A DNA stretch of 64,000 bases, taken from Symbiodinium sp. CCMP2592. Lineage: Eukaryota > Sar > Dinophyceae > Suessiales > Symbiodiniaceae. The notes under the pieces are model-generated. The model made no database searches and was not told where the DNA came from. It saw only the letters and a program-made list of their open reading frames with translations. The stretch lies in the NCBI GenBank assembly GCA_905221615.1, contig CAJNDT010001322.1, forward strand, positions 1-64,000, read 5' to 3'. The position numbers and the translations under genes are program-made. This document shows positions 1 to 64,000 of the stretch, in pieces; position 1 is the first letter of the stretch; each line of letters begins with the position of its first letter.

Positions 1-189
1 GAGCGAGCGAGCGAGCGAGCGAGCGAGCGAGAGAGAGAGAGAGAGAGACATAGAGAGACAGAGAGAGACAGAGAGAGACAGAGAGAGAGACAGAGAGAGA
101 CAGAGAGAGAGACAGAGAGAGACAGAGAGAGACAGAGAGAGACAGAGAGAGAGAGAGAGAGGGAGGGAGGGAGGGGGGGAGGGGGGGGT
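1..189. repeat. GA-rich microsatellite
   Basis: A GAGC tetranucleotide tract passes into a GAGAGACA-type tract and ends in a run of G. It is purely low complexity and has no coding potential. Confidence 0.97.
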
Positions 190-3100
190 GAAGTTTCCAT
201 CCGTCTACCCACAGCCTTGACCAGCTCCGCCCGCGTTCGGGCACTGCATTGCTGCCTTACAGAAGCGATGTAAGCTTTCATATAAATTCGGAGCAAGCTT
301 ACGAAACACAGTGCCAAGTCACGGATCACTTCAATCGGAATGCCAGCATGGCTAACCACACGAAGCTTCTCGCAGCATTCCCCAAAACTCTGCAACGGGC
401 TGAGAAAGGATACTTGCATCTCTTTGGGCTCAAGCATAAACACTTCAAAGTCGACAGTACACAAATGAAAAGCGTTGCGATACCTGGGCCAAGATCAGCT
501 GCACCACGAGTTAAGCTGCACTTCTTGACCACTGTTTCCTACATCATGTGGTGGAGACGAATGTATGCAAGTCATCTGCATTGCCTAGCAAGTCTCTACA
601 CGTGGGTATGGCAAGCTAGAAGGTTGGCGTTCATGGCTTTTCATCAATGCTCAGCATACCGAAAGATTTCCATTTCCCGTCGCAGCTTTCGCAACTTCGC
701 AAAGGCGGCTTGACTAACACATGTTTTCACGTGTTGAGTGAGACATCTGGCAAAGCAGCACTCAAATGTGGCCTCAGCCGAACCAATGGAACTTCAAACT
801 ATGCATGACAGCTTCGCCTGCGATGCCCCTGCCGGGACTACGAAACACGAACTGGGACGATGACAATTTCACCTGGCACTAATAGTGGTTCCGGAGGCGT
901 GACCTGGCCGACGCTACCGCCACCGGCTTTTTACTAAGCACATGCCTCTCAGGCCCCGTCTTGAAAACAGGACGGCTGGTGCCTCCGCTTGACGACACCG
1001 CCTGACCCACGACCAGCTGCGGTGGCACGAGACTGAGAGGATGATCAAGCGCCTAACTCCGACTCTTCAGGTCGTCGACCTTGTTGCTGCGTGCTGTGGG
1101 AAAAATGTCTGCGCTGTGGCATGCTTGCTGCACCTCTACAAGCGGACATTTCGGAAACAAAACAAACAAAAACTTGTGGCTTGGATGCTGCTTTGCAACT
1201 TCAACACTGCATTCAGCGGGGGCTCAGACGGGAGCCGACAGACTCGAAATGCACTTGTCCCGCCCAAGATTCACTGACGTTGACCCACGTGCATGAGGCC
1301 GGAGCCTCTAAGTCTCCAGCCTTTCCTTCAACTGCTCCACGCACGCGGAGATTTGCTGACTCAAGGGATGCCTCGGAAAAGTCCCAAAAAACATGGCAAT
1401 GTGGCCTGGTGACGAACTGCGCAAAGCTCGGCATCCGGCTCTTCACCAAGCTCTTGCAAACAACTGTCGTGAGCCTGATTCCGTGAGGGTTTGAACATGA
1501 TTTGTCGCTCACCGCACCAAGAGCTACCAATAATGATGTTGTTGATGTTGATAAGCAAAACTTATGCACACACTCACTCATGTGTCCCGAATAATCCCAC
1601 AAAGCACGTGCAGCGTTCTACTTTTTCTTTAGCCTGACGTATGGCTTTGCCGAACGTAGATTAGCTACTTTGGCTACAGATGTTCTAGAACCCTTTCACT
1701 TGACCCACAGCGATGGCGTTTATGCGGAAATTGCAAAGGAAACTTTACTATTGCCCGAGTATCGGAATCATGGTAGTCCAGAATACTTTGCTCTCCCCAC
1801 AAAAATCAACCCCATGTTGGCCGGCCCATGCATGCCCATGCTTTCGTTCCCACTGATCCAGCTGTCGTTGAGCTTTGCCACTCCCTTTCCCTTTGCTGTC
1901 CGGGCGTTGCACAAAACGTGCTTTGTAAAGAGGTGGAGCTTTTGGCTTTCGTGGTCGTGAGGACGAAGGGCGAGACAAAGTCGCCATAGACGAAGCGCCG
2001 GTACCACCGAGCGTCTCTCGTACTTCTGCATCTGGCATCCGCAGCTCGGAGATGGATACCTCACCTGGCACAAGGTATGCGGTTGAATGCAATTGATTTG
2101 CCTGGCGGCTGGTGAGCCCTTCTCGCGTCTGCCCTGGACATCTGAAGCTTGTTCACCAAATCCGGAGTAAGGGTCACGCCCAAATCCATTAGAATGCACC
2201 ATTCCACATGGGTCAATATGCAGCTGGCGGCTGGTGATCGCGTTGAGCAGGTGCCGTGAAGTAATTGACATGAGTCCATCAGATGTGCAGATGCATTCAT
2301 GCAGGGGAAGATCCTGCTGAAGTGCATCATGTTCAACTATGACATCCTGCGCCGTAACCTGGAAGACGGTTACCGACGTGATCAGACTGGACAGATGCGC
2401 TGGGTGCTGATGTCACGGATGACGAGATCATGCGTGAATCACGGCAGGGAAGGATGCCAACAGGACCTTGCTCTTGAGGAAGTCGTCTGGGGGGTTACCT
2501 CAAGTTCCCTCCACCCAATCCTCCTCCCTGCAATCCGAAAGTTTCGGAACACCCGCTTTTTGCGTTTGTTGGCCACCCCCTTGCCCGCCTTCCCCTCATT
2601 TTACCTGATTTTTAAACCTAACCCCGCTACCCCTCTTTTCCTGCTGTTGTTGTTGCAACCCCCCCCTCCCCGCCCCTTCCCCCGCCCCCTCTCTTCCTGC
2701 TCTTGCCCAGTCCCTGCCGCGACGTGGCCATGCTGGTCCCTGTACAGCTGTTCGTTCCTCCTTGCCGCACGCTGACATGTCTCGCTGAAAAAAGCAGCTC
2801 TACGGCGCCCCCGCACCTGTTCAATCGTGAGAGTCCTGCTCAAACAAATCTCAATATAGCCGTGTCCTGAACAGAATTCCTGTGTGATACAGAAGGCTTC
2901 GCCATTTCATCCGGCCTTTGCACCTGCGGATCCGAGGGCGTAGCGTTAAAAATTACGATTCCGCCAATTTTTGTCAATGTCAGAAATCCGCATGAAAATG
3001 GCACACCAAAAACCATGCAGTCGCACGCTCCTTTTTGCATGGTGGATTGGTATGGCTGCCGACTCCCGGGAGATACCCCTTCGGTCTGAGATCCGAGACA

Positions 3101-3219
3101 TTAAGCACCAAAACTTCGGGGGGTCCCGTCACTCAGGGCCCACGGCACCTGGTGTTCGAAAATCCACCACCGGAACTGTGCCGTCCAGAAAGAAGCCTGT
3201 GCAGGAGGCAGCCACAGCC
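190..3219. other. No gene supported
   Basis: Only short frames occur on both strands, and none shows a recognisable domain. A polypyrimidine stretch lies near 2,570-2,710. A short phrase built on GGCGGCTGGTGA occurs twice (about 2,105 and 2,223). Because genes elsewhere in the window are cut into exons of 20-110 nt, undetected exons cannot be excluded. Confidence 0.5.
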
Positions 3220-4014
3220 TCACCGGCCGCCCTGCGCGGGCCCATGGGTGAGGTCGACTGTGTCGTCGAAAATGCGATCCTCAAGAATCGAACGAATGAG
3301 AGCAAAATGCGGGAGCACGGGTTCAACCGGCAAACAGAGAGAGGGAGTGAAACCTTGAAAGTCCGGGTGAGTCAGTTCATCCGCCCACGTGTTGAAGTCG
3401 CGCTTCACGTGCGAGGGAGCAAGCTGCATGCCATGTTGGTGCAGCTGAAGCGAGATCTCCATAAGGATCACCGAGGTGGGCATCTTCTTGGACTTGTCGT
3501 TAAGGAGAGAGCACACATTCCCTTGGTTGTCACTAACCAGGGGAAGCCTCAGGTTCGGGATGAAGGCAGGCGCCTTGTCCATGAGGAAGTGAGCAAGGAT
3601 CAAAGCGCCGAACATCTCCAAGGCAGCGATGCGTTTCTTGGGGCATCCTTTGTCGAAGGCCCAAGGATGCTTCTCGGCCGTGATCTGGTAATGGAACCAG
3701 AAGACGTCCGACTTGGCGGCGTTGGCGGGGGAGTCCACATTGGAGAGCCATCCGCCCACGAATGCCGAGCCATCATCGGAGGCGTAGCATCCATCACCCT
3801 TGGAAGGGCCCCAAAATGTCCTCAAGCGGGGACCGGGAGGCGCCGTGCGATCTGTGCCTGGAAGGGAAAAGTGCTCGGGTGATTGTCGGCAGGGGGCAGG
3901 GGCTTGGCCCAGGATGGCCGCATACCACTTTCCCCCAATCATGCGCTGCTCGCCCATGCGCAGCTCGATGATCCTCTTGAGCCTCACGATCTGGTACTCC
4001 GAGCCGACGGGCAC
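3220..4014 (-). pseudogene. RNase H-like fragment of a retroelement
   Basis: A 264-codon frame carries an RNase H-like fold. An Asp pair lies in YASDDGSAFVGG (about residues 78-87), Glu in AALEMFGA (133), Asp in VSDNQGN (162) and a final Asp in FNTWADELTH (212). This order of acidic residues is that of the RNase H domain at the C-terminus of retroelement polymerases, which degrades the RNA strand of RNA/DNA hybrids. I see no reverse-transcriptase palm motif directly upstream, and the frame breaks near 4,014, so it is a remnant. It has no recognisable terminal repeats. The start codon position is not meaningful. Confidence 0.6.
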
Positions 4015-4331
4015 ACCTCAGCGCCAAAGGCACCTGTCACCAGACTCTCGGGCGACCCGCTCGCCCTCACGGCGCAGGGCAGGGAGGGTTCCAGCAAGAA
4101 CTTCAGGGCCTCAATGTCCTCCAACTCCATCTCCTTCAAGAGGGCCTCCAGGTTGAAAACATTCATCTCCAGAGCGGCCCCCGTGTGTCGAAGGCATCCG
4201 CCACCGGGCGAAGTGCGTGTCCAGATGGCGGGGTATGGCTGCCCCTTTTGCGTTCTCGACCTCCTGGGCCCCCGCCTGCATTTTTGCGATGACATCGAGC
4301 TGGGGGTTGGAGCTTGTCAAGGAACTCGCTC

Positions 4332-5175
4332 TCAGTGTCCTTGTGCTTGGCTTTGTCCACCGGCCCTTAAATCTGGCACACCTCGAGAACACGTTCCACC
4401 GCTGGTCGGGTCCAGGTCTCGGTCTTGAGAGAACAAACCACCGAGTTCGGCTTGTGTGTACTGCTGGGCCAACTCCGCCGACCTTCTGCCGACGCTCGGG
4501 AAGTTCTCAAAGAAACCCTCGATGCGGTAGAGCTTCTCCTCCAAGTTTCCCGAGGGAAGGCTTTGGTAGAGGAGGCTGCCGGGTAACCCTTGCCCATGTC
4601 ATCATCATTGACCCCCATGTGGCCGGGCTGGCCTACCTCAGGGACAAAGTCACCTGCAGCAGCGGTACCCATCGTCTCGTCCTCCTCTTCCCCCAAAATG
4701 GCGGGCTGGACTGCCTCAGGGACAAAGTCGCCCGCAGCCGGAACATCCTCCGTAGGAACATCAGGCTTGGCAATGGGCACCTCGGGTTCCGCTCTCGAAA
4801 CGATTCTGTATCTCGTGTCCAGGGACAATACCGCTTCTTCGCCCATGTTCTTGTAGCCGGGATTCAGTCCTCTTTTGGTACAGGAATGGGTCCCCACGTT
4901 GTGGAAGAGTCCGGTCGCGCTCCGACATGTGACGCTGAATGACCCTTGTGACTTCTTGCTGTAAGATGGACCAATGGAAGTAAGAGGTTCTCCACATACT
5001 CCCACAGAACAGGCGCTTCATTTTTGCATGCCCAACTCAGGATCTTTCCTCCGAATATTGTATCCAGACTTCCATAAACGACATGGCGGCGGATGGCATC
5101 GTTCTCCTCGCGCCGGCATGGCAGAACAACCGTGACCGTTCCGCTACTGTAAACGGCACTACGCTGGCGAACCAA
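4332..5175 (-). pseudogene. Decayed gag-like region upstream of the RNase H fragment
   Basis: Overlapping minus-strand frames carry an acidic Pro/Val-rich stretch in which the phrase AAGDFVPE is repeated about 25 residues apart, preceded by MGEEAVLSLDTRYR and followed in another frame by MEEKLYRIEGFFENF. Coding character changes frame at least twice, as expected of a decayed polyprotein. Position upstream of an RNase H-like domain on the same strand suggests gag or an N-terminal pol region. That assignment is inference; no zinc knuckle is visible. Confidence 0.3.
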
Positions 5176-5460
5176 AACTACTAAAGCCTATAACCCGAGA
5201 AAAGAACTTGCTGTGCAGCGGCACCACCCCAAGGGTCGAGCTCTTCAAGCAAAGTGCGAACACAAAGTGTGTCGACTTCGGGACCTGGAGAGGAGTACGA
5301 AGTGAGTCGTACCACAACTACGGCAGCCTACCTACAGCACGGGGTCCGGCCGGACCAACTGCAGACAACTGAGGCAGCAGGAAGCTGCAGCAAGCACGTT
5401 ACGCCGAGATGTAGCTCGCTGCTACATTGCACTGGCGCCGATGAGACAGTGCACATTGCA

Positions 5461-5515
5461 AGAACGCAGCAGCAGCAGCAGCTGCAGCAGCGGCAGCAGC
5501 AGCAGCAGCAGGCAC
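5461..5515. repeat. CAG trinucleotide repeat
   Basis: An interrupted CAG run lies just outside the 3' terminus of element E1. It would read as polyglutamine on the plus strand, but no gene is supported there. Confidence 0.9.
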
Positions 5516-5520
5516 TATGC

Positions 5521-5687
5521 ATGGATGGCTCGCTCACATTTTTCGCAGCTGGACGACTTCTCCCGTGTGCATCGCCTGGAAGCTTGGAACGACAGAAGCA
5601 GATGTACAGGGCTTCGAAAGGAAAGGCTCCCGAGGGGCCTAAGGAGTTCAATGAGCAGCCGAATTTTTCGGATGCCTCACTGCTCCA
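5521..5687 (-). repeat. E1 split repeat B2 (3' terminus)
   Basis: A 167-bp copy of the B repeat. It matches 5,759-5,925 at an offset of 238 with one mismatch noted by eye. Its outer edge at 5,521 is the inferred 3' end of the element. Confidence 0.9.
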
Positions 5688-5708
5688 CCCCGGGCGGGCA
5701 AGGGAGGG

Positions 5709-5759
5709 CCCAGAAGAGCTACAGCAGCGAGCGTTTCGGTCGCAATCCATGAAAGCACA
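5709..5759 (-). repeat. E1 split repeat A2
   Basis: A 51-bp match to 12,511-12,561 with one mismatch. It abuts B1 directly, and 21 bp separate it from B2. One or two bases at the A2/B1 border can belong to either repeat. Confidence 0.9.
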
Positions 5760-5925
5760 TGGATGGCTCGCTCACTTTTTTCGCAGCTGGACGACTTCTC
5801 CCGTGTGCATCGCCTGGAAGCTTGGAACGACAGAAGCAGATGTACAGGGCTTCGAAAGGAAAGGCTCCCGAGGGGCCTAAGGAGTTCAATGAGCAGCCGA
5901 ATTTTTCGGATGCCTCACTGCTCCA
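5759..5925 (-). repeat. E1 split repeat B1
   Basis: The internal copy of the 167-bp B repeat. The direct B1-A2 junction reproduces what would form if the element's two outer ends were joined in a circle. Confidence 0.9.
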
Positions 5926-5949
5926 ACTCTGTTCCGTACTTCGAGGGGA

Positions 5950-6867
5950 CTAGGTCCGAGAAAAGCTCGACACGAAAAGACTCAGAAGCGAAGTCGCGAA
6001 CGGCGCCAGCTCGAGCACGGCTGAACGCTGACTCTCTGTCAGGTCGGTCAACAAGAGCTGCCCTGCCACGTCCTGAAGGTAGTGCTCCAGGGTGCGCCGT
6101 TGCTGCCATCTGCCGCGCCATTGAATCCGACCGATATCCTCAGTCATCTGATAAAGCCAAGTGGCGCCTGAACCCCTAAGGCACTTGGGAGTAATGCCGC
6201 GGTCGTTGTCACCAGTAGGCACGCCGAAGTGTTGAAACAAACAATCCCAGCGTCGTCGGAAAACGTTAGGTGAACAGCTGAACAGGGGCTCAGAGAGCGG
6301 CACTGCGCCGTACAAGGCTGAAAGAAACTGAACAACGAGGACGTCGGAGATCTTTGCATGCTGGCGCTGCAGAAACCGCTTTGTTTTGGCGCCCAAAATA
6401 CAGACATACGCTATGGGCGTGCTGGTGAGGAGATCCGAAGGAAGAATGAGATCCCTCCTTCGAAGCTTGAGAAACTCTCCTGGGCGAAGCAATCCGTGAA
6501 AACCCAGAAGCAAAGCGGCAACGAAGAAAGGCCAGCCCCAAAGTAAAGCCACTGAAATTGCAGCCTTGTACACGGCCTCTGGTATAATCATGGAGCGCTC
6601 CTGCGGTTCTTCTTCCTCCCAGCGGGACAGCACACCCCAGGCACTCGCGAAGAAGCTGCGGAAGTACTTGAAGCGATCAGTGCAACTGTTGATTGTTTCA
6701 GAAAAGATGTACTTTGGCGACCCTGAGTAGAAGAGGTGCTTGCCGTACGCGACCAAAGCAGTGCTAAGCAAGAGCCCTGAACCACAAAGCTGACAAAAAG
6801 TGCACTCCAACTGCTCTTCGGCCCAAACGCTGAAATCTGAAAAGAACTTGTCACGGCGTTGGGCCAC
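5950..6867 (-). CDS. E1 tyrosine recombinase
   Basis: A 305-codon frame with the C-terminal catalytic domain of a tyrosine recombinase, the enzyme that cuts and rejoins DNA through a 3'-phosphotyrosine. Visible residues are Arg128 in GLLRPGEFLKLR, a Lys at 161 or 163 in GAKTKR, Arg231 in KCLRGSGATW, Trp254 in RGRWQQ and the nucleophile Tyr263 in LEHYLQD. The usual His of the HxxR box is replaced (KCLR). It sits last in the element, as in DIRS and Ngaro elements, and its 3' end lies just inside repeat B1. This is the best-preserved frame of E1; the true N-terminus may lie in a neighbouring frame near 6,944. Confidence 0.8.
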   Translation of the reverse strand: MAQRRDKFFSDFSVWAEEQLECTFCQLCGSGLLLSTALVAYGKHLFYSGSPKYIFSETINSCTDRFKYFRSFFASAWGVLSRWEEEEPQERSMIIPEAVYKAAISVALLWGWPFFVAALLLGFHGLLRPGEFLKLRRRDLILPSDLLTSTPIAYVCILGAKTKRFLQRQHAKISDVLVVQFLSALYGAVPLSEPLFSCSPNVFRRRWDCLFQHFGVPTGDNDRGITPKCLRGSGATWLYQMTEDIGRIQWRGRWQQRRTLEHYLQDVAGQLLLTDLTESQRSAVLELAPFATSLLSLFVSSFSRT

Positions 6868-6903
6868 CAGGTTGCTGAGGCCCCCGTCGCGTCCAGATTA
6901 ATC

Positions 6904-7926
6904 TCAGATCGGGCAACCAGAAAGTCCTGGCGGCGCCTTGGCATCCCAATCGCAGATTAATGTGAGCACGATCAAACGAGCCCACCGTCCAGATGCACCT
7001 AAGCAGTCGTCGGCGCGACGCAACAGGTCGAAGTGTCTATAATCGCCTAGCAGCAGCCTGTCCAGCCAGAGCGGCCGGGTACCGCCGTGCTTCCGCAAAG
7101 CTTTCAAGCGTGAGGGATCATCAGCAACATTGTCACGCGCGCCAATATGAAACAAAGCTGGAAACAAACCGCCACCTAGAATGCTGCACATGTAATGGTT
7201 CATAGTGGCGCTACTTGACCGGCCCTTCGCATTGCAACCGATGGTCACACGGCTGTCCAGCAAAACCCCGAAGCGGCTCTGAGCTTGTGTTTTAGCTAAG
7301 AGCTTCACAAGGCTGCGGTAGCTGAGTTCCTCGTTCACGTTGATATGATTCAGCTGCCTGAAACGGTACTGGATTATGGTCTTCCACTCCAAGCAATGCC
7401 CCAAATCGGCAATCCATCGAGGAGGCTGATGGGCAGGTCGACTCAACGAGACTGCACGATTTTTCAGATCGTTGATGGCGGGAAGTTGTAACTCCAGAAC
7501 ATGTCTCACAGCTGCCAAAGGGTATGTGCCAGAAAACTTTCTCAAGGCTTCACCGGGCTTGGGGTCACGACCGAAAACTTCTAAACTGCTTGGCCTGCAA
7601 AGACGCTGAAATTGATCAATGCTGTCACGTGTAAAGATGGGCTCCAAGCGCAAATGTTTGTCCTTCAAGGGGAAAGAGCACGTGCCTCGCATCCTGAGTA
7701 GTTCAGTGTTATTGGCGAGCCACCGCAGAGGCGTCATGAAGGGTGAGCCGTAAGTGCAACAGCAGAAGTCCACCTCGACAAAGCCCCGAGCTTTAAGCTT
7801 CTTGAAGCAATCCAAACGAAACATGACAGACCCTCGCGGCTGCTCGCAGGAACAAAGCAACCCATAAGCCGCACAAAGATGCAGAATGAAGCCGCTGCGC
7901 GTCGCAACGCCGTTTCCCTGACACAA
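6904..7926 (-). CDS. E1 methyltransferase C-part plus RNase H C-part
   Basis: A 340-codon frame made of two joined parts. Residues about 20-140 continue the methyltransferase begun in the next frame upstream, with the motif CEQPRGSVMF (28-36). Residues about 185-275 then carry the remaining RNase H landmarks: Glu in HINVNEE (199), Asp in LLDSRVTIG (224), KGRSSS (234-239) and the final Asp in NVADDPSR (269-270). The first RNase H Asp lies about 1.06 kb upstream at 8,389, so the methyltransferase sits inside the RNase H domain. A frameshift near 7,930-8,000 separates this frame from the methyltransferase N-part. The start shown is only the frame limit. Confidence 0.7.
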   Translation of the reverse strand: MCQGNGVATRSGFILHLCAAYGLLCSCEQPRGSVMFRLDCFKKLKARGFVEVDFCCCTYGSPFMTPLRWLANNTELLRMRGTCSFPLKDKHLRLEPIFTRDSIDQFQRLCRPSSLEVFGRDPKPGEALRKFSGTYPLAAVRHVLELQLPAINDLKNRAVSLSRPAHQPPRWIADLGHCLEWKTIIQYRFRQLNHINVNEELSYRSLVKLLAKTQAQSRFGVLLDSRVTIGCNAKGRSSSATMNHYMCSILGGGLFPALFHIGARDNVADDPSRLKALRKHGGTRPLWLDRLLLGDYRHFDLLRRADDCLGASGRWARLIVLTLICDWDAKAPPGLSGCPI

Positions 7927-8249
7927 CCGCTGGTCGTCGGTATACTAAACCCCCAAGGTTGATTCTTGGATCGCAACCGAGGCCGAATCATGGTACCAAA
8001 CGAAGTGCAGCAGGGAGATACATGAATGTAAGCGACGACGCGCCGGGCTATCAATCCGACGATGTGTTGCATGGTCTGCTGCTGCATGATGTCTCCGTGG
8101 GGACCATCCTCAATGTCAAAGCCTGGGTGAATACGGAGTCCTAGCTCGGCTAAGCTGGCCCTGGCCCTTCCCACGGAACACCTCAAGCAGGTCGAACAAG
8201 AACCCCTCGTTGAGCTGCCCGGGAATGCTGCAAGGCTGATCGGCTTCAA
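7734..8249 (-). pseudogene. E1 methyltransferase N-part
   Basis: A 171-codon frame whose useful part (residues about 33-95) resembles a cytosine-5 DNA methyltransferase core: a Gly-rich start in an overlapping frame, GFDIEDGPHGDI, then IHVSPCCTSFG with a Cys at the place of the catalytic Pro-Cys motif, then RPRLRS. Such domains occur in DIRS and PAT retrotransposons, but their role there is not established. Coding continues in the frame of 7,926. The C-terminal ~70 codons shown here are out of frame with the real product. Confidence 0.6.
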
Positions 8250-8872
8250 AATCTCAAAGGAAGCCAGATAAGCAGAAAGCTTGACAGCACTGTATGAAAA
8301 CCTCTATGATCAGCATGCCTAAGCAGCTCCAAACCAGCCGATGCCGTAATCTCGGCGGCACAAACTCCTGCTGCAAATGGAGATGCGTCAGTGCAATACA
8401 AAGTTTCCAAAGGCCTTGCGCGAAGGTCAGTTTGACAGCAAGGAGCCAAAACCACTAGCAGCAGGAGCTCTCGCCGCGCCGCCGATGAAAGGCGAAAGAC
8501 TTCACTCTCGCAACAACCAGTGCCCTCATGAAAAACCTGTGTCATGATACACATGGCTGGTCGCGTGAACATCAGCACAAATATCCACGAACCCAGAATA
8601 CACTGTAACAGCTGTGGCGTGCTATGACCCAACACGATCAGTTGCATGGTGAGGGCACATAGTGTCGCCGTTTTGAGCCTCGGCGATGCAATGTCACCCC
8701 GGATGCCGTCGAGCTCGCCTCCTAGCACTATGCTTGAATAAGAATTCCGTATCGACTTCTTTGAGGAGGCGCGCAATCCAGCAGCAACATACGCTAAGGC
8801 AGCAGAGTGCAGTAAACGAGCATCCTTGCGGCTAGGAGAAGGAGCCTTTCCTGCTGCACCACGGTGAACCAA
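8246..8872 (-). pseudogene. E1 RT C-terminal part plus RNase H N-part
   Basis: A 208-codon frame. Residues about 48-115 (IVLGGELDG, LGHSTPQLLQCILGSW, RPAMCIM) resemble the region after the palm of these polymerases. Residues 158-172 (LYCTDASPFAAGVC) carry the first catalytic Asp of RNase H, at position 8,389. Just upstream, a phrase FCIDAHVYLL occupies the position of the polymerase YxDD box but is degenerate. Downstream the frame runs out and the methyltransferase begins. Confidence 0.6.
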
Positions 8873-9521
8873 TAGGAGGTAAACGTGGGCATCGATACAA
8901 AACAGATCGTAACCGGGTCCACGTGGCAGAACATGCTTATAGGCAACTCTTTCGTGACCAGCTAAACACCCTGCACGCTAAAGAAGATTAGCATGTGCGT
9001 GTTGTGCGACCTCGACTGCAAAGTTTGTACCCATAGCAAGTGTGCGGAAACACCCGACGACCGGGAGATCGTGAAATTCCGGCTTATAGCACCGCCACCC
9101 TGCGAAATCAGAGCCTCGGAAGACACCATGTAAATGATTTCGAGAAGCATGTTGATCTGTAACCGAAAACCCATGATAGAAATCCTTCAAATCATCCGAG
9201 TTGATCACCAGGTTCTGGCTTGGCGGAATGTATATACCACACAGCAAGCACGAATGGGGAGTTTTCGGGGATAGGGTTCAGGATCTGCCTGTCAAGGGTG
9301 TCGCTCTTATAGACGCTGAACAAGCCACAACGATAACGATACTCCGAAGAAGAGGCCGGAACCAAATGTAAGCATTCGACATCATCCCACTTCTTGTAAA
9401 GTTGAAGCTGCTTGTCTAAAGGAGCTTGTACTCGGGCAACCTTCGTTCGAGGCCACTCGCTCTCATGCCGGCGGAAAACCCACGAGGAACTTCTCGGCCT
9501 GGAACCTAGGGGCCTCATCAA
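8873..9521 (-). pseudogene. E1 RT N-terminal part
   Basis: Two overlapping frames contain pieces of a reverse-transcriptase fingers/palm region: YRYRCGLFSVYKSD then RQILNPIPEN, then NLVINSDDLKDFYHGF, where the Asp of DLKDFY matches the first palm Asp, then AMGTNFAVEVAQHAH. The pieces alternate between frames, so the polymerase is broken. The family assignment rests on motif order and on position between gag and RNase H. Confidence 0.55.
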
Positions 9522-11088
9522 ATGAGAGCCATGAAGGGTCGACGGGCTTACTGACCGTTGCGAGCTTGGCCTTTGTCACGTTGGTAGAAAAAGCGGTCTC
9601 CGGCTCACAGGCGGCAGCTGCTGTACCACCTCGGCCGGGCTTCGAATAAGGCTGCATCTCAGAGAATAATTTGGTGCTCATACGCTGCAATTCTTCGAGC
9701 TGCAAGAGAACACTGTCGAACTTCTGAACGGACCGATCCAGACCGCGTTTGGGGCCGGACCCCAAGCGGATTAATGTAGAGGCCATTGCCTCCAACCTGC
9801 CAAGCATAGCATGTTGGGAAGAGCTCAAAGGCGGCAAGGCTGCGGGTGGCGAAGCAGGTTTGCCCAACACCAACCAGTTATTTGCTGCAACGATGTGGCG
9901 AGTAACGTGCCTGATGGAGCGCCTGCGATGCCATCGCGCCAAGCGCCGGCCACCGAGCTTGGCCCCAGGGACGGGCAAGGGTGGCCAAATATCGGGGCTC
10001 TGCGAGGCAGCGCCCGAAACGGGTTGCGAATTCGAACAAGAAGATTGAATAAAAGAAGACAAGCGAGTACGTACCTTCAGCAAGTTCTGCGAAACGCATG
10101 CACATAGTCGAGAAGCGCTGAAGACATCATCCAAGCCTGCTGGAAAAAGATCGGGCAGTAACCAAGGAGAGCGGCTCAAGCCGCCCTTCTGGCCGCGCTT
10201 TCCTCCACGGCCTCCCTTCGGCTCCCCGGGTCCAGGCGGTGTCGTGGTGCTCGTGTTGCCCGCCGGTACTTGCTGCTGCTGCTGATGGCTCTTTGCAGTG
10301 CGATCTTGGATGCTCTCCACGTCCTTCAAGTAGGCGAGGTTGGCTGTCACCCATCTTGGGTCTGCTAAAAGCCCGTGGGGGACCTCGCTCCGCGGGGCCC
10401 GTCGTTGCTCCACCAGGCTGAAGGGTGGATCGTCGCGGAAGGTCAGAAGCCACCTAGGCGAGTGGCTCCGCCCTCGTTCGCCACCTGCTCCGCAAAGACC
10501 AAGCCCAGGCTTATCAAGCTCATGACCTCCTCGGATCTCCCTTGCTCCTCCCAGGCGTCGCAAAAGGAGGAACGCGAAGTAGGTGAGGGTCTTGTAATGG
10601 CCGAGGGGCACTACATCCTGAAAGTGGTAGAACATGTCAACATGTCCCTCGGCGCCAAGGCCGAAGTGCTGCCCTTCCGTCTGGCCTGAGCTAGCCTCTC
10701 GCGCACCTTGCGGTAAACCTTCAGGGGGTCCTTCTGGATCTGGTCCTTGAGCAGTTGCCGAGCAGCCATGCCCCGAATCCCCGCCCTCGGCAACCTCGTC
10801 TTCGACGGCCTCCTCGGCTTCCTCGTCCAAAGCGCCCACGCCAGCCGCGGGAGGTGGAGCAGGAGCAGCCTTGGCCGCCGCGCCCAAGTAGACGCGCCCG
10901 GCAGGAGCAGCGCTCGGCCCTAAACCCAATCTCTGAGGCCCCTTCCACGCTTGAACAGTTGAGCGCCCACTGAGGCAAACCACCGCCTCCGGGAGCGGCA
11001 GCTGCCGCTGGAGCGGGGGCTGCGGGCTTCTCCAAAGACTGAAGTCGAGCCTTGAGGCCCGCCAGAGCTTCGGCATGAGTGGTGGCAT
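9463..11088 (-). pseudogene. E1 gag C-part and linker to RT, frameshifted
   Basis: A 541-codon frame mixing true and shadow coding. Convincing parts are an acidic run (LDEEAEEAVEDEVAE), FYHFQDVVPLGHYKTLTYFAF, LADPRWVTANLAYLKDVESIQ, a QQQQQ run followed by a Gly/Lys-rich basic segment, and RRSIRHVTRHIVAANNWL. The basic Gly-rich segment could bind nucleic acid, as gag C-termini do. Another stretch (QLLKDQIQKDPLKVYRKVRE, 10,611-10,793) is in a different frame, so at least two indels are present. I do not recognise a zinc knuckle. Confidence 0.45.
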
Positions 11089-11683
11089 GCATCAGGAGCT
11101 GCTGCAGCACATCGTTCTGGACCACCTCTGCCGCCGCTGGAGCCACTAGAGGAAAAGCCTCGCCCTCGGTCTCGCAGGTGAAGCAGGCATCCAAGCGGTC
11201 CGGAAGGTCCGCAACATTCCCATCCAGAAAGCTGGAGAGAGCCTCCAAGACCCGGACTCGATGCGGCCACACACTTTGCAGCCTTTGGGTGCCAAACAGT
11301 TTGAGCTCGAGGTCGGGGAAGGGATCCACTTGAAGCCGCCCGATGCCCTCTGCCGCCACGTCGATGAACATGCAAGGGATGATCTTCTTGAGCTCGCGCC
11401 CGGACACCGAAACCGCAGGCACTGAAGTGTTGAAGTGAGGCCCAAAAAGCCCTGGATACCCTTCGGCTTGGAATCCCTCCAACTCCTCTTCGGAGAAGGT
11501 CCCGGCGGGCACGCACAGCATGAATCCCGAAGAACCAGCACGGACGACAAATGCCTGAGCACATGTGCCGCCGTGGTTGAAGAAAAGCTTGGTGTAGCCT
11601 TCGATCGCGTCGGCTGCCCGCCATCCCTGCAAGTAGTCCAGATCACCAGCTCCTGCCTCTTCGGCTGCCTCCGCAGCCATCAA
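10721..11683 (-). pseudogene. E1 gag-like middle part
   Basis: A 320-codon frame, convincing over residues about 1-255: acidic start, then a globular region with GFMLCVPAGTFSEEELEGF and ELKKIIPCMFIDVAAEGIGRL, then a Pro/Ala-rich linker. Beyond residue ~255 the composition turns to Arg/Gly/Cys, typical of reading out of frame, while the coding signal moves to the frame of 11,088. No domain is recognised; the gag assignment comes from position. Confidence 0.45.
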
Positions 11684-12335
11684 TCACGCCGAGTGGGCAA
11701 GGAAGGCTTGCGCCACGACAAAAAGCCTCGGCCTCGGCGATGCTGCCGAAGCCGTGGGAGATTGAGGTGGGACCGAAATTTCGGCCGGCCTCGGTCTGAA
11801 CTGTAGCAGAGTAAAGGTAAGCCGAAGGAGTGTAGAAGGGCTCGTCCACGTTGCGCCCGGTAAGGATCACGTAGCAGACTTTCCGGGTGCGGGGCCGCGC
11901 TGTGAAGTACTCTCGGCCCAGCGCGTAGGCGGACTCAATCCGTTGCAAGGGGTTCTGGCCGTTGACCGTTCCCCGAAGCTGCCTAGCAAGACTGGTCACA
12001 GAGGCTGGGCAAACAGCAGGAGTAGCCTGAGGCTCCCAAGGCCCAAAGACTGTGTTTGCTCCCCTGGGAGCAGCGGTCCGCCCGAGCACAGGAGCGGCAG
12101 CACGAGGCTCGACCCTGCCCGAAGAAGCACCAGAAGAAGCTGGAGGGGCCGACGAGTTGGTCACGTTCACGTTGATGGTTAGGTTGCCCAGCGCCCGCAG
12201 CAATTCCACAAGGTCGGTGGAGTCACGCCCTGTGCTCATGCACGGGATGCCGGTACCTCGCCAGACGATCAACCTGAAAGTTTGGAGGTGCTGGGTGCAG
12301 CTCGCGCACGACTGTTCCCAAACAGCCCCAAACAA
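11643..12335 (-). pseudogene. E1 gag-like N-terminal part
   Basis: A 230-codon frame with a Ser/Ala/Pro-rich N-terminal third and a C-terminal region containing RKVCYVILTGRNVDEPFYTPSAYL and FGSIAEAEAFCRGA. It overlaps the next frame by about 40 nt. A likely start is the ATG inside the frame at STGRDSTDLVELLRALG (near 12,240). No family is recognised. It is the first frame after repeat A1. Confidence 0.4.
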
Positions 12336-12510
12336 TGTTCCTGGCAGTTGCAGAGGTCAAAAGCAGCGTAACCGAGCTGCCAGTAAGAAGGCCGCAAAAC
12401 CAAGCCAGGAGGCACAACAGGAGCCAGTCGGAGGTATGACCGCCACCGCTGCAGCCTAACCACCCTAACACAAAAGGCCAGACACCTGGCCTCTCGAACA
12501 TCTACCTTGA

Positions 12511-12561
12511 CCCAGAAAAGCTACAGCAGCGAGCGTTTCGGTCGCAATCCATGAAAGCACA
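12511..12561 (-). repeat. E1 split repeat A1 (5' terminus)
   Basis: A 51-bp copy of the A repeat, with one mismatch to A2 at 5,709-5,759. The inferred 5' end of the element is at 12,560-12,561. Confidence 0.9.
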
Positions 12562-12833
12562 GGGAAGCAGGAATCGTGACAGCAGAGGAGGCCAAACTCG
12601 CGACAGCAAGGGAGGCCGAAAGCTGCGCAGCAAGAGTGATGCCAAGCAAGGGCGGGCAGGGCGGGAAAAAAGGAAAGCGTGCTAGCCCTCGCTGCTGCAC
12701 GGCGTGAGCCGGTGTATCGGTGTGTTGCAAGAGCACACAAGCTTCTGCTGCCGCCGACAATGACTCCTGCTGCAAACATGTTTCCATTTTGAAGGACATG
12801 AGTGGACAAGTTTGGTGGACCGACCTAGCATCA
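12562..12833. other. No gene supported
   Basis: Outside flank of E1. It contains an imperfect ~25-bp tandem phrase (GACAGCA-GAGGCC type) near 12,575-12,625 and a small G/A-rich patch near 12,650. No domain is visible. Confidence 0.5.
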
Positions 12834-13259
12834 TCAGATTTCCACGTCAGGTTCTGGCGGCCGAGTTGCCACTGACGTACCGAACATCAATGAGCTTCCA
12901 TCATCCCACACGTCGCGGAAATAAGGTTTGTCCAAGACATGGCTCTCAAAGGCCTGGTGCCATCTTCGCAAATATTCAGCGTTCAGGTAGCAAGTTGGTA
13001 CCATTTTCTGGCAGAACAGTTGTCTTTTGTAGATGACGAAAGTTCGATGACGAGGAGCTTTTCTGGATTCAAGAGATTCGGAGTGTGTTGCCAGCTTGTG
13101 GCTTCTCCACCAGTGACTAGTGGTCGACAGTGAACTTTGGATCTCTGCCCGAAAAAACAACGATCCATGGATCTGGATCTTTGCCCAGAACCACGATACA
13201 TGTATCACCAAGCACCCACGAGCCCTTAACTCCATTGTCAGGTAGGAGCCGGCCGCCAA
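12834..13259 (-). pseudogene. Relic of the large polyprotein at 55.7-62.2 kb
   Basis: A 141-codon frame aligns by eye with residues about 832-930 of the polyprotein at 55,682-62,167. Shared phrases are ELRARGCLVIH (ELRARACVVIH in the large copy), FVIYKRQLFCQKMVPTCY (FAIYEKQLFCEKMVSTCF) and, after similar spacing, FRDVWDDGS (LVEIWEDKS). The middle is disrupted by an approximate tandem duplication at about 13,139-13,205. It is a diverged fragment, not a recent copy. It shows that the polyprotein belongs to a dispersed family. Confidence 0.7.
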
Positions 13260-14379
13260 TAGGGCTTGGTAGTGTATGTGTTTACATTCGTTGGCATGAA
13301 AACTTGGCAGATCACGCCCGCCCTATCAACTTGGCGGACTCCATGATAGGGTGCATGCATGCTTCCTTGAGCGCATTCTCCATGGGTGCCTAAGCCTCTT
13401 CAGGATCGATTCTCGAAGCACACTTAAGTCCTTCCCTCACAACGCTCTGAAGCGAAAGGTGTAAGTGAACAGTGACGTGTCCATGATCGTTTCGCCTCGT
13501 CGATGATCGTTTCGCCTGCTGAAGATAATCTCTTTTACCCTCATCGAACCAGGTTTCGTGTCCTCTGTTATGAGTCTCCGCATCCTTGACGGTCTGCAAA
13601 GCTGGCCAGCTTCGGTCAAGCAACTCGAAGGCAAGGTTTGCGGTACTGCAGGTTGCCTTACATACGGGATGTAGTCGGTGCATCGGGCTTCTCAACTATA
13701 CTCAGACTGTCGCATACTTCAGCCGCTGATGCAGCAGCTTGCAGATTGGCACCATCGTCTGCAGTAGATGGGGCTCATGTCATCGCTGCCGTAAGCCATC
13801 GCTGCAGCCAACACTAGCGCTGGACTGAAATCCTTTGTGCAGATCATCAGCCAGCGCTTGTCGTCGAACGAAACATAAAAGCCTTGCTGTTGAACCCTTG
13901 TTCCAGTTGCGTCCTCACTGATCGCAACCTCGCAACATAGTTCTTGACGGTGTCAATGATCTTTTCCGCCGAGGAAAGCAATACTCATGAACAGTGGTGT
14001 CATAGCCAATCATGATCGTCAAAGTCCATGGGTACAGCGCAATTTCTTGTACTTGAAGTGGGAGAGTTGTTGGGATTGTTTTTTTCCAGTTTGGCATGCA
14101 GCTTCTCCCGTTTTGATTCATTTCGACCTCAGTAAAATGGCCCTCCAGCATGCCTGAGCCTCAAGACAAAAAAGCCTCGAGGTCAACATGAACTTTCTTC
14201 AGGGAGGAAACGAGTTGAGAACAGCGGGATGACCGTGTCACGCGTCAACGTTAGCCGTAGACACGGCAAAGCGATTCTACCGTGTCGCAAGCGGCTTGCA
14301 CGTAAATGGCCAGCCAACCACGATCCCGGGGAACAGCAACGAGAACATACGGCTGCCGGTAGATTGCTGAGCGCCTCAC
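13260..14379. other. No gene resolved; may hold 3' exons of the TPR gene
   Basis: Minus-strand frames at 13,390-13,695 and 13,915-14,151 have plausible composition, but no motif could be tied to the TPR gene upstream. A phrase GATCGTTTCGCCT is repeated near 13,484 and 13,505. Confidence 0.4.
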
Positions 14380-16334
14380 TCTTTGGTAGTGCCACAGAGC
14401 TTCTGCAGGCTTCTTTAAATGCTCGTACTCTGCCCCCATGTTGAAATACGCAACGCCTCAGAAGCCATTCTCTTCATGCAGTCACGAACATTGTGTGGCT
14501 TACTATTTGCCGGCATTTCACGGTAGGGATGCTGAGGGCCATGCAAATCAAGCTTTCGCTATTGGTGCTCCCGGCGACAGGTGGAAGACCTCGCTTGCTG
14601 ACGGACAGTCGCTGTTGATTAAGGACAGTACAAACATCCGTTTACTGCGTGACTGTGATGACTGTGGGCACTGAGTTGATGGACTACCACCCTCCGGTGG
14701 CTGAGACCTGGGACAGGATCACCCAGGCTGCCGTGCTGCATCAGGTGATCAGCAAGCTCTCAGGGTCGCTCTGCTTCTGAGCGGCCTGTTATCACCCAGA
14801 AGTGCTGGGTGCAAAGCAGAACACACACACACACATACTGCAACTTGAGCGTTGCCCGGTACCTCTAGCTTCTTTAGAGCTTTGTCTGCATGCTGCAGCG
14901 CCTGCACACACATTGGCACGATGAGGCCGCATTCGACCAAGAAGAATGATCCGCCACCCAGAAGCCTCTTGATGCTTGCCCATCTGCGACAACAGCGCAC
15001 ACAAGTTCAAGTGCGTACCTTGCCGTGCCAAGACACATTCAACCGGAAGACCATCTCACACTAAGTTCTGCTGTTCCCGTGCCTGCTGGATTTTGGCATC
15101 TGCCCCTTGACCTTTGAAACTTTTCGATGCACGAACAAGCCCAAAATGATACTCACACGAACGAGAGAGGCAATCCATCTCGGTTGATCTGTGCTGCTCA
15201 CTGCTCCTCGATTCTCTGAGCTTTCTTCAAGTACTGCAGAGCCGTATGAAGCCTCATTCTCAAAGCCATGTTGAGGCTTCAAGTGCTACGCTCTCCATCA
15301 GCGCATGCGCTGCCCTGCTGCAGCTACTCCTACAAACTTGAACTCCAGCAAAGCATTTAACTGTGAATTGTGAGGCCCGTCTTCTTCCTCTTTCGCAGAT
15401 CAAGGAATCGAGAAGCTTTCCAAAGCTCTTGTAGAAGCAGCCCATGTTGTTGTAGGTCACCTGGACACAAATGTCATGCTTCTGAGAAATACATGACGAC
15501 TGACAGCCGGCGCACTGCTCTCAAGACGAGGCGAGACTCAGCATTCATATGCCTGGGACGTAAGCGAATGCAAAAGGGGTTAACCTCGCACCCGTGGCTT
15601 AGGAAGTGGCAGATTGGCTGGGTCTGTAAGCGCTTCTGCTTTCTCGAAAAACTTGCAGGAAACCTCTGTGTTGTTGTCCTGCAAACAGCAATGCACGAGA
15701 ATGCAGCGCAAACGAACGCAGATGACTATCGGAGTGAAGAGGGCCTTCAAGTGCTTCATTCCGAGGGTGTTGTAGCCTGGACACTGGGCACATCCCACTT
15801 CACATAATTCTGCAACTACATCATCTAACAGCTAGCTGGACTAATCATCACACATGAGGCATGAATTTCCATGCACGCCTATGGCCAGCCGCTCGAAGAG
15901 CGTCGATAACATGGTGTCAGGCATCTGCTGCACAGTTGCCTGAAAATGTGCATGGAAGTACCGGTCCAACAGTCGGAACAGAGCGGGGGTGATCTTCGGG
16001 AAGGTCCGATGGGCAACATTGGCGGGGTTAGAGGAACTCCCTTTTGTTTACAGGCAGGTGCTTCTGCTGACTGGCCCTGTTTTCTCTTCAGCTGCACGGT
16101 TGATTACAAACACAGATCTGGCGCTCCCTCTCCATCTGGGGTCTTTCCCCTATGAAAGCCCCTGAAGCTGGCGCCTGAGAAGGTCCTGGGCTTAGAGACA
16201 AACAGGTTTACATCTTTGCATTCGGCACGCACCTGCTCTGCCCGCAGCACGGCTTCCAGACACTGAACGGCGCCATCGTGATCGCCAGCAGACTGTGCGA
16301 GACTATACCGCGACACCATCCACCAGTTGTTGAG
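14380..16334 (-). CDS. TPR-repeat protein, multi-exon
   Basis: Minus-strand exons, each carrying part of a tetratricopeptide repeat: LNNWWMVSRYSLAQSAGDH and GAVQCLEAVLRAEQ (16,334-16,229); VTYNNMGCFYKSFGK (15,463-15,417); LHTALQYLKKAQRIE (about 15,255-15,205); THLNLCALLSQMGKHQE (15,018-14,966); ALQHADKALKKLE (about 14,905-14,862); VAYFNMGAEYEHLKKPAEAL (about 14,450-14,385). The spaced W/L/G/Y, A and P positions are those of TPR helix pairs, a protein-interaction scaffold. Phrases such as TYNNMGCFYK and THLNLCALLSQMGKH recall a TPR family common in protists. Exon edges show AG|G acceptors and GC or GT donors. First and last exons are not resolved, so the limits are minimal. The specific function is unknown. 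Confidence 0.72.
14819..14835. repeat. AC dinucleotide repeat
   Basis: A short (AC)n run inside an intron of the TPR gene. Confidence 0.9.
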
Positions 16335-18023
16335 CTCTTCCAAAACACGTTCCAGTGTCTTTGGTAAGCTGTTATGCGAAGAGGGCAGCTTGTGAATCAA
16401 AAACCGCCCAAAGCCACAATTTTGGGGACTAAGGATACAATCAACATCTATGGACTGACGATGATGGGTAGCTTCATAGCGTCCGGCAGTGAACGATGAC
16501 AAGTAGTCAAAGAACGGAGACGTTTGCAGGTGAGTTTAGTGCAGGGAAAGTATATTTGGTAGCATTACCCTAAATCCTAAACCGAAAACATGCCAAAGGA
16601 AAGGAAGTATCTTTTGCAACGGAGACTAGCAGGCGAGTCAAATTATCACGGCGCCTTCACTAATTAAACGGATGGACGAACAGCCCCATGCAAGTAGCAT
16701 CCAACACCATGCCCATGCAAGCGGCATCCAGCAGCATCACCACCTCCGCTTCTGAGGCCAATGCAATATCAGATGCTAGACGCGCACTGCCAGACGTCAG
16801 AGCGAAGTAGCTCACCATCCAAGGCTTTAGTTTATGAAACATGTAACATGAGCAACTCATTCATGGGTCCATGCGGATGAGTTGAACACACAAGCTCATA
16901 CATGGATAAGGTGCACCGAACCCAGCACGTCGGTAGCTTCTCGCCCAGAACAAGCTTGGTGTTCAAGGTCGTCGGCGAGATCGGATGGCTTCAAGAAACT
17001 TGCGTTTCCAAAGAGTGGCAATCGACACGATTTACTGTACTAACCACATGTAACCCTTCCAAAAAGCGGCTGCGGCTACCACTGTACAGTGCTTCCCACA
17101 ACCAGAAAGGTGATGGAACATTGAGGGATACCGCATGTCACGGACGGTCGCGCAGCGGAGGCGACCCGAGGCCCTGGTGCTAACGTTATAGCATGTGAGC
17201 TCATGTTCCCTGTTGACCAGCCTGCCGCTGCACAAACTCCCTTTCAGCCTCGATGAAAGGACGAAGCCTGACCCAGGCACGATTCCATGCAAGTGGGTCA
17301 GCACGTCTCAGACGTGCGACTTGCTGGGGGCCCAACGCTTCCTGCGAGTCTCCCTCCATATCCTGTGGGATAAATCAAAGCCGAAAGCCATAATGCCAGA
17401 AACTCCGAGCCTCTTTCAGATCGGGCTGAAGCCCTGTCTTCGCTACTGTCCTTGAACACCCTTGTTACGGGCATGGTATCAAGGAACATCAGACATGCCA
17501 TCAACGATGATCTCCATGAGACTGACATGCACAAACCGTTTTGGGCTGCATCATACGATCGCAGAAGTCACTTCTAACCCTAACCCAATGGCACTCCAAC
17601 TGATGGGAGTAATAGGAAGCATTATCAAGAATGTCGCGCTGAGTCTGCGGGTGCTGTCAAGCTGAGATGGCCAGGCGCCGCTTTGCAACAGCATATCAGC
17701 AACTACCGAAGCAAGCCCATTGTGCAGGCGCGTCTCCCGGAAATCTCAGCGAGCCATACCATGTTTGGACATAGCTACGCATCGTTGTGACGGTTCACTT
17801 CTTGTGAACCATTCACGAATGCGTGGGGTTCCCCGTGAGCTCAGATGCAACAAAACATTGCAGCTGGGATCACAGCTGTTGCAAGAATCCAGATGCGTGT
17901 TGACACCAAGCCAGGAAACATCAGAGCTTTGGCTTGCCATCATCAAAGAAAATAGGGAACAAGCTGCCGAGGGGGAACCTTGGCTCACACGCAACACTGG
18001 ATAGTCGACCATTGCTGCTCCAT
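16335..18023. other. No gene supported between the TPR and phosphatase genes
   Basis: Short frames only. A pair of phrases built on GCATCCA-CA-CATG-CCATGCAAG repeats near 16,685-16,730. Upstream exons of the TPR gene may lie at the low-coordinate end of this stretch; none could be identified. Confidence 0.4.
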
Positions 18024-21714
<3,691 letters not shown>

Positions 21715-22644
21715 TGCTGTATACTGTATATGTGTATAATGTAAGTCGGACGTGCGTGTGAACATCACCAGACAAAGCTTCAAGTAACACCCGTTGCATA
21801 TGTTCTAACGGCTCAAAAGTTGTATTCTCTGTTGCTTTGTTGGCAACTAATCTCCGTGGCCGGCAACTCATAGCTGCATAGCTTTCAAGGACACAAATAA
21901 ACATCGATCGATGATTACAGGCCTGTGCTGCCGGGCTTTTGACAGACATGTGCAAGCGGCTTCGGTTGTGTTGACATGTCCCCGTACTGAGTTGCTTCTT
22001 CCTAGGCTCAAAAGCACTTGATCACGGTGAGCAACGTTCGGCCGGACTGGTCCGTTACCCTGAATCCCTGAAGTGTTTCGGGGAGGATCCAGGTTTTTTG
22101 TGACTATTTTTATGGTTTTATTTGGGTATTTGTTTATGGCTTTCTGGGCCTGGATGGTAGAGAATTTGTACGAGTCTCACGGAGGGGGCTGATTTACGAT
22201 ATGTTTGGATATGTTTTGGTGGTTTTCTGGGCCTGGACTTTCGAGAACCTGCACACGTGTATGATGGGTCTGGAACACTCGAAACTTCAAAAGGAAACAT
22301 GTGATTGACGCAATTCCTTCTTGAAGAATAATTATGTGATTGACGGAATTCTTCTTGACGGCAAGCCATGCACGCATAATTAGAATGAAAGCGGGGGGTT
22401 GGGGGAGCAGCCCCCCTTTGCAAACCCAATGTACGCATGCATCACGTTCATATGGATTCTGTTTTTGCTGGCAAGCTGATGTTTGAAGCAAGCTTGCGCG
22501 CTTGGACGAAGCAGAGCCCCCTCCTCTTTGCAGACAGAATGCATCTATGATGGATCTGGGACACTTGAAAGCTTCAAGAAGAATTATGAAGCGGGGGGGT
22601 TGGGCGCAGCCCCCCCCGTTTGTAAACGCAACTGCAAGAGGACC
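21715..22644. other. No gene supported
   Basis: Upstream of the phosphatase start. From about 22,100 the sequence holds degenerate copies of phrases such as GATTGACG-AATTC-TTCTTGA and a G-run followed by a C-run (GGGGGTTGGG...CAGCCCCCC) at about 22,391-22,415 and 22,587-22,612. These look like remnants of one repeat. No promoter motif is recognisable. Confidence 0.4.
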
Positions 22645-22990
22645 GGCGATTCATCACATCTTAAGCACGCGCCCTCATTTGGCGATTGGGGTACACCATA
22701 GATATGATTATACCACATATGTTGGACAAGCTCCACGATTTGGTAATTCCGATTCACCATATATCTTTGTCTTTAACACGCCCCTCATACGGCGACAACC
22801 GTCCACCATACATCTTAAACATGCCCCCTCTTTCGCTGATATTGGCTTATCATATGAACGCGCCCCTCATTCGGCGATAACCTTTCACATTTTCCTTAAA
22901 ACGTGCCCCCTCTTTTGATGATAACAGTTCATCATATATTATATATTTTTGACGTGCCTCTTTTGGTCATTATGTGGCTCATCATGTTTT
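22645..22990. repeat. Degenerate short tandem repeat
   Basis: At least six diverged copies of a phrase of the type CGCCCCTCATTCGGCGATAA, followed by TTCACCATATATCTTAAA (near 22,669, 22,778, 22,820, 22,858, 22,901 and 22,953). Spacing is about 40-60 bp and identity is low, so the array is old. Confidence 0.6.
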
Positions 22991-23970
22991 TCTCGAACAC
23001 ACCCATTCCGGCACTGTCTGGAATTTTGACGTGCAGTGGTCATGTCCGAGTGCTCACAGACTGTCAAGCCGCCCAACAATGCAAGCTGTGCTCAACCCCG
23101 AAGCTTGCTGTCTTGGAGTGTGGGCAAGGGAAGCCGCGGAGCTCTTTGCCCATTTGCAGCATGGGCCTCTCACTGCTTCTTTGCATTGTGGGCTGCAGGC
23201 CAACTGTGAAGCGACAAGCGGTGTGCCAGTGGGAATGCAATGCAATTCTGGCAGCCGCCCAGGGTTCTCAGCTTCTGCAGGAATGTCGTAAAGAAAGATG
23301 CGAGGTGTGCTTGCCAAGCCGCGGCCATCACTGGACTGGACAGATTCAAATTCATGCAGTCTGTGTACAGGGTGGCAAGACGTTAGCGAAGCCAGTGCAA
23401 GAGAATGAAGAAATGGCGTAGGCGGGCCTCGGCGGCTGCGCTCGGTCCCAATTCGAAAGAACCTGTACAAGTGAACCGGCGTGGCTGTGACGTACAAACT
23501 TGCCAGCAAAGTCGTTCAGCATGAATAAGTGCAACGGGCCGACCCACTCATGACTGGGCATGCGAGCCTAACATCAACAACCGTTCATTTGTGTGCCCTA
23601 GCCATTCGGCATAAGGCTGCTGTGCCATTCTCAGACGAGTCACGTTGTTCTATCTTCCACAAAGCTTGGCTAGATCCATAACACACAGCTCCTTGTGCAA
23701 GACCTTCAAACCAGTTTTTGCACCTCCAGTCTAGTGGCCGAATGATGATTCGACCGTCTTGGCTGCAGAATCACTGGTCAAGTGTTTGTCCACTTGTGTC
23801 AAACACAAGCTTCCAGAAAGAGAACACGGGTGCAGGTCTGTTGCCTCAAAAGTGGATGGGTGTACTCGACATGGCGACCTCGCAATCGTGACAACGTCTG
23901 GCAAAGCGTTTTCACGTTCGTTTGTTCCAGCAAGACAAGTCTCTTTCAGACTACATAGGTTTTTGGGGGG
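22991..23970. other. No gene resolved
   Basis: Minus-strand frames at 23,054-23,561 have coding-like composition (for example WVGPLHLFMLNDFAGKFV) but match no family I recognise. They could be exons of an unresolved gene. Confidence 0.35.
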
Positions 23971-24270
23971 GTGTTCGAACCCCAAGTTCGGGAACACAGT
24001 GTTCCAAACTTCGAGTTCAGGGCCTCGAACACAGTGTTCAAGGCCCTGAACTCGAGTTCGAACACTATAGTTGCCTCCGAACTTCTAGTTCGAACACTAA
24101 GTTCAACTTCCAGTTGAACTCCAAGTTCAACATTGGAACTTCCAGTTCAACTCCAGTTCGAACACTTGGGAGGCCGGTGTTCGAACCCGGAGTTCGAACA
24201 CTGGTGTGTTCCAACGTTGGTGTTCCAACCTAGGGTTCGAACACTGTTTGAACTCCGGGTTCGAACACTT
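23971..24270. repeat. TTCGAAC/GAACTC-type short repeat cluster
   Basis: About 300 bp made of variants of GTTCGAAC, AGTTCAAC, GTGTTCCAAC and GAACTCGAGTTCGAACACT. The unit is itself palindromic, so both orientations occur and the region is rich in hairpins, including a near-perfect 45-nt palindrome at 24,011-24,055. No coding role is visible. Confidence 0.75.
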
Positions 24271-25120
24271 CAGGCAAACTTTGAATTTGCAAAGTTTGAT
24301 TTTTCGTTTCAACTTCGTGAGCTGTTGTTGTCGCAAAAAAGGTATCGCGCACGGTATTGCCAGGTCTTTCCCGTCGGTCTTGAGTTCGAATGCCTATTGT
24401 TGGGTGGTTGGTTGCACCCAGTGCTTCGCCTTGAAAATTGGCATTTTCTGCTTGGAAAAAGCTTTGTTCTCATTTGAGGGACTTGGTTGTGCAGCTTGGA
24501 CACAAATCCAAGTTTTGGAATGGAGCTGGAAACGCGCTGCTGTGAAGTGGAGCTGTTTTGGAGTTTTTGAAAGTTTGGCTGTGCAAAAAGGATTGTATTT
24601 GGAGTTCGTTTGTGTGTAAAGCTAGTTGGAGGTAAAAATTTCCAAAGCTTCAGCCTGCGACGAGGGCTTAGGCCGTGGAGTCAGAAAGAAAGGGCTCAAT
24701 GAATCAATGGCTCAGGAAGTACTTGTAAGAAAGATTCTTTTCATGATCATGATTTCAAGATGTCAAAATTCAAGTTTTATCAACAATTTTACAAGTGTTT
24801 GATTGTTTTGTTGGCGACGGAGGAGCTGCTGGCTCGTGTACGAATAGCGCGGCGAAGGCTTGTGGTATTGGGGCACCAACCTGGGGCCCAGGAACTGGTA
24901 GTCGAGGCCACCCGCGAGTCCTCCCTGCGCCCGAAACTGCCGGGCCGCCGCAACCCAGTCCTCAAGCCGGAGCCCCGCCCCCAGGGTGTACGGCGGGTAG
25001 TCAATCCTGGGAGTCCGTTTGACCATATAATCTTGGTGGCCATACCCGGAGCGTACACGAAACAAGCCACACGTTGGCAATCGTTTTTTTCATGGACATA
25101 CGGTTTGGGAATTGGTCGTT
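24271..25120. other. No gene supported; includes a GC-rich patch
   Basis: A GC-rich block at about 24,820-25,025 stands out from AT-rich surroundings. Its minus-strand frame reads through with phrases YPPYTLGAGLRLEDWVAAAR and GLDYQFLGPRLVPQYH. No family is recognised. The block ends in a 21-bp phrase (25,004-25,024) that recurs exactly at 40,313-40,333. Confidence 0.4.
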
Positions 25121-25345
25121 CTTGAGCATCCTACACATCTTGAGCACAAACGCTTGAGCCACACGAAACCTTCGAAAGGTAAGCATCATAGCATCACATG
25201 CCTTTGAGTACACATCAAGAGCATCACAAGCGCTTGAGCCTCACGTATTGAGCCGTGAGCATCAAGAGCAAAGGAAACGCTTGAGCCAGACAAAAAAAGA
25301 GCCCTAACATTTATAGCATCATGGGCATCAGAGTGGAAACCTTGA
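25121..25345. repeat. Degenerate CGCTTGAGCC / GAGCATCA repeat
   Basis: Repeated phrases CGCTTGAGCC (near 25,151, 25,230 and 25,279) and AGAGCATCA or GAGCATC, with irregular spacing. Low complexity and non-coding. Confidence 0.55.
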
Positions 25346-25370
25346 GCCATGTACCTGGGCAGGGTTAAGG

Positions 25371-25440
25371 ATTTAGGGTCTTTAGGGGCTTTAGGGTCTT
25401 GTGGTTGTATTTAAATATGTATATATATATATATATATAA
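25371..25440. repeat. TTTAGGG copies and TA microsatellite
   Basis: Three copies of TTTAGGG (25,372, 25,381 and 25,390) at 9-bp spacing, followed by a (TA)n run at about 25,419-25,440. Confidence 0.7.
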
Positions 25441-25738
25441 ATATGTCACATATCCACACACACACACTCGAGAAAGCCCTTGACTCCCTGAAAGCTGTTG
25501 GTTTTGGGTTCCGGGTTTGGGCTCGGAGGTTGAGTTCGGGTTTACGGCTATGAGGGGGCTGAGGTTTGGGATTTTGATTGTGCTTGAATTCTGAGTCCGC
25601 GAGGGAGAGGGATCGAGAGAGATATGCTTCGAAGTGTCGAAGAGATTTGAAGCTTCAAAGCCCCAATGTATGCACCAATCCTGCAGTCGATCTTCTGAAC
25701 CCCGGGCCCCGGGATCCTCAATCTAATTTTAGGCCAAT

Positions 25739-27925
25739 TTAGGCTTTAAAGCCTGAAGGCCCTCGCCCCCTATGTGAGCATCGACGAGTTGGCCGTCCTG
25801 GGATCGGCCGGGCCCTCATTTTTCCACGGACTGCCTCGAAGCTCGACGGTAGACCCAAAAGCCACCTTTGTAACAGACGCTCTTCGGCAGTCCGTCGGTC
25901 TGTGCCCCGCAATGTCTTCATAAGATGCTTGAGAGCATCTTCGTCCATCCAGGTCGAGTAACAACGCGGGTTTACACAGCCGTTCTTTACAAATAGGTGG
26001 TGCAGCAAGTGGAGCTTTGGGCGGATGCGATACAATCGTCTCTCCTCGCCAATTGCCTCCTCTGCTAAAGCACAATAGGATCTCAAATACAGCATGCCAG
26101 CTTCGCGCACATTGCGAATCTCATCACCAGTGAGAAATCTCCTGGTCGAGTTCGACCAAAGAGTGATGCAATGATTGCTTGCCCACAATGCCAAAATGAG
26201 TCGTCGATCCAAATTCGAGGTGTCCGTGGAATTATAAATCTCATGCAACAAAAACTGCTGCACGACGTAGGAGTCGAAGCCAGAACTCTTCCTACTTGGG
26301 TACTTCAAATCATTTATACTAAGTCTATTTGTTTAGTACTTAATCACCTACTTTCAAAAATACAGATTTAGAAAAACCAGAATTGCAGCCGCGGTTCAGC
26401 TCCGGGTACTTGTTCGCACCCGTCCAGTTCAACTTTTTTCTCGTGAGTTTCTTCAAGCGAAGGTTCAGCTTGTTGGTTTGGGCATACAGCTTGAGTCGAC
26501 GTGTAGCTTCAGCCAGCTTAGCCGGGATGGTTCCCAGTCCAAGAAACCCAGCCATGATCATTATAACAATGGCTGATCCCAAGAGGTCTCTTCCACAGTC
26601 CAGGTGGTAGCAGTGCAAAATATCAGGAAAGATAAGGCTTGGATGGAAGCCCGCCAAACTGTGATAAGCTGGTCTGTAGGTCCAGGGCTCTCGCTGATAA
26701 AGCGTTTGCATGTACGGCGCTGTATGTAGGTTTGTAAACACCATTGCATCATCCTCAGCGCCTTTGGTCGCTTCGCACATCCAGCAGATCTTGCAAAGGG
26801 AATGCATCACAAAATGACGAGGAAGATCATTTATGGGGCTTAATGACCTATACTTCTGGATTCCCTTTGTTTATGATTATAACTATTATTGCTAGATGAT
26901 GGTAAAAAATAGCCACACGGAGAACTGTTCGTGTTGTTGAACTCAAGTCTTAAGTCGAGCCCGCCTTGTCTCGGTCGGCATAGCGGTTGAAGTTGAAGGA
27001 TTGCCGAAGAGCCTTCCAGTCGCCGCGAAAGCCAGCCACGAAGAAATATAGCCGGATCACCTGGGATACATTAGGAATGGAACATGTTCGAATCCAAATC
27101 CAAACCCTGTATACTGTATTCTTGCTAAAGTACATTTGCTTATGGCAGTCAGAGCACAGGTCCTCCTCCCATTGAGGGCAAGTCGTGCAAAACCAGACCC
27201 TCGTTCGAAAGCTTGTTGAAGCTTTGCGTAATTTCCCAGCAGGCTGCTTGCAGAGTCAGGTTTGTACCATCACCACTCAAAACATACCTTGATACCGGTA
27301 TGATTGCACATAGGAATCGCGATGAGGCAGAGTGTCCCGGAGCCGGGTGCAGGTCACTTGTAAACATAAGAAACATCCAGGTTTCGTTCACAGCTGTAGC
27401 TTCATCACCTGTGCCCATGAGAAGTTTCTTAAAAACCAAATAGATAAGGTTATTATAAACTAAAAAATAACCTACGTCCCCACATCTAGAACAGCACCAA
27501 ACCCAAACAGCTGTGCTTTCTTATAATAGCTCAGTAGCAGTAGAGGGTGCATGGTATGGAGGTGCTCATTTTATCCCTTGCAGGGTGCCCGGGGTACTCG
27601 CGAAGAAAATTTGTCCAGTAGTCGGGAACCATATCCCAGTCAGCCACCAGCATATCAAGATGACCATGACGGGCCATTGCAGCAACCTTGTTTGATTAAT
27701 TCGCGTGTACTATTTACATATCAGAAGTACACACTAGCATAACCCAGCTAGCTGCAGTCTAAGCTCGAAGTTGTGCGGCAATATCATCGGCCAGTCTCGC
27801 CAGACTACTTTGTTGTCATCATCCAGCATCGGCAGAGAAACCTGTGACACCTCGCAGTTCAAAGCCAGCCCCTGCTTAGCGGCTCGTTCATGAAGTCCTT
27901 GCTCCTTGCTCCTGAGGTTCGACAC
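25739..27925 (-). CDS. Multi-exon gene or element of an unknown dinoflagellate family
   Basis: Five minus-strand blocks in consistent order: VSLPMLDDDNKVVWRDWPMI (27,925-27,734); LTLQAACWEITQSFNKLSNE with a preceding SRFLCAIIPVSRYVLSGDGT (27,439-27,149); FFVAGFRGDWKALRQSFNFN (27,135-26,950); CWMCEATKG and HPSLIFPDILHCYHLDCGRD (26,810-26,340); RPKLHLLHHLF, NPRCYSTWMDEDALKHLMKT and RTAEERLLQRWLLGL (26,308-25,739). Separation into blocks suggests introns. I recall similar strings (GDWK, a Cys-x-x-Cys, a DxLH-containing helix, RPKxHxLxH, NPRxxSxxxDED) in many dinoflagellate predicted proteins, possibly transposon-derived, but I cannot name a function. Exon ends were not resolved. Confidence 0.5.
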
Positions 27926-28817
27926 AACGAACGACGATCATCGTATGCGGAGGTGCTCGGGCTTGAACGTAACTTTCAGAGTAAGTCAATAAGTTTAAAC
28001 CATGCATCGATTTCAAGAGGTTGCTGCCCACCGCAGCACCGATCTCTGCAGCATGCCTGACAGATGCATAGCCACGTCCAATGGTTTTTGCCAGCCTGAG
28101 CTTGTGAGAGACACTACATCATTGCCGGTCTAACCCCATAAAAGCCGAGTAACACCCATCTCGTATCGAAGAAATCTCTGAACCTGCGTGGGTTCACACA
28201 TATTGGGTTCAGCTCATAATCACAACATGCAGCTAGCGGTACAAAGTGCCAATGCAATGCTTTTTTTTGCAGCAGTCTTGAGGTCACGATCTTGTGGCAT
28301 CGAGCACAGCACACTGGGCTATCCAGCATGTTCAGATCGTGATCGTATGCTCCAATCGCAAGCCGAGGGAATCTATGGCACATATCTAGGTACCATCACC
28401 CCTGCTTCAAAAGCACAGCTAGGGCACAGGCTATCCCCCACAACGAAGTCTTAAAGGGTCGAGCGGTTCATATGATTTGTTGGGTCTTTAGGATTGTCCA
28501 GCCACACGTACAACCTTCGATGCAGAAGCGGTGTGCCCTAGACCCCACAGTCCTCCCACACAGGACTGCTCTACTTGGTCTCCGAAGCAGATTTGCGCTG
28601 GAGCTCAGCTGCCACAGCACGGACCTGTGCTCGCACCATCCGGGTGTTTTCGACCTTGGTGGGCATAAGGGTTTCGGGTTTGGCTTCTAAAGGGGTGCAC
28701 ATACTGTTTAGATTGCAATCTAGCAGCCAGTGCTTTGCACTCGTCGACGAAATCCTCGGCATCATCATCCGCCACACTCCTCAGCCTCAGATCATGGGAC
28801 CCCATTATTATGTATAA
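27926..28817. other. No gene supported upstream of the unknown family
   Basis: A minus-strand frame at 28,114-28,383 might be an upstream exon of the preceding gene, but no motif confirms it. The right end touches the inferred 3' terminus of E2. Confidence 0.35.
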
Positions 28818-29006
28818 TTTTTGCTAAGCTCGGAAAAATCCAAAAACCTCCAATCGCGTACTCAAGAATGTTATTCAAGAGAAAAGTCGGCATCAGAATT
28901 ATGCAACGGCGAGACTCCATAAATATAGATATGAAATGATTCCAATCATACTCAATCACTCGCACAGTGGACTTTGTTGCTCGGGGCGAACCGGGCTGCC
29001 CGATCC
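28818..29006 (-). repeat. E2 split repeat B2 (3' terminus)
   Basis: A 189-bp repeat matching 29,447-29,635 with one mismatch noted (TTTGTTGC against TTTTTTGC). Its outer edge is the inferred 3' end of E2. The 207 bp between B2 and A2 are single-copy in this window. Confidence 0.93.
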
Positions 29007-29213
29007 AGGCTCGGGCTAGGCGCGTTCTCACGTTTGTGAGAGTTGCAACAACTTCGGGCGAAGCTAAAGTCACGAGAGTCAGCGACAGAAGTCGCCGCCT
29101 CGACCGAGGCGTTAGTCTCCGGAGGTTGGCAGAAAACTGAATGTTCTCCTTGGGAGCACAAGTCGGCGCTGCAAGCCGAAGCAACGATGTCTCGACAGGG
29201 TGTGGTGGGTGGG

Positions 29214-29446
29214 TGTCGAGACGGTTTGGCGGTCCCGCCCCCCCACCACTTGAGATGAATGTCACGGATAGGCCAAGCATTCAGAATGGCACGACACAAG
29301 AAATGGTCACACCAAAATACCGGTGCTTAGGGTGAGGTAAAGCACACGGGATAGGGATTAGGGTACTTTTTGTATTTTTGCAAGCTCGCCACATGTGGCT
29401 CGCCTCGCGCGCAAAAAGGGGTTGGTAGACAAGTCTACAACTGCTC
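29214..29446 (-). repeat. E2 split repeat A2
   Basis: A 233-bp repeat matching 37,711-37,943 with one mismatch noted (GTATTTTTG against GTACTTTTG). It includes a small hairpin GTAGAC-AA-GTCTAC at 29,425-29,438, close to the B1 junction. Confidence 0.93.
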
Positions 29447-29635
29447 TTTTTGCTAAGCTCGGAAAAATCCAAAAACCTCCAATCGCGTACTCAAGAATGT
29501 TATTCAAGAGAAAAGTCGGCATCAGAATTATGCAACGGCGAGACTCCATAAATATAGATATGAAATGATTCCAATCATACTCAATCACTCGCACAGTGGA
29601 CTTTTTTGCTCGGGGCGAACCGGGCTGCCCGATCC
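29447..29635 (-). repeat. E2 split repeat B1
   Basis: The internal copy of the 189-bp B repeat. It abuts A2 with no intervening base, as in E1 and E3, and lies about 30 bp beyond the RT-RNase H stop codon. Confidence 0.93.
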
Positions 29636-29668
29636 CCCCAAGCAATGCAGTACGGGAGCCCCCTTTGA

Positions 29669-31333
29669 TTACAAGTCGACAAGTTTTGTACCAGTAAGCG
29701 GGCAGTCACAATCCACACGCAATGCCCCAGCCTTGACAAGCTCATCCAGCTCGCCTCTTGACGGCGCATCGGCTGGGTTCGAAGCGGATGGCACACGAGC
29801 CCACCAAGCCCACGTGTGAGCATGCATCTCTAAGGACTCCCAAATCAGCAAAATATCTCGCATCGGTTTGCTAGAAGATGTACCCTTGATGTAGCTAAGT
29901 AGCACACCGTCGTTATCGATGAAGTACACACAATATCGTCCCGACAGTGACTGATGAAAGACCTTTCTCGCTGTGAGCACGGCGTAGGCCTCGACTGGAC
30001 CTATGATGTGCTGAAGGTCCCGGGACCAAGTCGAGACGACACTGTTGCACACATGGCAAGCAAAGTACTTCGGTTGTTGTTCTCGCGGGTCAAACATGAT
30101 TCCCCCTACTGTGTGGACAGATCCTTCGCTGGCGCCATCGGTAAAGACGAGAATCGGTTTCGGGGGAACCGAACAGGGCACAACCCTAGGAGCGCCAAAG
30201 GACAGTCGACTGACCAAGAAGTCAAAGGCCCTAACCTCCTGCTCGCCAAGACGGAACTTGTCGGCGTGCCTAGCCGATGAGGCTCGCAACTCGGCCAAAG
30301 CCAATTTGCCGGTACGTCCCATGATTTGCGAATCTGAGAACTGAATCCTGCCCGCGACACGGGCGAAATCTCTCTGCCGTACGACACCAGCTTTAATGCA
30401 TCCTTGTATGACCTCACACACCTCGCTCGCACGACCTTCTTTGTTGCGAACACGGATGATCGCATCGGGCGCTGAACTGCAGTCTACTTCAACGCCCAAC
30501 ATCGAACCAACCGAAGAGAAAGGGGCCAACTTCTCAAGGGAGGCACTAAACCCTAACATCTGGGACAGGAGCATCATTGTCGACATGGTGGAATCCTTAA
30601 GCAGCGTTGGCGTCATGACTGGGTAGTCATCATAAAAATTGCTCCACCACAAGTGAAGTTCGAGGCCGATCCTCCAAAACAACCGTGACATTCGATTGAA
30701 GTGAACCACCGACGCTGTGCTGCCGAAAGGTAGCGCTTTGGACTCGAACAAACCCACGCCAAGACTACTCGGGTCCAACAGTGCAATGATTGCATGAGCA
30801 CGGCTGCCTGGTGACAGTGGGAACTGACGATAAGCGTTCTTCAAGTCAAACGTAGTAAGCAAAGGTTCCCAAGCCCCGTTGATCCACAAAGGGTGGACAC
30901 GGCCCACCAATGGCGGCCCGTCAGGCATCGCGAAAAAGAACTGATGCTCTGAAGTGCATGCCTGGGTCCAGCAACGGCAAATGGCAATGATTTCGTCAAG
31001 GGCGCGCAAGTCAATCTTATCGGCATACGAAAACGAACCGTTGACTAGATTTTCCGAAAAATCATCAATCGGTCGAAGCTTCCTTTTTCCCGCTGAAGAT
31101 TGTACAACCGGAAACCTCCTAACCGGGACCCAATGGTCACCATGCCTGGCATGAACCTCTTCCTGCGTCAGAGGCCCTTCAAGAAGGTCGTCCGTCACTT
31201 CTTCCAAGGTCTTGTCCCAAAGTTCCTGAGAATGCTCGTTCAGACCCTCAGAGGCAACCTTGCCCAGGAGTGCCGGTCGCAAAAACTTGCTAGCATCAAG
31301 AAAATCCGCCTTGGTCCTCGCCTGTGGTCGCAA
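29669..31333 (-). CDS. E2 reverse transcriptase - RNase H
   Basis: A 554-codon frame. RT landmarks: RKLRPIDDFSENLVNGS (84-100), first palm Asp in TFDLKNAYRQFPL (163), ALPFGSTASV (200-209), the catalytic NFYDDYP box (Asp235, Asp236), and GFSASLEKLAPF then GSMLGVEVD. RNase H landmarks: VFTDGASEG (Asp399), GPVEAYAVL (Glu448), FIDNDGV (Asp473), NPADAPSRG (Asp522). All catalytic residues of both enzymes are present. The enzyme copies element RNA into DNA and removes the template. Upstream of the first Met the frame stays open and reads through sequence alignable to the E3 polyprotein linker, so the domain originally followed the MTase frame. Sequence order and the FYDDY box fit YR-type retrotransposons. 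Confidence 0.9.
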   Translation of the reverse strand: MRPQARTKADFLDASKFLRPALLGKVASEGLNEHSQELWDKTLEEVTDDLLEGPLTQEEVHARHGDHWVPVRRFPVVQSSAGKRKLRPIDDFSENLVNGSFSYADKIDLRALDEIIAICRCWTQACTSEHQFFFAMPDGPPLVGRVHPLWINGAWEPLLTTFDLKNAYRQFPLSPGSRAHAIIALLDPSSLGVGLFESKALPFGSTASVVHFNRMSRLFWRIGLELHLWWSNFYDDYPVMTPTLLKDSTMSTMMLLSQMLGFSASLEKLAPFSSVGSMLGVEVDCSSAPDAIIRVRNKEGRASEVCEVIQGCIKAGVVRQRDFARVAGRIQFSDSQIMGRTGKLALAELRASSARHADKFRLGEQEVRAFDFLVSRLSFGAPRVVPCSVPPKPILVFTDGASEGSVHTVGGIMFDPREQQPKYFACHVCNSVVSTWSRDLQHIIGPVEAYAVLTARKVFHQSLSGRYCVYFIDNDGVLLSYIKGTSSSKPMRDILLIWESLEMHAHTWAWWARVPSASNPADAPSRGELDELVKAGALRVDCDCPLTGTKLVDL

Positions 31334-31371
31334 CTCTCGCCTGAAGACCCCGGTGTGCTTCTGACTACCAA

Positions 31372-33312
31372 CTAAACTAAGTCAAACCCTTCCAAGAGCT
31401 CACTCAACCAATCCTTGTCAGGCCAGTCCATATCATCGGCAATACGCCCAATACGCTTCAGGAGCAACAAGCGCTTGCCTCGAAGCACACGGCCAATGTC
31501 AGGATCTAGCTTGCCTTTCATGTCTCCTTCGGCAATTTGCAGTTCTTTGGCCCAGCTAAGCCACAATTTCAACTTGGAGCACCGTTGTCGCTGAACCCAT
31601 TCCGGACCTTTGGTCAAGGCCTCGAACAATCGCCTTTTCACAATAGGTGACAGAACAGCCGAAGCAGCAAAAGGATGTAGCAAGTCTTTAGCCGCATCAA
31701 CGAACTCATCTGGTGTGGCAAAGACTCCCAAAGAAAGGCGAAATCTCTTACTCTCGTTACCCGCATCGCCACCCGCATCACCCCTGAGAAGAGACGTGGC
31801 GATGAGCTTGGATCCTGCTGGCACCTCGCCCAACGGGCGTATGAGGCACTGTTTGTGGTTCACTGGCGGAACCTGATCGACATCTACCTGCAAGACCTTG
31901 CCGAACTCGGGCAGTAGCGAAGCTTCAGGCTTGCCTCGCTTCTGCTGGGCAACACCAGCTGGCGTGGATGACAACGCCACGTCGGGGCAAGCAAGACCAT
32001 GGTGCCGCGCAATTGCCTGGACGACATGTTTGCAGAATTCGGGCGGATGCGTGACGACTCCGCCTTCCACTTGGCTATGGGAATGGTCGCCTTTGCACAA
32101 GCAGTTCAAGGACCTTAAAGCCTTGCAATTGGTCCTAAGTTGGCGGCGAAGCTTAAGGGCAGACCCGAAATTACAAAGATCGTAAACAACCTCAGAAGTT
32201 GAAGGCAATGCTTGCACATTGGTCAAATTCCAAAGAAGGCTGGCCTTAGGATGTTCCAAGGTCCAAGGTATTCCCCGTTTGTCCACGCTTTGCAAGAAAG
32301 TGCACAAGTGGTTGACCATGGAATCAGCCAAAGCGAGCCGATCAACAACTTTGGAATCGGTGGCTCCCACGGGGCTCGTGACCCCGTTGACTAAGTGCCT
32401 GAACGCCTGCTGTGGTCCGAACGTGGCATAAGGTGGCTCCGCGTGGACATAAAGAACTGGGTAGGTTTCAAGAACCTCTTCAAGGTAGGTCCAACTCGAC
32501 GCTTGCGCCAAATCAAGTGCACACAACTTGGACAAAGGGAGCCTGTGCCCCCCACGATCCACCGGGAAGACCTCAAACCCGTGTTGTTTGAAAACCCTAG
32601 ACAAGGCACCACTACGAGCAAACAATTCGATAACGATCCCTTGCACTGGACTCCTCGACGGATCGCCGATGTGCTGTGGTTCATATTCCTGCCTTTGCTC
32701 AAGAAGTGGCGGACTGCTGGTCCCATTCCTGAAGTCTGCAAAACACGCCTGCTCTGCCACCTGGTCGCCGGTGGCAGGGTACTGCGACGGAAGTGCAAAC
32801 CCCAAGGATTGCAACACAACCTTTTCTGAGTCCTCAAGCTTCTCACCTCCTTGTACCGAGTATCCGATAAGGACTATTCGCCTGCCTTCCCAACTCAGCG
32901 TGAGGTGCTTCTGAACCCTGGCCTGAAATCTTACGGGACCTAACCCTAAATCCAAGGTGGTTCCCAGCAGCTCCTGGCCATCAACTGTCAAGCGCTCTTT
33001 GCCAACATCGGATTGCACCCAAATCCCACCACCAGAAAACCGGTTTAGTGGAACAACTAAGTTTGGGATGAAGGCATTCTGGCTATCTGCATGCAATGCA
33101 GTCTGGTTGTCAACAGAAAGCAACAAGGAAGTAAATTCATGCCCGGGATGGGCATGCCGCAGAATTCTCGCTAGTATCCTTGTCGTGCTTGGGAAAACTT
33201 TGCAATTTCGCCGCAATCCTACCTTGACATGCACAAAAGCACCGCTATGGAATGCACTGCAAGACACGTCAGTGTTGCTCCGGCGTTCGCCGGTCAACTC
33301 GTCGTGCGGCAA
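31372..33312 (-). CDS. E2 dioxygenase-like - methyltransferase-like frame
   Basis: A 646-codon frame. Residues ~20-155 form a 2-oxoglutarate/Fe(II) dioxygenase-like module: His74 and Asp76 in TALHADSQN, NLVVPLNRFSGGGIW (84-98), distal His136 in RVQKHLTLSWEGRR and Arg144 or Arg145 (HxD...H...R). Residues ~226-430 resemble a DNA methyltransferase: IELFARSG (228-235), HAEPPYATFG (290-299), TLEHPKASLLW (351-361) and a trailing CKGDHSH motif. The Cys expected in a C5-methyltransferase active site is replaced by Tyr (PPY). Residues ~440-646 are a linker shared with E3, including VPAGSKLI and ending GFDLV. A stop follows, caused by what looks like a 5-nt insertion; RT continues in the next frame. 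The start codon here is TTG, so the true N-terminus lies upstream in another frame. Confidence 0.72.
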   Translation of the reverse strand: MPHDELTGERRSNTDVSCSAFHSGAFVHVKVGLRRNCKVFPSTTRILARILRHAHPGHEFTSLLLSVDNQTALHADSQNAFIPNLVVPLNRFSGGGIWVQSDVGKERLTVDGQELLGTTLDLGLGPVRFQARVQKHLTLSWEGRRIVLIGYSVQGGEKLEDSEKVVLQSLGFALPSQYPATGDQVAEQACFADFRNGTSSPPLLEQRQEYEPQHIGDPSRSPVQGIVIELFARSGALSRVFKQHGFEVFPVDRGGHRLPLSKLCALDLAQASSWTYLEEVLETYPVLYVHAEPPYATFGPQQAFRHLVNGVTSPVGATDSKVVDRLALADSMVNHLCTFLQSVDKRGIPWTLEHPKASLLWNLTNVQALPSTSEVVYDLCNFGSALKLRRQLRTNCKALRSLNCLCKGDHSHSQVEGGVVTHPPEFCKHVVQAIARHHGLACPDVALSSTPAGVAQQKRGKPEASLLPEFGKVLQVDVDQVPPVNHKQCLIRPLGEVPAGSKLIATSLLRGDAGGDAGNESKRFRLSLGVFATPDEFVDAAKDLLHPFAASAVLSPIVKRRLFEALTKGPEWVQRQRCSKLKLWLSWAKELQIAEGDMKGKLDPDIGRVLRGKRLLLLKRIGRIADDMDWPDKDWLSELLEGFDLV

Positions 33313-33464
33313 GAGTCAATCTCCTCTGGAGTGGGCAACCTGTCAGCCTCAAGCAAATGTTGTGAAAGGATTTCAGCGGAGGCACCGCCGGATGCATCAA
33401 CGCTCATACCCGTATCGGCTCCGGCCTGAGGGGAGGCGGAACCGAACGGACCTGAGGCACCTAG

Positions 33465-34678
33465 TCAAGAACCTCCTGCTTTCGGACAGTTGCGGTAATA
33501 GTGCCCAGATTTCAGGCAGCCAGCACGGCAGCATATGTGCAACCCTTTGTCGCACCTTCCTGATGTCACTCTGCGCTTGCACCTATTGAGATTATAATCC
33601 CAACAGATTGCGTACCCTTTAGGCGTGAAAGATAACCCTCCATCCGCAATCTCCTTAGGCATTGCAGCAGTGATGGAAGTGGTGTCTCGCTTCCCTTTGC
33701 CGCCCTTATGACCTTTACCTCCCGCCCTTGCGGGGCGTCCATGCGGGGTCAGGCCTTGGCGCTGCTGCAAGAAGGGGTTGCATTAGGTGCGCCACATCTG
33801 GGTGATTACGAGCTGTCTCGAAGTGCACATCACATGGCCTACCCGTCGCCTGAAGCTGTATTCCCTCTCGGGTGAGCTCGGCAAGTTTGATGAAGAATTG
33901 TCTGTCGGCATGGATGACCTGTTGCAAGGAAACGCGGCTGTACCCTGTCGGAGGTTCTCGGAAGCGGCACGCGAGAAGTTGCTCGGTCCAGGCGTCATGT
34001 AGCGTATAAGAGATGATTCCCGCTTGCTCCATCGGACTCCATCGCTAGGCCACGCCTAGTAAGAGCATACCGCATGAGCAAATCAGAGGAAATGTCTGCA
34101 TCCATCTTGTTGTTCACCAAGCCTTTTAGTCGAACATTTCCCCCGCTTTCTACGACAAGATGCCGGTCCTCCTTGAGCGTGGCCTGCTTGATTTCATCTT
34201 CCTTAGAGGTGCAGGTCGAAAGCTCGACGTAGACAAGCCGGTTTTCCTCATAGATCGCCACGCAACGATCCACGAGTCGATCAGATGGCTCAAGGGGGCC
34301 TCGGATATTTATCCCAGGCAAGCGTTTCTGTTGCTTGGCCAACCGGTCGGCCCTGTCGGGCTGAGCCAGTCTCTTGACAGGCCCGTCCTCAACACGCTCC
34401 ACTGACTGCCTCAACTCAGCCGAGGTGAGCGAGTAGGATTCATGGAACAAGCGTCGAAGTACTGACAATTCTCCCACGCTACCATTCCTACCCAGAAGAG
34501 TTGCAATGGAATCAAGAAAAGGCCCTTCATCCTGAGCACCAGGGGTGTATGAAGACGAAAAAGCAAACTTGGCCAATGTGTCAATACCCCCTTCGACGAT
34601 CTTCTGCAGGACAGCCTCATCAAGCCCCAGCGCGATGGCCCTCGCACGGAAATTTGCGGTGGAATCAGTGACCGACAT
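33465..34678 (-). pseudogene. E2 gag with Cys/His finger, one frameshift
   Basis: The ATG at 34,678 opens a 227-codon frame (MSVTDSTANFRARAIALGLD...) that aligns with E3 gag (MTSLTESRAAFEDRAAEVGLS...). Coding shifts frame near 34,000 to EQAGIISYTLHDAW and on to HADRQFFIKLAE, then again to a Lys/Gly-rich segment and the finger ICWDYNLNRC then RCDKGLHICCRAGC with a final His and Cys. The finger matches E3 in spacing (CWAFNMQCGC, CSRGLHLCAEPGC). Gag would package element RNA. The frameshifts make this copy non-functional unless recoded. Confidence 0.65.
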
Positions 34679-35189
34679 TGCAACGACTACACCCTCCACC
34701 TGCTCTGAGACGCACACTTGCTCACGCAGCATTTACACTTCGCCTCTGCACACTGTTGCTCTACAGCACCTCTGCAAAATTGATCGCTTCTCTCGGCATT
34801 CCGCGCGGCACACATCACAGGACCCTGTATTTGTTGCATGCCATAGCCTCGACACTCAAACGAGACAAGACTTTGCGATCCATAATGACACAAGTCACTG
34901 TTAAGCACGTCAACACAAAGTCTTGCCTCTCGCTAAGGGCCAATCGCCCCGGATCCAAGCGATCCTCTGGCGCTGCACTCAAGTCTCCAAGAAGGACTCT
35001 CACGATCCTTCAAGGCCATCAAAAGGTATTTTGCGATGCTGTGCCCAAAGTTCCAGCTCGGGCCCGAATCAGCCGACATGCGAGTGGAGGCACCAGCATC
35101 CACCCAACCCGAGCCCGCGCCAGCTCCTCTACCGGGTTGGATGTGGCAAACCCAAACCCACTCCGGTCCAGCCCGAACCAGCTCTTATC

Positions 35190-36909
35190 GGACCGGGTGG
35201 CACTTCTTGCACAAAGGATGCAAGAAGGAAACTCCACTGTTCATCTCAACGTAATTCGAAGAGATCTTTGTTCCACATGCAAAAGTGGCACCGGCCTCGT
35301 CGGCCACAAAATGAATGATCCTCGAGAGTTTGTGCCGGAACATACGACAATCACTCGCAGCGCCCTGTCCTCCAGAGCCCTTTCCTCGGCTCCGAGATCA
35401 CCAACGTTGTCCTCTTCGTCCTGTGAATCTTCCGACTCACTCACTCCGCCGTTGGATTCATAGTCGGGAGGATCACCCTCGGTCTCTGCTGAGGGCGCCG
35501 CCGCCTCACAAGGAAAATGTCCGCTCCGAGTGGCATCAGGCCTGAAACGATCCTCCCTGATTTCACCAAGGACTCTCTCCAGAGCTCGCACAGCACTCGA
35601 AATATCGCAGCAGCTCGGTCGGTGTGGTAACCGAGGGTACGACGCACTGCCTGATCGATACCAAATTTCCCGCACCAGCTGAGGGTAGTGCACTTGCACG
35701 AATGAGTGCCCAATTTGGTGAGGGCCCCGTGATCAAAACCTCCTTTGCTCAAAATGCCCTTAAGCCAGGATGCAGCTACAGTGGCGCTCGGTGGGACGAG
35801 TAGCCATTCTCCCGAAGCTCCTGTACCAGGGAGCAGCGGCACACCGCTGCCCGTCGGCATCTTGTGAACCTCCCGGAGCTTCATCCACACTCCTGCCCAA
35901 TCGAGTCCTGTGACACCTAAGCGTGGGCAGACCATGGGCAGAAGCATCGTCTTTCTCTCAGTCGTGAAAGACGTCTTTGATCGAAGAACCTCTCCTTCCA
36001 AGTATCCAGCCACCTCAGTGGCTAGACCACTCGGAGTGTCCAACTGCAAGTTTCCAAGGTTCATCCCATCTGAAAAACGGGCTCGCATGAACACCAAGCA
36101 AAGAAAGAAACCCGCGCAGATTCGATCAATTGCCCTGGCAGTCGGATCACAAACAAGGTTCTCCAAGAAAGCTACCATAGCCACCGTGAGTGGCGGCCTC
36201 CGAGTCTTCTTGCGCTTTGCGAGGTAGGTGAGCCTCGCTATGCCAATCACCCGACCGCTGAGCAAGCAATCGGCTCCACCTGTGACACCGAGGACGTGCA
36301 CAGAGAAAGATATGGATACAATGAAGCTCCTCAAGAAAGTCGGGGCAGACGAAAACTCGCAACCCTTGCAAAACTCGTATACCTGCCCCTCCTCAAGTGG
36401 GAAAGGATCCATGTCGGCCTGAACACTCCAGCGGATATACTCGGACCAGCCCTCTGATGCAGAGTACCAGCTGCCTTCCCAGCAAAAATGTGGCCGAGGC
36501 TTTCCAAGATGAGTGGTTCAAGTCTTTGCTCACCCCGAAGACGCCGGCCGATATCAAAGCTCAGAGGGGAGTGCATAATAATCACACCCCACTTCCTAAT
36601 ACCCGCGACCAGCTCTCGTTCCAGCTTGTACTCCCACGAAATCCCGTGCCAATGTTTAGCCATGTTCAATGGAGAGTCTCCCGAAACACCCGGTCTCTTT
36701 GCCTGACTGACGGACCCGGAAGATGCCGCTTCAGCTCGAGGTCCGGCTATCAGCGGCAACGGTCCCCTTGCAGCAGGGAGACGAAAAACTAAGTTCGTGG
36801 GCTCTCTGATTGTCTCCCACGTAGGTCTGAAAGACGACTGGTGACTCGATCTGATGCAAAAGGACAAGTGCGCATCAAGTGCAGCGGCATCCACAGGCAC
36901 GTCTCCCAT
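35190..36909 (-). pseudogene. E2 tyrosine recombinase, frameshifted
   Basis: Coding runs through three frames. An N-terminal region (36,909-36,331, WHGISWEYKLERELVAGI) aligns with E3 residues ~168-220. The catalytic region (36,412-35,441) has LVFMRARFSDGMNL (Arg) and GTHSCKCTTLSWCGKFGIDQ (His and Lys of an HxxK box), then LGYHTD. The segment holding the catalytic Tyr is missing at a frame break near 35,640. The sequence resumes as VRALERVLGEIREDRF (35,699-35,241 frame) and ends in a third frame with ATFACGTKISSNYVEMNSG and LCKKCHPV, aligning with the Cys tail of E3. The enzyme cannot be active as it stands. Confidence 0.65.
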
Positions 36910-37280
36910 GTAGGCTCAACAGGGATGCCCTGATCCACTGAGAAAGTGCGCCTCCGAAGCCACCTTACGCTACAAAGAGTCACTCACATAACCGTCAGAA
37001 GAAAACGATCTACCGAGTTCAAGAGCGAGCCAAGTATGACCGGGTGTTATGTGTCACAGCAACTTCACACACACCCAAGACCGAATGCGTCAGGCTTCTC
37101 GCAGTGAAAGAAAAATTTAAGTCCTAGAGCAGCACTCGCATTAAAGCGTGAGTTAACATGAAGGCACTCCTGAAATCGGCACACACGAACTTTTCTTATC
37201 CAAGCTGCAAAGCATCCGGACCTCGGTCACCCCAGCCAACCTTCAAGGACGGCAGGGCGCCCTTGCCCTTTGATCAAAAA

Positions 37281-37571
37281 CTACGGTGGGGTCCCAGGTG
37301 CTTCCGGATCCTCAGGCAAAAGCTGCCGAAGCTGCAACTGCACTTTGCTCAGCCCTTCAGCAATAGAGTTTGCAGCATGCTCATGTACCGAAGCACGACC
37401 ACTGAGCGTCGCGACCTTCTCACGCAGCTCCCTAAGCAGCTTCAAAGAACGCTTGATGTCTGCTTCGTTCTTTCTCATCTGACTCTCGAGTCGAGAGACC
37501 CTCTGAACTAAGGCCTCCATGAGCTCCACCGCAGGAGAGCCACTTTCGTCGGATGACCCCCTTCGATCCAT
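37281..37571 (-). CDS. E2 coiled-coil leader protein
   Basis: A 96-codon frame starting MDRRGSSDESGSPA at an ATG. Residues ~16-60 (ELMEALVQRVSRLESQMRKN and on) have heptad spacing of Leu/Val and many charges, typical of a coiled coil. It is the first frame after repeat A1. E3 has a 56-codon frame in the same place beginning MDGAGAQ with LLHDLEERVLEALSDVLYRA. The protein may aid multimerisation; that is inference. Confidence 0.5.
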   Translation of the reverse strand: MDRRGSSDESGSPAVELMEALVQRVSRLESQMRKNEADIKRSLKLLRELREKVATLSGRASVHEHAANSIAEGLSKVQLQLRQLLPEDPEAPGTPP

Positions 37572-37710
37572 CTGCCGCGGTCAACGGGACCACACGGCGT
37601 GCACGACCTAACAGCACTTCGTGTTAGGAGCACTTGAACCTTCTAGATGCACGCTACTGGCCCCAAGGCTTTCCACGGCTCTCTAACCGCACACCCCCGT
37701 CAAGAACTTT

Positions 37711-37943
37711 TGTCGAGACGGTTTGGCGGTCCCGCCCCCCCACCACTTGAGATGAATGTCACGGATAGGCCAAGCATTCAGAATGGCACGACACAAGAAA
37801 TGGTCACACCAAAATACCGGTGCTTAGGGTGAGGTAAAGCACACGGGATAGGGATTAGGGTACTTTTTGTACTTTTGCAAGCTCGCCACATGTGGCTCGC
37901 CTCGCGCGCAAAAAGGGGTTGGTAGACAAGTCTACAACTGCTC
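37711..37943 (-). repeat. E2 split repeat A1 (5' terminus)
   Basis: A 233-bp copy of A. It ends at 37,943, the inferred 5' end of the element. A promoter would be expected here or just upstream, but none is recognisable. Confidence 0.93.
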
Positions 37944-38019
37944 GTGTAGTGTAGCCAATGCATGTGTGATTATTTAGAGCTTCTACAGCTGGGGTTGGGT
38001 ATGTAGGCAGCTAGGTAGC

Positions 38020-39096
38020 TCATCCAGCCGGTTTTCCAGATCGCCCTTTTTGCCTTCCATGTCCTTCCGCAAAGCATGGTCCTTCGGCAGGTCGTAGCAA
38101 ATATTCGCGGCGTTGTACTCTTTCTTCAGCTCTTTGCCTGAGTTGGGAAAAGCTTGATTGGTTTTTGTATGGGGGCTTTGAGGGTCCAGTGGTTAAGACG
38201 AACCGAGACACGGCATTCATCCAAAAGCTCTTTGGGTGTCTTGGGCGCCTGGATCAAGGCTTTTGCCTTGGCTTTGGCCTTGCTTTTCGGGTTTTTTCTT
38301 GGGGGCGGCGGCGGTGGCGTCGGCCGATCCTCGGTGCGTAGAGTCAGGTAGAGCAGGAGTACACCACCAAACCGTGCATGCGTGGAACCTTTACCTCTAG
38401 CCCCTCAATGCTGACTCGGTGCCCGAAGGATCCAGGCCCCGGCACTCCGTTCAGCCTCATCAACGGGGCCACGGCCTTGGCACTGGCCTTCAACTTCGAC
38501 TTGATTTCGCCGGTCTGGGAAACCTTTTCGGATTCTTCCACGTTCTTCTTCTTCCGGCAAACATACACGATGGATTCGAGGCAGTGAGGGGCGTCGGGGT
38601 CAGGGGTTCCACCCTTTCTGACTATGCTTTCGATCTTTGTCCTTAGATGAGGAGGCAAATAGCATCTCAGAATCAGAGTGTTGTGTTTAAAGGATTGATA
38701 GTAATATTGCAAACATTGCAGTGCAATCAGGGTTCGCACTGAATCCTCTCGCAACCATTTCCTTCACGGTGAGCTCCTCATAGCCACTCTTCACCTCGGC
38801 CGATTTCGTCTTGGTGATGATCAGCTGGGCCTCCGTGTTGTTCATGTTCTCGCCCTCCTCGAGCCATTTCGCGAACACTTCGTGCTGTTCCTCGGCTAGG
38901 GTGCACATCTCTATACACTCGAGATGTAGCCGAGCATGCATGCTATAACTCGACAGGTTTCGTCTTTGCTTCCGGTCCACAGCTTAGTCATTTCGGGGAA
39001 CTCCGAGCCCTGGCTGTCCATTCGCCGACCGAACTTCATCCATTGAGCACGGTGGGTCGACGAGTTGGGCCCCTTAGGCTTCGTGGTCTTGGTCAC
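38020..39096 (-). pseudogene. Unknown dinoflagellate-type reading frames
   Basis: Minus-strand frames in order: THRAQWMKFGRRMDSQGSEF and EMTKLWTGSKDE (39,096-38,911); EEQHEVFAKWLEEGENMNNT and KSGYEELTVKEMVARGF (38,980-38,687); LRTKIESIVRKGGTPDPDAP (38,754-38,344); QLRQRAEERVQRREYLL (38,220-38,020). The plus-strand complement at 39,110-39,260 is a CT-rich stretch that on the minus strand reads as Glu/Lys-rich sequence. I recall HRAQWMxF and W...GENxN phrases from repeated dinoflagellate proteins of unknown function. The frame changes and lack of a complete ORF suggest a decayed copy or exons. Confidence 0.4.
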
Positions 39097-39337
39097 AGAG
39101 GTTGTGGCAGGCGGTTTGGCCTTTGGTGGCGGGGTCTCGTGGTCTTCATCCCCCTCCTCCTCCTCTTCATCCTCCTCTTCGCTTTCTTGCTCCTCCCCGT
39201 TCTCATCCTCCCCATCCGACTCCTTCTCCTCGTGCTTAACCGAGGCTTTCGCAGGCGGGGCCGGCGGTGCGGCCGGCGGTGTGGCCGGCGGGAGATGACC
39301 CAGCCACGCTCACTGTGCAGAGAGCCATATTGCAGGA

Positions 39338-40342
39338 GTGGCGCCAAAGGCGGGAGCCCCTCCGCCGCCGAGGCACGCGGCGGCGGCGCATGTCGAACAC
39401 CTACGCGGCATCCTCCCGTCGCAACACGACTGCGATGTGCTACTGTCGCTGCCGATGTCCTTGACCGCGGGGTCGCTTCTTCGCATCAACGTTGACCAGT
39501 TTGGTTGTGACATATGCAGCTTCGCGGATCGGGCAATGCGCCAGCGATGCTGCACGGAGGAGGAGGCCTGGCGACTCTGCGTCAATCCGCTCATCGCGAT
39601 CAGTGCAGCGCTGGCAGAGCTTTGTGAGCCGCTTCAGCACCTTGCGGATGATAAGGCTTATGACTTCTCGTGGCGCGAGCTCGCAAGGCCTCAGGTCTGG
39701 TGGTGGCTGCTCGTGGACGAAATGGTAGCCCAATGGCAGCATGCAGACCAGGCCACTCTGGACACTACCATGGCGAGGGATGGTAGCTTTATTGTGATGG
39801 CATTAGGTGGCCCGGGACGGCATCTTTCACCACTGCAGTATTGCAGCGCCCTTCTCCCGGCGCAGGTGCTGCTGTTGGTGGTTCGGCTACTTGTGGATCG
39901 GCCACAGTCCTACCCGCACTTGGAGGTGGCGGAGGTGTTGCGGCCGATGAAGGGCGCCACAACCATGTCGGGGTCCGCCTCTCAGCCACCTTTGCGGCTG
40001 GTGATATTTGCCCCTTGCAGTGGCAAGTTGGGGCGAGCTACCAGGGCCGCCTCCGCATTTACCTCCCGCTCTCGGAGGAGGCTCTGGCGGCTGCCGGCAG
40101 GCCTCTTGGCTAGCGCCTTGGCTAGAGTTCGGCAGTGGACTCAGCAGGGAGGGTACGATCTACAAGCTGCGTTGGCCATTTGGCTGCCTGGGCCCAAACG
40201 AATTACGATGTGGTATCCGGAACGCTTCTACCTGTTGGGAAGTCATACCATGACTGGCCGCTTTGCGGAGATCGTCCGGCGAGACTTCGCTGATGCACCC
40301 ATGGGCCTCCGTATCCTGGGAGTCCGTTTGACCGTAATATAG
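39338..40342 (+). CDS. Hypothetical protein, the only sizeable plus-strand frame
   Basis: A 334-codon frame from an ATG, with an Ala/Pro-rich start, then LLSLPMSLTAGSLLRINVDQ, a Cys/Trp-containing helical stretch (CTEEEAWRLCVNPLIAISAA) and WWWLLVDEMVAQWQHAD. After residue ~215 coding character seems to pass to other frames (for example GDICPLQWQVGASYQGRLRI in the frame of 39,841-40,113). I do not recognise a family. Its 3' end contains the 21-bp phrase shared with 25,004-25,024, so it may be part of a repeat. Confidence 0.35.
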   Translation: MAPKAGAPPPPRHAAAAHVEHLRGILPSQHDCDVLLSLPMSLTAGSLLRINVDQFGCDICSFADRAMRQRCCTEEEAWRLCVNPLIAISAALAELCEPLQHLADDKAYDFSWRELARPQVWWWLLVDEMVAQWQHADQATLDTTMARDGSFIVMALGGPGRHLSPLQYCSALLPAQVLLLVVRLLVDRPQSYPHLEVAEVLRPMKGATTMSGSASQPPLRLVIFAPCSGKLGRATRAASAFTSRSRRRLWRLPAGLLASALARVRQWTQQGGYDLQAALAIWLPGPKRITMWYPERFYLLGSHTMTGRFAEIVRRDFADAPMGLRILGVRLTVI

Positions 40343-40801
40343 GTGTACGTAGGCCGTATGGCCAAATGACCGTGAAAAAAGACATTGGCCGTGAAAAACC
40401 ATATGGCCACGAAACCAGTGTGAATTCACACGGGGCCTTGTGAATTCACGCGGGGGCTGGGAATTCACAGGGTGGGCTTGTGAATGTACAGAATTCGTTT
40501 GCTATGAATTGTACAGCGCGTGAAACAGTAGATTGTGAAGTTTCACTCTGTGTTTGGGGGTTTGTTTCTGTGCAAAAAAAGTCTTTTGCACATTTAGCGT
40601 GTCACACCCCCACAGCGGTTCGATTTAATCCGTCTATACCCAGATCGGCAAAAACGGGCGGTTCAAACCTATAGCTCTAGAATATTTTGGCTCAGAAGAA
40701 GAAAAACAAACTTCTGAATTTCGGCTCGATCCGGGAGAAAAAATAAGAAAGACGCTCAAAGCCTTAATATATGCCCACATATAGTATATATATATATATA
40801 T
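40343..40801. other. No gene supported; left flank of E3
   Basis: Contains repeated phrases around GTGAATTCAC (40,410-40,490) and GGCCGTATGGCC / GGCCGTGAAAA, then AT-rich sequence. An 11-bp spliced-leader-like phrase lies at 40,684-40,694 and a (TA)n run at about 40,783-40,801. Confidence 0.5.
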
Positions 40802-40982
40802 TTATTTTCCCTTTGTGCAAAACACCGGGCGTGAGAAATTAAACGAATTGATATGTGAAACACAGACTCCAATATCTTTCGGAATATAAAAAGAATCGTC
40901 AACCAAATATACATTCATATGCAGTCGAAGACGCGCCACTCTCTTTTTCACAGACTGGGGAGACGAGTGCCCACGTTGGCCG
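40802..40982 (-). repeat. E3 split repeat B2 (3' terminus)
   Basis: A 181-bp repeat, identical by eye to 41,295-41,475. The outer edge at 40,802 is the inferred 3' end, abutting a TA-rich flank. Confidence 0.95.
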
Positions 40983-41105
40983 GGCTTAGGGCCCAGGGCA
41001 ACGGTTTGGTAAAGTAAAGGAAGCTACTGCACGTTCCAGCGAGAGCACTTTCTCTGTGAGACCACGTTGGAGCACCTCTCCGAACGATGGGACTTGGGCG
41101 GGCGG

Positions 41106-41294
41106 GACGAAAAATTCTACAAAACTTTGGGGGTCCCACCCACCTCTCCCTTGAGCAGAAATGTTTCGTGAGAAACACTCTTAACATAGCTCACATGAGA
41201 CTGTCACACACATGCCCTAATTTATTTCGAAAGCGAAATAAATTTGTTTTGCAGGGAAAATAAAAACTCATCCGTGCACGCGCGGAGATAGTTC
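41106..41294 (-). repeat. E3 split repeat A2
   Basis: A 189-bp repeat, identical by eye to 49,373-49,561. It contains a hairpin at 41,220-41,243 with a 10-bp stem (ATTTATTTCG) and a 4-nt loop. A 123-bp single-copy gap separates it from B2. Confidence 0.95.
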
Positions 41295-41475
41295 TTATTT
41301 TCCCTTTGTGCAAAACACCGGGCGTGAGAAATTAAACGAATTGATATGTGAAACACAGACTCCAATATCTTTCGGAATATAAAAAGAATCGTCAACCAAA
41401 TATACATTCATATGCAGTCGAAGACGCGCCACTCTCTTTTTCACAGACTGGGGAGACGAGTGCCCACGTTGGCCG
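41295..41475 (-). repeat. E3 split repeat B1
   Basis: The internal 181-bp B copy, directly adjoining A2. It ends 16 bp short of the stop codon of the polyprotein frame. Confidence 0.95.
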
Positions 41476-41491
41476 CCCCTGTAAAACGTGG

Positions 41492-44400
41492 CTATGTACT
41501 GAGGGCGCACTTAAGGGTCTCCGTCAGAACGTCTGCCGAACATTCGGCACGGAGATCCTGGCCCATTGAGTACACACCTCGAGAAGGCGCATCAGCTGGG
41601 TTGCTGTGCGACGGCACACGGTCGTAGTAAAAGAAGGCCTGTAAGTCAAACTCACGCTTGGCTGCCAGGAAAGCCATCGCACTGCCTACTGGGTTTTCTG
41701 ACCAGCACTTCACGAACGCGCCGTGCACACCTGAGTTGTCCGTGTACACTACAACGTTCCTCTGAGACAGGTGACATTTGAAAAGCTCAAGTGCCACTAC
41801 CACTGCAAGAGCTTCTAGCTCAAAGATCACTGTCTCTCTGTCGCGCCCGAAGCAACTCAGCAGAACCTTAATCAAGTCACTAGGGACGGTCGCCCCAAAC
41901 CAACTTAAGATTCTCCCGTCAGCATCGTAGCAGACGCCTCCAAGCCCACTGTGCCCGGACGGCTCGAAGGAAGCGTCTACAAAAACAAGGCGGTTATCAC
42001 CTAAGTCCCTAGAAACGACTCTGGAGCAACCACTCTGCAAAAGCTCTACAAGGTGAGTGGCACCCCACCTGAAGCGCTCGGACACACAGAAGCTCTTCGA
42101 AGGCTTGTCCGACAAACAGTGAAGCGCCTGCCGTGCCAGTCTGCCGAACAACTGGCCACTTGCGAACTGGGCTCGCCCTCGAATCTTTTCAAGCGTTGTC
42201 GCATCAATGCTGCCCCGAGCGAGAACCTCTTCAAGAGAAGCAATGATTTCGTTTCGGCGTTTCAGGGTATTCTTCAACAAGGCGTAACCCCGAATGGCGT
42301 TTCCCACATCAAGCTCAATCCCTAACACCTTACAGCAAGTGGAATAGGGGAGAAGCTTATCGGTGGAAACCTTCCACCCCAGGAGCCTAAAATACACACT
42401 GATTACCAGCTCGACGTGCTTTGCTTCGCTGCTGCGGGCGATGCTAAGGTAGTCGTCAAAATAGACGGACCAAACTAGGAACAGCAACTTGACTGCTACC
42501 GTCCAGACGGCCACTGCGCATCTGATGAACGCCGTAACTGAAGCTCGCGATCCGAAAGGGAGAGCCCGCTGCTTAAACACAGCGGGCTTCTGGCTCCTTG
42601 GGTCGTAGATCACGAAGTAGGCATCTCGAGCAAATGCGGTGTCACTGAGAGGCAGTTGTTTATACGCAGCCTTAAGGTCCCACGTTTTGGCATTCATCGC
42701 AGACCGGACACGATGGGCCTTGGCGCGGGCTAGCCAAGACGAAATCATGCCCGCCACCACGTCAAGAGTGTGGACCGTGACTTGCTCCGATTGCGTCACT
42801 GCAGCATTAACTCTAGAGGCCCTATAATTATCGATTGGCCGCACCTTGGGAGCGCCATCAACCTCTCCCTGAACCACACCAAAACGGCGGGTCAGCGTGG
42901 CTCCCTCCGGAAGCGTGCTAGGGTCTATGGGTCCCTCGACTACACCGGCGTCTACTTCCTTAAGGGTCGCTTGCAGCACACCTTCGTCGATGACAGGATC
43001 ATCCGCTGGCCCAACAGTCGCCAGAGTGGCTTCCCTTGCACGATCAGCACCTTGTCGCAAGTCTGCTTCGAGCATGCTGGCTGGTCTGAATTTCTTCTTG
43101 AAGAATCCACTTTCAGGCAACTTACCAACTAGGTCGAACCCTTGCACTAAGTCGTTGAAGAGGCCTTGGTCAGCGTGCTCGGCATCCTCAAGAAGGGTCC
43201 TGAACAGGATCAAGCGTTTTTGTGCAAGGATGTGACGCCGGTTATCGGACATTCCCTTTCGCAGCGCATCCTCTTCACCAACGAGGGAGTTCGCCCGTGC
43301 AATCCACTTTCTGATCAGCTCGGTCCGATGCTGCCCCAATGCGTGCTCGCCCAACTCAAAGTTTTTACGAACAGCGGTTTCAAGGTCTGCTGGGAGCAGG
43401 TTCGAAAGGCTGCTGGGGTGTTCAACATTGCACGCCTGCTCGACGAACTCCTCGGGCGACCACCTGACACCAAACTCAGCTGTAAACTTCACGGGCTGTG
43501 AGGCTGCATTGGTAGTGGCACAAGCAGATGTGACGAAGCCGAGCTCGTCCATGATCGCCCGGTCACATTGCTCGAGCTCGTCCAAACCTCCCGGGAGGAA
43601 TGCAACTAGTACAGCACGATCTCCTTCCCAGCGCTCAGTCGCATGAGGCACACGTGGGTTGAAGCAAATTCCCCCGCCGTCAAAGGAAAGCACCGTGCCC
43701 ATCACTCGTGTGCCGTCTATGGTCCTCGGCGAGCTGCCTGCTTTGTCAGCAAGCCACAGGCCACCTCGTTTGAACGACGTAATAGGCAGCACAAGGTTGT
43801 TAGAGTTAGGGTCGTTATGAGCATCCACATGTGGCTCAGCCAGAAGGTTCACCGTGAATGCTATCGCTCCAAACCTGTGCCACGGAGCTTGCTCGCGTAC
43901 ATACCGGCATGCCAAGGCGGTGGTCCAAGGGCAGCGCAGAGTTGAGTTTCGGACACCGACCATTGGACCATGGCTGTAGCCTCCGGAGAACCACTGGTGC
44001 GAGTCCTCCGTTTGGATACCTCGGGCCCTGGCTGGAAGGACTTCGGGTGTCTGTGACAGGACTTCGAACATGTCATCGGCCGTGAGCTCACCAGGCTGGC
44101 GGCGCGACATAATTTCGTAAGCTAGATGTTCACATTTCTGCGCATCGGCAGGCGGTGGTTGCGCCAACACTCCCGAACTCGTTAAACCTACCTGAGGCTT
44201 AGGACAAAAGGGAGCAGGCGGCAAAGGAACCCAAGCGGGACTAACCTCAGGATGACTATGTACCCCTTCGGCATCTGGCTGCACCCCTTGTGTGGAGATG
44301 CTAAGGACCTTGCTTCCAGCAGGAATGGAGAGCAGGTCCACCGACAGAGTGGACCCGGCAGGGGGAGTCCACTCCTCCGTTAGGACTTTCCGGCGCTCAA

Positions 44401-45286
44401 GGCCACTGACACAAGCAGGATCGCAACACCCTGAAACCATGACCCGGGTTTTGAACTCTGAGACCAATGGCAAGACGCGTTTGCTGGCCTGAACTCCGGA
44501 ATACACGCGGGCTCCGGTTACTAGGTTATCAAGCTCGTGCAAGGATTGCGGCGCGTCGGCACAGCCCAGATCAAGCAATTGTTTTCGCAGCAAAGTGGAC
44601 ATCTCTCGTGCGAGGGCCCAAGGATAACTAAGCTCGGCAGAGGACTTAGCGAAATCCCAAGAAGCGTGCGAATGCTTGCCGTCGCAAGTGCGTTGAAGGC
44701 AAAGGAAGGCAGGCAGTGTGTGCACCAACAGGGTCGCCTTCTTTCGGGAGTGGCCAAACATGCACTGGTGCAAGGTTGTGGCGAAAATTGGTACGTCTGT
44801 GAAGAAATCTCGCCACCACTTGGTGGCCCACAAAAATGACTGAAGAGGCCCTTCAACTGAAAATAAAATCCCTCGCATGTACATCATCTTGCAGGCACGA
44901 GCACAAAATTCGAACAAGCGGTTGGCCTGGTTGACCCGAACTTTGTCTGCACCTCTCAAGGAAGGAAGCCCACGCGGATGCAAGTCATCACGAAGCCCGG
45001 CACCGCGAGTGGCAGTACCAGCCGGCGGTGACATGTGCACATAGACCAGGTTAGGCTCATTAAGAAGCGAAAGGAAGTGTTTTTGGCCCTCAGCAGTGCT
45101 AAGGTCCAGTGATACAATAGGACACACAGCTCCCTCGACCCGCGCATCCACAGCAAAAGAATCTTTCATTCCACATGCACGAAGAGCCGCAGTGAACCTC
45201 CCGGCCCCTGAGCAAACCTGAATGCAAAATGCTTCAGCGATGCTGAGTTTGGCCACACGTTCAGTGGCACGTCCAAGGAAGGACAC
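41492..45286 (-). CDS. E3 polyprotein: MTase - dioxygenase - RT - RNase H
   Basis: A 1264-codon frame. MTase-like, residues ~18-235: QVCSGAGRF (23-31), HMSPPAGT (84-91), SVEGPLQSFLW (143-153), CDGKHSH (201-207); Ala stands where C5-methyltransferases have Cys. Linker with IPAGSKVLS. Dioxygenase-like, ~455-570: His486 and Asp488 in EPHVDAHND, NLVLPITSFKRGGLW, His548 in RVPHATERWEGDR and Arg557. Shared linker ending QGFDLVG (~715-721). RT ~770-1000: KVRPIDNYRAS, TWDLKAAYKQLPL (Asp870), ALPFGSRASV, VYFDDYLS (Asp944, Asp945). RNase H: VFVDAS (Asp1104), FELEAL (Glu1156 or 1158), YTDNSG (Asp1183), NPADAPSRG (Asp1232). The frame's first codon is GTG. Upstream it is continuous with gag except for a single TGA at 45,328-45,326, so expression by readthrough is possible. 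Confidence 0.88.
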   Translation of the reverse strand: MSFLGRATERVAKLSIAEAFCIQVCSGAGRFTAALRACGMKDSFAVDARVEGAVCPIVSLDLSTAEGQKHFLSLLNEPNLVYVHMSPPAGTATRGAGLRDDLHPRGLPSLRGADKVRVNQANRLFEFCARACKMMYMRGILFSVEGPLQSFLWATKWWRDFFTDVPIFATTLHQCMFGHSRKKATLLVHTLPAFLCLQRTCDGKHSHASWDFAKSSAELSYPWALAREMSTLLRKQLLDLGCADAPQSLHELDNLVTGARVYSGVQASKRVLPLVSEFKTRVMVSGCCDPACVSGLERRKVLTEEWTPPAGSTLSVDLLSIPAGSKVLSISTQGVQPDAEGVHSHPEVSPAWVPLPPAPFCPKPQVGLTSSGVLAQPPPADAQKCEHLAYEIMSRRQPGELTADDMFEVLSQTPEVLPARARGIQTEDSHQWFSGGYSHGPMVGVRNSTLRCPWTTALACRYVREQAPWHRFGAIAFTVNLLAEPHVDAHNDPNSNNLVLPITSFKRGGLWLADKAGSSPRTIDGTRVMGTVLSFDGGGICFNPRVPHATERWEGDRAVLVAFLPGGLDELEQCDRAIMDELGFVTSACATTNAASQPVKFTAEFGVRWSPEEFVEQACNVEHPSSLSNLLPADLETAVRKNFELGEHALGQHRTELIRKWIARANSLVGEEDALRKGMSDNRRHILAQKRLILFRTLLEDAEHADQGLFNDLVQGFDLVGKLPESGFFKKKFRPASMLEADLRQGADRAREATLATVGPADDPVIDEGVLQATLKEVDAGVVEGPIDPSTLPEGATLTRRFGVVQGEVDGAPKVRPIDNYRASRVNAAVTQSEQVTVHTLDVVAGMISSWLARAKAHRVRSAMNAKTWDLKAAYKQLPLSDTAFARDAYFVIYDPRSQKPAVFKQRALPFGSRASVTAFIRCAVAVWTVAVKLLFLVWSVYFDDYLSIARSSEAKHVELVISVYFRLLGWKVSTDKLLPYSTCCKVLGIELDVGNAIRGYALLKNTLKRRNEIIASLEEVLARGSIDATTLEKIRGRAQFASGQLFGRLARQALHCLSDKPSKSFCVSERFRWGATHLVELLQSGCSRVVSRDLGDNRLVFVDASFEPSGHSGLGGVCYDADGRILSWFGATVPSDLIKVLLSCFGRDRETVIFELEALAVVVALELFKCHLSQRNVVVYTDNSGVHGAFVKCWSENPVGSAMAFLAAKREFDLQAFFYYDRVPSHSNPADAPSRGVYSMGQDLRAECSADVLTETLKCALST

Positions 45287-45325
45287 TCGCTCCTTCCCAG
45301 TCCGAAGCTCAGGGGCCCTAAGCCC

Positions 45326-46543
45326 TCAAGCGCCGCTTTTCTTGTGATGCTCCTGAAGAGAGTGAGGCTGCAAGCATCCCGGCTCTGCGCACAAGTGCAG
45401 CCCGCGCGAGCATGCACTCCCCGGGGCGGCGTCTGCACAGCCGCACTGCATGTTAAATGCCCAGCACAAGCGTTCACCATCTTTGTTCTGGCTCCACTTT
45501 CCAATCAACTCCTTCGGCACACGCAGCCTAGCCCCACCTTTCTTACCTTTCCCTGTGCTTTTGCCCTTCTTACCTGGCTTATTCCCTTTGTCATCGGCCT
45601 GCTGATCCTCGATCTTCCTTTTGAGCGGAGGCGGCGGGTGCTTAGGTTTTTCGGGAATGGCAAGCGGCAGAAGATGAAAGCTGACATGTGTGTCATCGAG
45701 AATGCTCTCGAAGGCACGGTCCAATGGTCGGACCCCATCCGCGCCTGTCTTCAGGCTACGCACCTTCTCAGCGATCCTCGTGAAAGCCGCTCTGTCAGCG
45801 CGGAGTGCCTGAACCACACTAACCTTTGCGTAGTTAGGCGGCGGCGCGTCCTGGACTCGCTGGATGAGCAGGCTATGATACATGTTCATAGCATCGTAAG
45901 AGCAGCAGCCGACGAGGTCGAATGCGAGCGCCCTTCGGCGGAGCGCTTGAACCAGCTCCAGCTCTCCGTGGGTATCACATGTGGCCTGCTGCGGCTTGTC
46001 TCGCACTGTCAAGGAGCCACTCCCATCCAACGAAACCTCCTTCACCGCCTTCTTAAGCTGAAGTTCATGCTGACGCGTGGTGAATTTGTTTGGATGCTGG
46101 TACACAAGCGTGTCTTGTTGCAGCATGCCGTACACCAAAATGTACGCCTCGAATGCGACCTCTTCCACTCCACGGTGCGTTAACCCTGTGAGCCGGGCCC
46201 GCTGCCTTGTGATGCGAGCTTCGCGCTCAGCAGGATTCAGTCGCTGGGATGTTGGATCATCCCCTTTTTCAACTTTCTGCTTAAGATCTGCAACAACCAT
46301 CGTGTGAGCCTCAAAGATCAGTCGCTTTGTGGCAGCGACGACACCAGCGTTGATTACTCGAGTACCAAAAAGCTCGCGGACCTGATCATTGGAAGGCGTA
46401 GCCCCTGGCGGCACTGCCGCAAAAGCTAGACGGGCTAGACTGTGGATGCCGGATCCAGTGAGGGCCGCGATGTCGTCGGCAGACAATCCGACCTCGGCCG
46501 CACGATCCTCGAAGGCCGCTCGGCTCTCGGTAAGAGAGGTCAT
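45326..46543 (-). CDS. E3 gag with Cys/His finger
   Basis: Started at the ATG at 46,543 (MTSLTESRAAFEDRAAEVGLS), because E2 gag starts at the same place in the alignment; the open frame extends upstream to 46,873 without homology. The ~405-residue product has a helical N-terminal domain, a long charged Lys/Gly-rich segment (KRKIEDQQADDKGNKPGKKG) and a C-terminal finger: RLCWAFNMQCGC, CSRGLHLCAEPGC, then His. Finger spacing fits a CCCH-like nucleic-acid-binding fold. Gag is expected to form the cytoplasmic particle. It ends in TGA followed in the same frame by the polyprotein. Confidence 0.75.
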   Translation of the reverse strand: MTSLTESRAAFEDRAAEVGLSADDIAALTGSGIHSLARLAFAAVPPGATPSNDQVRELFGTRVINAGVVAATKRLIFEAHTMVVADLKQKVEKGDDPTSQRLNPAEREARITRQRARLTGLTHRGVEEVAFEAYILVYGMLQQDTLVYQHPNKFTTRQHELQLKKAVKEVSLDGSGSLTVRDKPQQATCDTHGELELVQALRRRALAFDLVGCCSYDAMNMYHSLLIQRVQDAPPPNYAKVSVVQALRADRAAFTRIAEKVRSLKTGADGVRPLDRAFESILDDTHVSFHLLPLAIPEKPKHPPPPLKRKIEDQQADDKGNKPGKKGKSTGKGKKGGARLRVPKELIGKWSQNKDGERLCWAFNMQCGCADAAPGSACSRGLHLCAEPGCLQPHSLQEHHKKSGA

Positions 46544-46996
46544 GGCACTGGCACGGCTCAAAACAGCTAAACTCGGTAGTGGCACAGCGCTATTGAAAAG
46601 ATGATATTCCGAAACACAGGCTCGTACGAAGGCACGCAGTTTAGGAAGCAGTGTTTCCCAACTGAACGCATATTCATCATTCCATCCTGTATTCCAGTCA
46701 AGACCTAGAAGCCATAGCAATCTTGCATGTGATGTATAAACCCTTCGGCACCGGCACATCTCGGCGCAGCCGCAGTGCACGTTCACTCGGCCCTCTTGAG
46801 CACAGGAACATGTAGGCGCGCTCAAGTTGGTTGTAAGTCTTGCGGCCGGCACGTCTCGGCCACGTAGTCCCATCGGTCACTTACTCGATGGAGGCTGTGA
46901 ACATGCAACAGCGACTCTCCACAAACAGACATTCACTTTGCAGACCACAAGTCGTCTGCCCTGTATTTTCTCAGGCGATGCCTTTCAAGTGCACCT
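46544..46996 (-). other. E3 spacer between recombinase and gag
   Basis: About 450 bp. Its distance keeps YR and gag in the same frame, but at least three stop codons interrupt it, near 46,999, 46,987 and 46,879. It may hold a promoter or an intron for the gag transcript; no motif is recognisable. Confidence 0.4.
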
Positions 46997-49183
46997 TCAC
47001 AAACTCTCTGCAGCCGACTTTCGCTGCATCATAGCGTTAACGGCCTCGGCCAATGCTCCTGGATCGCGGAGCGGCTTTGCCCCTTCACAGGTCTTGCACT
47101 TCCGAAACGACAAAAATTTAGTTTGGGCGACCTCCTTGAAATCGGACGTCACCTTCCGCCCACACGCAAAAACTCCGGTCGAACTGCCTTGTGCGCAAAG
47201 ATGAACGACCTGTGTCCTAACATGTTTGTACATGACATATCCAGGTTCCCAACTTGGCTTGGGACGGGCGACTGCACACGCCATCTCGTCGTTGTCCAAG
47301 TCGGGGTGGTCCCTGCCTGCAACGACTTCGTCCTGCGAGCTACTGCTGTCCGAGGAGGACAGCTCATGGTCAGTGGGTGCTGCAACCTGATCTTCATCAC
47401 TCTTCTCTCCGGCGGATGCTACACCAATGGCTTCAAAAGAACCTTCTGAAGCGAAGCTGGTCAACCCGAGATCAGGCACTTCATCATCAGAGACCTCCAC
47501 CTTCGGAACTTGTGCAGCGGCTCGCACGCGACCCGAGCGCGTAAGGTCCGGGAAGAATGTTCCGTTACGGATTGCAGCCAACATTTCATCGTAGCGCCTG
47601 AGGGCAGGCGCCAAGTAATCTCGGCCATAGGTGTGCAGCAATGTTCCTTCGCCAGTGGCATGGTGTCCAAGTTGTAACCGGGAATACTTATCGAAACCAA
47701 ATTTACAGGCCCAGGTCAGTGTAGTGCTTTTCAAGCTGTGACCTGTGATCCCTTGGGATGGCTGCCCTCCCTTATCAAGAATCTTGCAGAGCCAAGCGCC
47801 AGCTTCGGAGGTGGTCACCGACCTGGACAACCATCCTCCGGTAACGTCCGGAGCGGGCAGCAAAGGCCCCTCAGGCCGACCTACGAACCCCAAACCTACT
47901 GCAGAAGCAACCTTGCTGAATGTAACAGCCCAGCTCACCTTACCTAAGCCGACAGCCGGTGCAACAAGGGGCATGGCAAGACCAATGGCCGCGACGTCCT
48001 TCTCAGTCTTGTGACTGCGAGTGCTGCACTCAAGGAAACCTTGCCCGTGGCTTTGCAAACAATCAAAATCCAAAATCCAATCCTTGACCTTTCTGAGATC
48101 ACTAATGCGACTACGGCTGAACAAACTGAAGATCATGCATCCTGCAGCGTAACGGTCGACTAAATCTTCATCCTCGTCGCTCAAGAAAGCCTCAAGGTAA
48201 AGAACGCTGTCAGTGGTTAGGACAGCGCTCTGCCTCCTCTCTGCTTTCTTCTGTATCTCCAGCGCAACAGCCCCACGAGCCCAAGGACTGAACAACTGCT
48301 TTCCTGAGAAAGGGTTCCTCAGAGATCCGTCACAATCGAAAGGCAAGCCAACGACATGCACTGAGAAATTGACAGCTTCAGTAAAGCTTGTGAAAGATCC
48401 AGGTCGGACCTTAGCTTCCTGTAGTTGCTCGATGTAATCATCGACACGCTTTGAAGTGATAGGCAGGGCACACTCGCCTGGGCAAGCTTTGTGTATCCAC
48501 ACAACGAACTTCTGCATTGCACTCCCACGCTTTGCGACGGTACTGGATGCTTTCTTCCCGAAGAGTTCACGAAGGCACTTCATGGCATCAGCTCCGTTTT
48601 TGCGGCTAATCCGCGATCCTATCGCAGAACAGCTGGAGTCCTCCATGATCACGAATAGCCACATTTCTAAAGCTCTGGTCCATTTGACTTCTTCAAGCGC
48701 AGCGTCAGTTTCCACAAGGTTGAAATTGACAACATCTCGAAAGCAGGCTCCCAGGGTAACGCTTGCTCTGGCCTTCTTGGCACGATGCGCACAGTCGCGC
48801 GAAGAGGATGCCTCTTCAACAGATTCCCTGACAGGAAAAGGCACCGCCTGCGGTAAGATGGCATCACTGGCTTTGGGAAGCACGCTTGCACGAGAACCAA
48901 AAACCAACTCAAGTCCCGGAAGTTCCCAAGGAAGCTTCGTGTCAATCACGCAACGCCCTAAACCTAACCCTGCGTCTTGTATGGCAACTGACATCCGCAA
49001 GGAAGCCTCATGAGAGAGCTTCTCCACACTAGCCTCCTGGACATCATCTTCCAGAAGATCAATGTCTTCCGGGAGGGCCATGCTAGTGGCCTCAGTTTCC
49101 TCCTGACAAGACTTGTCACACAGCTCCATCAGTCTAGTGCTCGAGATCGACGTCAGTCGTCTCACTCCGATACAAGCCTTCAC
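46997..49183 (-). CDS. E3 tyrosine recombinase with C-terminal Cys motif
   Basis: A 728-codon frame; the listed first codon is GTG and the first ATG is at 49,129 (MELCDKSCQ). Residues ~165-310 resemble a core-binding region (KCLRELFGKKASSTVAKRGS, VNFSVHVVGLP). Catalytic residues: Arg359 in LFSRSRISDLR, Lys392 in RSHKTEKD, His482 and Lys485 in TGHSLKSTTLTW (HxxK instead of HxxR), His507 or His508 in QLGHHATG and Tyr519 in LLHTYGRDYL. After an acidic Ser-rich linker, residues ~660-715 have VVHLC, GVFACGRKVTSDF and FRKCKTCEG, a probable zinc-binding tail also visible in E2. The enzyme would integrate the circular DNA copy. Position before gag differs from E1 and from DIRS order. Confidence 0.85.
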   Translation of the reverse strand: MKACIGVRRLTSISSTRLMELCDKSCQEETEATSMALPEDIDLLEDDVQEASVEKLSHEASLRMSVAIQDAGLGLGRCVIDTKLPWELPGLELVFGSRASVLPKASDAILPQAVPFPVRESVEEASSSRDCAHRAKKARASVTLGACFRDVVNFNLVETDAALEEVKWTRALEMWLFVIMEDSSCSAIGSRISRKNGADAMKCLRELFGKKASSTVAKRGSAMQKFVVWIHKACPGECALPITSKRVDDYIEQLQEAKVRPGSFTSFTEAVNFSVHVVGLPFDCDGSLRNPFSGKQLFSPWARGAVALEIQKKAERRQSAVLTTDSVLYLEAFLSDEDEDLVDRYAAGCMIFSLFSRSRISDLRKVKDWILDFDCLQSHGQGFLECSTRSHKTEKDVAAIGLAMPLVAPAVGLGKVSWAVTFSKVASAVGLGFVGRPEGPLLPAPDVTGGWLSRSVTTSEAGAWLCKILDKGGQPSQGITGHSLKSTTLTWACKFGFDKYSRLQLGHHATGEGTLLHTYGRDYLAPALRRYDEMLAAIRNGTFFPDLTRSGRVRAAAQVPKVEVSDDEVPDLGLTSFASEGSFEAIGVASAGEKSDEDQVAAPTDHELSSSDSSSSQDEVVAGRDHPDLDNDEMACAVARPKPSWEPGYVMYKHVRTQVVHLCAQGSSTGVFACGRKVTSDFKEVAQTKFLSFRKCKTCEGAKPLRDPGALAEAVNAMMQRKSAAESL

Positions 49184-49189
49184 AAGAAG

Positions 49190-49360
49190 CTATGCGATTC
49201 TGCAGAAGGCAGCTGCTAATGGACAGTAGCCGGCACAGACCTCAAGTCTATCCGCTCTGTAAAGCACGTCACTTAGAGCTTCAAGCACACGCTCTTCAAG
49301 GTCATGTAGCAGCTCACGAACTGCTCTCTCGCTCAGTGGCTGAGCCCCGGCACCATCCAT
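49190..49360 (-). CDS. E3 leader ORF, 56 codons
   Basis: Begins at the ATG at 49,360 (MDGAGAQPLSERAVRELLH) and ends at TAG 49,192-49,190. Composition suggests an amphipathic coiled coil (DLEERVLEALSDVLYRA). It lies 13 bp inside repeat A1 and is in the same frame as the recombinase, which follows the TAG directly. It corresponds in place to the 96-codon coiled-coil frame of E2. Confidence 0.5.
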   Translation of the reverse strand: MDGAGAQPLSERAVRELLHDLEERVLEALSDVLYRADRLEVCAGYCPLAAAFCRIA

Positions 49361-49372
49361 GCACTACCCCCA

Positions 49373-49561
49373 GACGAAAAATTCTACAAAACTTTGGGGG
49401 TCCCACCCACCTCTCCCTTGAGCAGAAATGTTTCGTGAGAAACACTCTTAACATAGCTCACATGAGACTGTCACACACATGCCCTAATTTATTTCGAAAG
49501 CGAAATAAATTTGTTTTGCAGGGAAAATAAAAACTCATCCGTGCACGCGCGGAGATAGTTC
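49373..49561 (-). repeat. E3 split repeat A1 (5' terminus)
   Basis: A 189-bp copy of A, with the ATTTATTTCG hairpin at 49,487-49,510. The inferred 5' end is at 49,561. Confidence 0.95.
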
Positions 49562-50191
49562 ATACCGGGCATTTTAAGGCTTTGACCCAACATATACAGA
49601 GGCCCTACGATATCGATATATATATATATATATATTTACATTGCGTGGGGGATTGATCTCGACTTGGTTGCTGCTCTCCCCACCAGAGCTGTAATGAATG
49701 TAGGTGTGGCTGGCTTGCACTCTCCACAGACTGGACCCTGTCTCTCCCTCTTACTTCCACACGTGCAAGCCTATGCAGGCAGAACCGGCGGCCGTTCCTT
49801 TTGCACTCACTGCCGGCGGCGGTTCGTCTGTGCAACGGGATAGCTCTGATTGCTCAGGATAGAAGACACATATAGCACTTAGCTATGGGCATTGACTTGA
49901 GCCAAACGTTGCGTTGGCGGTCACATAGAAAGGTAAAGATGAGGGATGCGTAGCATGCCCCCTAGAGTCGAGGGACGCGTAGCGTGCCCCCTTCTCTTGC
50001 ACTTTACACGGTCTTGCTCACAGCTCTTATAGTGACACCTTAGAACTTGACAAGGCATCGCAGTCCGTTCGCACCCCCCATGAGTTGCGTCTCCGACGCT
50101 GCTCACCCGGAAGATGGCACGATAGGACAACAGAAAATGTTCCGCCGCAACATTGGCATTGAAAATCAGAGCTTTGCATCCCAATTAGAAA
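49562..50191. other. No gene supported between E3 and the satellite block
   Basis: Holds a (TA)n run at about 49,616-49,635, a spliced-leader-like 11-mer on the minus strand at 49,906-49,896 and a two-copy tandem of about 28 bp (GAGGGAYGCGTAGCRTGCCCCC) at about 49,938-49,993. Confidence 0.5.
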
Positions 50192-50318
50192 CGTTGTGAC
50201 ACTCATCTATACGGGGCCCCGAATAGAAGGCATATGGAACGTGACCTATAGGAAGGCTTTTGGGGGGTGTTCGGGCCCCCAAAATTTGTCCCAACTTCAG
50301 GCTGCCACCAGAAGGGTC

Positions 50319-51345
50319 CAAAAGTCATACGCCTTCCTTTCGCTCCGGGATGAAATTTCGGGGCTTCTTCTGGAAACAAACAAACCTTAACTTAAATAAA
50401 CCCCAACATGCAATATCCTAAACTTGGCCTAAACCTCGTAAGAACAAAAACGCCCAGTGTTCACGGTTCCCAACACCCTAAACCGTTACACCCAGAAACC
50501 CCCGAACCCTTGCACACACTCCCCCCCCACGTATGCCTTCCTTTCGCTCCGGGATGAAGTTTCGGGGCTTCTTTTGGAAACAAACCTTAACTTACATAAA
50601 CCCCCACGTGCAATATCCTAAACTTGGCCTAAACCTCGTAAGAACAAAAACGCCCAGTGTTCACGGCCCTAAACCACCAAAGCGTTACACCCAGAAACCC
50701 CCGAACCCTTACACACACACTCCCCCCCAATGCCCACGTATGCCTTCCTTTCGCTCCGGGATGAAGTTTCGGGGCTTCTTCTGGAAACAAACCTTAACTG
50801 ATATAAACCCCCACGTGCAATATCCTAAACTTGGCCTAAAGCTCGTAAGAACAAAAACGCCCAGTGTTCATGGTTCCTAACACCCGAAACCGTTACACCC
50901 AGAAACCCCCGAACCCTTGCACACACTCCCCCCCCACGCCCACGCATGCCTTCATTTCGCTCCGGGATGAAGTTTCGGGGCTTCTTCTGGAAACAAACAA
51001 CCTTAACTCACATAAACCCCCACATGCAATATCCTAAACTTGGCCTAAACCTCGTAAGAACAAAAACGCCCAGTGTTCACGGTTCCCGGCACCCTAAACC
51101 ACCAAAGCGTTACACCCAGAAACCCCCGAACCCTTACACACACAACCCCGCAACGCCCACGTACGCCTTCCTTTCGCTCCGGGATGAAGTTTCGGGGCTT
51201 CTTCTGGAGACAGACAAATCTTAACTTATATAAACCCCAACATGCAATATCCTAAACTTGGCCTAAACCTCGTAAGAACAAAAACGCCCAGTGTTCACGG
51301 TTCCCAACACCCTAAACCACCAAAGCGTTACCCCAGAAACCCCCC
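50319..51345 (+). repeat. Satellite array, left arm (5 units)
   Basis: Units of about 202-217 bp in the plus orientation, each with CGCTCCGGGATGAA (50,342, 50,544, 50,754, 50,959 and 51,175), AAACTTGGCCTAAACCTCGT and CGCCCAGTGTTCACGG. Short open frames recur in each unit only because the repeat recurs. Confidence 0.92.
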
Positions 51346-51760
51346 AGAAACCCAAAACACCCAAACCCAGAAGCCTTGAACAGCAAGGCCTTAATACTCC
51401 TGAACCCTGAACGCAGAAACCCCGAACCCAAAAGCCCTCAACCCAGAAACTGGATACCACCACACCCTGAAAAAGCCCGAAACCCTGCATCCAGAAATCC
51501 TGCACACAGAACCCCCAAAACCAGAAACTCGACACCCCTAAGCAACCTAGACACCCTGAACCTAGAAACCCTAAATCCCGAAATGCAGACCCACCCTTAA
51601 AACCCTTGCGATGGAAGCTTAGAAGAGTTTAGCATGTCCCTGTATATTTCCGCCGAGCAGCTGCGCTCACAGCTTTGCTTTAAATGAGGCGTGGAGGGGT
51701 TTAGGAGTATTAAGGCCTTGCTGTTCAAGGCTTCTGGGTTTGGGTGTTTGGGTTTCTGGG
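51346..51760. repeat. Centre of the giant inverted repeat
   Basis: The complementary sequence of 51,346-51,405 recurs at about 51,700-51,766 (phrase AGAAGCCTTGAACAGCAAGG and its complement), so the arms extend inward. About 295 bp remain as the loop (51,406-51,700), made of AACCC-AGAAACCC-type repeats and an AT-richer core. Confidence 0.75.
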
Positions 51761-54150
51761 GGGTTCCTGGCTGTAACGCTTTGGTGGTTTAGGGTGCCGG
51801 GAACCGTGAACACTGGGCGTTTTTGTTCTTACGAGGTTTAGGCCAAGTTTAGGATATTGCATGTGGGGGTTTATGTGAGTTAAGATTTGTCTGTCTCCAG
51901 AAGAAGCCCCGAAACTTCATCCCGGAGCGAAAGGAAGGCATACGGGGCGTTGCGGGGGAGTGTGTGTAAGGGTTCGGGGGCTTCTGGGTGCAACGCTTTG
52001 GTGGTTTAGGGTATTGGGAACCGTGAACACTGGGCGTTTTTGTTCTTACGAGGTTTAGGCCAAGTTTAGGATATTGCACGCGGGGGTTTATGTAAGTTAA
52101 GGTTTGTTTGTTTCCAGAAGAAGCCTCGAAACTTCATCCCGGAGCGAAAGGAAGGCATACGTGGCGTTGGGGGGGATTGTGTGCGAGGGTTCGGGTGTTT
52201 CTGGGTGCAATGCTTTGGTGGTGTAGGGTATTGGGAACCGTGAACACTGGGCGTTTTTGTTCTTACGAGGTTTAGGCCAAGTTTAGGATATTGCATGTGG
52301 GGGTTTATGTGAATTAAGATTTGTCTGTCTCCAGAAGAAGCCCCGAAACTTCATCCCGGAGCGAAAGGAAGGCATACGGGGCGTTGCGGGGGAGTGTGTG
52401 TAAGGGTTCGGGGGCTTCTGGGTGCAACGCTTTGGTGGTTTAGGGTATTGGGAACCGTGAACACTGGGCGTTTTTGTTCTTACGAGGTTTAGGCCAAGTT
52501 TAGGATATTGCACGCGGGGGTTTATGTAAGTTAAGGTTTGTTTGTTTCCAGAAGAAGCCCCGAAACTTCATCCCGGAGCGAAAGGAAGGCATACGTGGGC
52601 GTTGGGGGGGATTGTGTGCGAGGGTTCGGGTGTTTCTGGGTGCAATGCTTTGGTGGTTTAGGGTATTGGGAACCGTGAACACTGGGCGTTTTTGTTCTTA
52701 CGAGGTTTAGGCCAAGTTTAGGATATTGCACGTGGAGGTTTATATCACTTAAGGTTTGTTTCCAAAAGAAGCCCCGAAACTTCATCCCGGAGCGAAATGA
52801 AGGCATACGTGGGCGTTGGGGGGGAGTGTGTGTAAGGGTTCAGGGGGCTTCTGGGTGCAATGCTTTGGTGGTTTAGGGTATTGGGAACCGTGAACACTGG
52901 GCATTTTTGTTCTCACGAGGTTTAGGCCAAGTTTAGGATATTGCACGAGGCGGTTTATATCAGTTAAGGTTTGTTTCCAAAAGAAGCCCCGAAACTTCAT
53001 CCCGGAGCGAAAGGAAGGCATACGTGGGCGTTGCGGGGGAGTGTGTGTAAGGGTTCGGGGGTTTCTGGGTGTAACGCTTTGGTGGTTTAGGGTGCCGGGA
53101 ACCGTGAACACTGGGCGTTTTTGTTCTTACGAGGTTTAGGCCAAGTTTAGGATATTGCATGTGGGGGTTTATGTGAGTTAAGGTTGTTTGTTTCCAGAAG
53201 ACGCCCCGAAACTTCATCCCGGAGCGAAATGAAGGCATACGTGGGCGTGGGGGGGGAGTGTGTGCAAGGGTTCGGGGGCTTCTGGGTGCAACGCTTTGGT
53301 GGTTTAGGGTATTGGGAACCGTGAACACTGGGCGTTTTTGTTCTTACGAGGTTTAGGCCAAGTTTAGGATATTGCACGCGGGGGTTTATGTAAGTTAAGG
53401 TTTGTTTGTTTCCAGAAGAAGCCTCGAAACTTCATCCCGGAGCGAAAGGAAGGCATACGTGGGCGTTGGGGGGGATTGTGTGCGAGGGTTCGGGTGTTTC
53501 TGGGTGCAATGCTTTGGTGGTGTAGGGTATTGGGAACCGTGAACACTGGGCGTTTTTGTTCTTACGAGGTTTAGGCCAAGTTTAGGATATTGCTTGTGGT
53601 GGTTTATATCAGTTAAGGCCAAAAGAAGCCCCGAAACTTCATCCCGGAGCGAAAGGAAGGCATACGTGGGCGTTGGGGGGGGGGAGTGTGTGTAAGGGTT
53701 CGGGGGCTTCTGGGTGCAATGCTTTGGTGGTTTAAGGTATTAGGGAACCGTGAACACTGGGCGTTTATGTTCTCACGAGGTTTAGGCCAAGTTTAGGACA
53801 TTGCACGTGGCGGTTTATATCAGTTAAGGTTTGTTTCCAAAAGAAGCCCCGAAACTTCATCCCGGAGCGAAAGGAAGGCATACGTGGGCATTGGGGAGGA
53901 GTGTGTGTAAGGGTTCGGGGGTTTCTGGGTGTAACGCTTTGGTGGTTTAGGGTGTTGGGAACCGTGAACACTGGGCGTTTTTGTTCTTACGAGGTTTAGG
54001 CTAAGTTTAGGATATTGCATGTTGGGGTTTATATAGTTCAAGTTCGTCTGTTTCCAGAAGAAGCCCCGAAACTTCATCCCGGACCGAAAGGAAGGCATAC
54101 GTGGGCGCTGTGTGTAAGGGTTCGGGGGTTGTAATGCTTTGGTGGTTTTG
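51761..54150 (-). repeat. Satellite array, right arm (11 units)
   Basis: The same ~216-bp unit in the minus orientation, eleven copies marked by TTCATCCCGGAGCG (51,917, 52,133, 52,350, 52,567, 52,783, 52,996, 53,214, 53,429, 53,638 and 53,854, and a variant at 54,074). Copies at about 51,849-52,079 and 52,283-52,513 are nearly identical, 434 bp apart, so a two-unit higher-order repeat is present. Confidence 0.93.
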
Positions 54151-54677
54151 GGAGATCACCCCCGCTTAGCCTAAGTCACCGCTGGGGGTGGTATCCCCCC
54201 TAAGCACTAGTTTTGGTGAATTAATCTGTTGGGGGCCGTGTTTCAGCAAATCAACAACCATGGGGAGGGAACGACGTTCGATACCTCACGGTGTTATTTT
54301 TGCTTCGCTGTGGGCGGAGCATACTGCCTTGGTTTCGGCACGCTGGAAGCTGGGATCTTTGTGACAGTTATCATCCTCCATTGGGTACGCCGAAAAGTCT
54401 TGATTGGGCTCTAGCAATGTTCAAGTTATGCAGCTGGTGAACGGATGCCACGGGCGCAGGGCTCAGGTTTTGGGTCTTGGGGACCAAAACCGTATGCCTT
54501 CCTATCGCCCCGCATTTCTGGATTAAAGCCTCGCGGAAAGAAAGGCACGCCGGAGTCGTTTTGCATATGCCTTCCTTTCGGGGGCCCCTATACGTCAGTA
54601 ACGATCCCCTGAAATGACAAACGAATCAGGCGTCACCGAAGAAAGAAGCATTCGCGATGGCATTCCATGGGCGAAGC

Positions 54678-55739
54678 TCAGAGGTCACGAACTGATAGAC
54701 AAGGAAGACCAAGCGTTGATTCATCTCCATCTTCGCGTGGTCGCAGGATCGCGGTCCCAGGGCCGGAGGTTTTCCTCTGGATACTGTTCCCGATGCTTTC
54801 CCTTGTCCTTGCCTTTGTTTCGGCCTTTGCCGGCGGTGTAGTCGTAGTAGGAGTTGGAGTTCCAGCCTCCATGCTGCTCACCTCCGGTTCTCCACGCCCT
54901 TTTGAAGGTCCCTTGGCCGAAGAAGCGCTTTCACGTTCCTCCGTAGTGACAGGCGTGTCCAGGATGGAAGTACCACCTGGAGGGAGATAGTCAGCAGCCG
55001 AAATGTGGTGTAGGGCTTCAGTACGCTTGGTCGTCGGGTTTTGCTGTCTCTCAGCCTTGGATCTGTTCAGTCTGTCCATGAAATGCGCAGGCATTTGCAC
55101 ACTGTGGTCCACCAGCAAGCCGATGGTCTGGACTGACTGATCAGAATGAGTCAGCAGGATACCGACGGGGTCGATGTACAAGAAGTCCACCGGTCCAGTT
55201 GGCGTTGGTCGTAGCACTGAGAATTGTTGGTGTCCCGTCACCATTGGAATCACCTCGCACAGGACGTTCAGGCAACAAAAGTGCATAGCCTTCACATCTT
55301 CATCCCTTTCGCTCTTCAAGTAAGTAGTAGGGTTGAAGTTGTCCCTGCCAATTCCCATCATGTTGGCTCCCCGTGTAAGCAACGAAAGCATCTGGTTCGT
55401 CCGGAAGCGCTTCAAGGTGTAAGTCCCGTTGGGATCATACTGCTTGAGGTTCTCAGGCTCCTTGGCAAAGCGAATGATCTCCTCATCAGTCACATCCTTG
55501 CTCACACCCGTTTCCCTATCCACTGCCGCCAAAGATCCCCACTTTCCAAGCACATCATAGCGTTGGCCAAGTGCGAAACTTTCCCTCATCTGGAACAACG
55601 GCATAGTCGCCCACTTTGCGAATCCTGACCAAGACTTGTAGATGGATCTGCATACCACGTATGCCATGTACGAAAGAGCGGTCATGTTCGCGTCAATGCA
55701 ATGGGCATTTCGCTTTCCAGAATAGTAGGATGGCTGCAT
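54678..55739 (-). CDS. Unknown protein ORF3 downstream of the large polyprotein
   Basis: A 353-codon frame from an ATG at 55,739, beginning inside the last 58 nt of the polyprotein in the -1 frame. The first ~230 residues look globular (FLYIDPVGILLTHSDQSV, LLVDHSVQMPAHFMDRLNRS). The C-terminal third is Thr/Pro- and Lys/Arg-rich (GTPTPTTTTPPAKAE), probably disordered. No family is recognised and no transmembrane segment is seen. The overlap suggests coupled translation or -1 frameshifting, though I see no canonical slippery heptamer. It is the last frame of the locus. Confidence 0.6.
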   Translation of the reverse strand: MQPSYYSGKRNAHCIDANMTALSYMAYVVCRSIYKSWSGFAKWATMPLFQMRESFALGQRYDVLGKWGSLAAVDRETGVSKDVTDEEIIRFAKEPENLKQYDPNGTYTLKRFRTNQMLSLLTRGANMMGIGRDNFNPTTYLKSERDEDVKAMHFCCLNVLCEVIPMVTGHQQFSVLRPTPTGPVDFLYIDPVGILLTHSDQSVQTIGLLVDHSVQMPAHFMDRLNRSKAERQQNPTTKRTEALHHISAADYLPPGGTSILDTPVTTEERESASSAKGPSKGRGEPEVSSMEAGTPTPTTTTPPAKAETKARTRESIGNSIQRKTSGPGTAILRPREDGDESTLGLPCLSVRDL

Positions 55740-58700
55740 GGCGGTACGTGCAGTTGTAGCTCAGGATCGATGTTCAAAGACTGGCCGGTAACGAAGACGG
55801 GACGACGTTCCTGTGCAATTGCTTCTGGTACTGCGTCATCAAAGTCCTCTCCTGGCTCTATGTCCATTTCTTCATCAGGTTCCTGTTCTGGATCGTCCTC
55901 CGCGATGACAGATGGTTCTGGGATTTCCTCAGGTTCCGCAACGGTCTCTACCTCCATGGCTTCCTGCTCCTCTTCGGGCGCCTCAGGCACTGCGGCTGCT
56001 GCGGCTTCCATTGTCTGAGCAATGAAGTCACTGGGGATCTCCGTAGGAGTCTCCCGTTGTGGAGAACCTTGGTAATATCCGCTCGAAACGAACTGTGACC
56101 AGCAAGACGTGCATCGGGAGAAACATGCTGGAACGATGTTGTAGCATGCCGGGCATACCCTCATTCTCCGTCCATCCTCGTCTCTGCGTAGGTCTTCGGG
56201 TCGCCAATTCTTGATGACAAACTTGATTCCTTTGTCCATGTAGTGATGCCGAACCGTGTTCTCCCTGTGGGACTCCAGGACAGTCGTGAGGTCACGAATG
56301 ATCTGCTCCTTGCTTGTGTCGTGGGGTCCAGGAGGCATCTCGCAAAGCAATTCCATGATCTTGCTTGGCGTTCGGTATCTCTCGAACTCAGGAAGCAACG
56401 GTGATGCATTGTAGTCCAACACCAGCTCTTTCTCCAACCGTTCATCGTAGATCTTTTCCACCAGAGCGAAAGAGTGTGTATCTCGAGGATCAGGGACGCA
56501 AAACCATACCTCCTTGACGAAATGGAAAGGTATCGTTCGGCCAACGATCACGATGCCGCTGTCTGTGATACGTCCATCTTCTCGTGCAAGGTCCTGCGAT
56601 GGGACATGAAGGACCGCCAGTGGCATGTGCTTGGCGTCTCGTCCATGTACTCGCATCTTGGTCGTTGCGTTCCGGTGATCGAACGGCGCAAACACCCCCC
56701 AATAGCTGTGGAGTCTGCCACCTTGGTTGCCTCGGAATTGGCGCCTATGGTCGAAGTCCCCGTCGGGGTCCTCCGAACCAGGCATGATGCCTTGCGTGAC
56801 AATGGAATCCAAGTTGCGGCATGCCGTAGCGTGGAACGCACCTCCAAGACGTTGCAAGAGGGTCATAGATGGAGATATTGCGAACCTGTTCTTGTCCAAC
56901 TGAAGCAAGTTGTTCTGGGGATCTGAGTGCGCAGAGTGACCACTCGTAGCCCGAACTGCCCATGGCTTCACCCAGCCGTTGCACATGTTCAGGTACCTCT
57001 GGCCGTGCCGGCAATGATCATTGTTCTGGATCTCCGTGATCTGGTCCTGAACCGATACCAACCTGTTCGAACCTGCTGATCCAAGAGTTTCCGTGCCGGG
57101 GTCCTTCACTCTCACACCCAGGAACTGCAACCGAATCTTGGCCTTGTGGCGTTTCGTGGCTGCAATCATGTTCCCTTGGAACAATAGCTGAAGTCTTTCA
57201 TTGTACACTCTCTTCTTCTGTTGCTCATCGGTCCTTGAGACCGCTTCGGTGATGCGTCTGCTTTCATGGGTCCATAGTGGCTCATGCCTCACCAAGTCTT
57301 CGATCATCACCCATCCTCCTTCATCACATTTGATGACACTGTTGAATGCCACCTGGCACCTGTTGTCAAGCCATTCCGAGCCTGGGCGCCTGGCGATTCT
57401 GTGGCGCAGGTCAGACTGGATGCATGATAGCGCCCAATCCGCGTTCAGTCTGCGCTGACGGGTGATGTCGCGAAGGACAACTTCGTTCACGAGGTCCCAT
57501 CGATTGTTGATGAAGCTTGCACCCTTGGTTGGGATCAGGTCGAGAATCCCGCACCGGATTGGCCTTCCGCCGCCGATGGATTCGTAGCCTGCATTGGTGT
57601 AGCTATGAGTGTTTTCATCGTAAGCAAAGCTAGGACGGTCTCCTCGTTGAGGTAGGCGTCGGTCGCGATGGTCCGAAAGCTGCTCAATGATGTCCACCAC
57701 TCGCTGGCTATTCTCTGGTCCCGATTCCTGCAGTGGTACGCCACAAGCATCATGTAGGCCCCGACGGTTCTCCACATCCGTGCAGAGATTGTGTTTGTTC
57801 TCATAACGGATCAAGACCACATCACCCCGTACGGCTTCGCCTCCGCGTCGCGGTCGGGCTTTGGCCTTGGGTCGTCGGTCCGAGGATGCAACACTCACAT
57901 GGTCTGTGGTGTCAACGTCCATTGGCTCAGCCTCTTGTGGAGGTACTCGACGTGGATATCGAAGAAGGCTTTCCTTGATAATCTGGACGCCTCGAAGTAC
58001 CAGATCCCGGGTCGCAGCATTTTCTGTGCAATTGGACAGAGTGTGTAGATCACTGCCACAAGCGACACAGAACGTGAGGCGGTCGCTTCCGACTGACATT
58101 TCGCCCTGAGCGAGTACTCCCACATAGTCCTGAAGCTGCGCGACAAATCCTTCACGAATTGCATGCCTGGGATCAGGGCCTTCTGCACCTTGTTCTTCTT
58201 CGGGTTGCGCATCCACATCTACATCCTGTGCAGGTATTGGTGGAGCAACTGAGAACCCTGGATCGTCCGTGACGTTGTCAGCGGCCTGTGTCTCGTCGGT
58301 TCTCGCAATCTCTACGGGGTAGATATCACCATCGACGATCACTGTGAAATCAATCACGAGGTCAGCGGACATGTTGTTGACGATCTCAGCGACTGCTTCA
58401 TTCTTCTTGGGCGGTGTCCTTTTGCGCGGGGAGTCAACCGTGATCAGCTCGATAGCTTCGGCCGACGCGTAGCGGAAGAATGATCTTTCGATTCCCCTCG
58501 CGCACGCATTTGCTCCCTCAAGGCCACCCCAATTCGGAAAATGACTTGGGTGTCTCATTGCAATTGTAAGAAGCCCGAGCGCCAGCTCCACCGTGTCACC
58601 CAGGAGTTCTTCCTTGGGCAAGACTGACCCTCTGTAGCATTCTTGGCGCTCTTCCGGAGTCAAAAGCATTCTCATGAAACCAGCATAAGCGCAGTTCCCG

Positions 58701-61700
58701 GCATCGTAGTAGCAGATGTAGCATGTCTTGCCTTCGGAGTCGTACCCTCTGTCCCATGCCAACTGTTTGGCCTTTCCCCATGCCGCGTACTCGATGGCCT
58801 GACTGGCTGTGATTCGGAGACCACCGTAGTGAGAAACCGTCTTGCCGATGTCTTCATAGACCATCTCCGCACAAACTTTGAGGAACTCCTTGATGTCCAC
58901 GCGAGGATCCACGAATTGGAGCCTCAGGTCATAAAGGTGCTTTGCGCAAGCCAAGGTGTACTTCTGGGACGTGATCAAGTCATTGAAGGAGCCGATTTGA
59001 TGCTGCATCTGCAAGGCTGAAGTATGCGCGCACCCAATGCAGTGTCCAGGATACCCGTTTCCGGTCGGCTTGAAGAAGGCTTGTGCGTAGCACTCAGCCA
59101 ACTTCATTGCTTCACATCCAGAGCAGTAGAACGTTCTCCCTTTGACATAACCGGTGTTCGGGGTCGCATAGGTGTCGATCCGGAACCAGTAGTGCCTGTT
59201 GTCGTAGTAGGCTTCGGGAACGGTCATGGCGATGTCAAAGTCCTGCCAGGTGACTGTGGACGATTCAGCGACCGTGTCACCCTGGGAACCCGACCTGATC
59301 TGTTGCTGCTGTTCTCCCGTAAACCATGTCTGCGAAATCTTGGTGGACGTCTTGACTTCACTCTTGTCCTCCCAAATCTCGACAAGAGACGGGTGAGCGA
59401 CTGAGTCGGTTCGGACTGTTTCGTCCCATGAGCGAACTTTCGATGCCTCAACAAAGCACGTGGATACCATCTTCTCGCAGAACAGCTGCTTCTCGTAGAT
59501 AGCGAAGCCCAATTTGAACCTGACCCGATTGTCCGGTGGTGGCACCTTTTCGGCTGACAGTGTATGCACGCCTGATGACGCATGTTTCGTCTGGCTGTAC
59601 ATTCTTGACCAAAACGAAGATCCATGAATCACCACGCATGCTCGGGCTCGCAACTCCAGTTCAATATACATTCCCAGCGCGTGGAAGCCGTTGAACAGAG
59701 AAGCTTTCTGTCGAAGGTAATTGCTGGCTGCTCCTACGAACCGTAAGTCGTGATTGATGTTGACAATTGGAGGGAGCGTGGTACGCTTCCCTGCCGCAAT
59801 GATAGGGTCAACGTACGTGACCTTGAGCTGTCGCTGCAAGTCAGAACGAATTGCTGCTCCGTCTCCGACCTCACTCATCGGAAATGATATGTTCTCGATG
59901 AGGATCGCCTGGAGGGACAGATGGTAATGCAATGTGACGGTTGCAAGCTGCTCTTCAGTCAAGCCATCCAATGTCGCATTCACAGATTCCAACGATCCTT
60001 TTGTGACTTGGAAGTTGTAGTTGGCACCTGCGGTGATCGACGGGCTCACAATGTAGATCTCACTCCATCCATGCATGACGAGATTCTCTCTCACTGTATG
60101 CGATGACCCTCTAGTCCTTGCGACCATGTCAAAGTCTTGGACGAGGATTGTGCATTGAGAGCGCATAGTCGCGGCGTCAGGCTTGCCACCCATACCCAAA
60201 CTATTGCGAAATCCGTTCAGCGTGTTCATGGTGTTGATGCTTGCTTCTTCCGGAATTTCATCGTTGTCGACAAGATCGTTGTCTGCCTCGATCATCACTG
60301 CCGAGGTAAGCATCGGAGGAGAAGGAAGATGCACGCATGACACCAATGCCAATGCATGGTACAGCCGTGAATACATCCGTAACCACACCTTCGTACTCAG
60401 CTTCACGTAGACCTTCAGGTTGAGACCTTTGTCATCACTTTGAGAGACGGAACGGATCCTTGCCAAATAGGTCACCAGTCTTCTGACGTAATGCTGAATC
60501 GGTGTGGTCCCCACGTCGTGGTTGGCCACGAACTTTGGCGTCTCATCAATGGTAGGTGGGTACTCGTCTTGATCAAGGGTCGTCGCCAGCAAGCTCGAGC
60601 GACAGCCCTTTTCATCGATGTTGACATAATGGTACCAACTTTCCTGAGCGCCAGCGGGGATTGGAGCTTCCTCCCATGTCGGTTGCGATGGTTCCTCTTC
60701 CGGTTGCGAAGACGATGGTTGTGGAGGAGGTGCCGCGGAAGATGACGACGCCGATGCTGTTGCCTCGTCCGTCCTTGCCCTCTTTGGTCCGTGGCTAGGG
60801 GTGGCTCGAGGCTCGGCAGCGGATCCTTGCGATTGTCCCGGCGTTCTTCCATGCTCAGGGTGCACGATTCCTTCCGGTTCGAGGTTGCTTGCCGTAGGCA
60901 TCGCAACTCTCCCCGTTGAGTATACCCAGCTAGGATGCCGTTGAAGATTGGGAGGAAATAGGCCATCATCTTGCATAAGCGGACTTGGTGCCCCCATCTG
61001 TTGGAATTCTGCTTCCCATATGCCCAACGTGGCGCGTTTGGTAGAGCAGTCGACCACGTACCCAGATTCAACTCCGCACTGATTCCAGGTGTAGCCACGG
61101 AACGCATCCGGCAATTGGAAGCCATTCCTGTCTTGATCTGCACATACAGCATCCACATGGTGCTTGAGGAAAGCATACGTGGTGTAGTCGGAATCAGGGA
61201 GCACATCGTTGGACCATCTGTAATGCGGGTGTCCAGTTTCTGGATCAACCCATGATACGTAGGAATGAAGCACGTTGAGACAGACACTGAACGCCTGGAG
61301 CGAGTTCATCGCAAAGGCGAGCGGATGTCCCATGCCTTGAGGCATTGTGCGCATCATCAAAGCCAGCTGGTGAACGTTGAGTGGCGTGGCGCCATCGTTG
61401 CTCGCTGCACATTCCTGGTTGTAGGTCCGTAGTCCATACCCAGTGTGTTTTGCGAACATGTACATCAGCTTGCACACCCTACATAACGTAGGCTCCGCCA
61501 ACAGGTCTGATTGGTCAGGTGCTCTACCCGACATAGGCAACTTGTGGTAGTAGTCCTGATTCACCGTATAACATTGTTGAATTCTCGTGTCTGTCACAGT
61601 CTGGTAGGGCGTCTCCACGGAGTTGATGAGAACGGCGAGGTTGTAGTACCCGTCCGCACTGACGATGTTCCTTGTTGCAGTGTTCAAGTCGAACCGAACT

Positions 61701-62167
61701 TGTTTTCGTTCTTGTTCCAGTTCAACTACAGCCAATTTTGCATCATCGCGGATCACTTCCTCATCCACCATAAACCCGGTGATGGCATTGAACTTCCCCT
61801 CGTAGTCAGCAACAATGTGTTTGAGACCTCCACCAAACTTGATGACCATGGCGAGTATCTCCCCATAGGGTTTGTCCATGTACTCCTCAGGGGGAGCAAA
61901 TAAGCAAGCTTTGAGGATTTCTCGGACTCGAATGGAAAGATCCCCTCCTGGCGACAGATTTGCACACGTGAACAGCAAGACCAACGGAGGTGCTTCGAAC
62001 GCTGCCCATGTGCGAATGAGATCATTGTCGACCACTTTGTCTTTCGTAATCTTCGGCGGGAGCGAGACGCTCTGCGACGAATCCCCAGAATACATCTCCA
62101 GGAACTTGTGGAACTTCAGAAACGTTCGCATCATCCCACCAGACGGGAAAACTTCTTCGTGGTCCAC
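55682..62167 (-). CDS. ORF2: ~2160-codon polyprotein with Tpt1/KptA-like domain
   Basis: A single open frame of 6.5 kb. Residues ~1-440 globular, unknown; ~445-540 Pro/Ser/Glu-rich; ~832-930 a block also found as a relic at 12.8-13.3 kb (ELRARACVVIH, KQLFCEKMVSTCF); a Cys cluster (CSGCEAMKLAEC, CIGCAH); a basic patch (RKRTPPKKNE); CVACGSDLHTLSNC; ~1580-1890 a Tpt1/KptA-like RNA 2'-phosphotransferase fold, with the RH pair in DLRHRIARRPG, EGGWVMIEDLV, FHATACRNLDSIVTQGIMPG and IPFHFVKEVWF; ~2004-2022 a zinc ribbon (CPACYNIVPACFSRCTSC); acidic tail. Tpt1 removes the 2'-phosphate left by tRNA ligation using NAD; activity here is unproven. No reverse transcriptase, protease or integrase motif is visible. 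The first codon listed is GTG after an in-frame TGA; an ATG in good context lies at 62,209, and the first internal ATG is at 62,137. Confidence 0.75.
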   Translation of the reverse strand: MDHEEVFPSGGMMRTFLKFHKFLEMYSGDSSQSVSLPPKITKDKVVDNDLIRTWAAFEAPPLVLLFTCANLSPGGDLSIRVREILKACLFAPPEEYMDKPYGEILAMVIKFGGGLKHIVADYEGKFNAITGFMVDEEVIRDDAKLAVVELEQERKQVRFDLNTATRNIVSADGYYNLAVLINSVETPYQTVTDTRIQQCYTVNQDYYHKLPMSGRAPDQSDLLAEPTLCRVCKLMYMFAKHTGYGLRTYNQECAASNDGATPLNVHQLALMMRTMPQGMGHPLAFAMNSLQAFSVCLNVLHSYVSWVDPETGHPHYRWSNDVLPDSDYTTYAFLKHHVDAVCADQDRNGFQLPDAFRGYTWNQCGVESGYVVDCSTKRATLGIWEAEFQQMGAPSPLMQDDGLFPPNLQRHPSWVYSTGRVAMPTASNLEPEGIVHPEHGRTPGQSQGSAAEPRATPSHGPKRARTDEATASASSSSAAPPPQPSSSQPEEEPSQPTWEEAPIPAGAQESWYHYVNIDEKGCRSSLLATTLDQDEYPPTIDETPKFVANHDVGTTPIQHYVRRLVTYLARIRSVSQSDDKGLNLKVYVKLSTKVWLRMYSRLYHALALVSCVHLPSPPMLTSAVMIEADNDLVDNDEIPEEASINTMNTLNGFRNSLGMGGKPDAATMRSQCTILVQDFDMVARTRGSSHTVRENLVMHGWSEIYIVSPSITAGANYNFQVTKGSLESVNATLDGLTEEQLATVTLHYHLSLQAILIENISFPMSEVGDGAAIRSDLQRQLKVTYVDPIIAAGKRTTLPPIVNINHDLRFVGAASNYLRQKASLFNGFHALGMYIELELRARACVVIHGSSFWSRMYSQTKHASSGVHTLSAEKVPPPDNRVRFKLGFAIYEKQLFCEKMVSTCFVEASKVRSWDETVRTDSVAHPSLVEIWEDKSEVKTSTKISQTWFTGEQQQQIRSGSQGDTVAESSTVTWQDFDIAMTVPEAYYDNRHYWFRIDTYATPNTGYVKGRTFYCSGCEAMKLAECYAQAFFKPTGNGYPGHCIGCAHTSALQMQHQIGSFNDLITSQKYTLACAKHLYDLRLQFVDPRVDIKEFLKVCAEMVYEDIGKTVSHYGGLRITASQAIEYAAWGKAKQLAWDRGYDSEGKTCYICYYDAGNCAYAGFMRMLLTPEERQECYRGSVLPKEELLGDTVELALGLLTIAMRHPSHFPNWGGLEGANACARGIERSFFRYASAEAIELITVDSPRKRTPPKKNEAVAEIVNNMSADLVIDFTVIVDGDIYPVEIARTDETQAADNVTDDPGFSVAPPIPAQDVDVDAQPEEEQGAEGPDPRHAIREGFVAQLQDYVGVLAQGEMSVGSDRLTFCVACGSDLHTLSNCTENAATRDLVLRGVQIIKESLLRYPRRVPPQEAEPMDVDTTDHVSVASSDRRPKAKARPRRGGEAVRGDVVLIRYENKHNLCTDVENRRGLHDACGVPLQESGPENSQRVVDIIEQLSDHRDRRLPQRGDRPSFAYDENTHSYTNAGYESIGGGRPIRCGILDLIPTKGASFINNRWDLVNEVVLRDITRQRRLNADWALSCIQSDLRHRIARRPGSEWLDNRCQVAFNSVIKCDEGGWVMIEDLVRHEPLWTHESRRITEAVSRTDEQQKKRVYNERLQLLFQGNMIAATKRHKAKIRLQFLGVRVKDPGTETLGSAGSNRLVSVQDQITEIQNNDHCRHGQRYLNMCNGWVKPWAVRATSGHSAHSDPQNNLLQLDKNRFAISPSMTLLQRLGGAFHATACRNLDSIVTQGIMPGSEDPDGDFDHRRQFRGNQGGRLHSYWGVFAPFDHRNATTKMRVHGRDAKHMPLAVLHVPSQDLAREDGRITDSGIVIVGRTIPFHFVKEVWFCVPDPRDTHSFALVEKIYDERLEKELVLDYNASPLLPEFERYRTPSKIMELLCEMPPGPHDTSKEQIIRDLTTVLESHRENTVRHHYMDKGIKFVIKNWRPEDLRRDEDGRRMRVCPACYNIVPACFSRCTSCWSQFVSSGYYQGSPQRETPTEIPSDFIAQTMEAAAAAVPEAPEEEQEAMEVETVAEPEEIPEPSVIAEDDPEQEPDEEMDIEPGEDFDDAVPEAIAQERRPVFVTGQSLNIDPELQLHVPPCSHPTILESEMPIALTRT

Positions 62168-62321
62168 TCATTCGAAGGCCAGCTCGTAGGCATTGTAGCT
62201 TTCAGCCATGGCTCGGGTTTCGGTCCTTCCTCCGTAGGAGGGAAGTCCCTACACCCTACTTGACTTCACGGTTCCGGGTTCTCCGTAAGAGGCACCCTTC
62301 CCCGATCCGTCTGGTCAGACC
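62168..62321 (-). other. Spacer between ORF1 and ORF2 with probable ORF2 start
   Basis: Contains an ATG at 62,209-62,207 in the context GAGCC-ATG-G, followed by 12 codons (AESYNAYELAFE) and TGA, in the same frame as ORF2. No other motif is recognised. Confidence 0.5.
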
Positions 62322-63821
62322 TCAGTTGTTCCTTAGTTGGGGCTGTCTAATAGCCCCTTCATCAGCGTCTACACACTGATGTTGCTGCCATGCAATGTCC
62401 TCAGATTCATGTGCATCGTGACTGACACTGACATGAGCTCGAACAAGGCTGCGAACATTCCTCGCAATCGACCGCCATGAGACATCAATGCGCTGCGACA
62501 AACTGTTCTTCGAATCATGGTCCAAGCAATCATCCAGTCTCATCACCAAACGGTCCGCTTCAGGCATGTTAGAGAACATGATCCTGCGTCCACCACCATC
62601 GCCATCAGCACCAACATGATCATCAACCTTAACCTTCGTCGCCTTGCCACTTGAAACAAGAGCATGCAACTCTGGCCAAGACCAACATGAACATGAAGAA
62701 GGCATGTCAAGCGAAAAATAGACGTCGGAAAAATCCGCACACTTCTTCAGCAGGCGTTTGAGAGATTTCAAGACACTTCTGAAAACTTTGTACTTCCCAC
62801 CGGAACGTTTCTCACCCCCCACGCAAGCCCCTTCACTACTTCCAGGACCAGCACCTGATCGCAAAAGCGATGCCACGAATAGCACAGGTGTGCGCAGGTC
62901 GTTCCGGCACGCATCCTTCATCGTACCGATAAGGTTGTCCTCATCGGCTTTGGAGCTGATCAGCTCCTTGCAAGTTATGCGAGAGCAACCCTTAGTGGGC
63001 TTAGGCACGGAGTAGCCATTACCCAAGCCACAGAGGTCAACAATCATGCGGTCTGGCTTTCGTCCACCAGCCTTCGACGGCATGGCTACCAATCTCCCAT
63101 CGCCAGTTGCCTGAAATTTCAAGGCTTTAAGCAATCTTCTGGAGATTTGTCTAGTCAACTCGCATTTATCAGATCGATCCTTAGCGTCCGAATCAGTCAT
63201 GTGCAAATGTTTGGACGAGCACACATCAGACGACTTAGGATGCAACGCGCCGTTTGCGGCAATGTACTCCCATTCATCCTTGCAGTAGCCGAGCTCAACG
63301 GCGGTTCCGGGAGATACAGGATCCCGAAAGGTATAACGCTGCCCGTGAGTGCATCCTTGGATCTTGATGCTCTTCCACATGGCATCTTCCTGAAGTCCCT
63401 TGTACTGCTTGGTTTCCTGGACTGGTACTCGAGGAGGTACGTCGATGATGATTTGGAACCCCCATGATGCCGCTCTGCGCGCAATTCTTTGGACGACCTC
63501 CCCCCATGGGTAGTCTGTCCGCAATTTGGCCCTTTCAGGGTTGTCAGCGATTTTCCGACTCAGCCACGAATTCTGGCCCAACACCCCTGCACCAATGAAG
63601 ATCACGGAGTTAGGGTTGTCTTTCCTTGCTTCCACCACATCAAAGAGGTAGGCGAACATGGCGTCGTCAACTTCTCGCCCCATACTCAGAACATTTACTT
63701 GCAGCCCAGGGTCGTAGTGAGAATCGGGAGCATGCTGGGCGATGAATACCTTGAATGGAGCATAACTCATCCAACAGTTTCCCTCATCGACCACCTCCAT
63801 ATCAAGGGCCACACCGTGCAA
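62322..63821 (-). CDS. ORF1: two degenerate methyltransferase-like half-modules
   Basis: A 499-codon frame; the listed start is TTG and the frame stays open back to a stop near 63,907, with the first ATG a few codons inside (MEVVDEG). Residues ~70-215 include SVIFIGAGVLGQNSWL, WGFQIIIDVPPRVPV, IQGCTHGQRYTF and VCSSKHLHM. Residues ~260-430 repeat the theme: MIVDLCGLGNGYS, TPVLFVASLLRSGAG, VYFSLDMPSSCSCW. The ending C-x(2)-KHxH motif matches the MTase-like modules of E2 and E3 (CKGDHSH, CDGKHSH). The position of the usual active-site motif (PPC or similar) reads GAG or SLL, so catalysis is doubtful. The ORF ends with a His/Asp/Gln-rich tail. It precedes the polyprotein on the same strand, 154 bp away. 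Confidence 0.55.
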   Translation of the reverse strand: MHGVALDMEVVDEGNCWMSYAPFKVFIAQHAPDSHYDPGLQVNVLSMGREVDDAMFAYLFDVVEARKDNPNSVIFIGAGVLGQNSWLSRKIADNPERAKLRTDYPWGEVVQRIARRAASWGFQIIIDVPPRVPVQETKQYKGLQEDAMWKSIKIQGCTHGQRYTFRDPVSPGTAVELGYCKDEWEYIAANGALHPKSSDVCSSKHLHMTDSDAKDRSDKCELTRQISRRLLKALKFQATGDGRLVAMPSKAGGRKPDRMIVDLCGLGNGYSVPKPTKGCSRITCKELISSKADEDNLIGTMKDACRNDLRTPVLFVASLLRSGAGPGSSEGACVGGEKRSGGKYKVFRSVLKSLKRLLKKCADFSDVYFSLDMPSSCSCWSWPELHALVSSGKATKVKVDDHVGADGDGGGRRIMFSNMPEADRLVMRLDDCLDHDSKNSLSQRIDVSWRSIARNVRSLVRAHVSVSHDAHESEDIAWQQHQCVDADEGAIRQPQLRNN

Positions 63822-64000
63822 CTTGCATTTGGGAATCTTTGATGTGATTACCGGTAATTTCCCCGGCTGTAAGGGATTTCTTGTAAGTAGACCTAACTCC
63901 TATCTGGTCGAGGAATTGGACCAACCAGGGCCTCATGGGTGTGTTTTCGCGCGACTTTGACCACGTTGAGGCAATTGATCATCATATCTTGATTTCTTCG
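63822..64000. other. Window edge
   Basis: The ORF1 frame stays open to a stop near 63,907. Beyond that nothing is supported. The upstream part of this locus may lie outside the window. Confidence 0.5.

Follow-up and report, generated by a model that had tools for sequence, protein, structure and literature searches.

A predicted TET/JBP-like dioxygenase and a methyltransferase-fold domain occur in opposite order in two YR-type retrotransposons of Symbiodinium

Retrotransposons with a DNMT and DNA transposons with a TET enzyme have been described before; the association described here is that of a dioxygenase with a methyltransferase (MT) fold in retrotransposons. As described in the relevant sections of de Mendoza et al. 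2018 (PMC5890265), SymbioDIRS-Dnmt3 is a dinoflagellate DIRS-type element with A-coding-B-A-B repeats that carries a C5-MTase-type domain in Pol together with the reverse transcriptase (RT), and it exists in two coexisting forms, which differ in domain order and in recombinase/Pol order. The two elements in our window (i.e., the whole 64,000-nucleotide stretch of Symbiodinium sp. CCMP2592 analyzed here) resemble it in repeat layout, in the C5-MTase-type domain in Pol, and in the coexistence of two forms. They also resemble the Dam-type DIRS elements (PMC5890265, PMC6338049), YR retrotransposons with a DNA-MTase-type domain in Pol, Dam being described as structurally unrelated to cytosine DNMTs (PMC5890265). 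In addition, they share with fungal TET/JBP-bearing DNA transposons and Helitrons, as these are presented in a 2025 survey of fungi (PMC12730594), a TET/JBP-type dioxygenase that is encoded by a mobile element and presumed to serve that element; in that survey, no retrotransposon was found to carry a TET/JBP enzyme.

Both elements, and all features listed below, lie on the (-) strand. E2 (28818..37943) and E3 (40802..49564) are delimited by split direct repeats in the order A1-ORFs-B1-A2-B2, the layout of DIRS/Ngaro-type YR retrotransposons, with repeat copies that are 99-100% identical (E2: A1 37711-37943, B1 29447-29635, A2 29214-29446, and B2 28818-29006; E3: A1 49373-49564, B1 41295-41475, A2 41106-41297, and B2 40802-40982). 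Together with RT matches in both elements, these repeats bear out the YR-retrotransposon setting proposed in an earlier note on this DNA. Specifically, Pfam RVT_1 matches the RT/RNase H region of E3 (residues 801-1270, 41516..42925; E 5.9e-5) and that of E2 (29744..31123, in its own frame at 29669-31381, also identified by homology to the E3 RT; E 1.1e-3), both under the Pfam cut-off and at the expected positions, and RT_RNaseH matches E3 at E 1.8e-3, under the curated cut-off. Poor Pfam alignment of Symbiodinium DIRS RTs was noted by de Mendoza et al. 2018 (PMC5890265). The recombinase-like region of E3 (47510..48589 within frame 46997-49189), which is conserved with E2 and P0013, displays by eye candidate YR motifs (Arg, Lys, HSLK, GHH, and Tyr); across the elements these read Arg, Lys, HSxK, GHH/GYH, and, in E3, Tyr, and they are partly conserved among relatives. 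Neither Pfam (at E 0.5) nor a sequence search of the PDB (at E 10) recognized this region, and PDB sequence searches with the YR, the RT region, and the MT alignment returned no useful match. The recombinase-like frame of E2 (35441..36517; 29% identity to the E3 YR, E 4e-24) has a 3' part that, by eye, runs on in another frame, and its gag-like fragment (33995..34732, identified by homology to E3 gag) is broken across frames. Altogether, E2 is damaged, with recombinase, gag, and pol scattered over several frames, and E3 has open recombinase, gag, and pol frames, its gag-like frame (45326..46876) and pol forming one frame with a single TGA between them.

The E2 frame 31,372-33,315 (647 aa) encodes the dioxygenase followed by the MT domain, and the E3 frame 41,492-45,325 (1277 aa) encodes the MT domain, the dioxygenase, and then RT/RNase H. 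The presence and order of the two domains were computed from profile HMM boundaries, which place the E2 dioxygenase at residues 15-178 (32782..33273, also by BLAST to the E3 block), the E2 MT fold at residues 223-443 (31987..32649, also by motif IV), the E3 MT fold at residues 29-264 (44534..45241), and the E3 dioxygenase at residues 434-600 (43526..44026), the latter two also by AlphaFold models and Foldseek/VIA. These boundaries confirm the opposite module order that the earlier note had described, and the reversal itself agrees with its claim that one module has been displaced relative to the other. The dioxygenase blocks can indeed be aligned between the elements (33% identity over 154 aa, E = 4e-24, BLAST) and score 79.0 bits, vs a maximum of 19.6 among 200 shuffles; the MT-like blocks are 24-27% identical (E about 3e-6, BLAST) and score 38.1 bits, vs a maximum of 25.4 among 200 shuffles. 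Given these E values and the lower shuffle maxima, both likenesses are beyond chance. In a third protein, P0020, which has the order dioxygenase-MT, the dioxygenase groups with the E2 type (support 93/90 and 92/78) and the MT domain with the E3 type (support 91/83), a hint that the two modules may have separate histories. Since the opposite grouping is not rejected for either module (AU p 0.163 and 0.237), we make no claim as to which module moved.

Our preferred reading, to which we assign a probability of roughly 50%, is that the pair consists of a TET/JBP-type oxidase acting on element DNA and an MT-fold partner that is catalytic only in some relatives. The Pol polyprotein would carry an Fe(II)/2OG TET/JBP-type dioxygenase adjoining a C5-MTase fold, both ahead of RT and RNase H. 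In the cDNA or the chromosomal copies of the element itself, the dioxygenase would oxidize the C5 methyl of a pyrimidine (5-methylcytosine as first choice, thymine as second), and the MT-fold domain would bind the target and perhaps flip it. Relatives with motif IV Pro-Cys may write 5-methylcytosine too, and in E2 and E3, which have no such Cys, the oxidase would use host-made 5-methylcytosine or thymine. The resulting mark would keep a newly made copy from being silenced by the host or recognized as foreign, and modification of the element's own DNA, or of host chromatin, may occur during integration. We infer the activity, the substrate, DNA (not RNA) as the target, the timing, and the benefit.

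The E3 dioxygenase is predicted by AlphaFold to form a double-stranded beta-helix (pLDDT 88.9), and the fold match and secondary structure suggest that the HxD motif and the distal His converge in one pocket. The catalytic residues named in the earlier note were right in identity and wrong in number, their counts starting elsewhere (for E3, from 45,286); as corrected, they are H75-x-D77, H137, and R146 in E2 and H499-x-D501, H561, and R570 in E3. To these the present analysis adds N80 in E2 and N504 in E3. Although most members of a 20-domain alignment are only 25-34% identical to E3, the computed conservation of the active site across 82 dioxygenase domains is high: the metal residues are present in 80 (His), 81 (Asp), and 79 (distal His) domains, the 2OG-binding Arg at distal His+9 (R570 in E3, R146 in E2) in 75, and the complete set in 71. 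Asn at Asp+3, which corresponds to the 5mC N4-reading residue of hTet2/TET2, is found in 81/82 domains, and there is a base-stacking aromatic at Arg+6 and no His/Arg at Arg+8.

These last positions bear on the substrate. It is possible, if rather unlikely, that the enzyme is a thymine hydroxylase with a JBP-like substrate, converting T to 5-hydroxymethyluracil in element DNA while the MT fold serves as a DNA-binding scaffold only, a proposal that overlaps the second-choice substrate of our preferred reading. The Asn argues against it, in a comparison made with TETs, but the base contact at Arg+8 is not TET-like, and an enzyme whose substrate is not 5mC of the element's own making would fit with E2 and E3 having lost the Cys of motif IV. 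The product would be a modified base already present in the genomes of dinoflagellates, and NgTet1 is reported to act also on thymine (PMC12344493). In favor of the proposal, most classes of repeats in Breviolum minutum are reported to be enriched in 5-hmU, which anticorrelates with accessibility (PMC11071213); against it, the enrichment there is strongest on Maverick DNA elements, and some LINEs show none.

The preferred reading of an oxidase with a variably catalytic partner also depends on the MT-fold domain. The E3 model (pLDDT 85.7) has a predicted class I C5-MTase fold, its 41 best Foldseek matches are C5-cytosine MTases, and VIA agrees. Thus, the earlier assignment as a methyltransferase stands for the fold, but the motif IV Cys is missing from both elements: in E3, the motif is SPPAGT, with Ala102 in place of Cys (45020-45022) and Glu158 retained, and in E2, it is EPPYAT, with Tyr in place of Cys (32428-32430). 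The Cys is absent from four of the five distinct YR MT domains (E2, E3, P0020, and P0022), and Pro-Cys is retained in the YR relative P0012. Near-invariant Cys188, Cys214, His218, and His220, extra relative to C5-MTases, are a possible candidate metal site. PF00145 gave no match among 15 MT domain members at E up to 5, and one of the 15 matches phrog_363 in PHROGs ("DNA methyltransferase," E 0.0078).

The same pair was found computationally in Copia-type polyproteins, in the order MT-dioxygenase (63 of the 139 proteins in the set, with Symbiodinium as the source in 21/21 that have a named one), and alongside them are Copia proteins that have only the MT domain. The pair is therefore wider than first seen, spanning YR and Copia retrotransposons, which are unrelated classes; because it recurs in a second such class, the DNA of these elements may be chemically marked by the elements themselves. 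The motif IV Cys is present in 74 of the 98 Copia MT domains examined. It is lost in 22/56 dioxygenase-bearing domains (kept in 34/56) vs 2/42 without a dioxygenase, an association (Fisher p 8.5e-5, 98 domains, ancestry ignored) that is not independent of ancestry because the tree contains so few changes (4 for the dioxygenase and 7 for Cys), and we draw no independent link from it.

A complete write-and-oxidize system, in which the MT domain makes 5mC and the adjoining dioxygenase converts it to 5hmC or beyond on element cDNA, overlaps the preferred reading for Cys-bearing relatives, and we consider it unlikely. Both domains sit on one polyprotein, Pro-Cys persists in P0012 and Cys in the 34 Copia domains above, and phages, which use separate genes for the two steps, offer a precedent (PMC12730594). 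However, since E2 and E3 both lack the motif IV Cys, a write-then-oxidize cycle by one polyprotein is unsupported for these two elements themselves.

The TET/JBP-like character of the oxidase in the preferred reading is suggested by structure. In Foldseek searches of the PDB with the E3 dioxygenase, ranks 1-13 are all TET2 and CcTet chains, and in VIA-align NgTET1 comes top, tied with AlkB; the double-stranded beta-helix that the earlier note named as support is confidently predicted. Pfam Tet_JBP (PF12851) matches 8/20 dioxygenase domains (best E 7.2e-4), at 12.2 and 16.6 bits for full proteins vs a gathering score of 34.9, and neither E2 nor E3 matches it at E 0.5. The best reading of the domain is a predicted TET/JBP-like pyrimidine oxidase. 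In the polyproteins of plant RNA viruses, AlkB domains probably serve to remove alkyl groups from nucleic acid, and an AlkB-like demethylase acting on element RNA or cDNA ranks lower and seems quite improbable: AlkB structures fall within 1 Z unit of NgTET1 in VIA-align, the BFVD matches include polyproteins of RNA viruses, and retrotransposon replication passes through RNA, but the leading Foldseek ranks go to TETs, Tet_JBP is the Pfam match with no AlkB family listed, and HxDxxN plus the aromatic at Arg+6 match the TET pattern. BFVD matches from Sylvanvirus and from a Caudovirales phage carry the annotation JBP1/TET, and in PHROGs, phrog_274 ("DNA endonuclease V") is hit by 4/20 dioxygenases (best E 4.9e-4). 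Viruses or phages as a source were rejected: with E3 Pol as the query, tblastn found nothing at E 0.1 among 50,697 phage records, and scans of viral contigs, run with the dioxygenase of E3 and with the Copia relative P0021, yielded no confirmed relative. Finally, it is very improbable that both domains are kept as non-catalytic, nucleic-acid-binding parts of the polyprotein, as the Cys losses (4/5 YR domains; 22/56 vs 2/42 in Copia) might suggest, since the metal and 2OG residues, intact in 71/82 dioxygenases, would be superfluous in a domain that only binds.

Should the preferred reading be true, a retrotransposon-encoded pyrimidine oxidase would join the known writers, DNMT and Dam, and mobile elements would thereby unite the two sides of methyl chemistry in a single polyprotein. 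The finding bears directly on modified bases in dinoflagellates, here in a coral-symbiont alga. The sections of the dinoflagellate 5-hydroxymethyluracil literature drawn on here name no enzyme as its maker, and these dioxygenase domains are concrete, expressible candidates for that role, or at least for making a repeat mark. The order swap between E2 and E3, together with the Copia recurrence, is a clear example of modules passing between retroelements that are not related. A larger proposal seems doubtful to us, namely that a cassette of C5-MTase fold and TET/JBP-like oxygenase, common to YR and Copia elements, writes 5hmC/5hmU on their own DNA, that order swap and class traffic show its selection as a cassette, and that its bulk activity feeds the unusual dinoflagellate bases.

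Compared with described enzymes, the dioxygenase is like TET2, CcTet, and NgTET1 in predicted fold, in HxD...H, and in the base-stacking aromatic at Arg+6; it shares the 2OG Arg at His+9 with CcTet (Arg385) and the base-reading Asn at Asp+3 with hTet2. It differs from all three in its short core (HMM match of about 165 aa), its Pfam score under the cut-off, and the lack of His/Arg at Arg+8, and from CcTet in the spacing from first to distal His (62 vs 50, His326 to His376 in CcTet). The MT domain is like HhaI, DNMT1, and DNMT3 in predicted fold, in the motif VI Glu, and, in many relatives, in the Pro-Cys of motif IV, but unlike them it has extra Cys/His residues and no sequence-profile match, and in E2 and E3 no motif IV Cys. 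As for the elements, SymbioDIRS-Dnmt3 is described as bearing a recognizable Dnmt3, with a PF00145 match and key residues conserved (PMC5890265), whereas the MT fold of E2 and E3 has neither a PF00145 match nor the catalytic Cys and has a dioxygenase as its partner. The main text of that paper contains none of the terms TET, dioxygenase, and hydroxymethyl (0 occurrences). Likewise, Dam-type DIRS elements are presented without a dioxygenase, a word with 0 occurrences in PMC6338049. Finally, in contrast to the fungal DNA transposons and Helitrons portrayed in the survey (PMC12730594), the TET/JBP-like enzyme here lies inside retrotransposon polyproteins, adjoining a C5-MTase fold.

The two YR-type retrotransposons of the window, E2 and E3, carry the same two blocks in reversed order. 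In the Pol frame of E2, the TET/JBP-like dioxygenase domain (residues 15-178) precedes the domain with a predicted C5-cytosine methyltransferase fold (MT-like; residues 223-443). The E3 Pol frame begins with the MT-like block (29-264), followed by the dioxygenase (434-600) and then by RT/RNase H. Between E2 and E3, the dioxygenase blocks match at E 4e-24 and the MT-like blocks at E about 3e-6, and in both cases shuffled controls score lower than the real matches. The domain-order swap, which the earlier note had read from the sequence, is real.

Both elements lie on the minus strand (E2, 28,818-37,943; E3, 40,802-49,564) and are delimited by direct repeats in a split A1-ORFs-B1-A2-B2 pattern, with pairs that are 99-100% identical. 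They also share the order of their frames, namely recombinase-like, gag-like and Pol. All three frames are open in E3, in which a single TGA (45326-45328) divides gag from Pol in what is otherwise one frame. This TGA may be passed by stop read-through or by splicing, the latter option being raised because a related protein, P0011, has a joined gag-Pol sequence. E2 is damaged, and its recombinase, gag and Pol are scattered across several frames. RT and RNase H were detected by Pfam with scores below the cut-off. Since the recombinase-like frames have no match in Pfam or in a PDB sequence search, the putative recombinase assignment leans on motifs read by eye together with the repeat pattern.

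Elsewhere in the window, a 168-bp direct repeat (5520-5687 and 5758-5925; 99.4% identical) adjoins open frames at 5950-12356 on the minus strand that have no Pfam match at E 0.05; the repeat is possibly the end of another element, and no significant dioxygenase or MT homology was found in this region. A satellite array with units of 207-217 bp occupies 50328-54107 in two oppositely oriented blocks, the block at 50.3-51.3 kb being inverted relative to that at 51.76-54.1 kb, with a sharp change in GC skew. In addition, a 2161-aa open frame (55682-62167, minus strand) contains a Tpt1/KptA RNA 2'-phosphotransferase-like domain at residues 1611-1796 (PF01885, E 4.7e-6, above the cut-off), beyond which Pfam returned no match at E 0.5.

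The best match found to the E3 Pol frame is P0011, from Symbiodinium sp. CCMP2592, with 94% identity over 91% of the searched residues 1-660. In another CCMP2592 protein (P0013), the dioxygenase block is 99.4% identical. These matches suggest that the window derives from this strain or from a very near relative of it. The pairing extends to Copia-type proteins, a class assigned here from protein sequences. A search seeded with one such protein, P0021, yielded 117 proteins (P0021 included), and we tallied domain order over 139 proteins overall, window frames among them. The order MT-dioxygenase-Copia integrase-Copia RT was found in 55 of the 139, a further 8 show MT-dioxygenase-Copia integrase, and 46 are Copia proteins with MT and no dioxygenase, counts that depend on the search seed and are not to be taken as frequencies. 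Profile comparison indicates that the YR and Copia domains are homologous, both for the dioxygenase (E 1.1e-35) and for the MT (E 1.9e-9), with crossed controls at E 0.33 and 0.52.

An unrooted tree of the Copia MT domains (98 rows) contains a group of 62 rows (fork support 80/93) that takes in all 56 whose protein bears a dioxygenase, together with 6 whose protein does not. Consequently, one gain of the dioxygenase in Copia followed by some losses is the simplest account. Where the source names an organism, the dioxygenase-bearing Copia proteins all belong to the genus Symbiodinium (21/21); the sources of MT-only proteins also include Durusdinium and Cladocopium.

The catalytic motif IV Cys is replaced (by Phe, Tyr, Ser and others) in 22/56 dioxygenase-bearing Copia MT domains (P0021-P0139) versus 2/42 MT-only domains, a difference that cannot be separated from common ancestry. 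Four other residues, numbered in E3 as Cys188, Cys214, His218 and His220 (within 44534-45241), are nearly invariant in the YR and Copia MT-fold domains. They form a possible zinc site, and this set is not known to belong to the classical C5 methyltransferase motifs.

The earlier note suggested TET/JBP chemistry. In the best-supported reading, the dioxygenase is a putative pyrimidine C5-methyl oxidase, the MT-fold domain its partner, and the element DNA its predicted target. The oxidase would act on cDNA, as suggested by the position of the domains in Pol beside RT. In E2 and E3, where Tyr and Ala, respectively, replace the motif IV Cys, it would use methyl groups not written by its MT-fold partner; in relatives that have this Cys, a write-and-oxidise cycle would be possible.

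Searches of open-licence PMC papers turned up no description of the dioxygenase-MT pair in retrotransposons. DNMT-bearing dinoflagellate retrotransposons are already known, and de Mendoza et al. (PMC5890265) argue likewise for cDNA action of their Dnmt3 elements. The same paper describes two forms of these elements, SymbioDIRS, whose domain order differs, as it does between E2 and E3.
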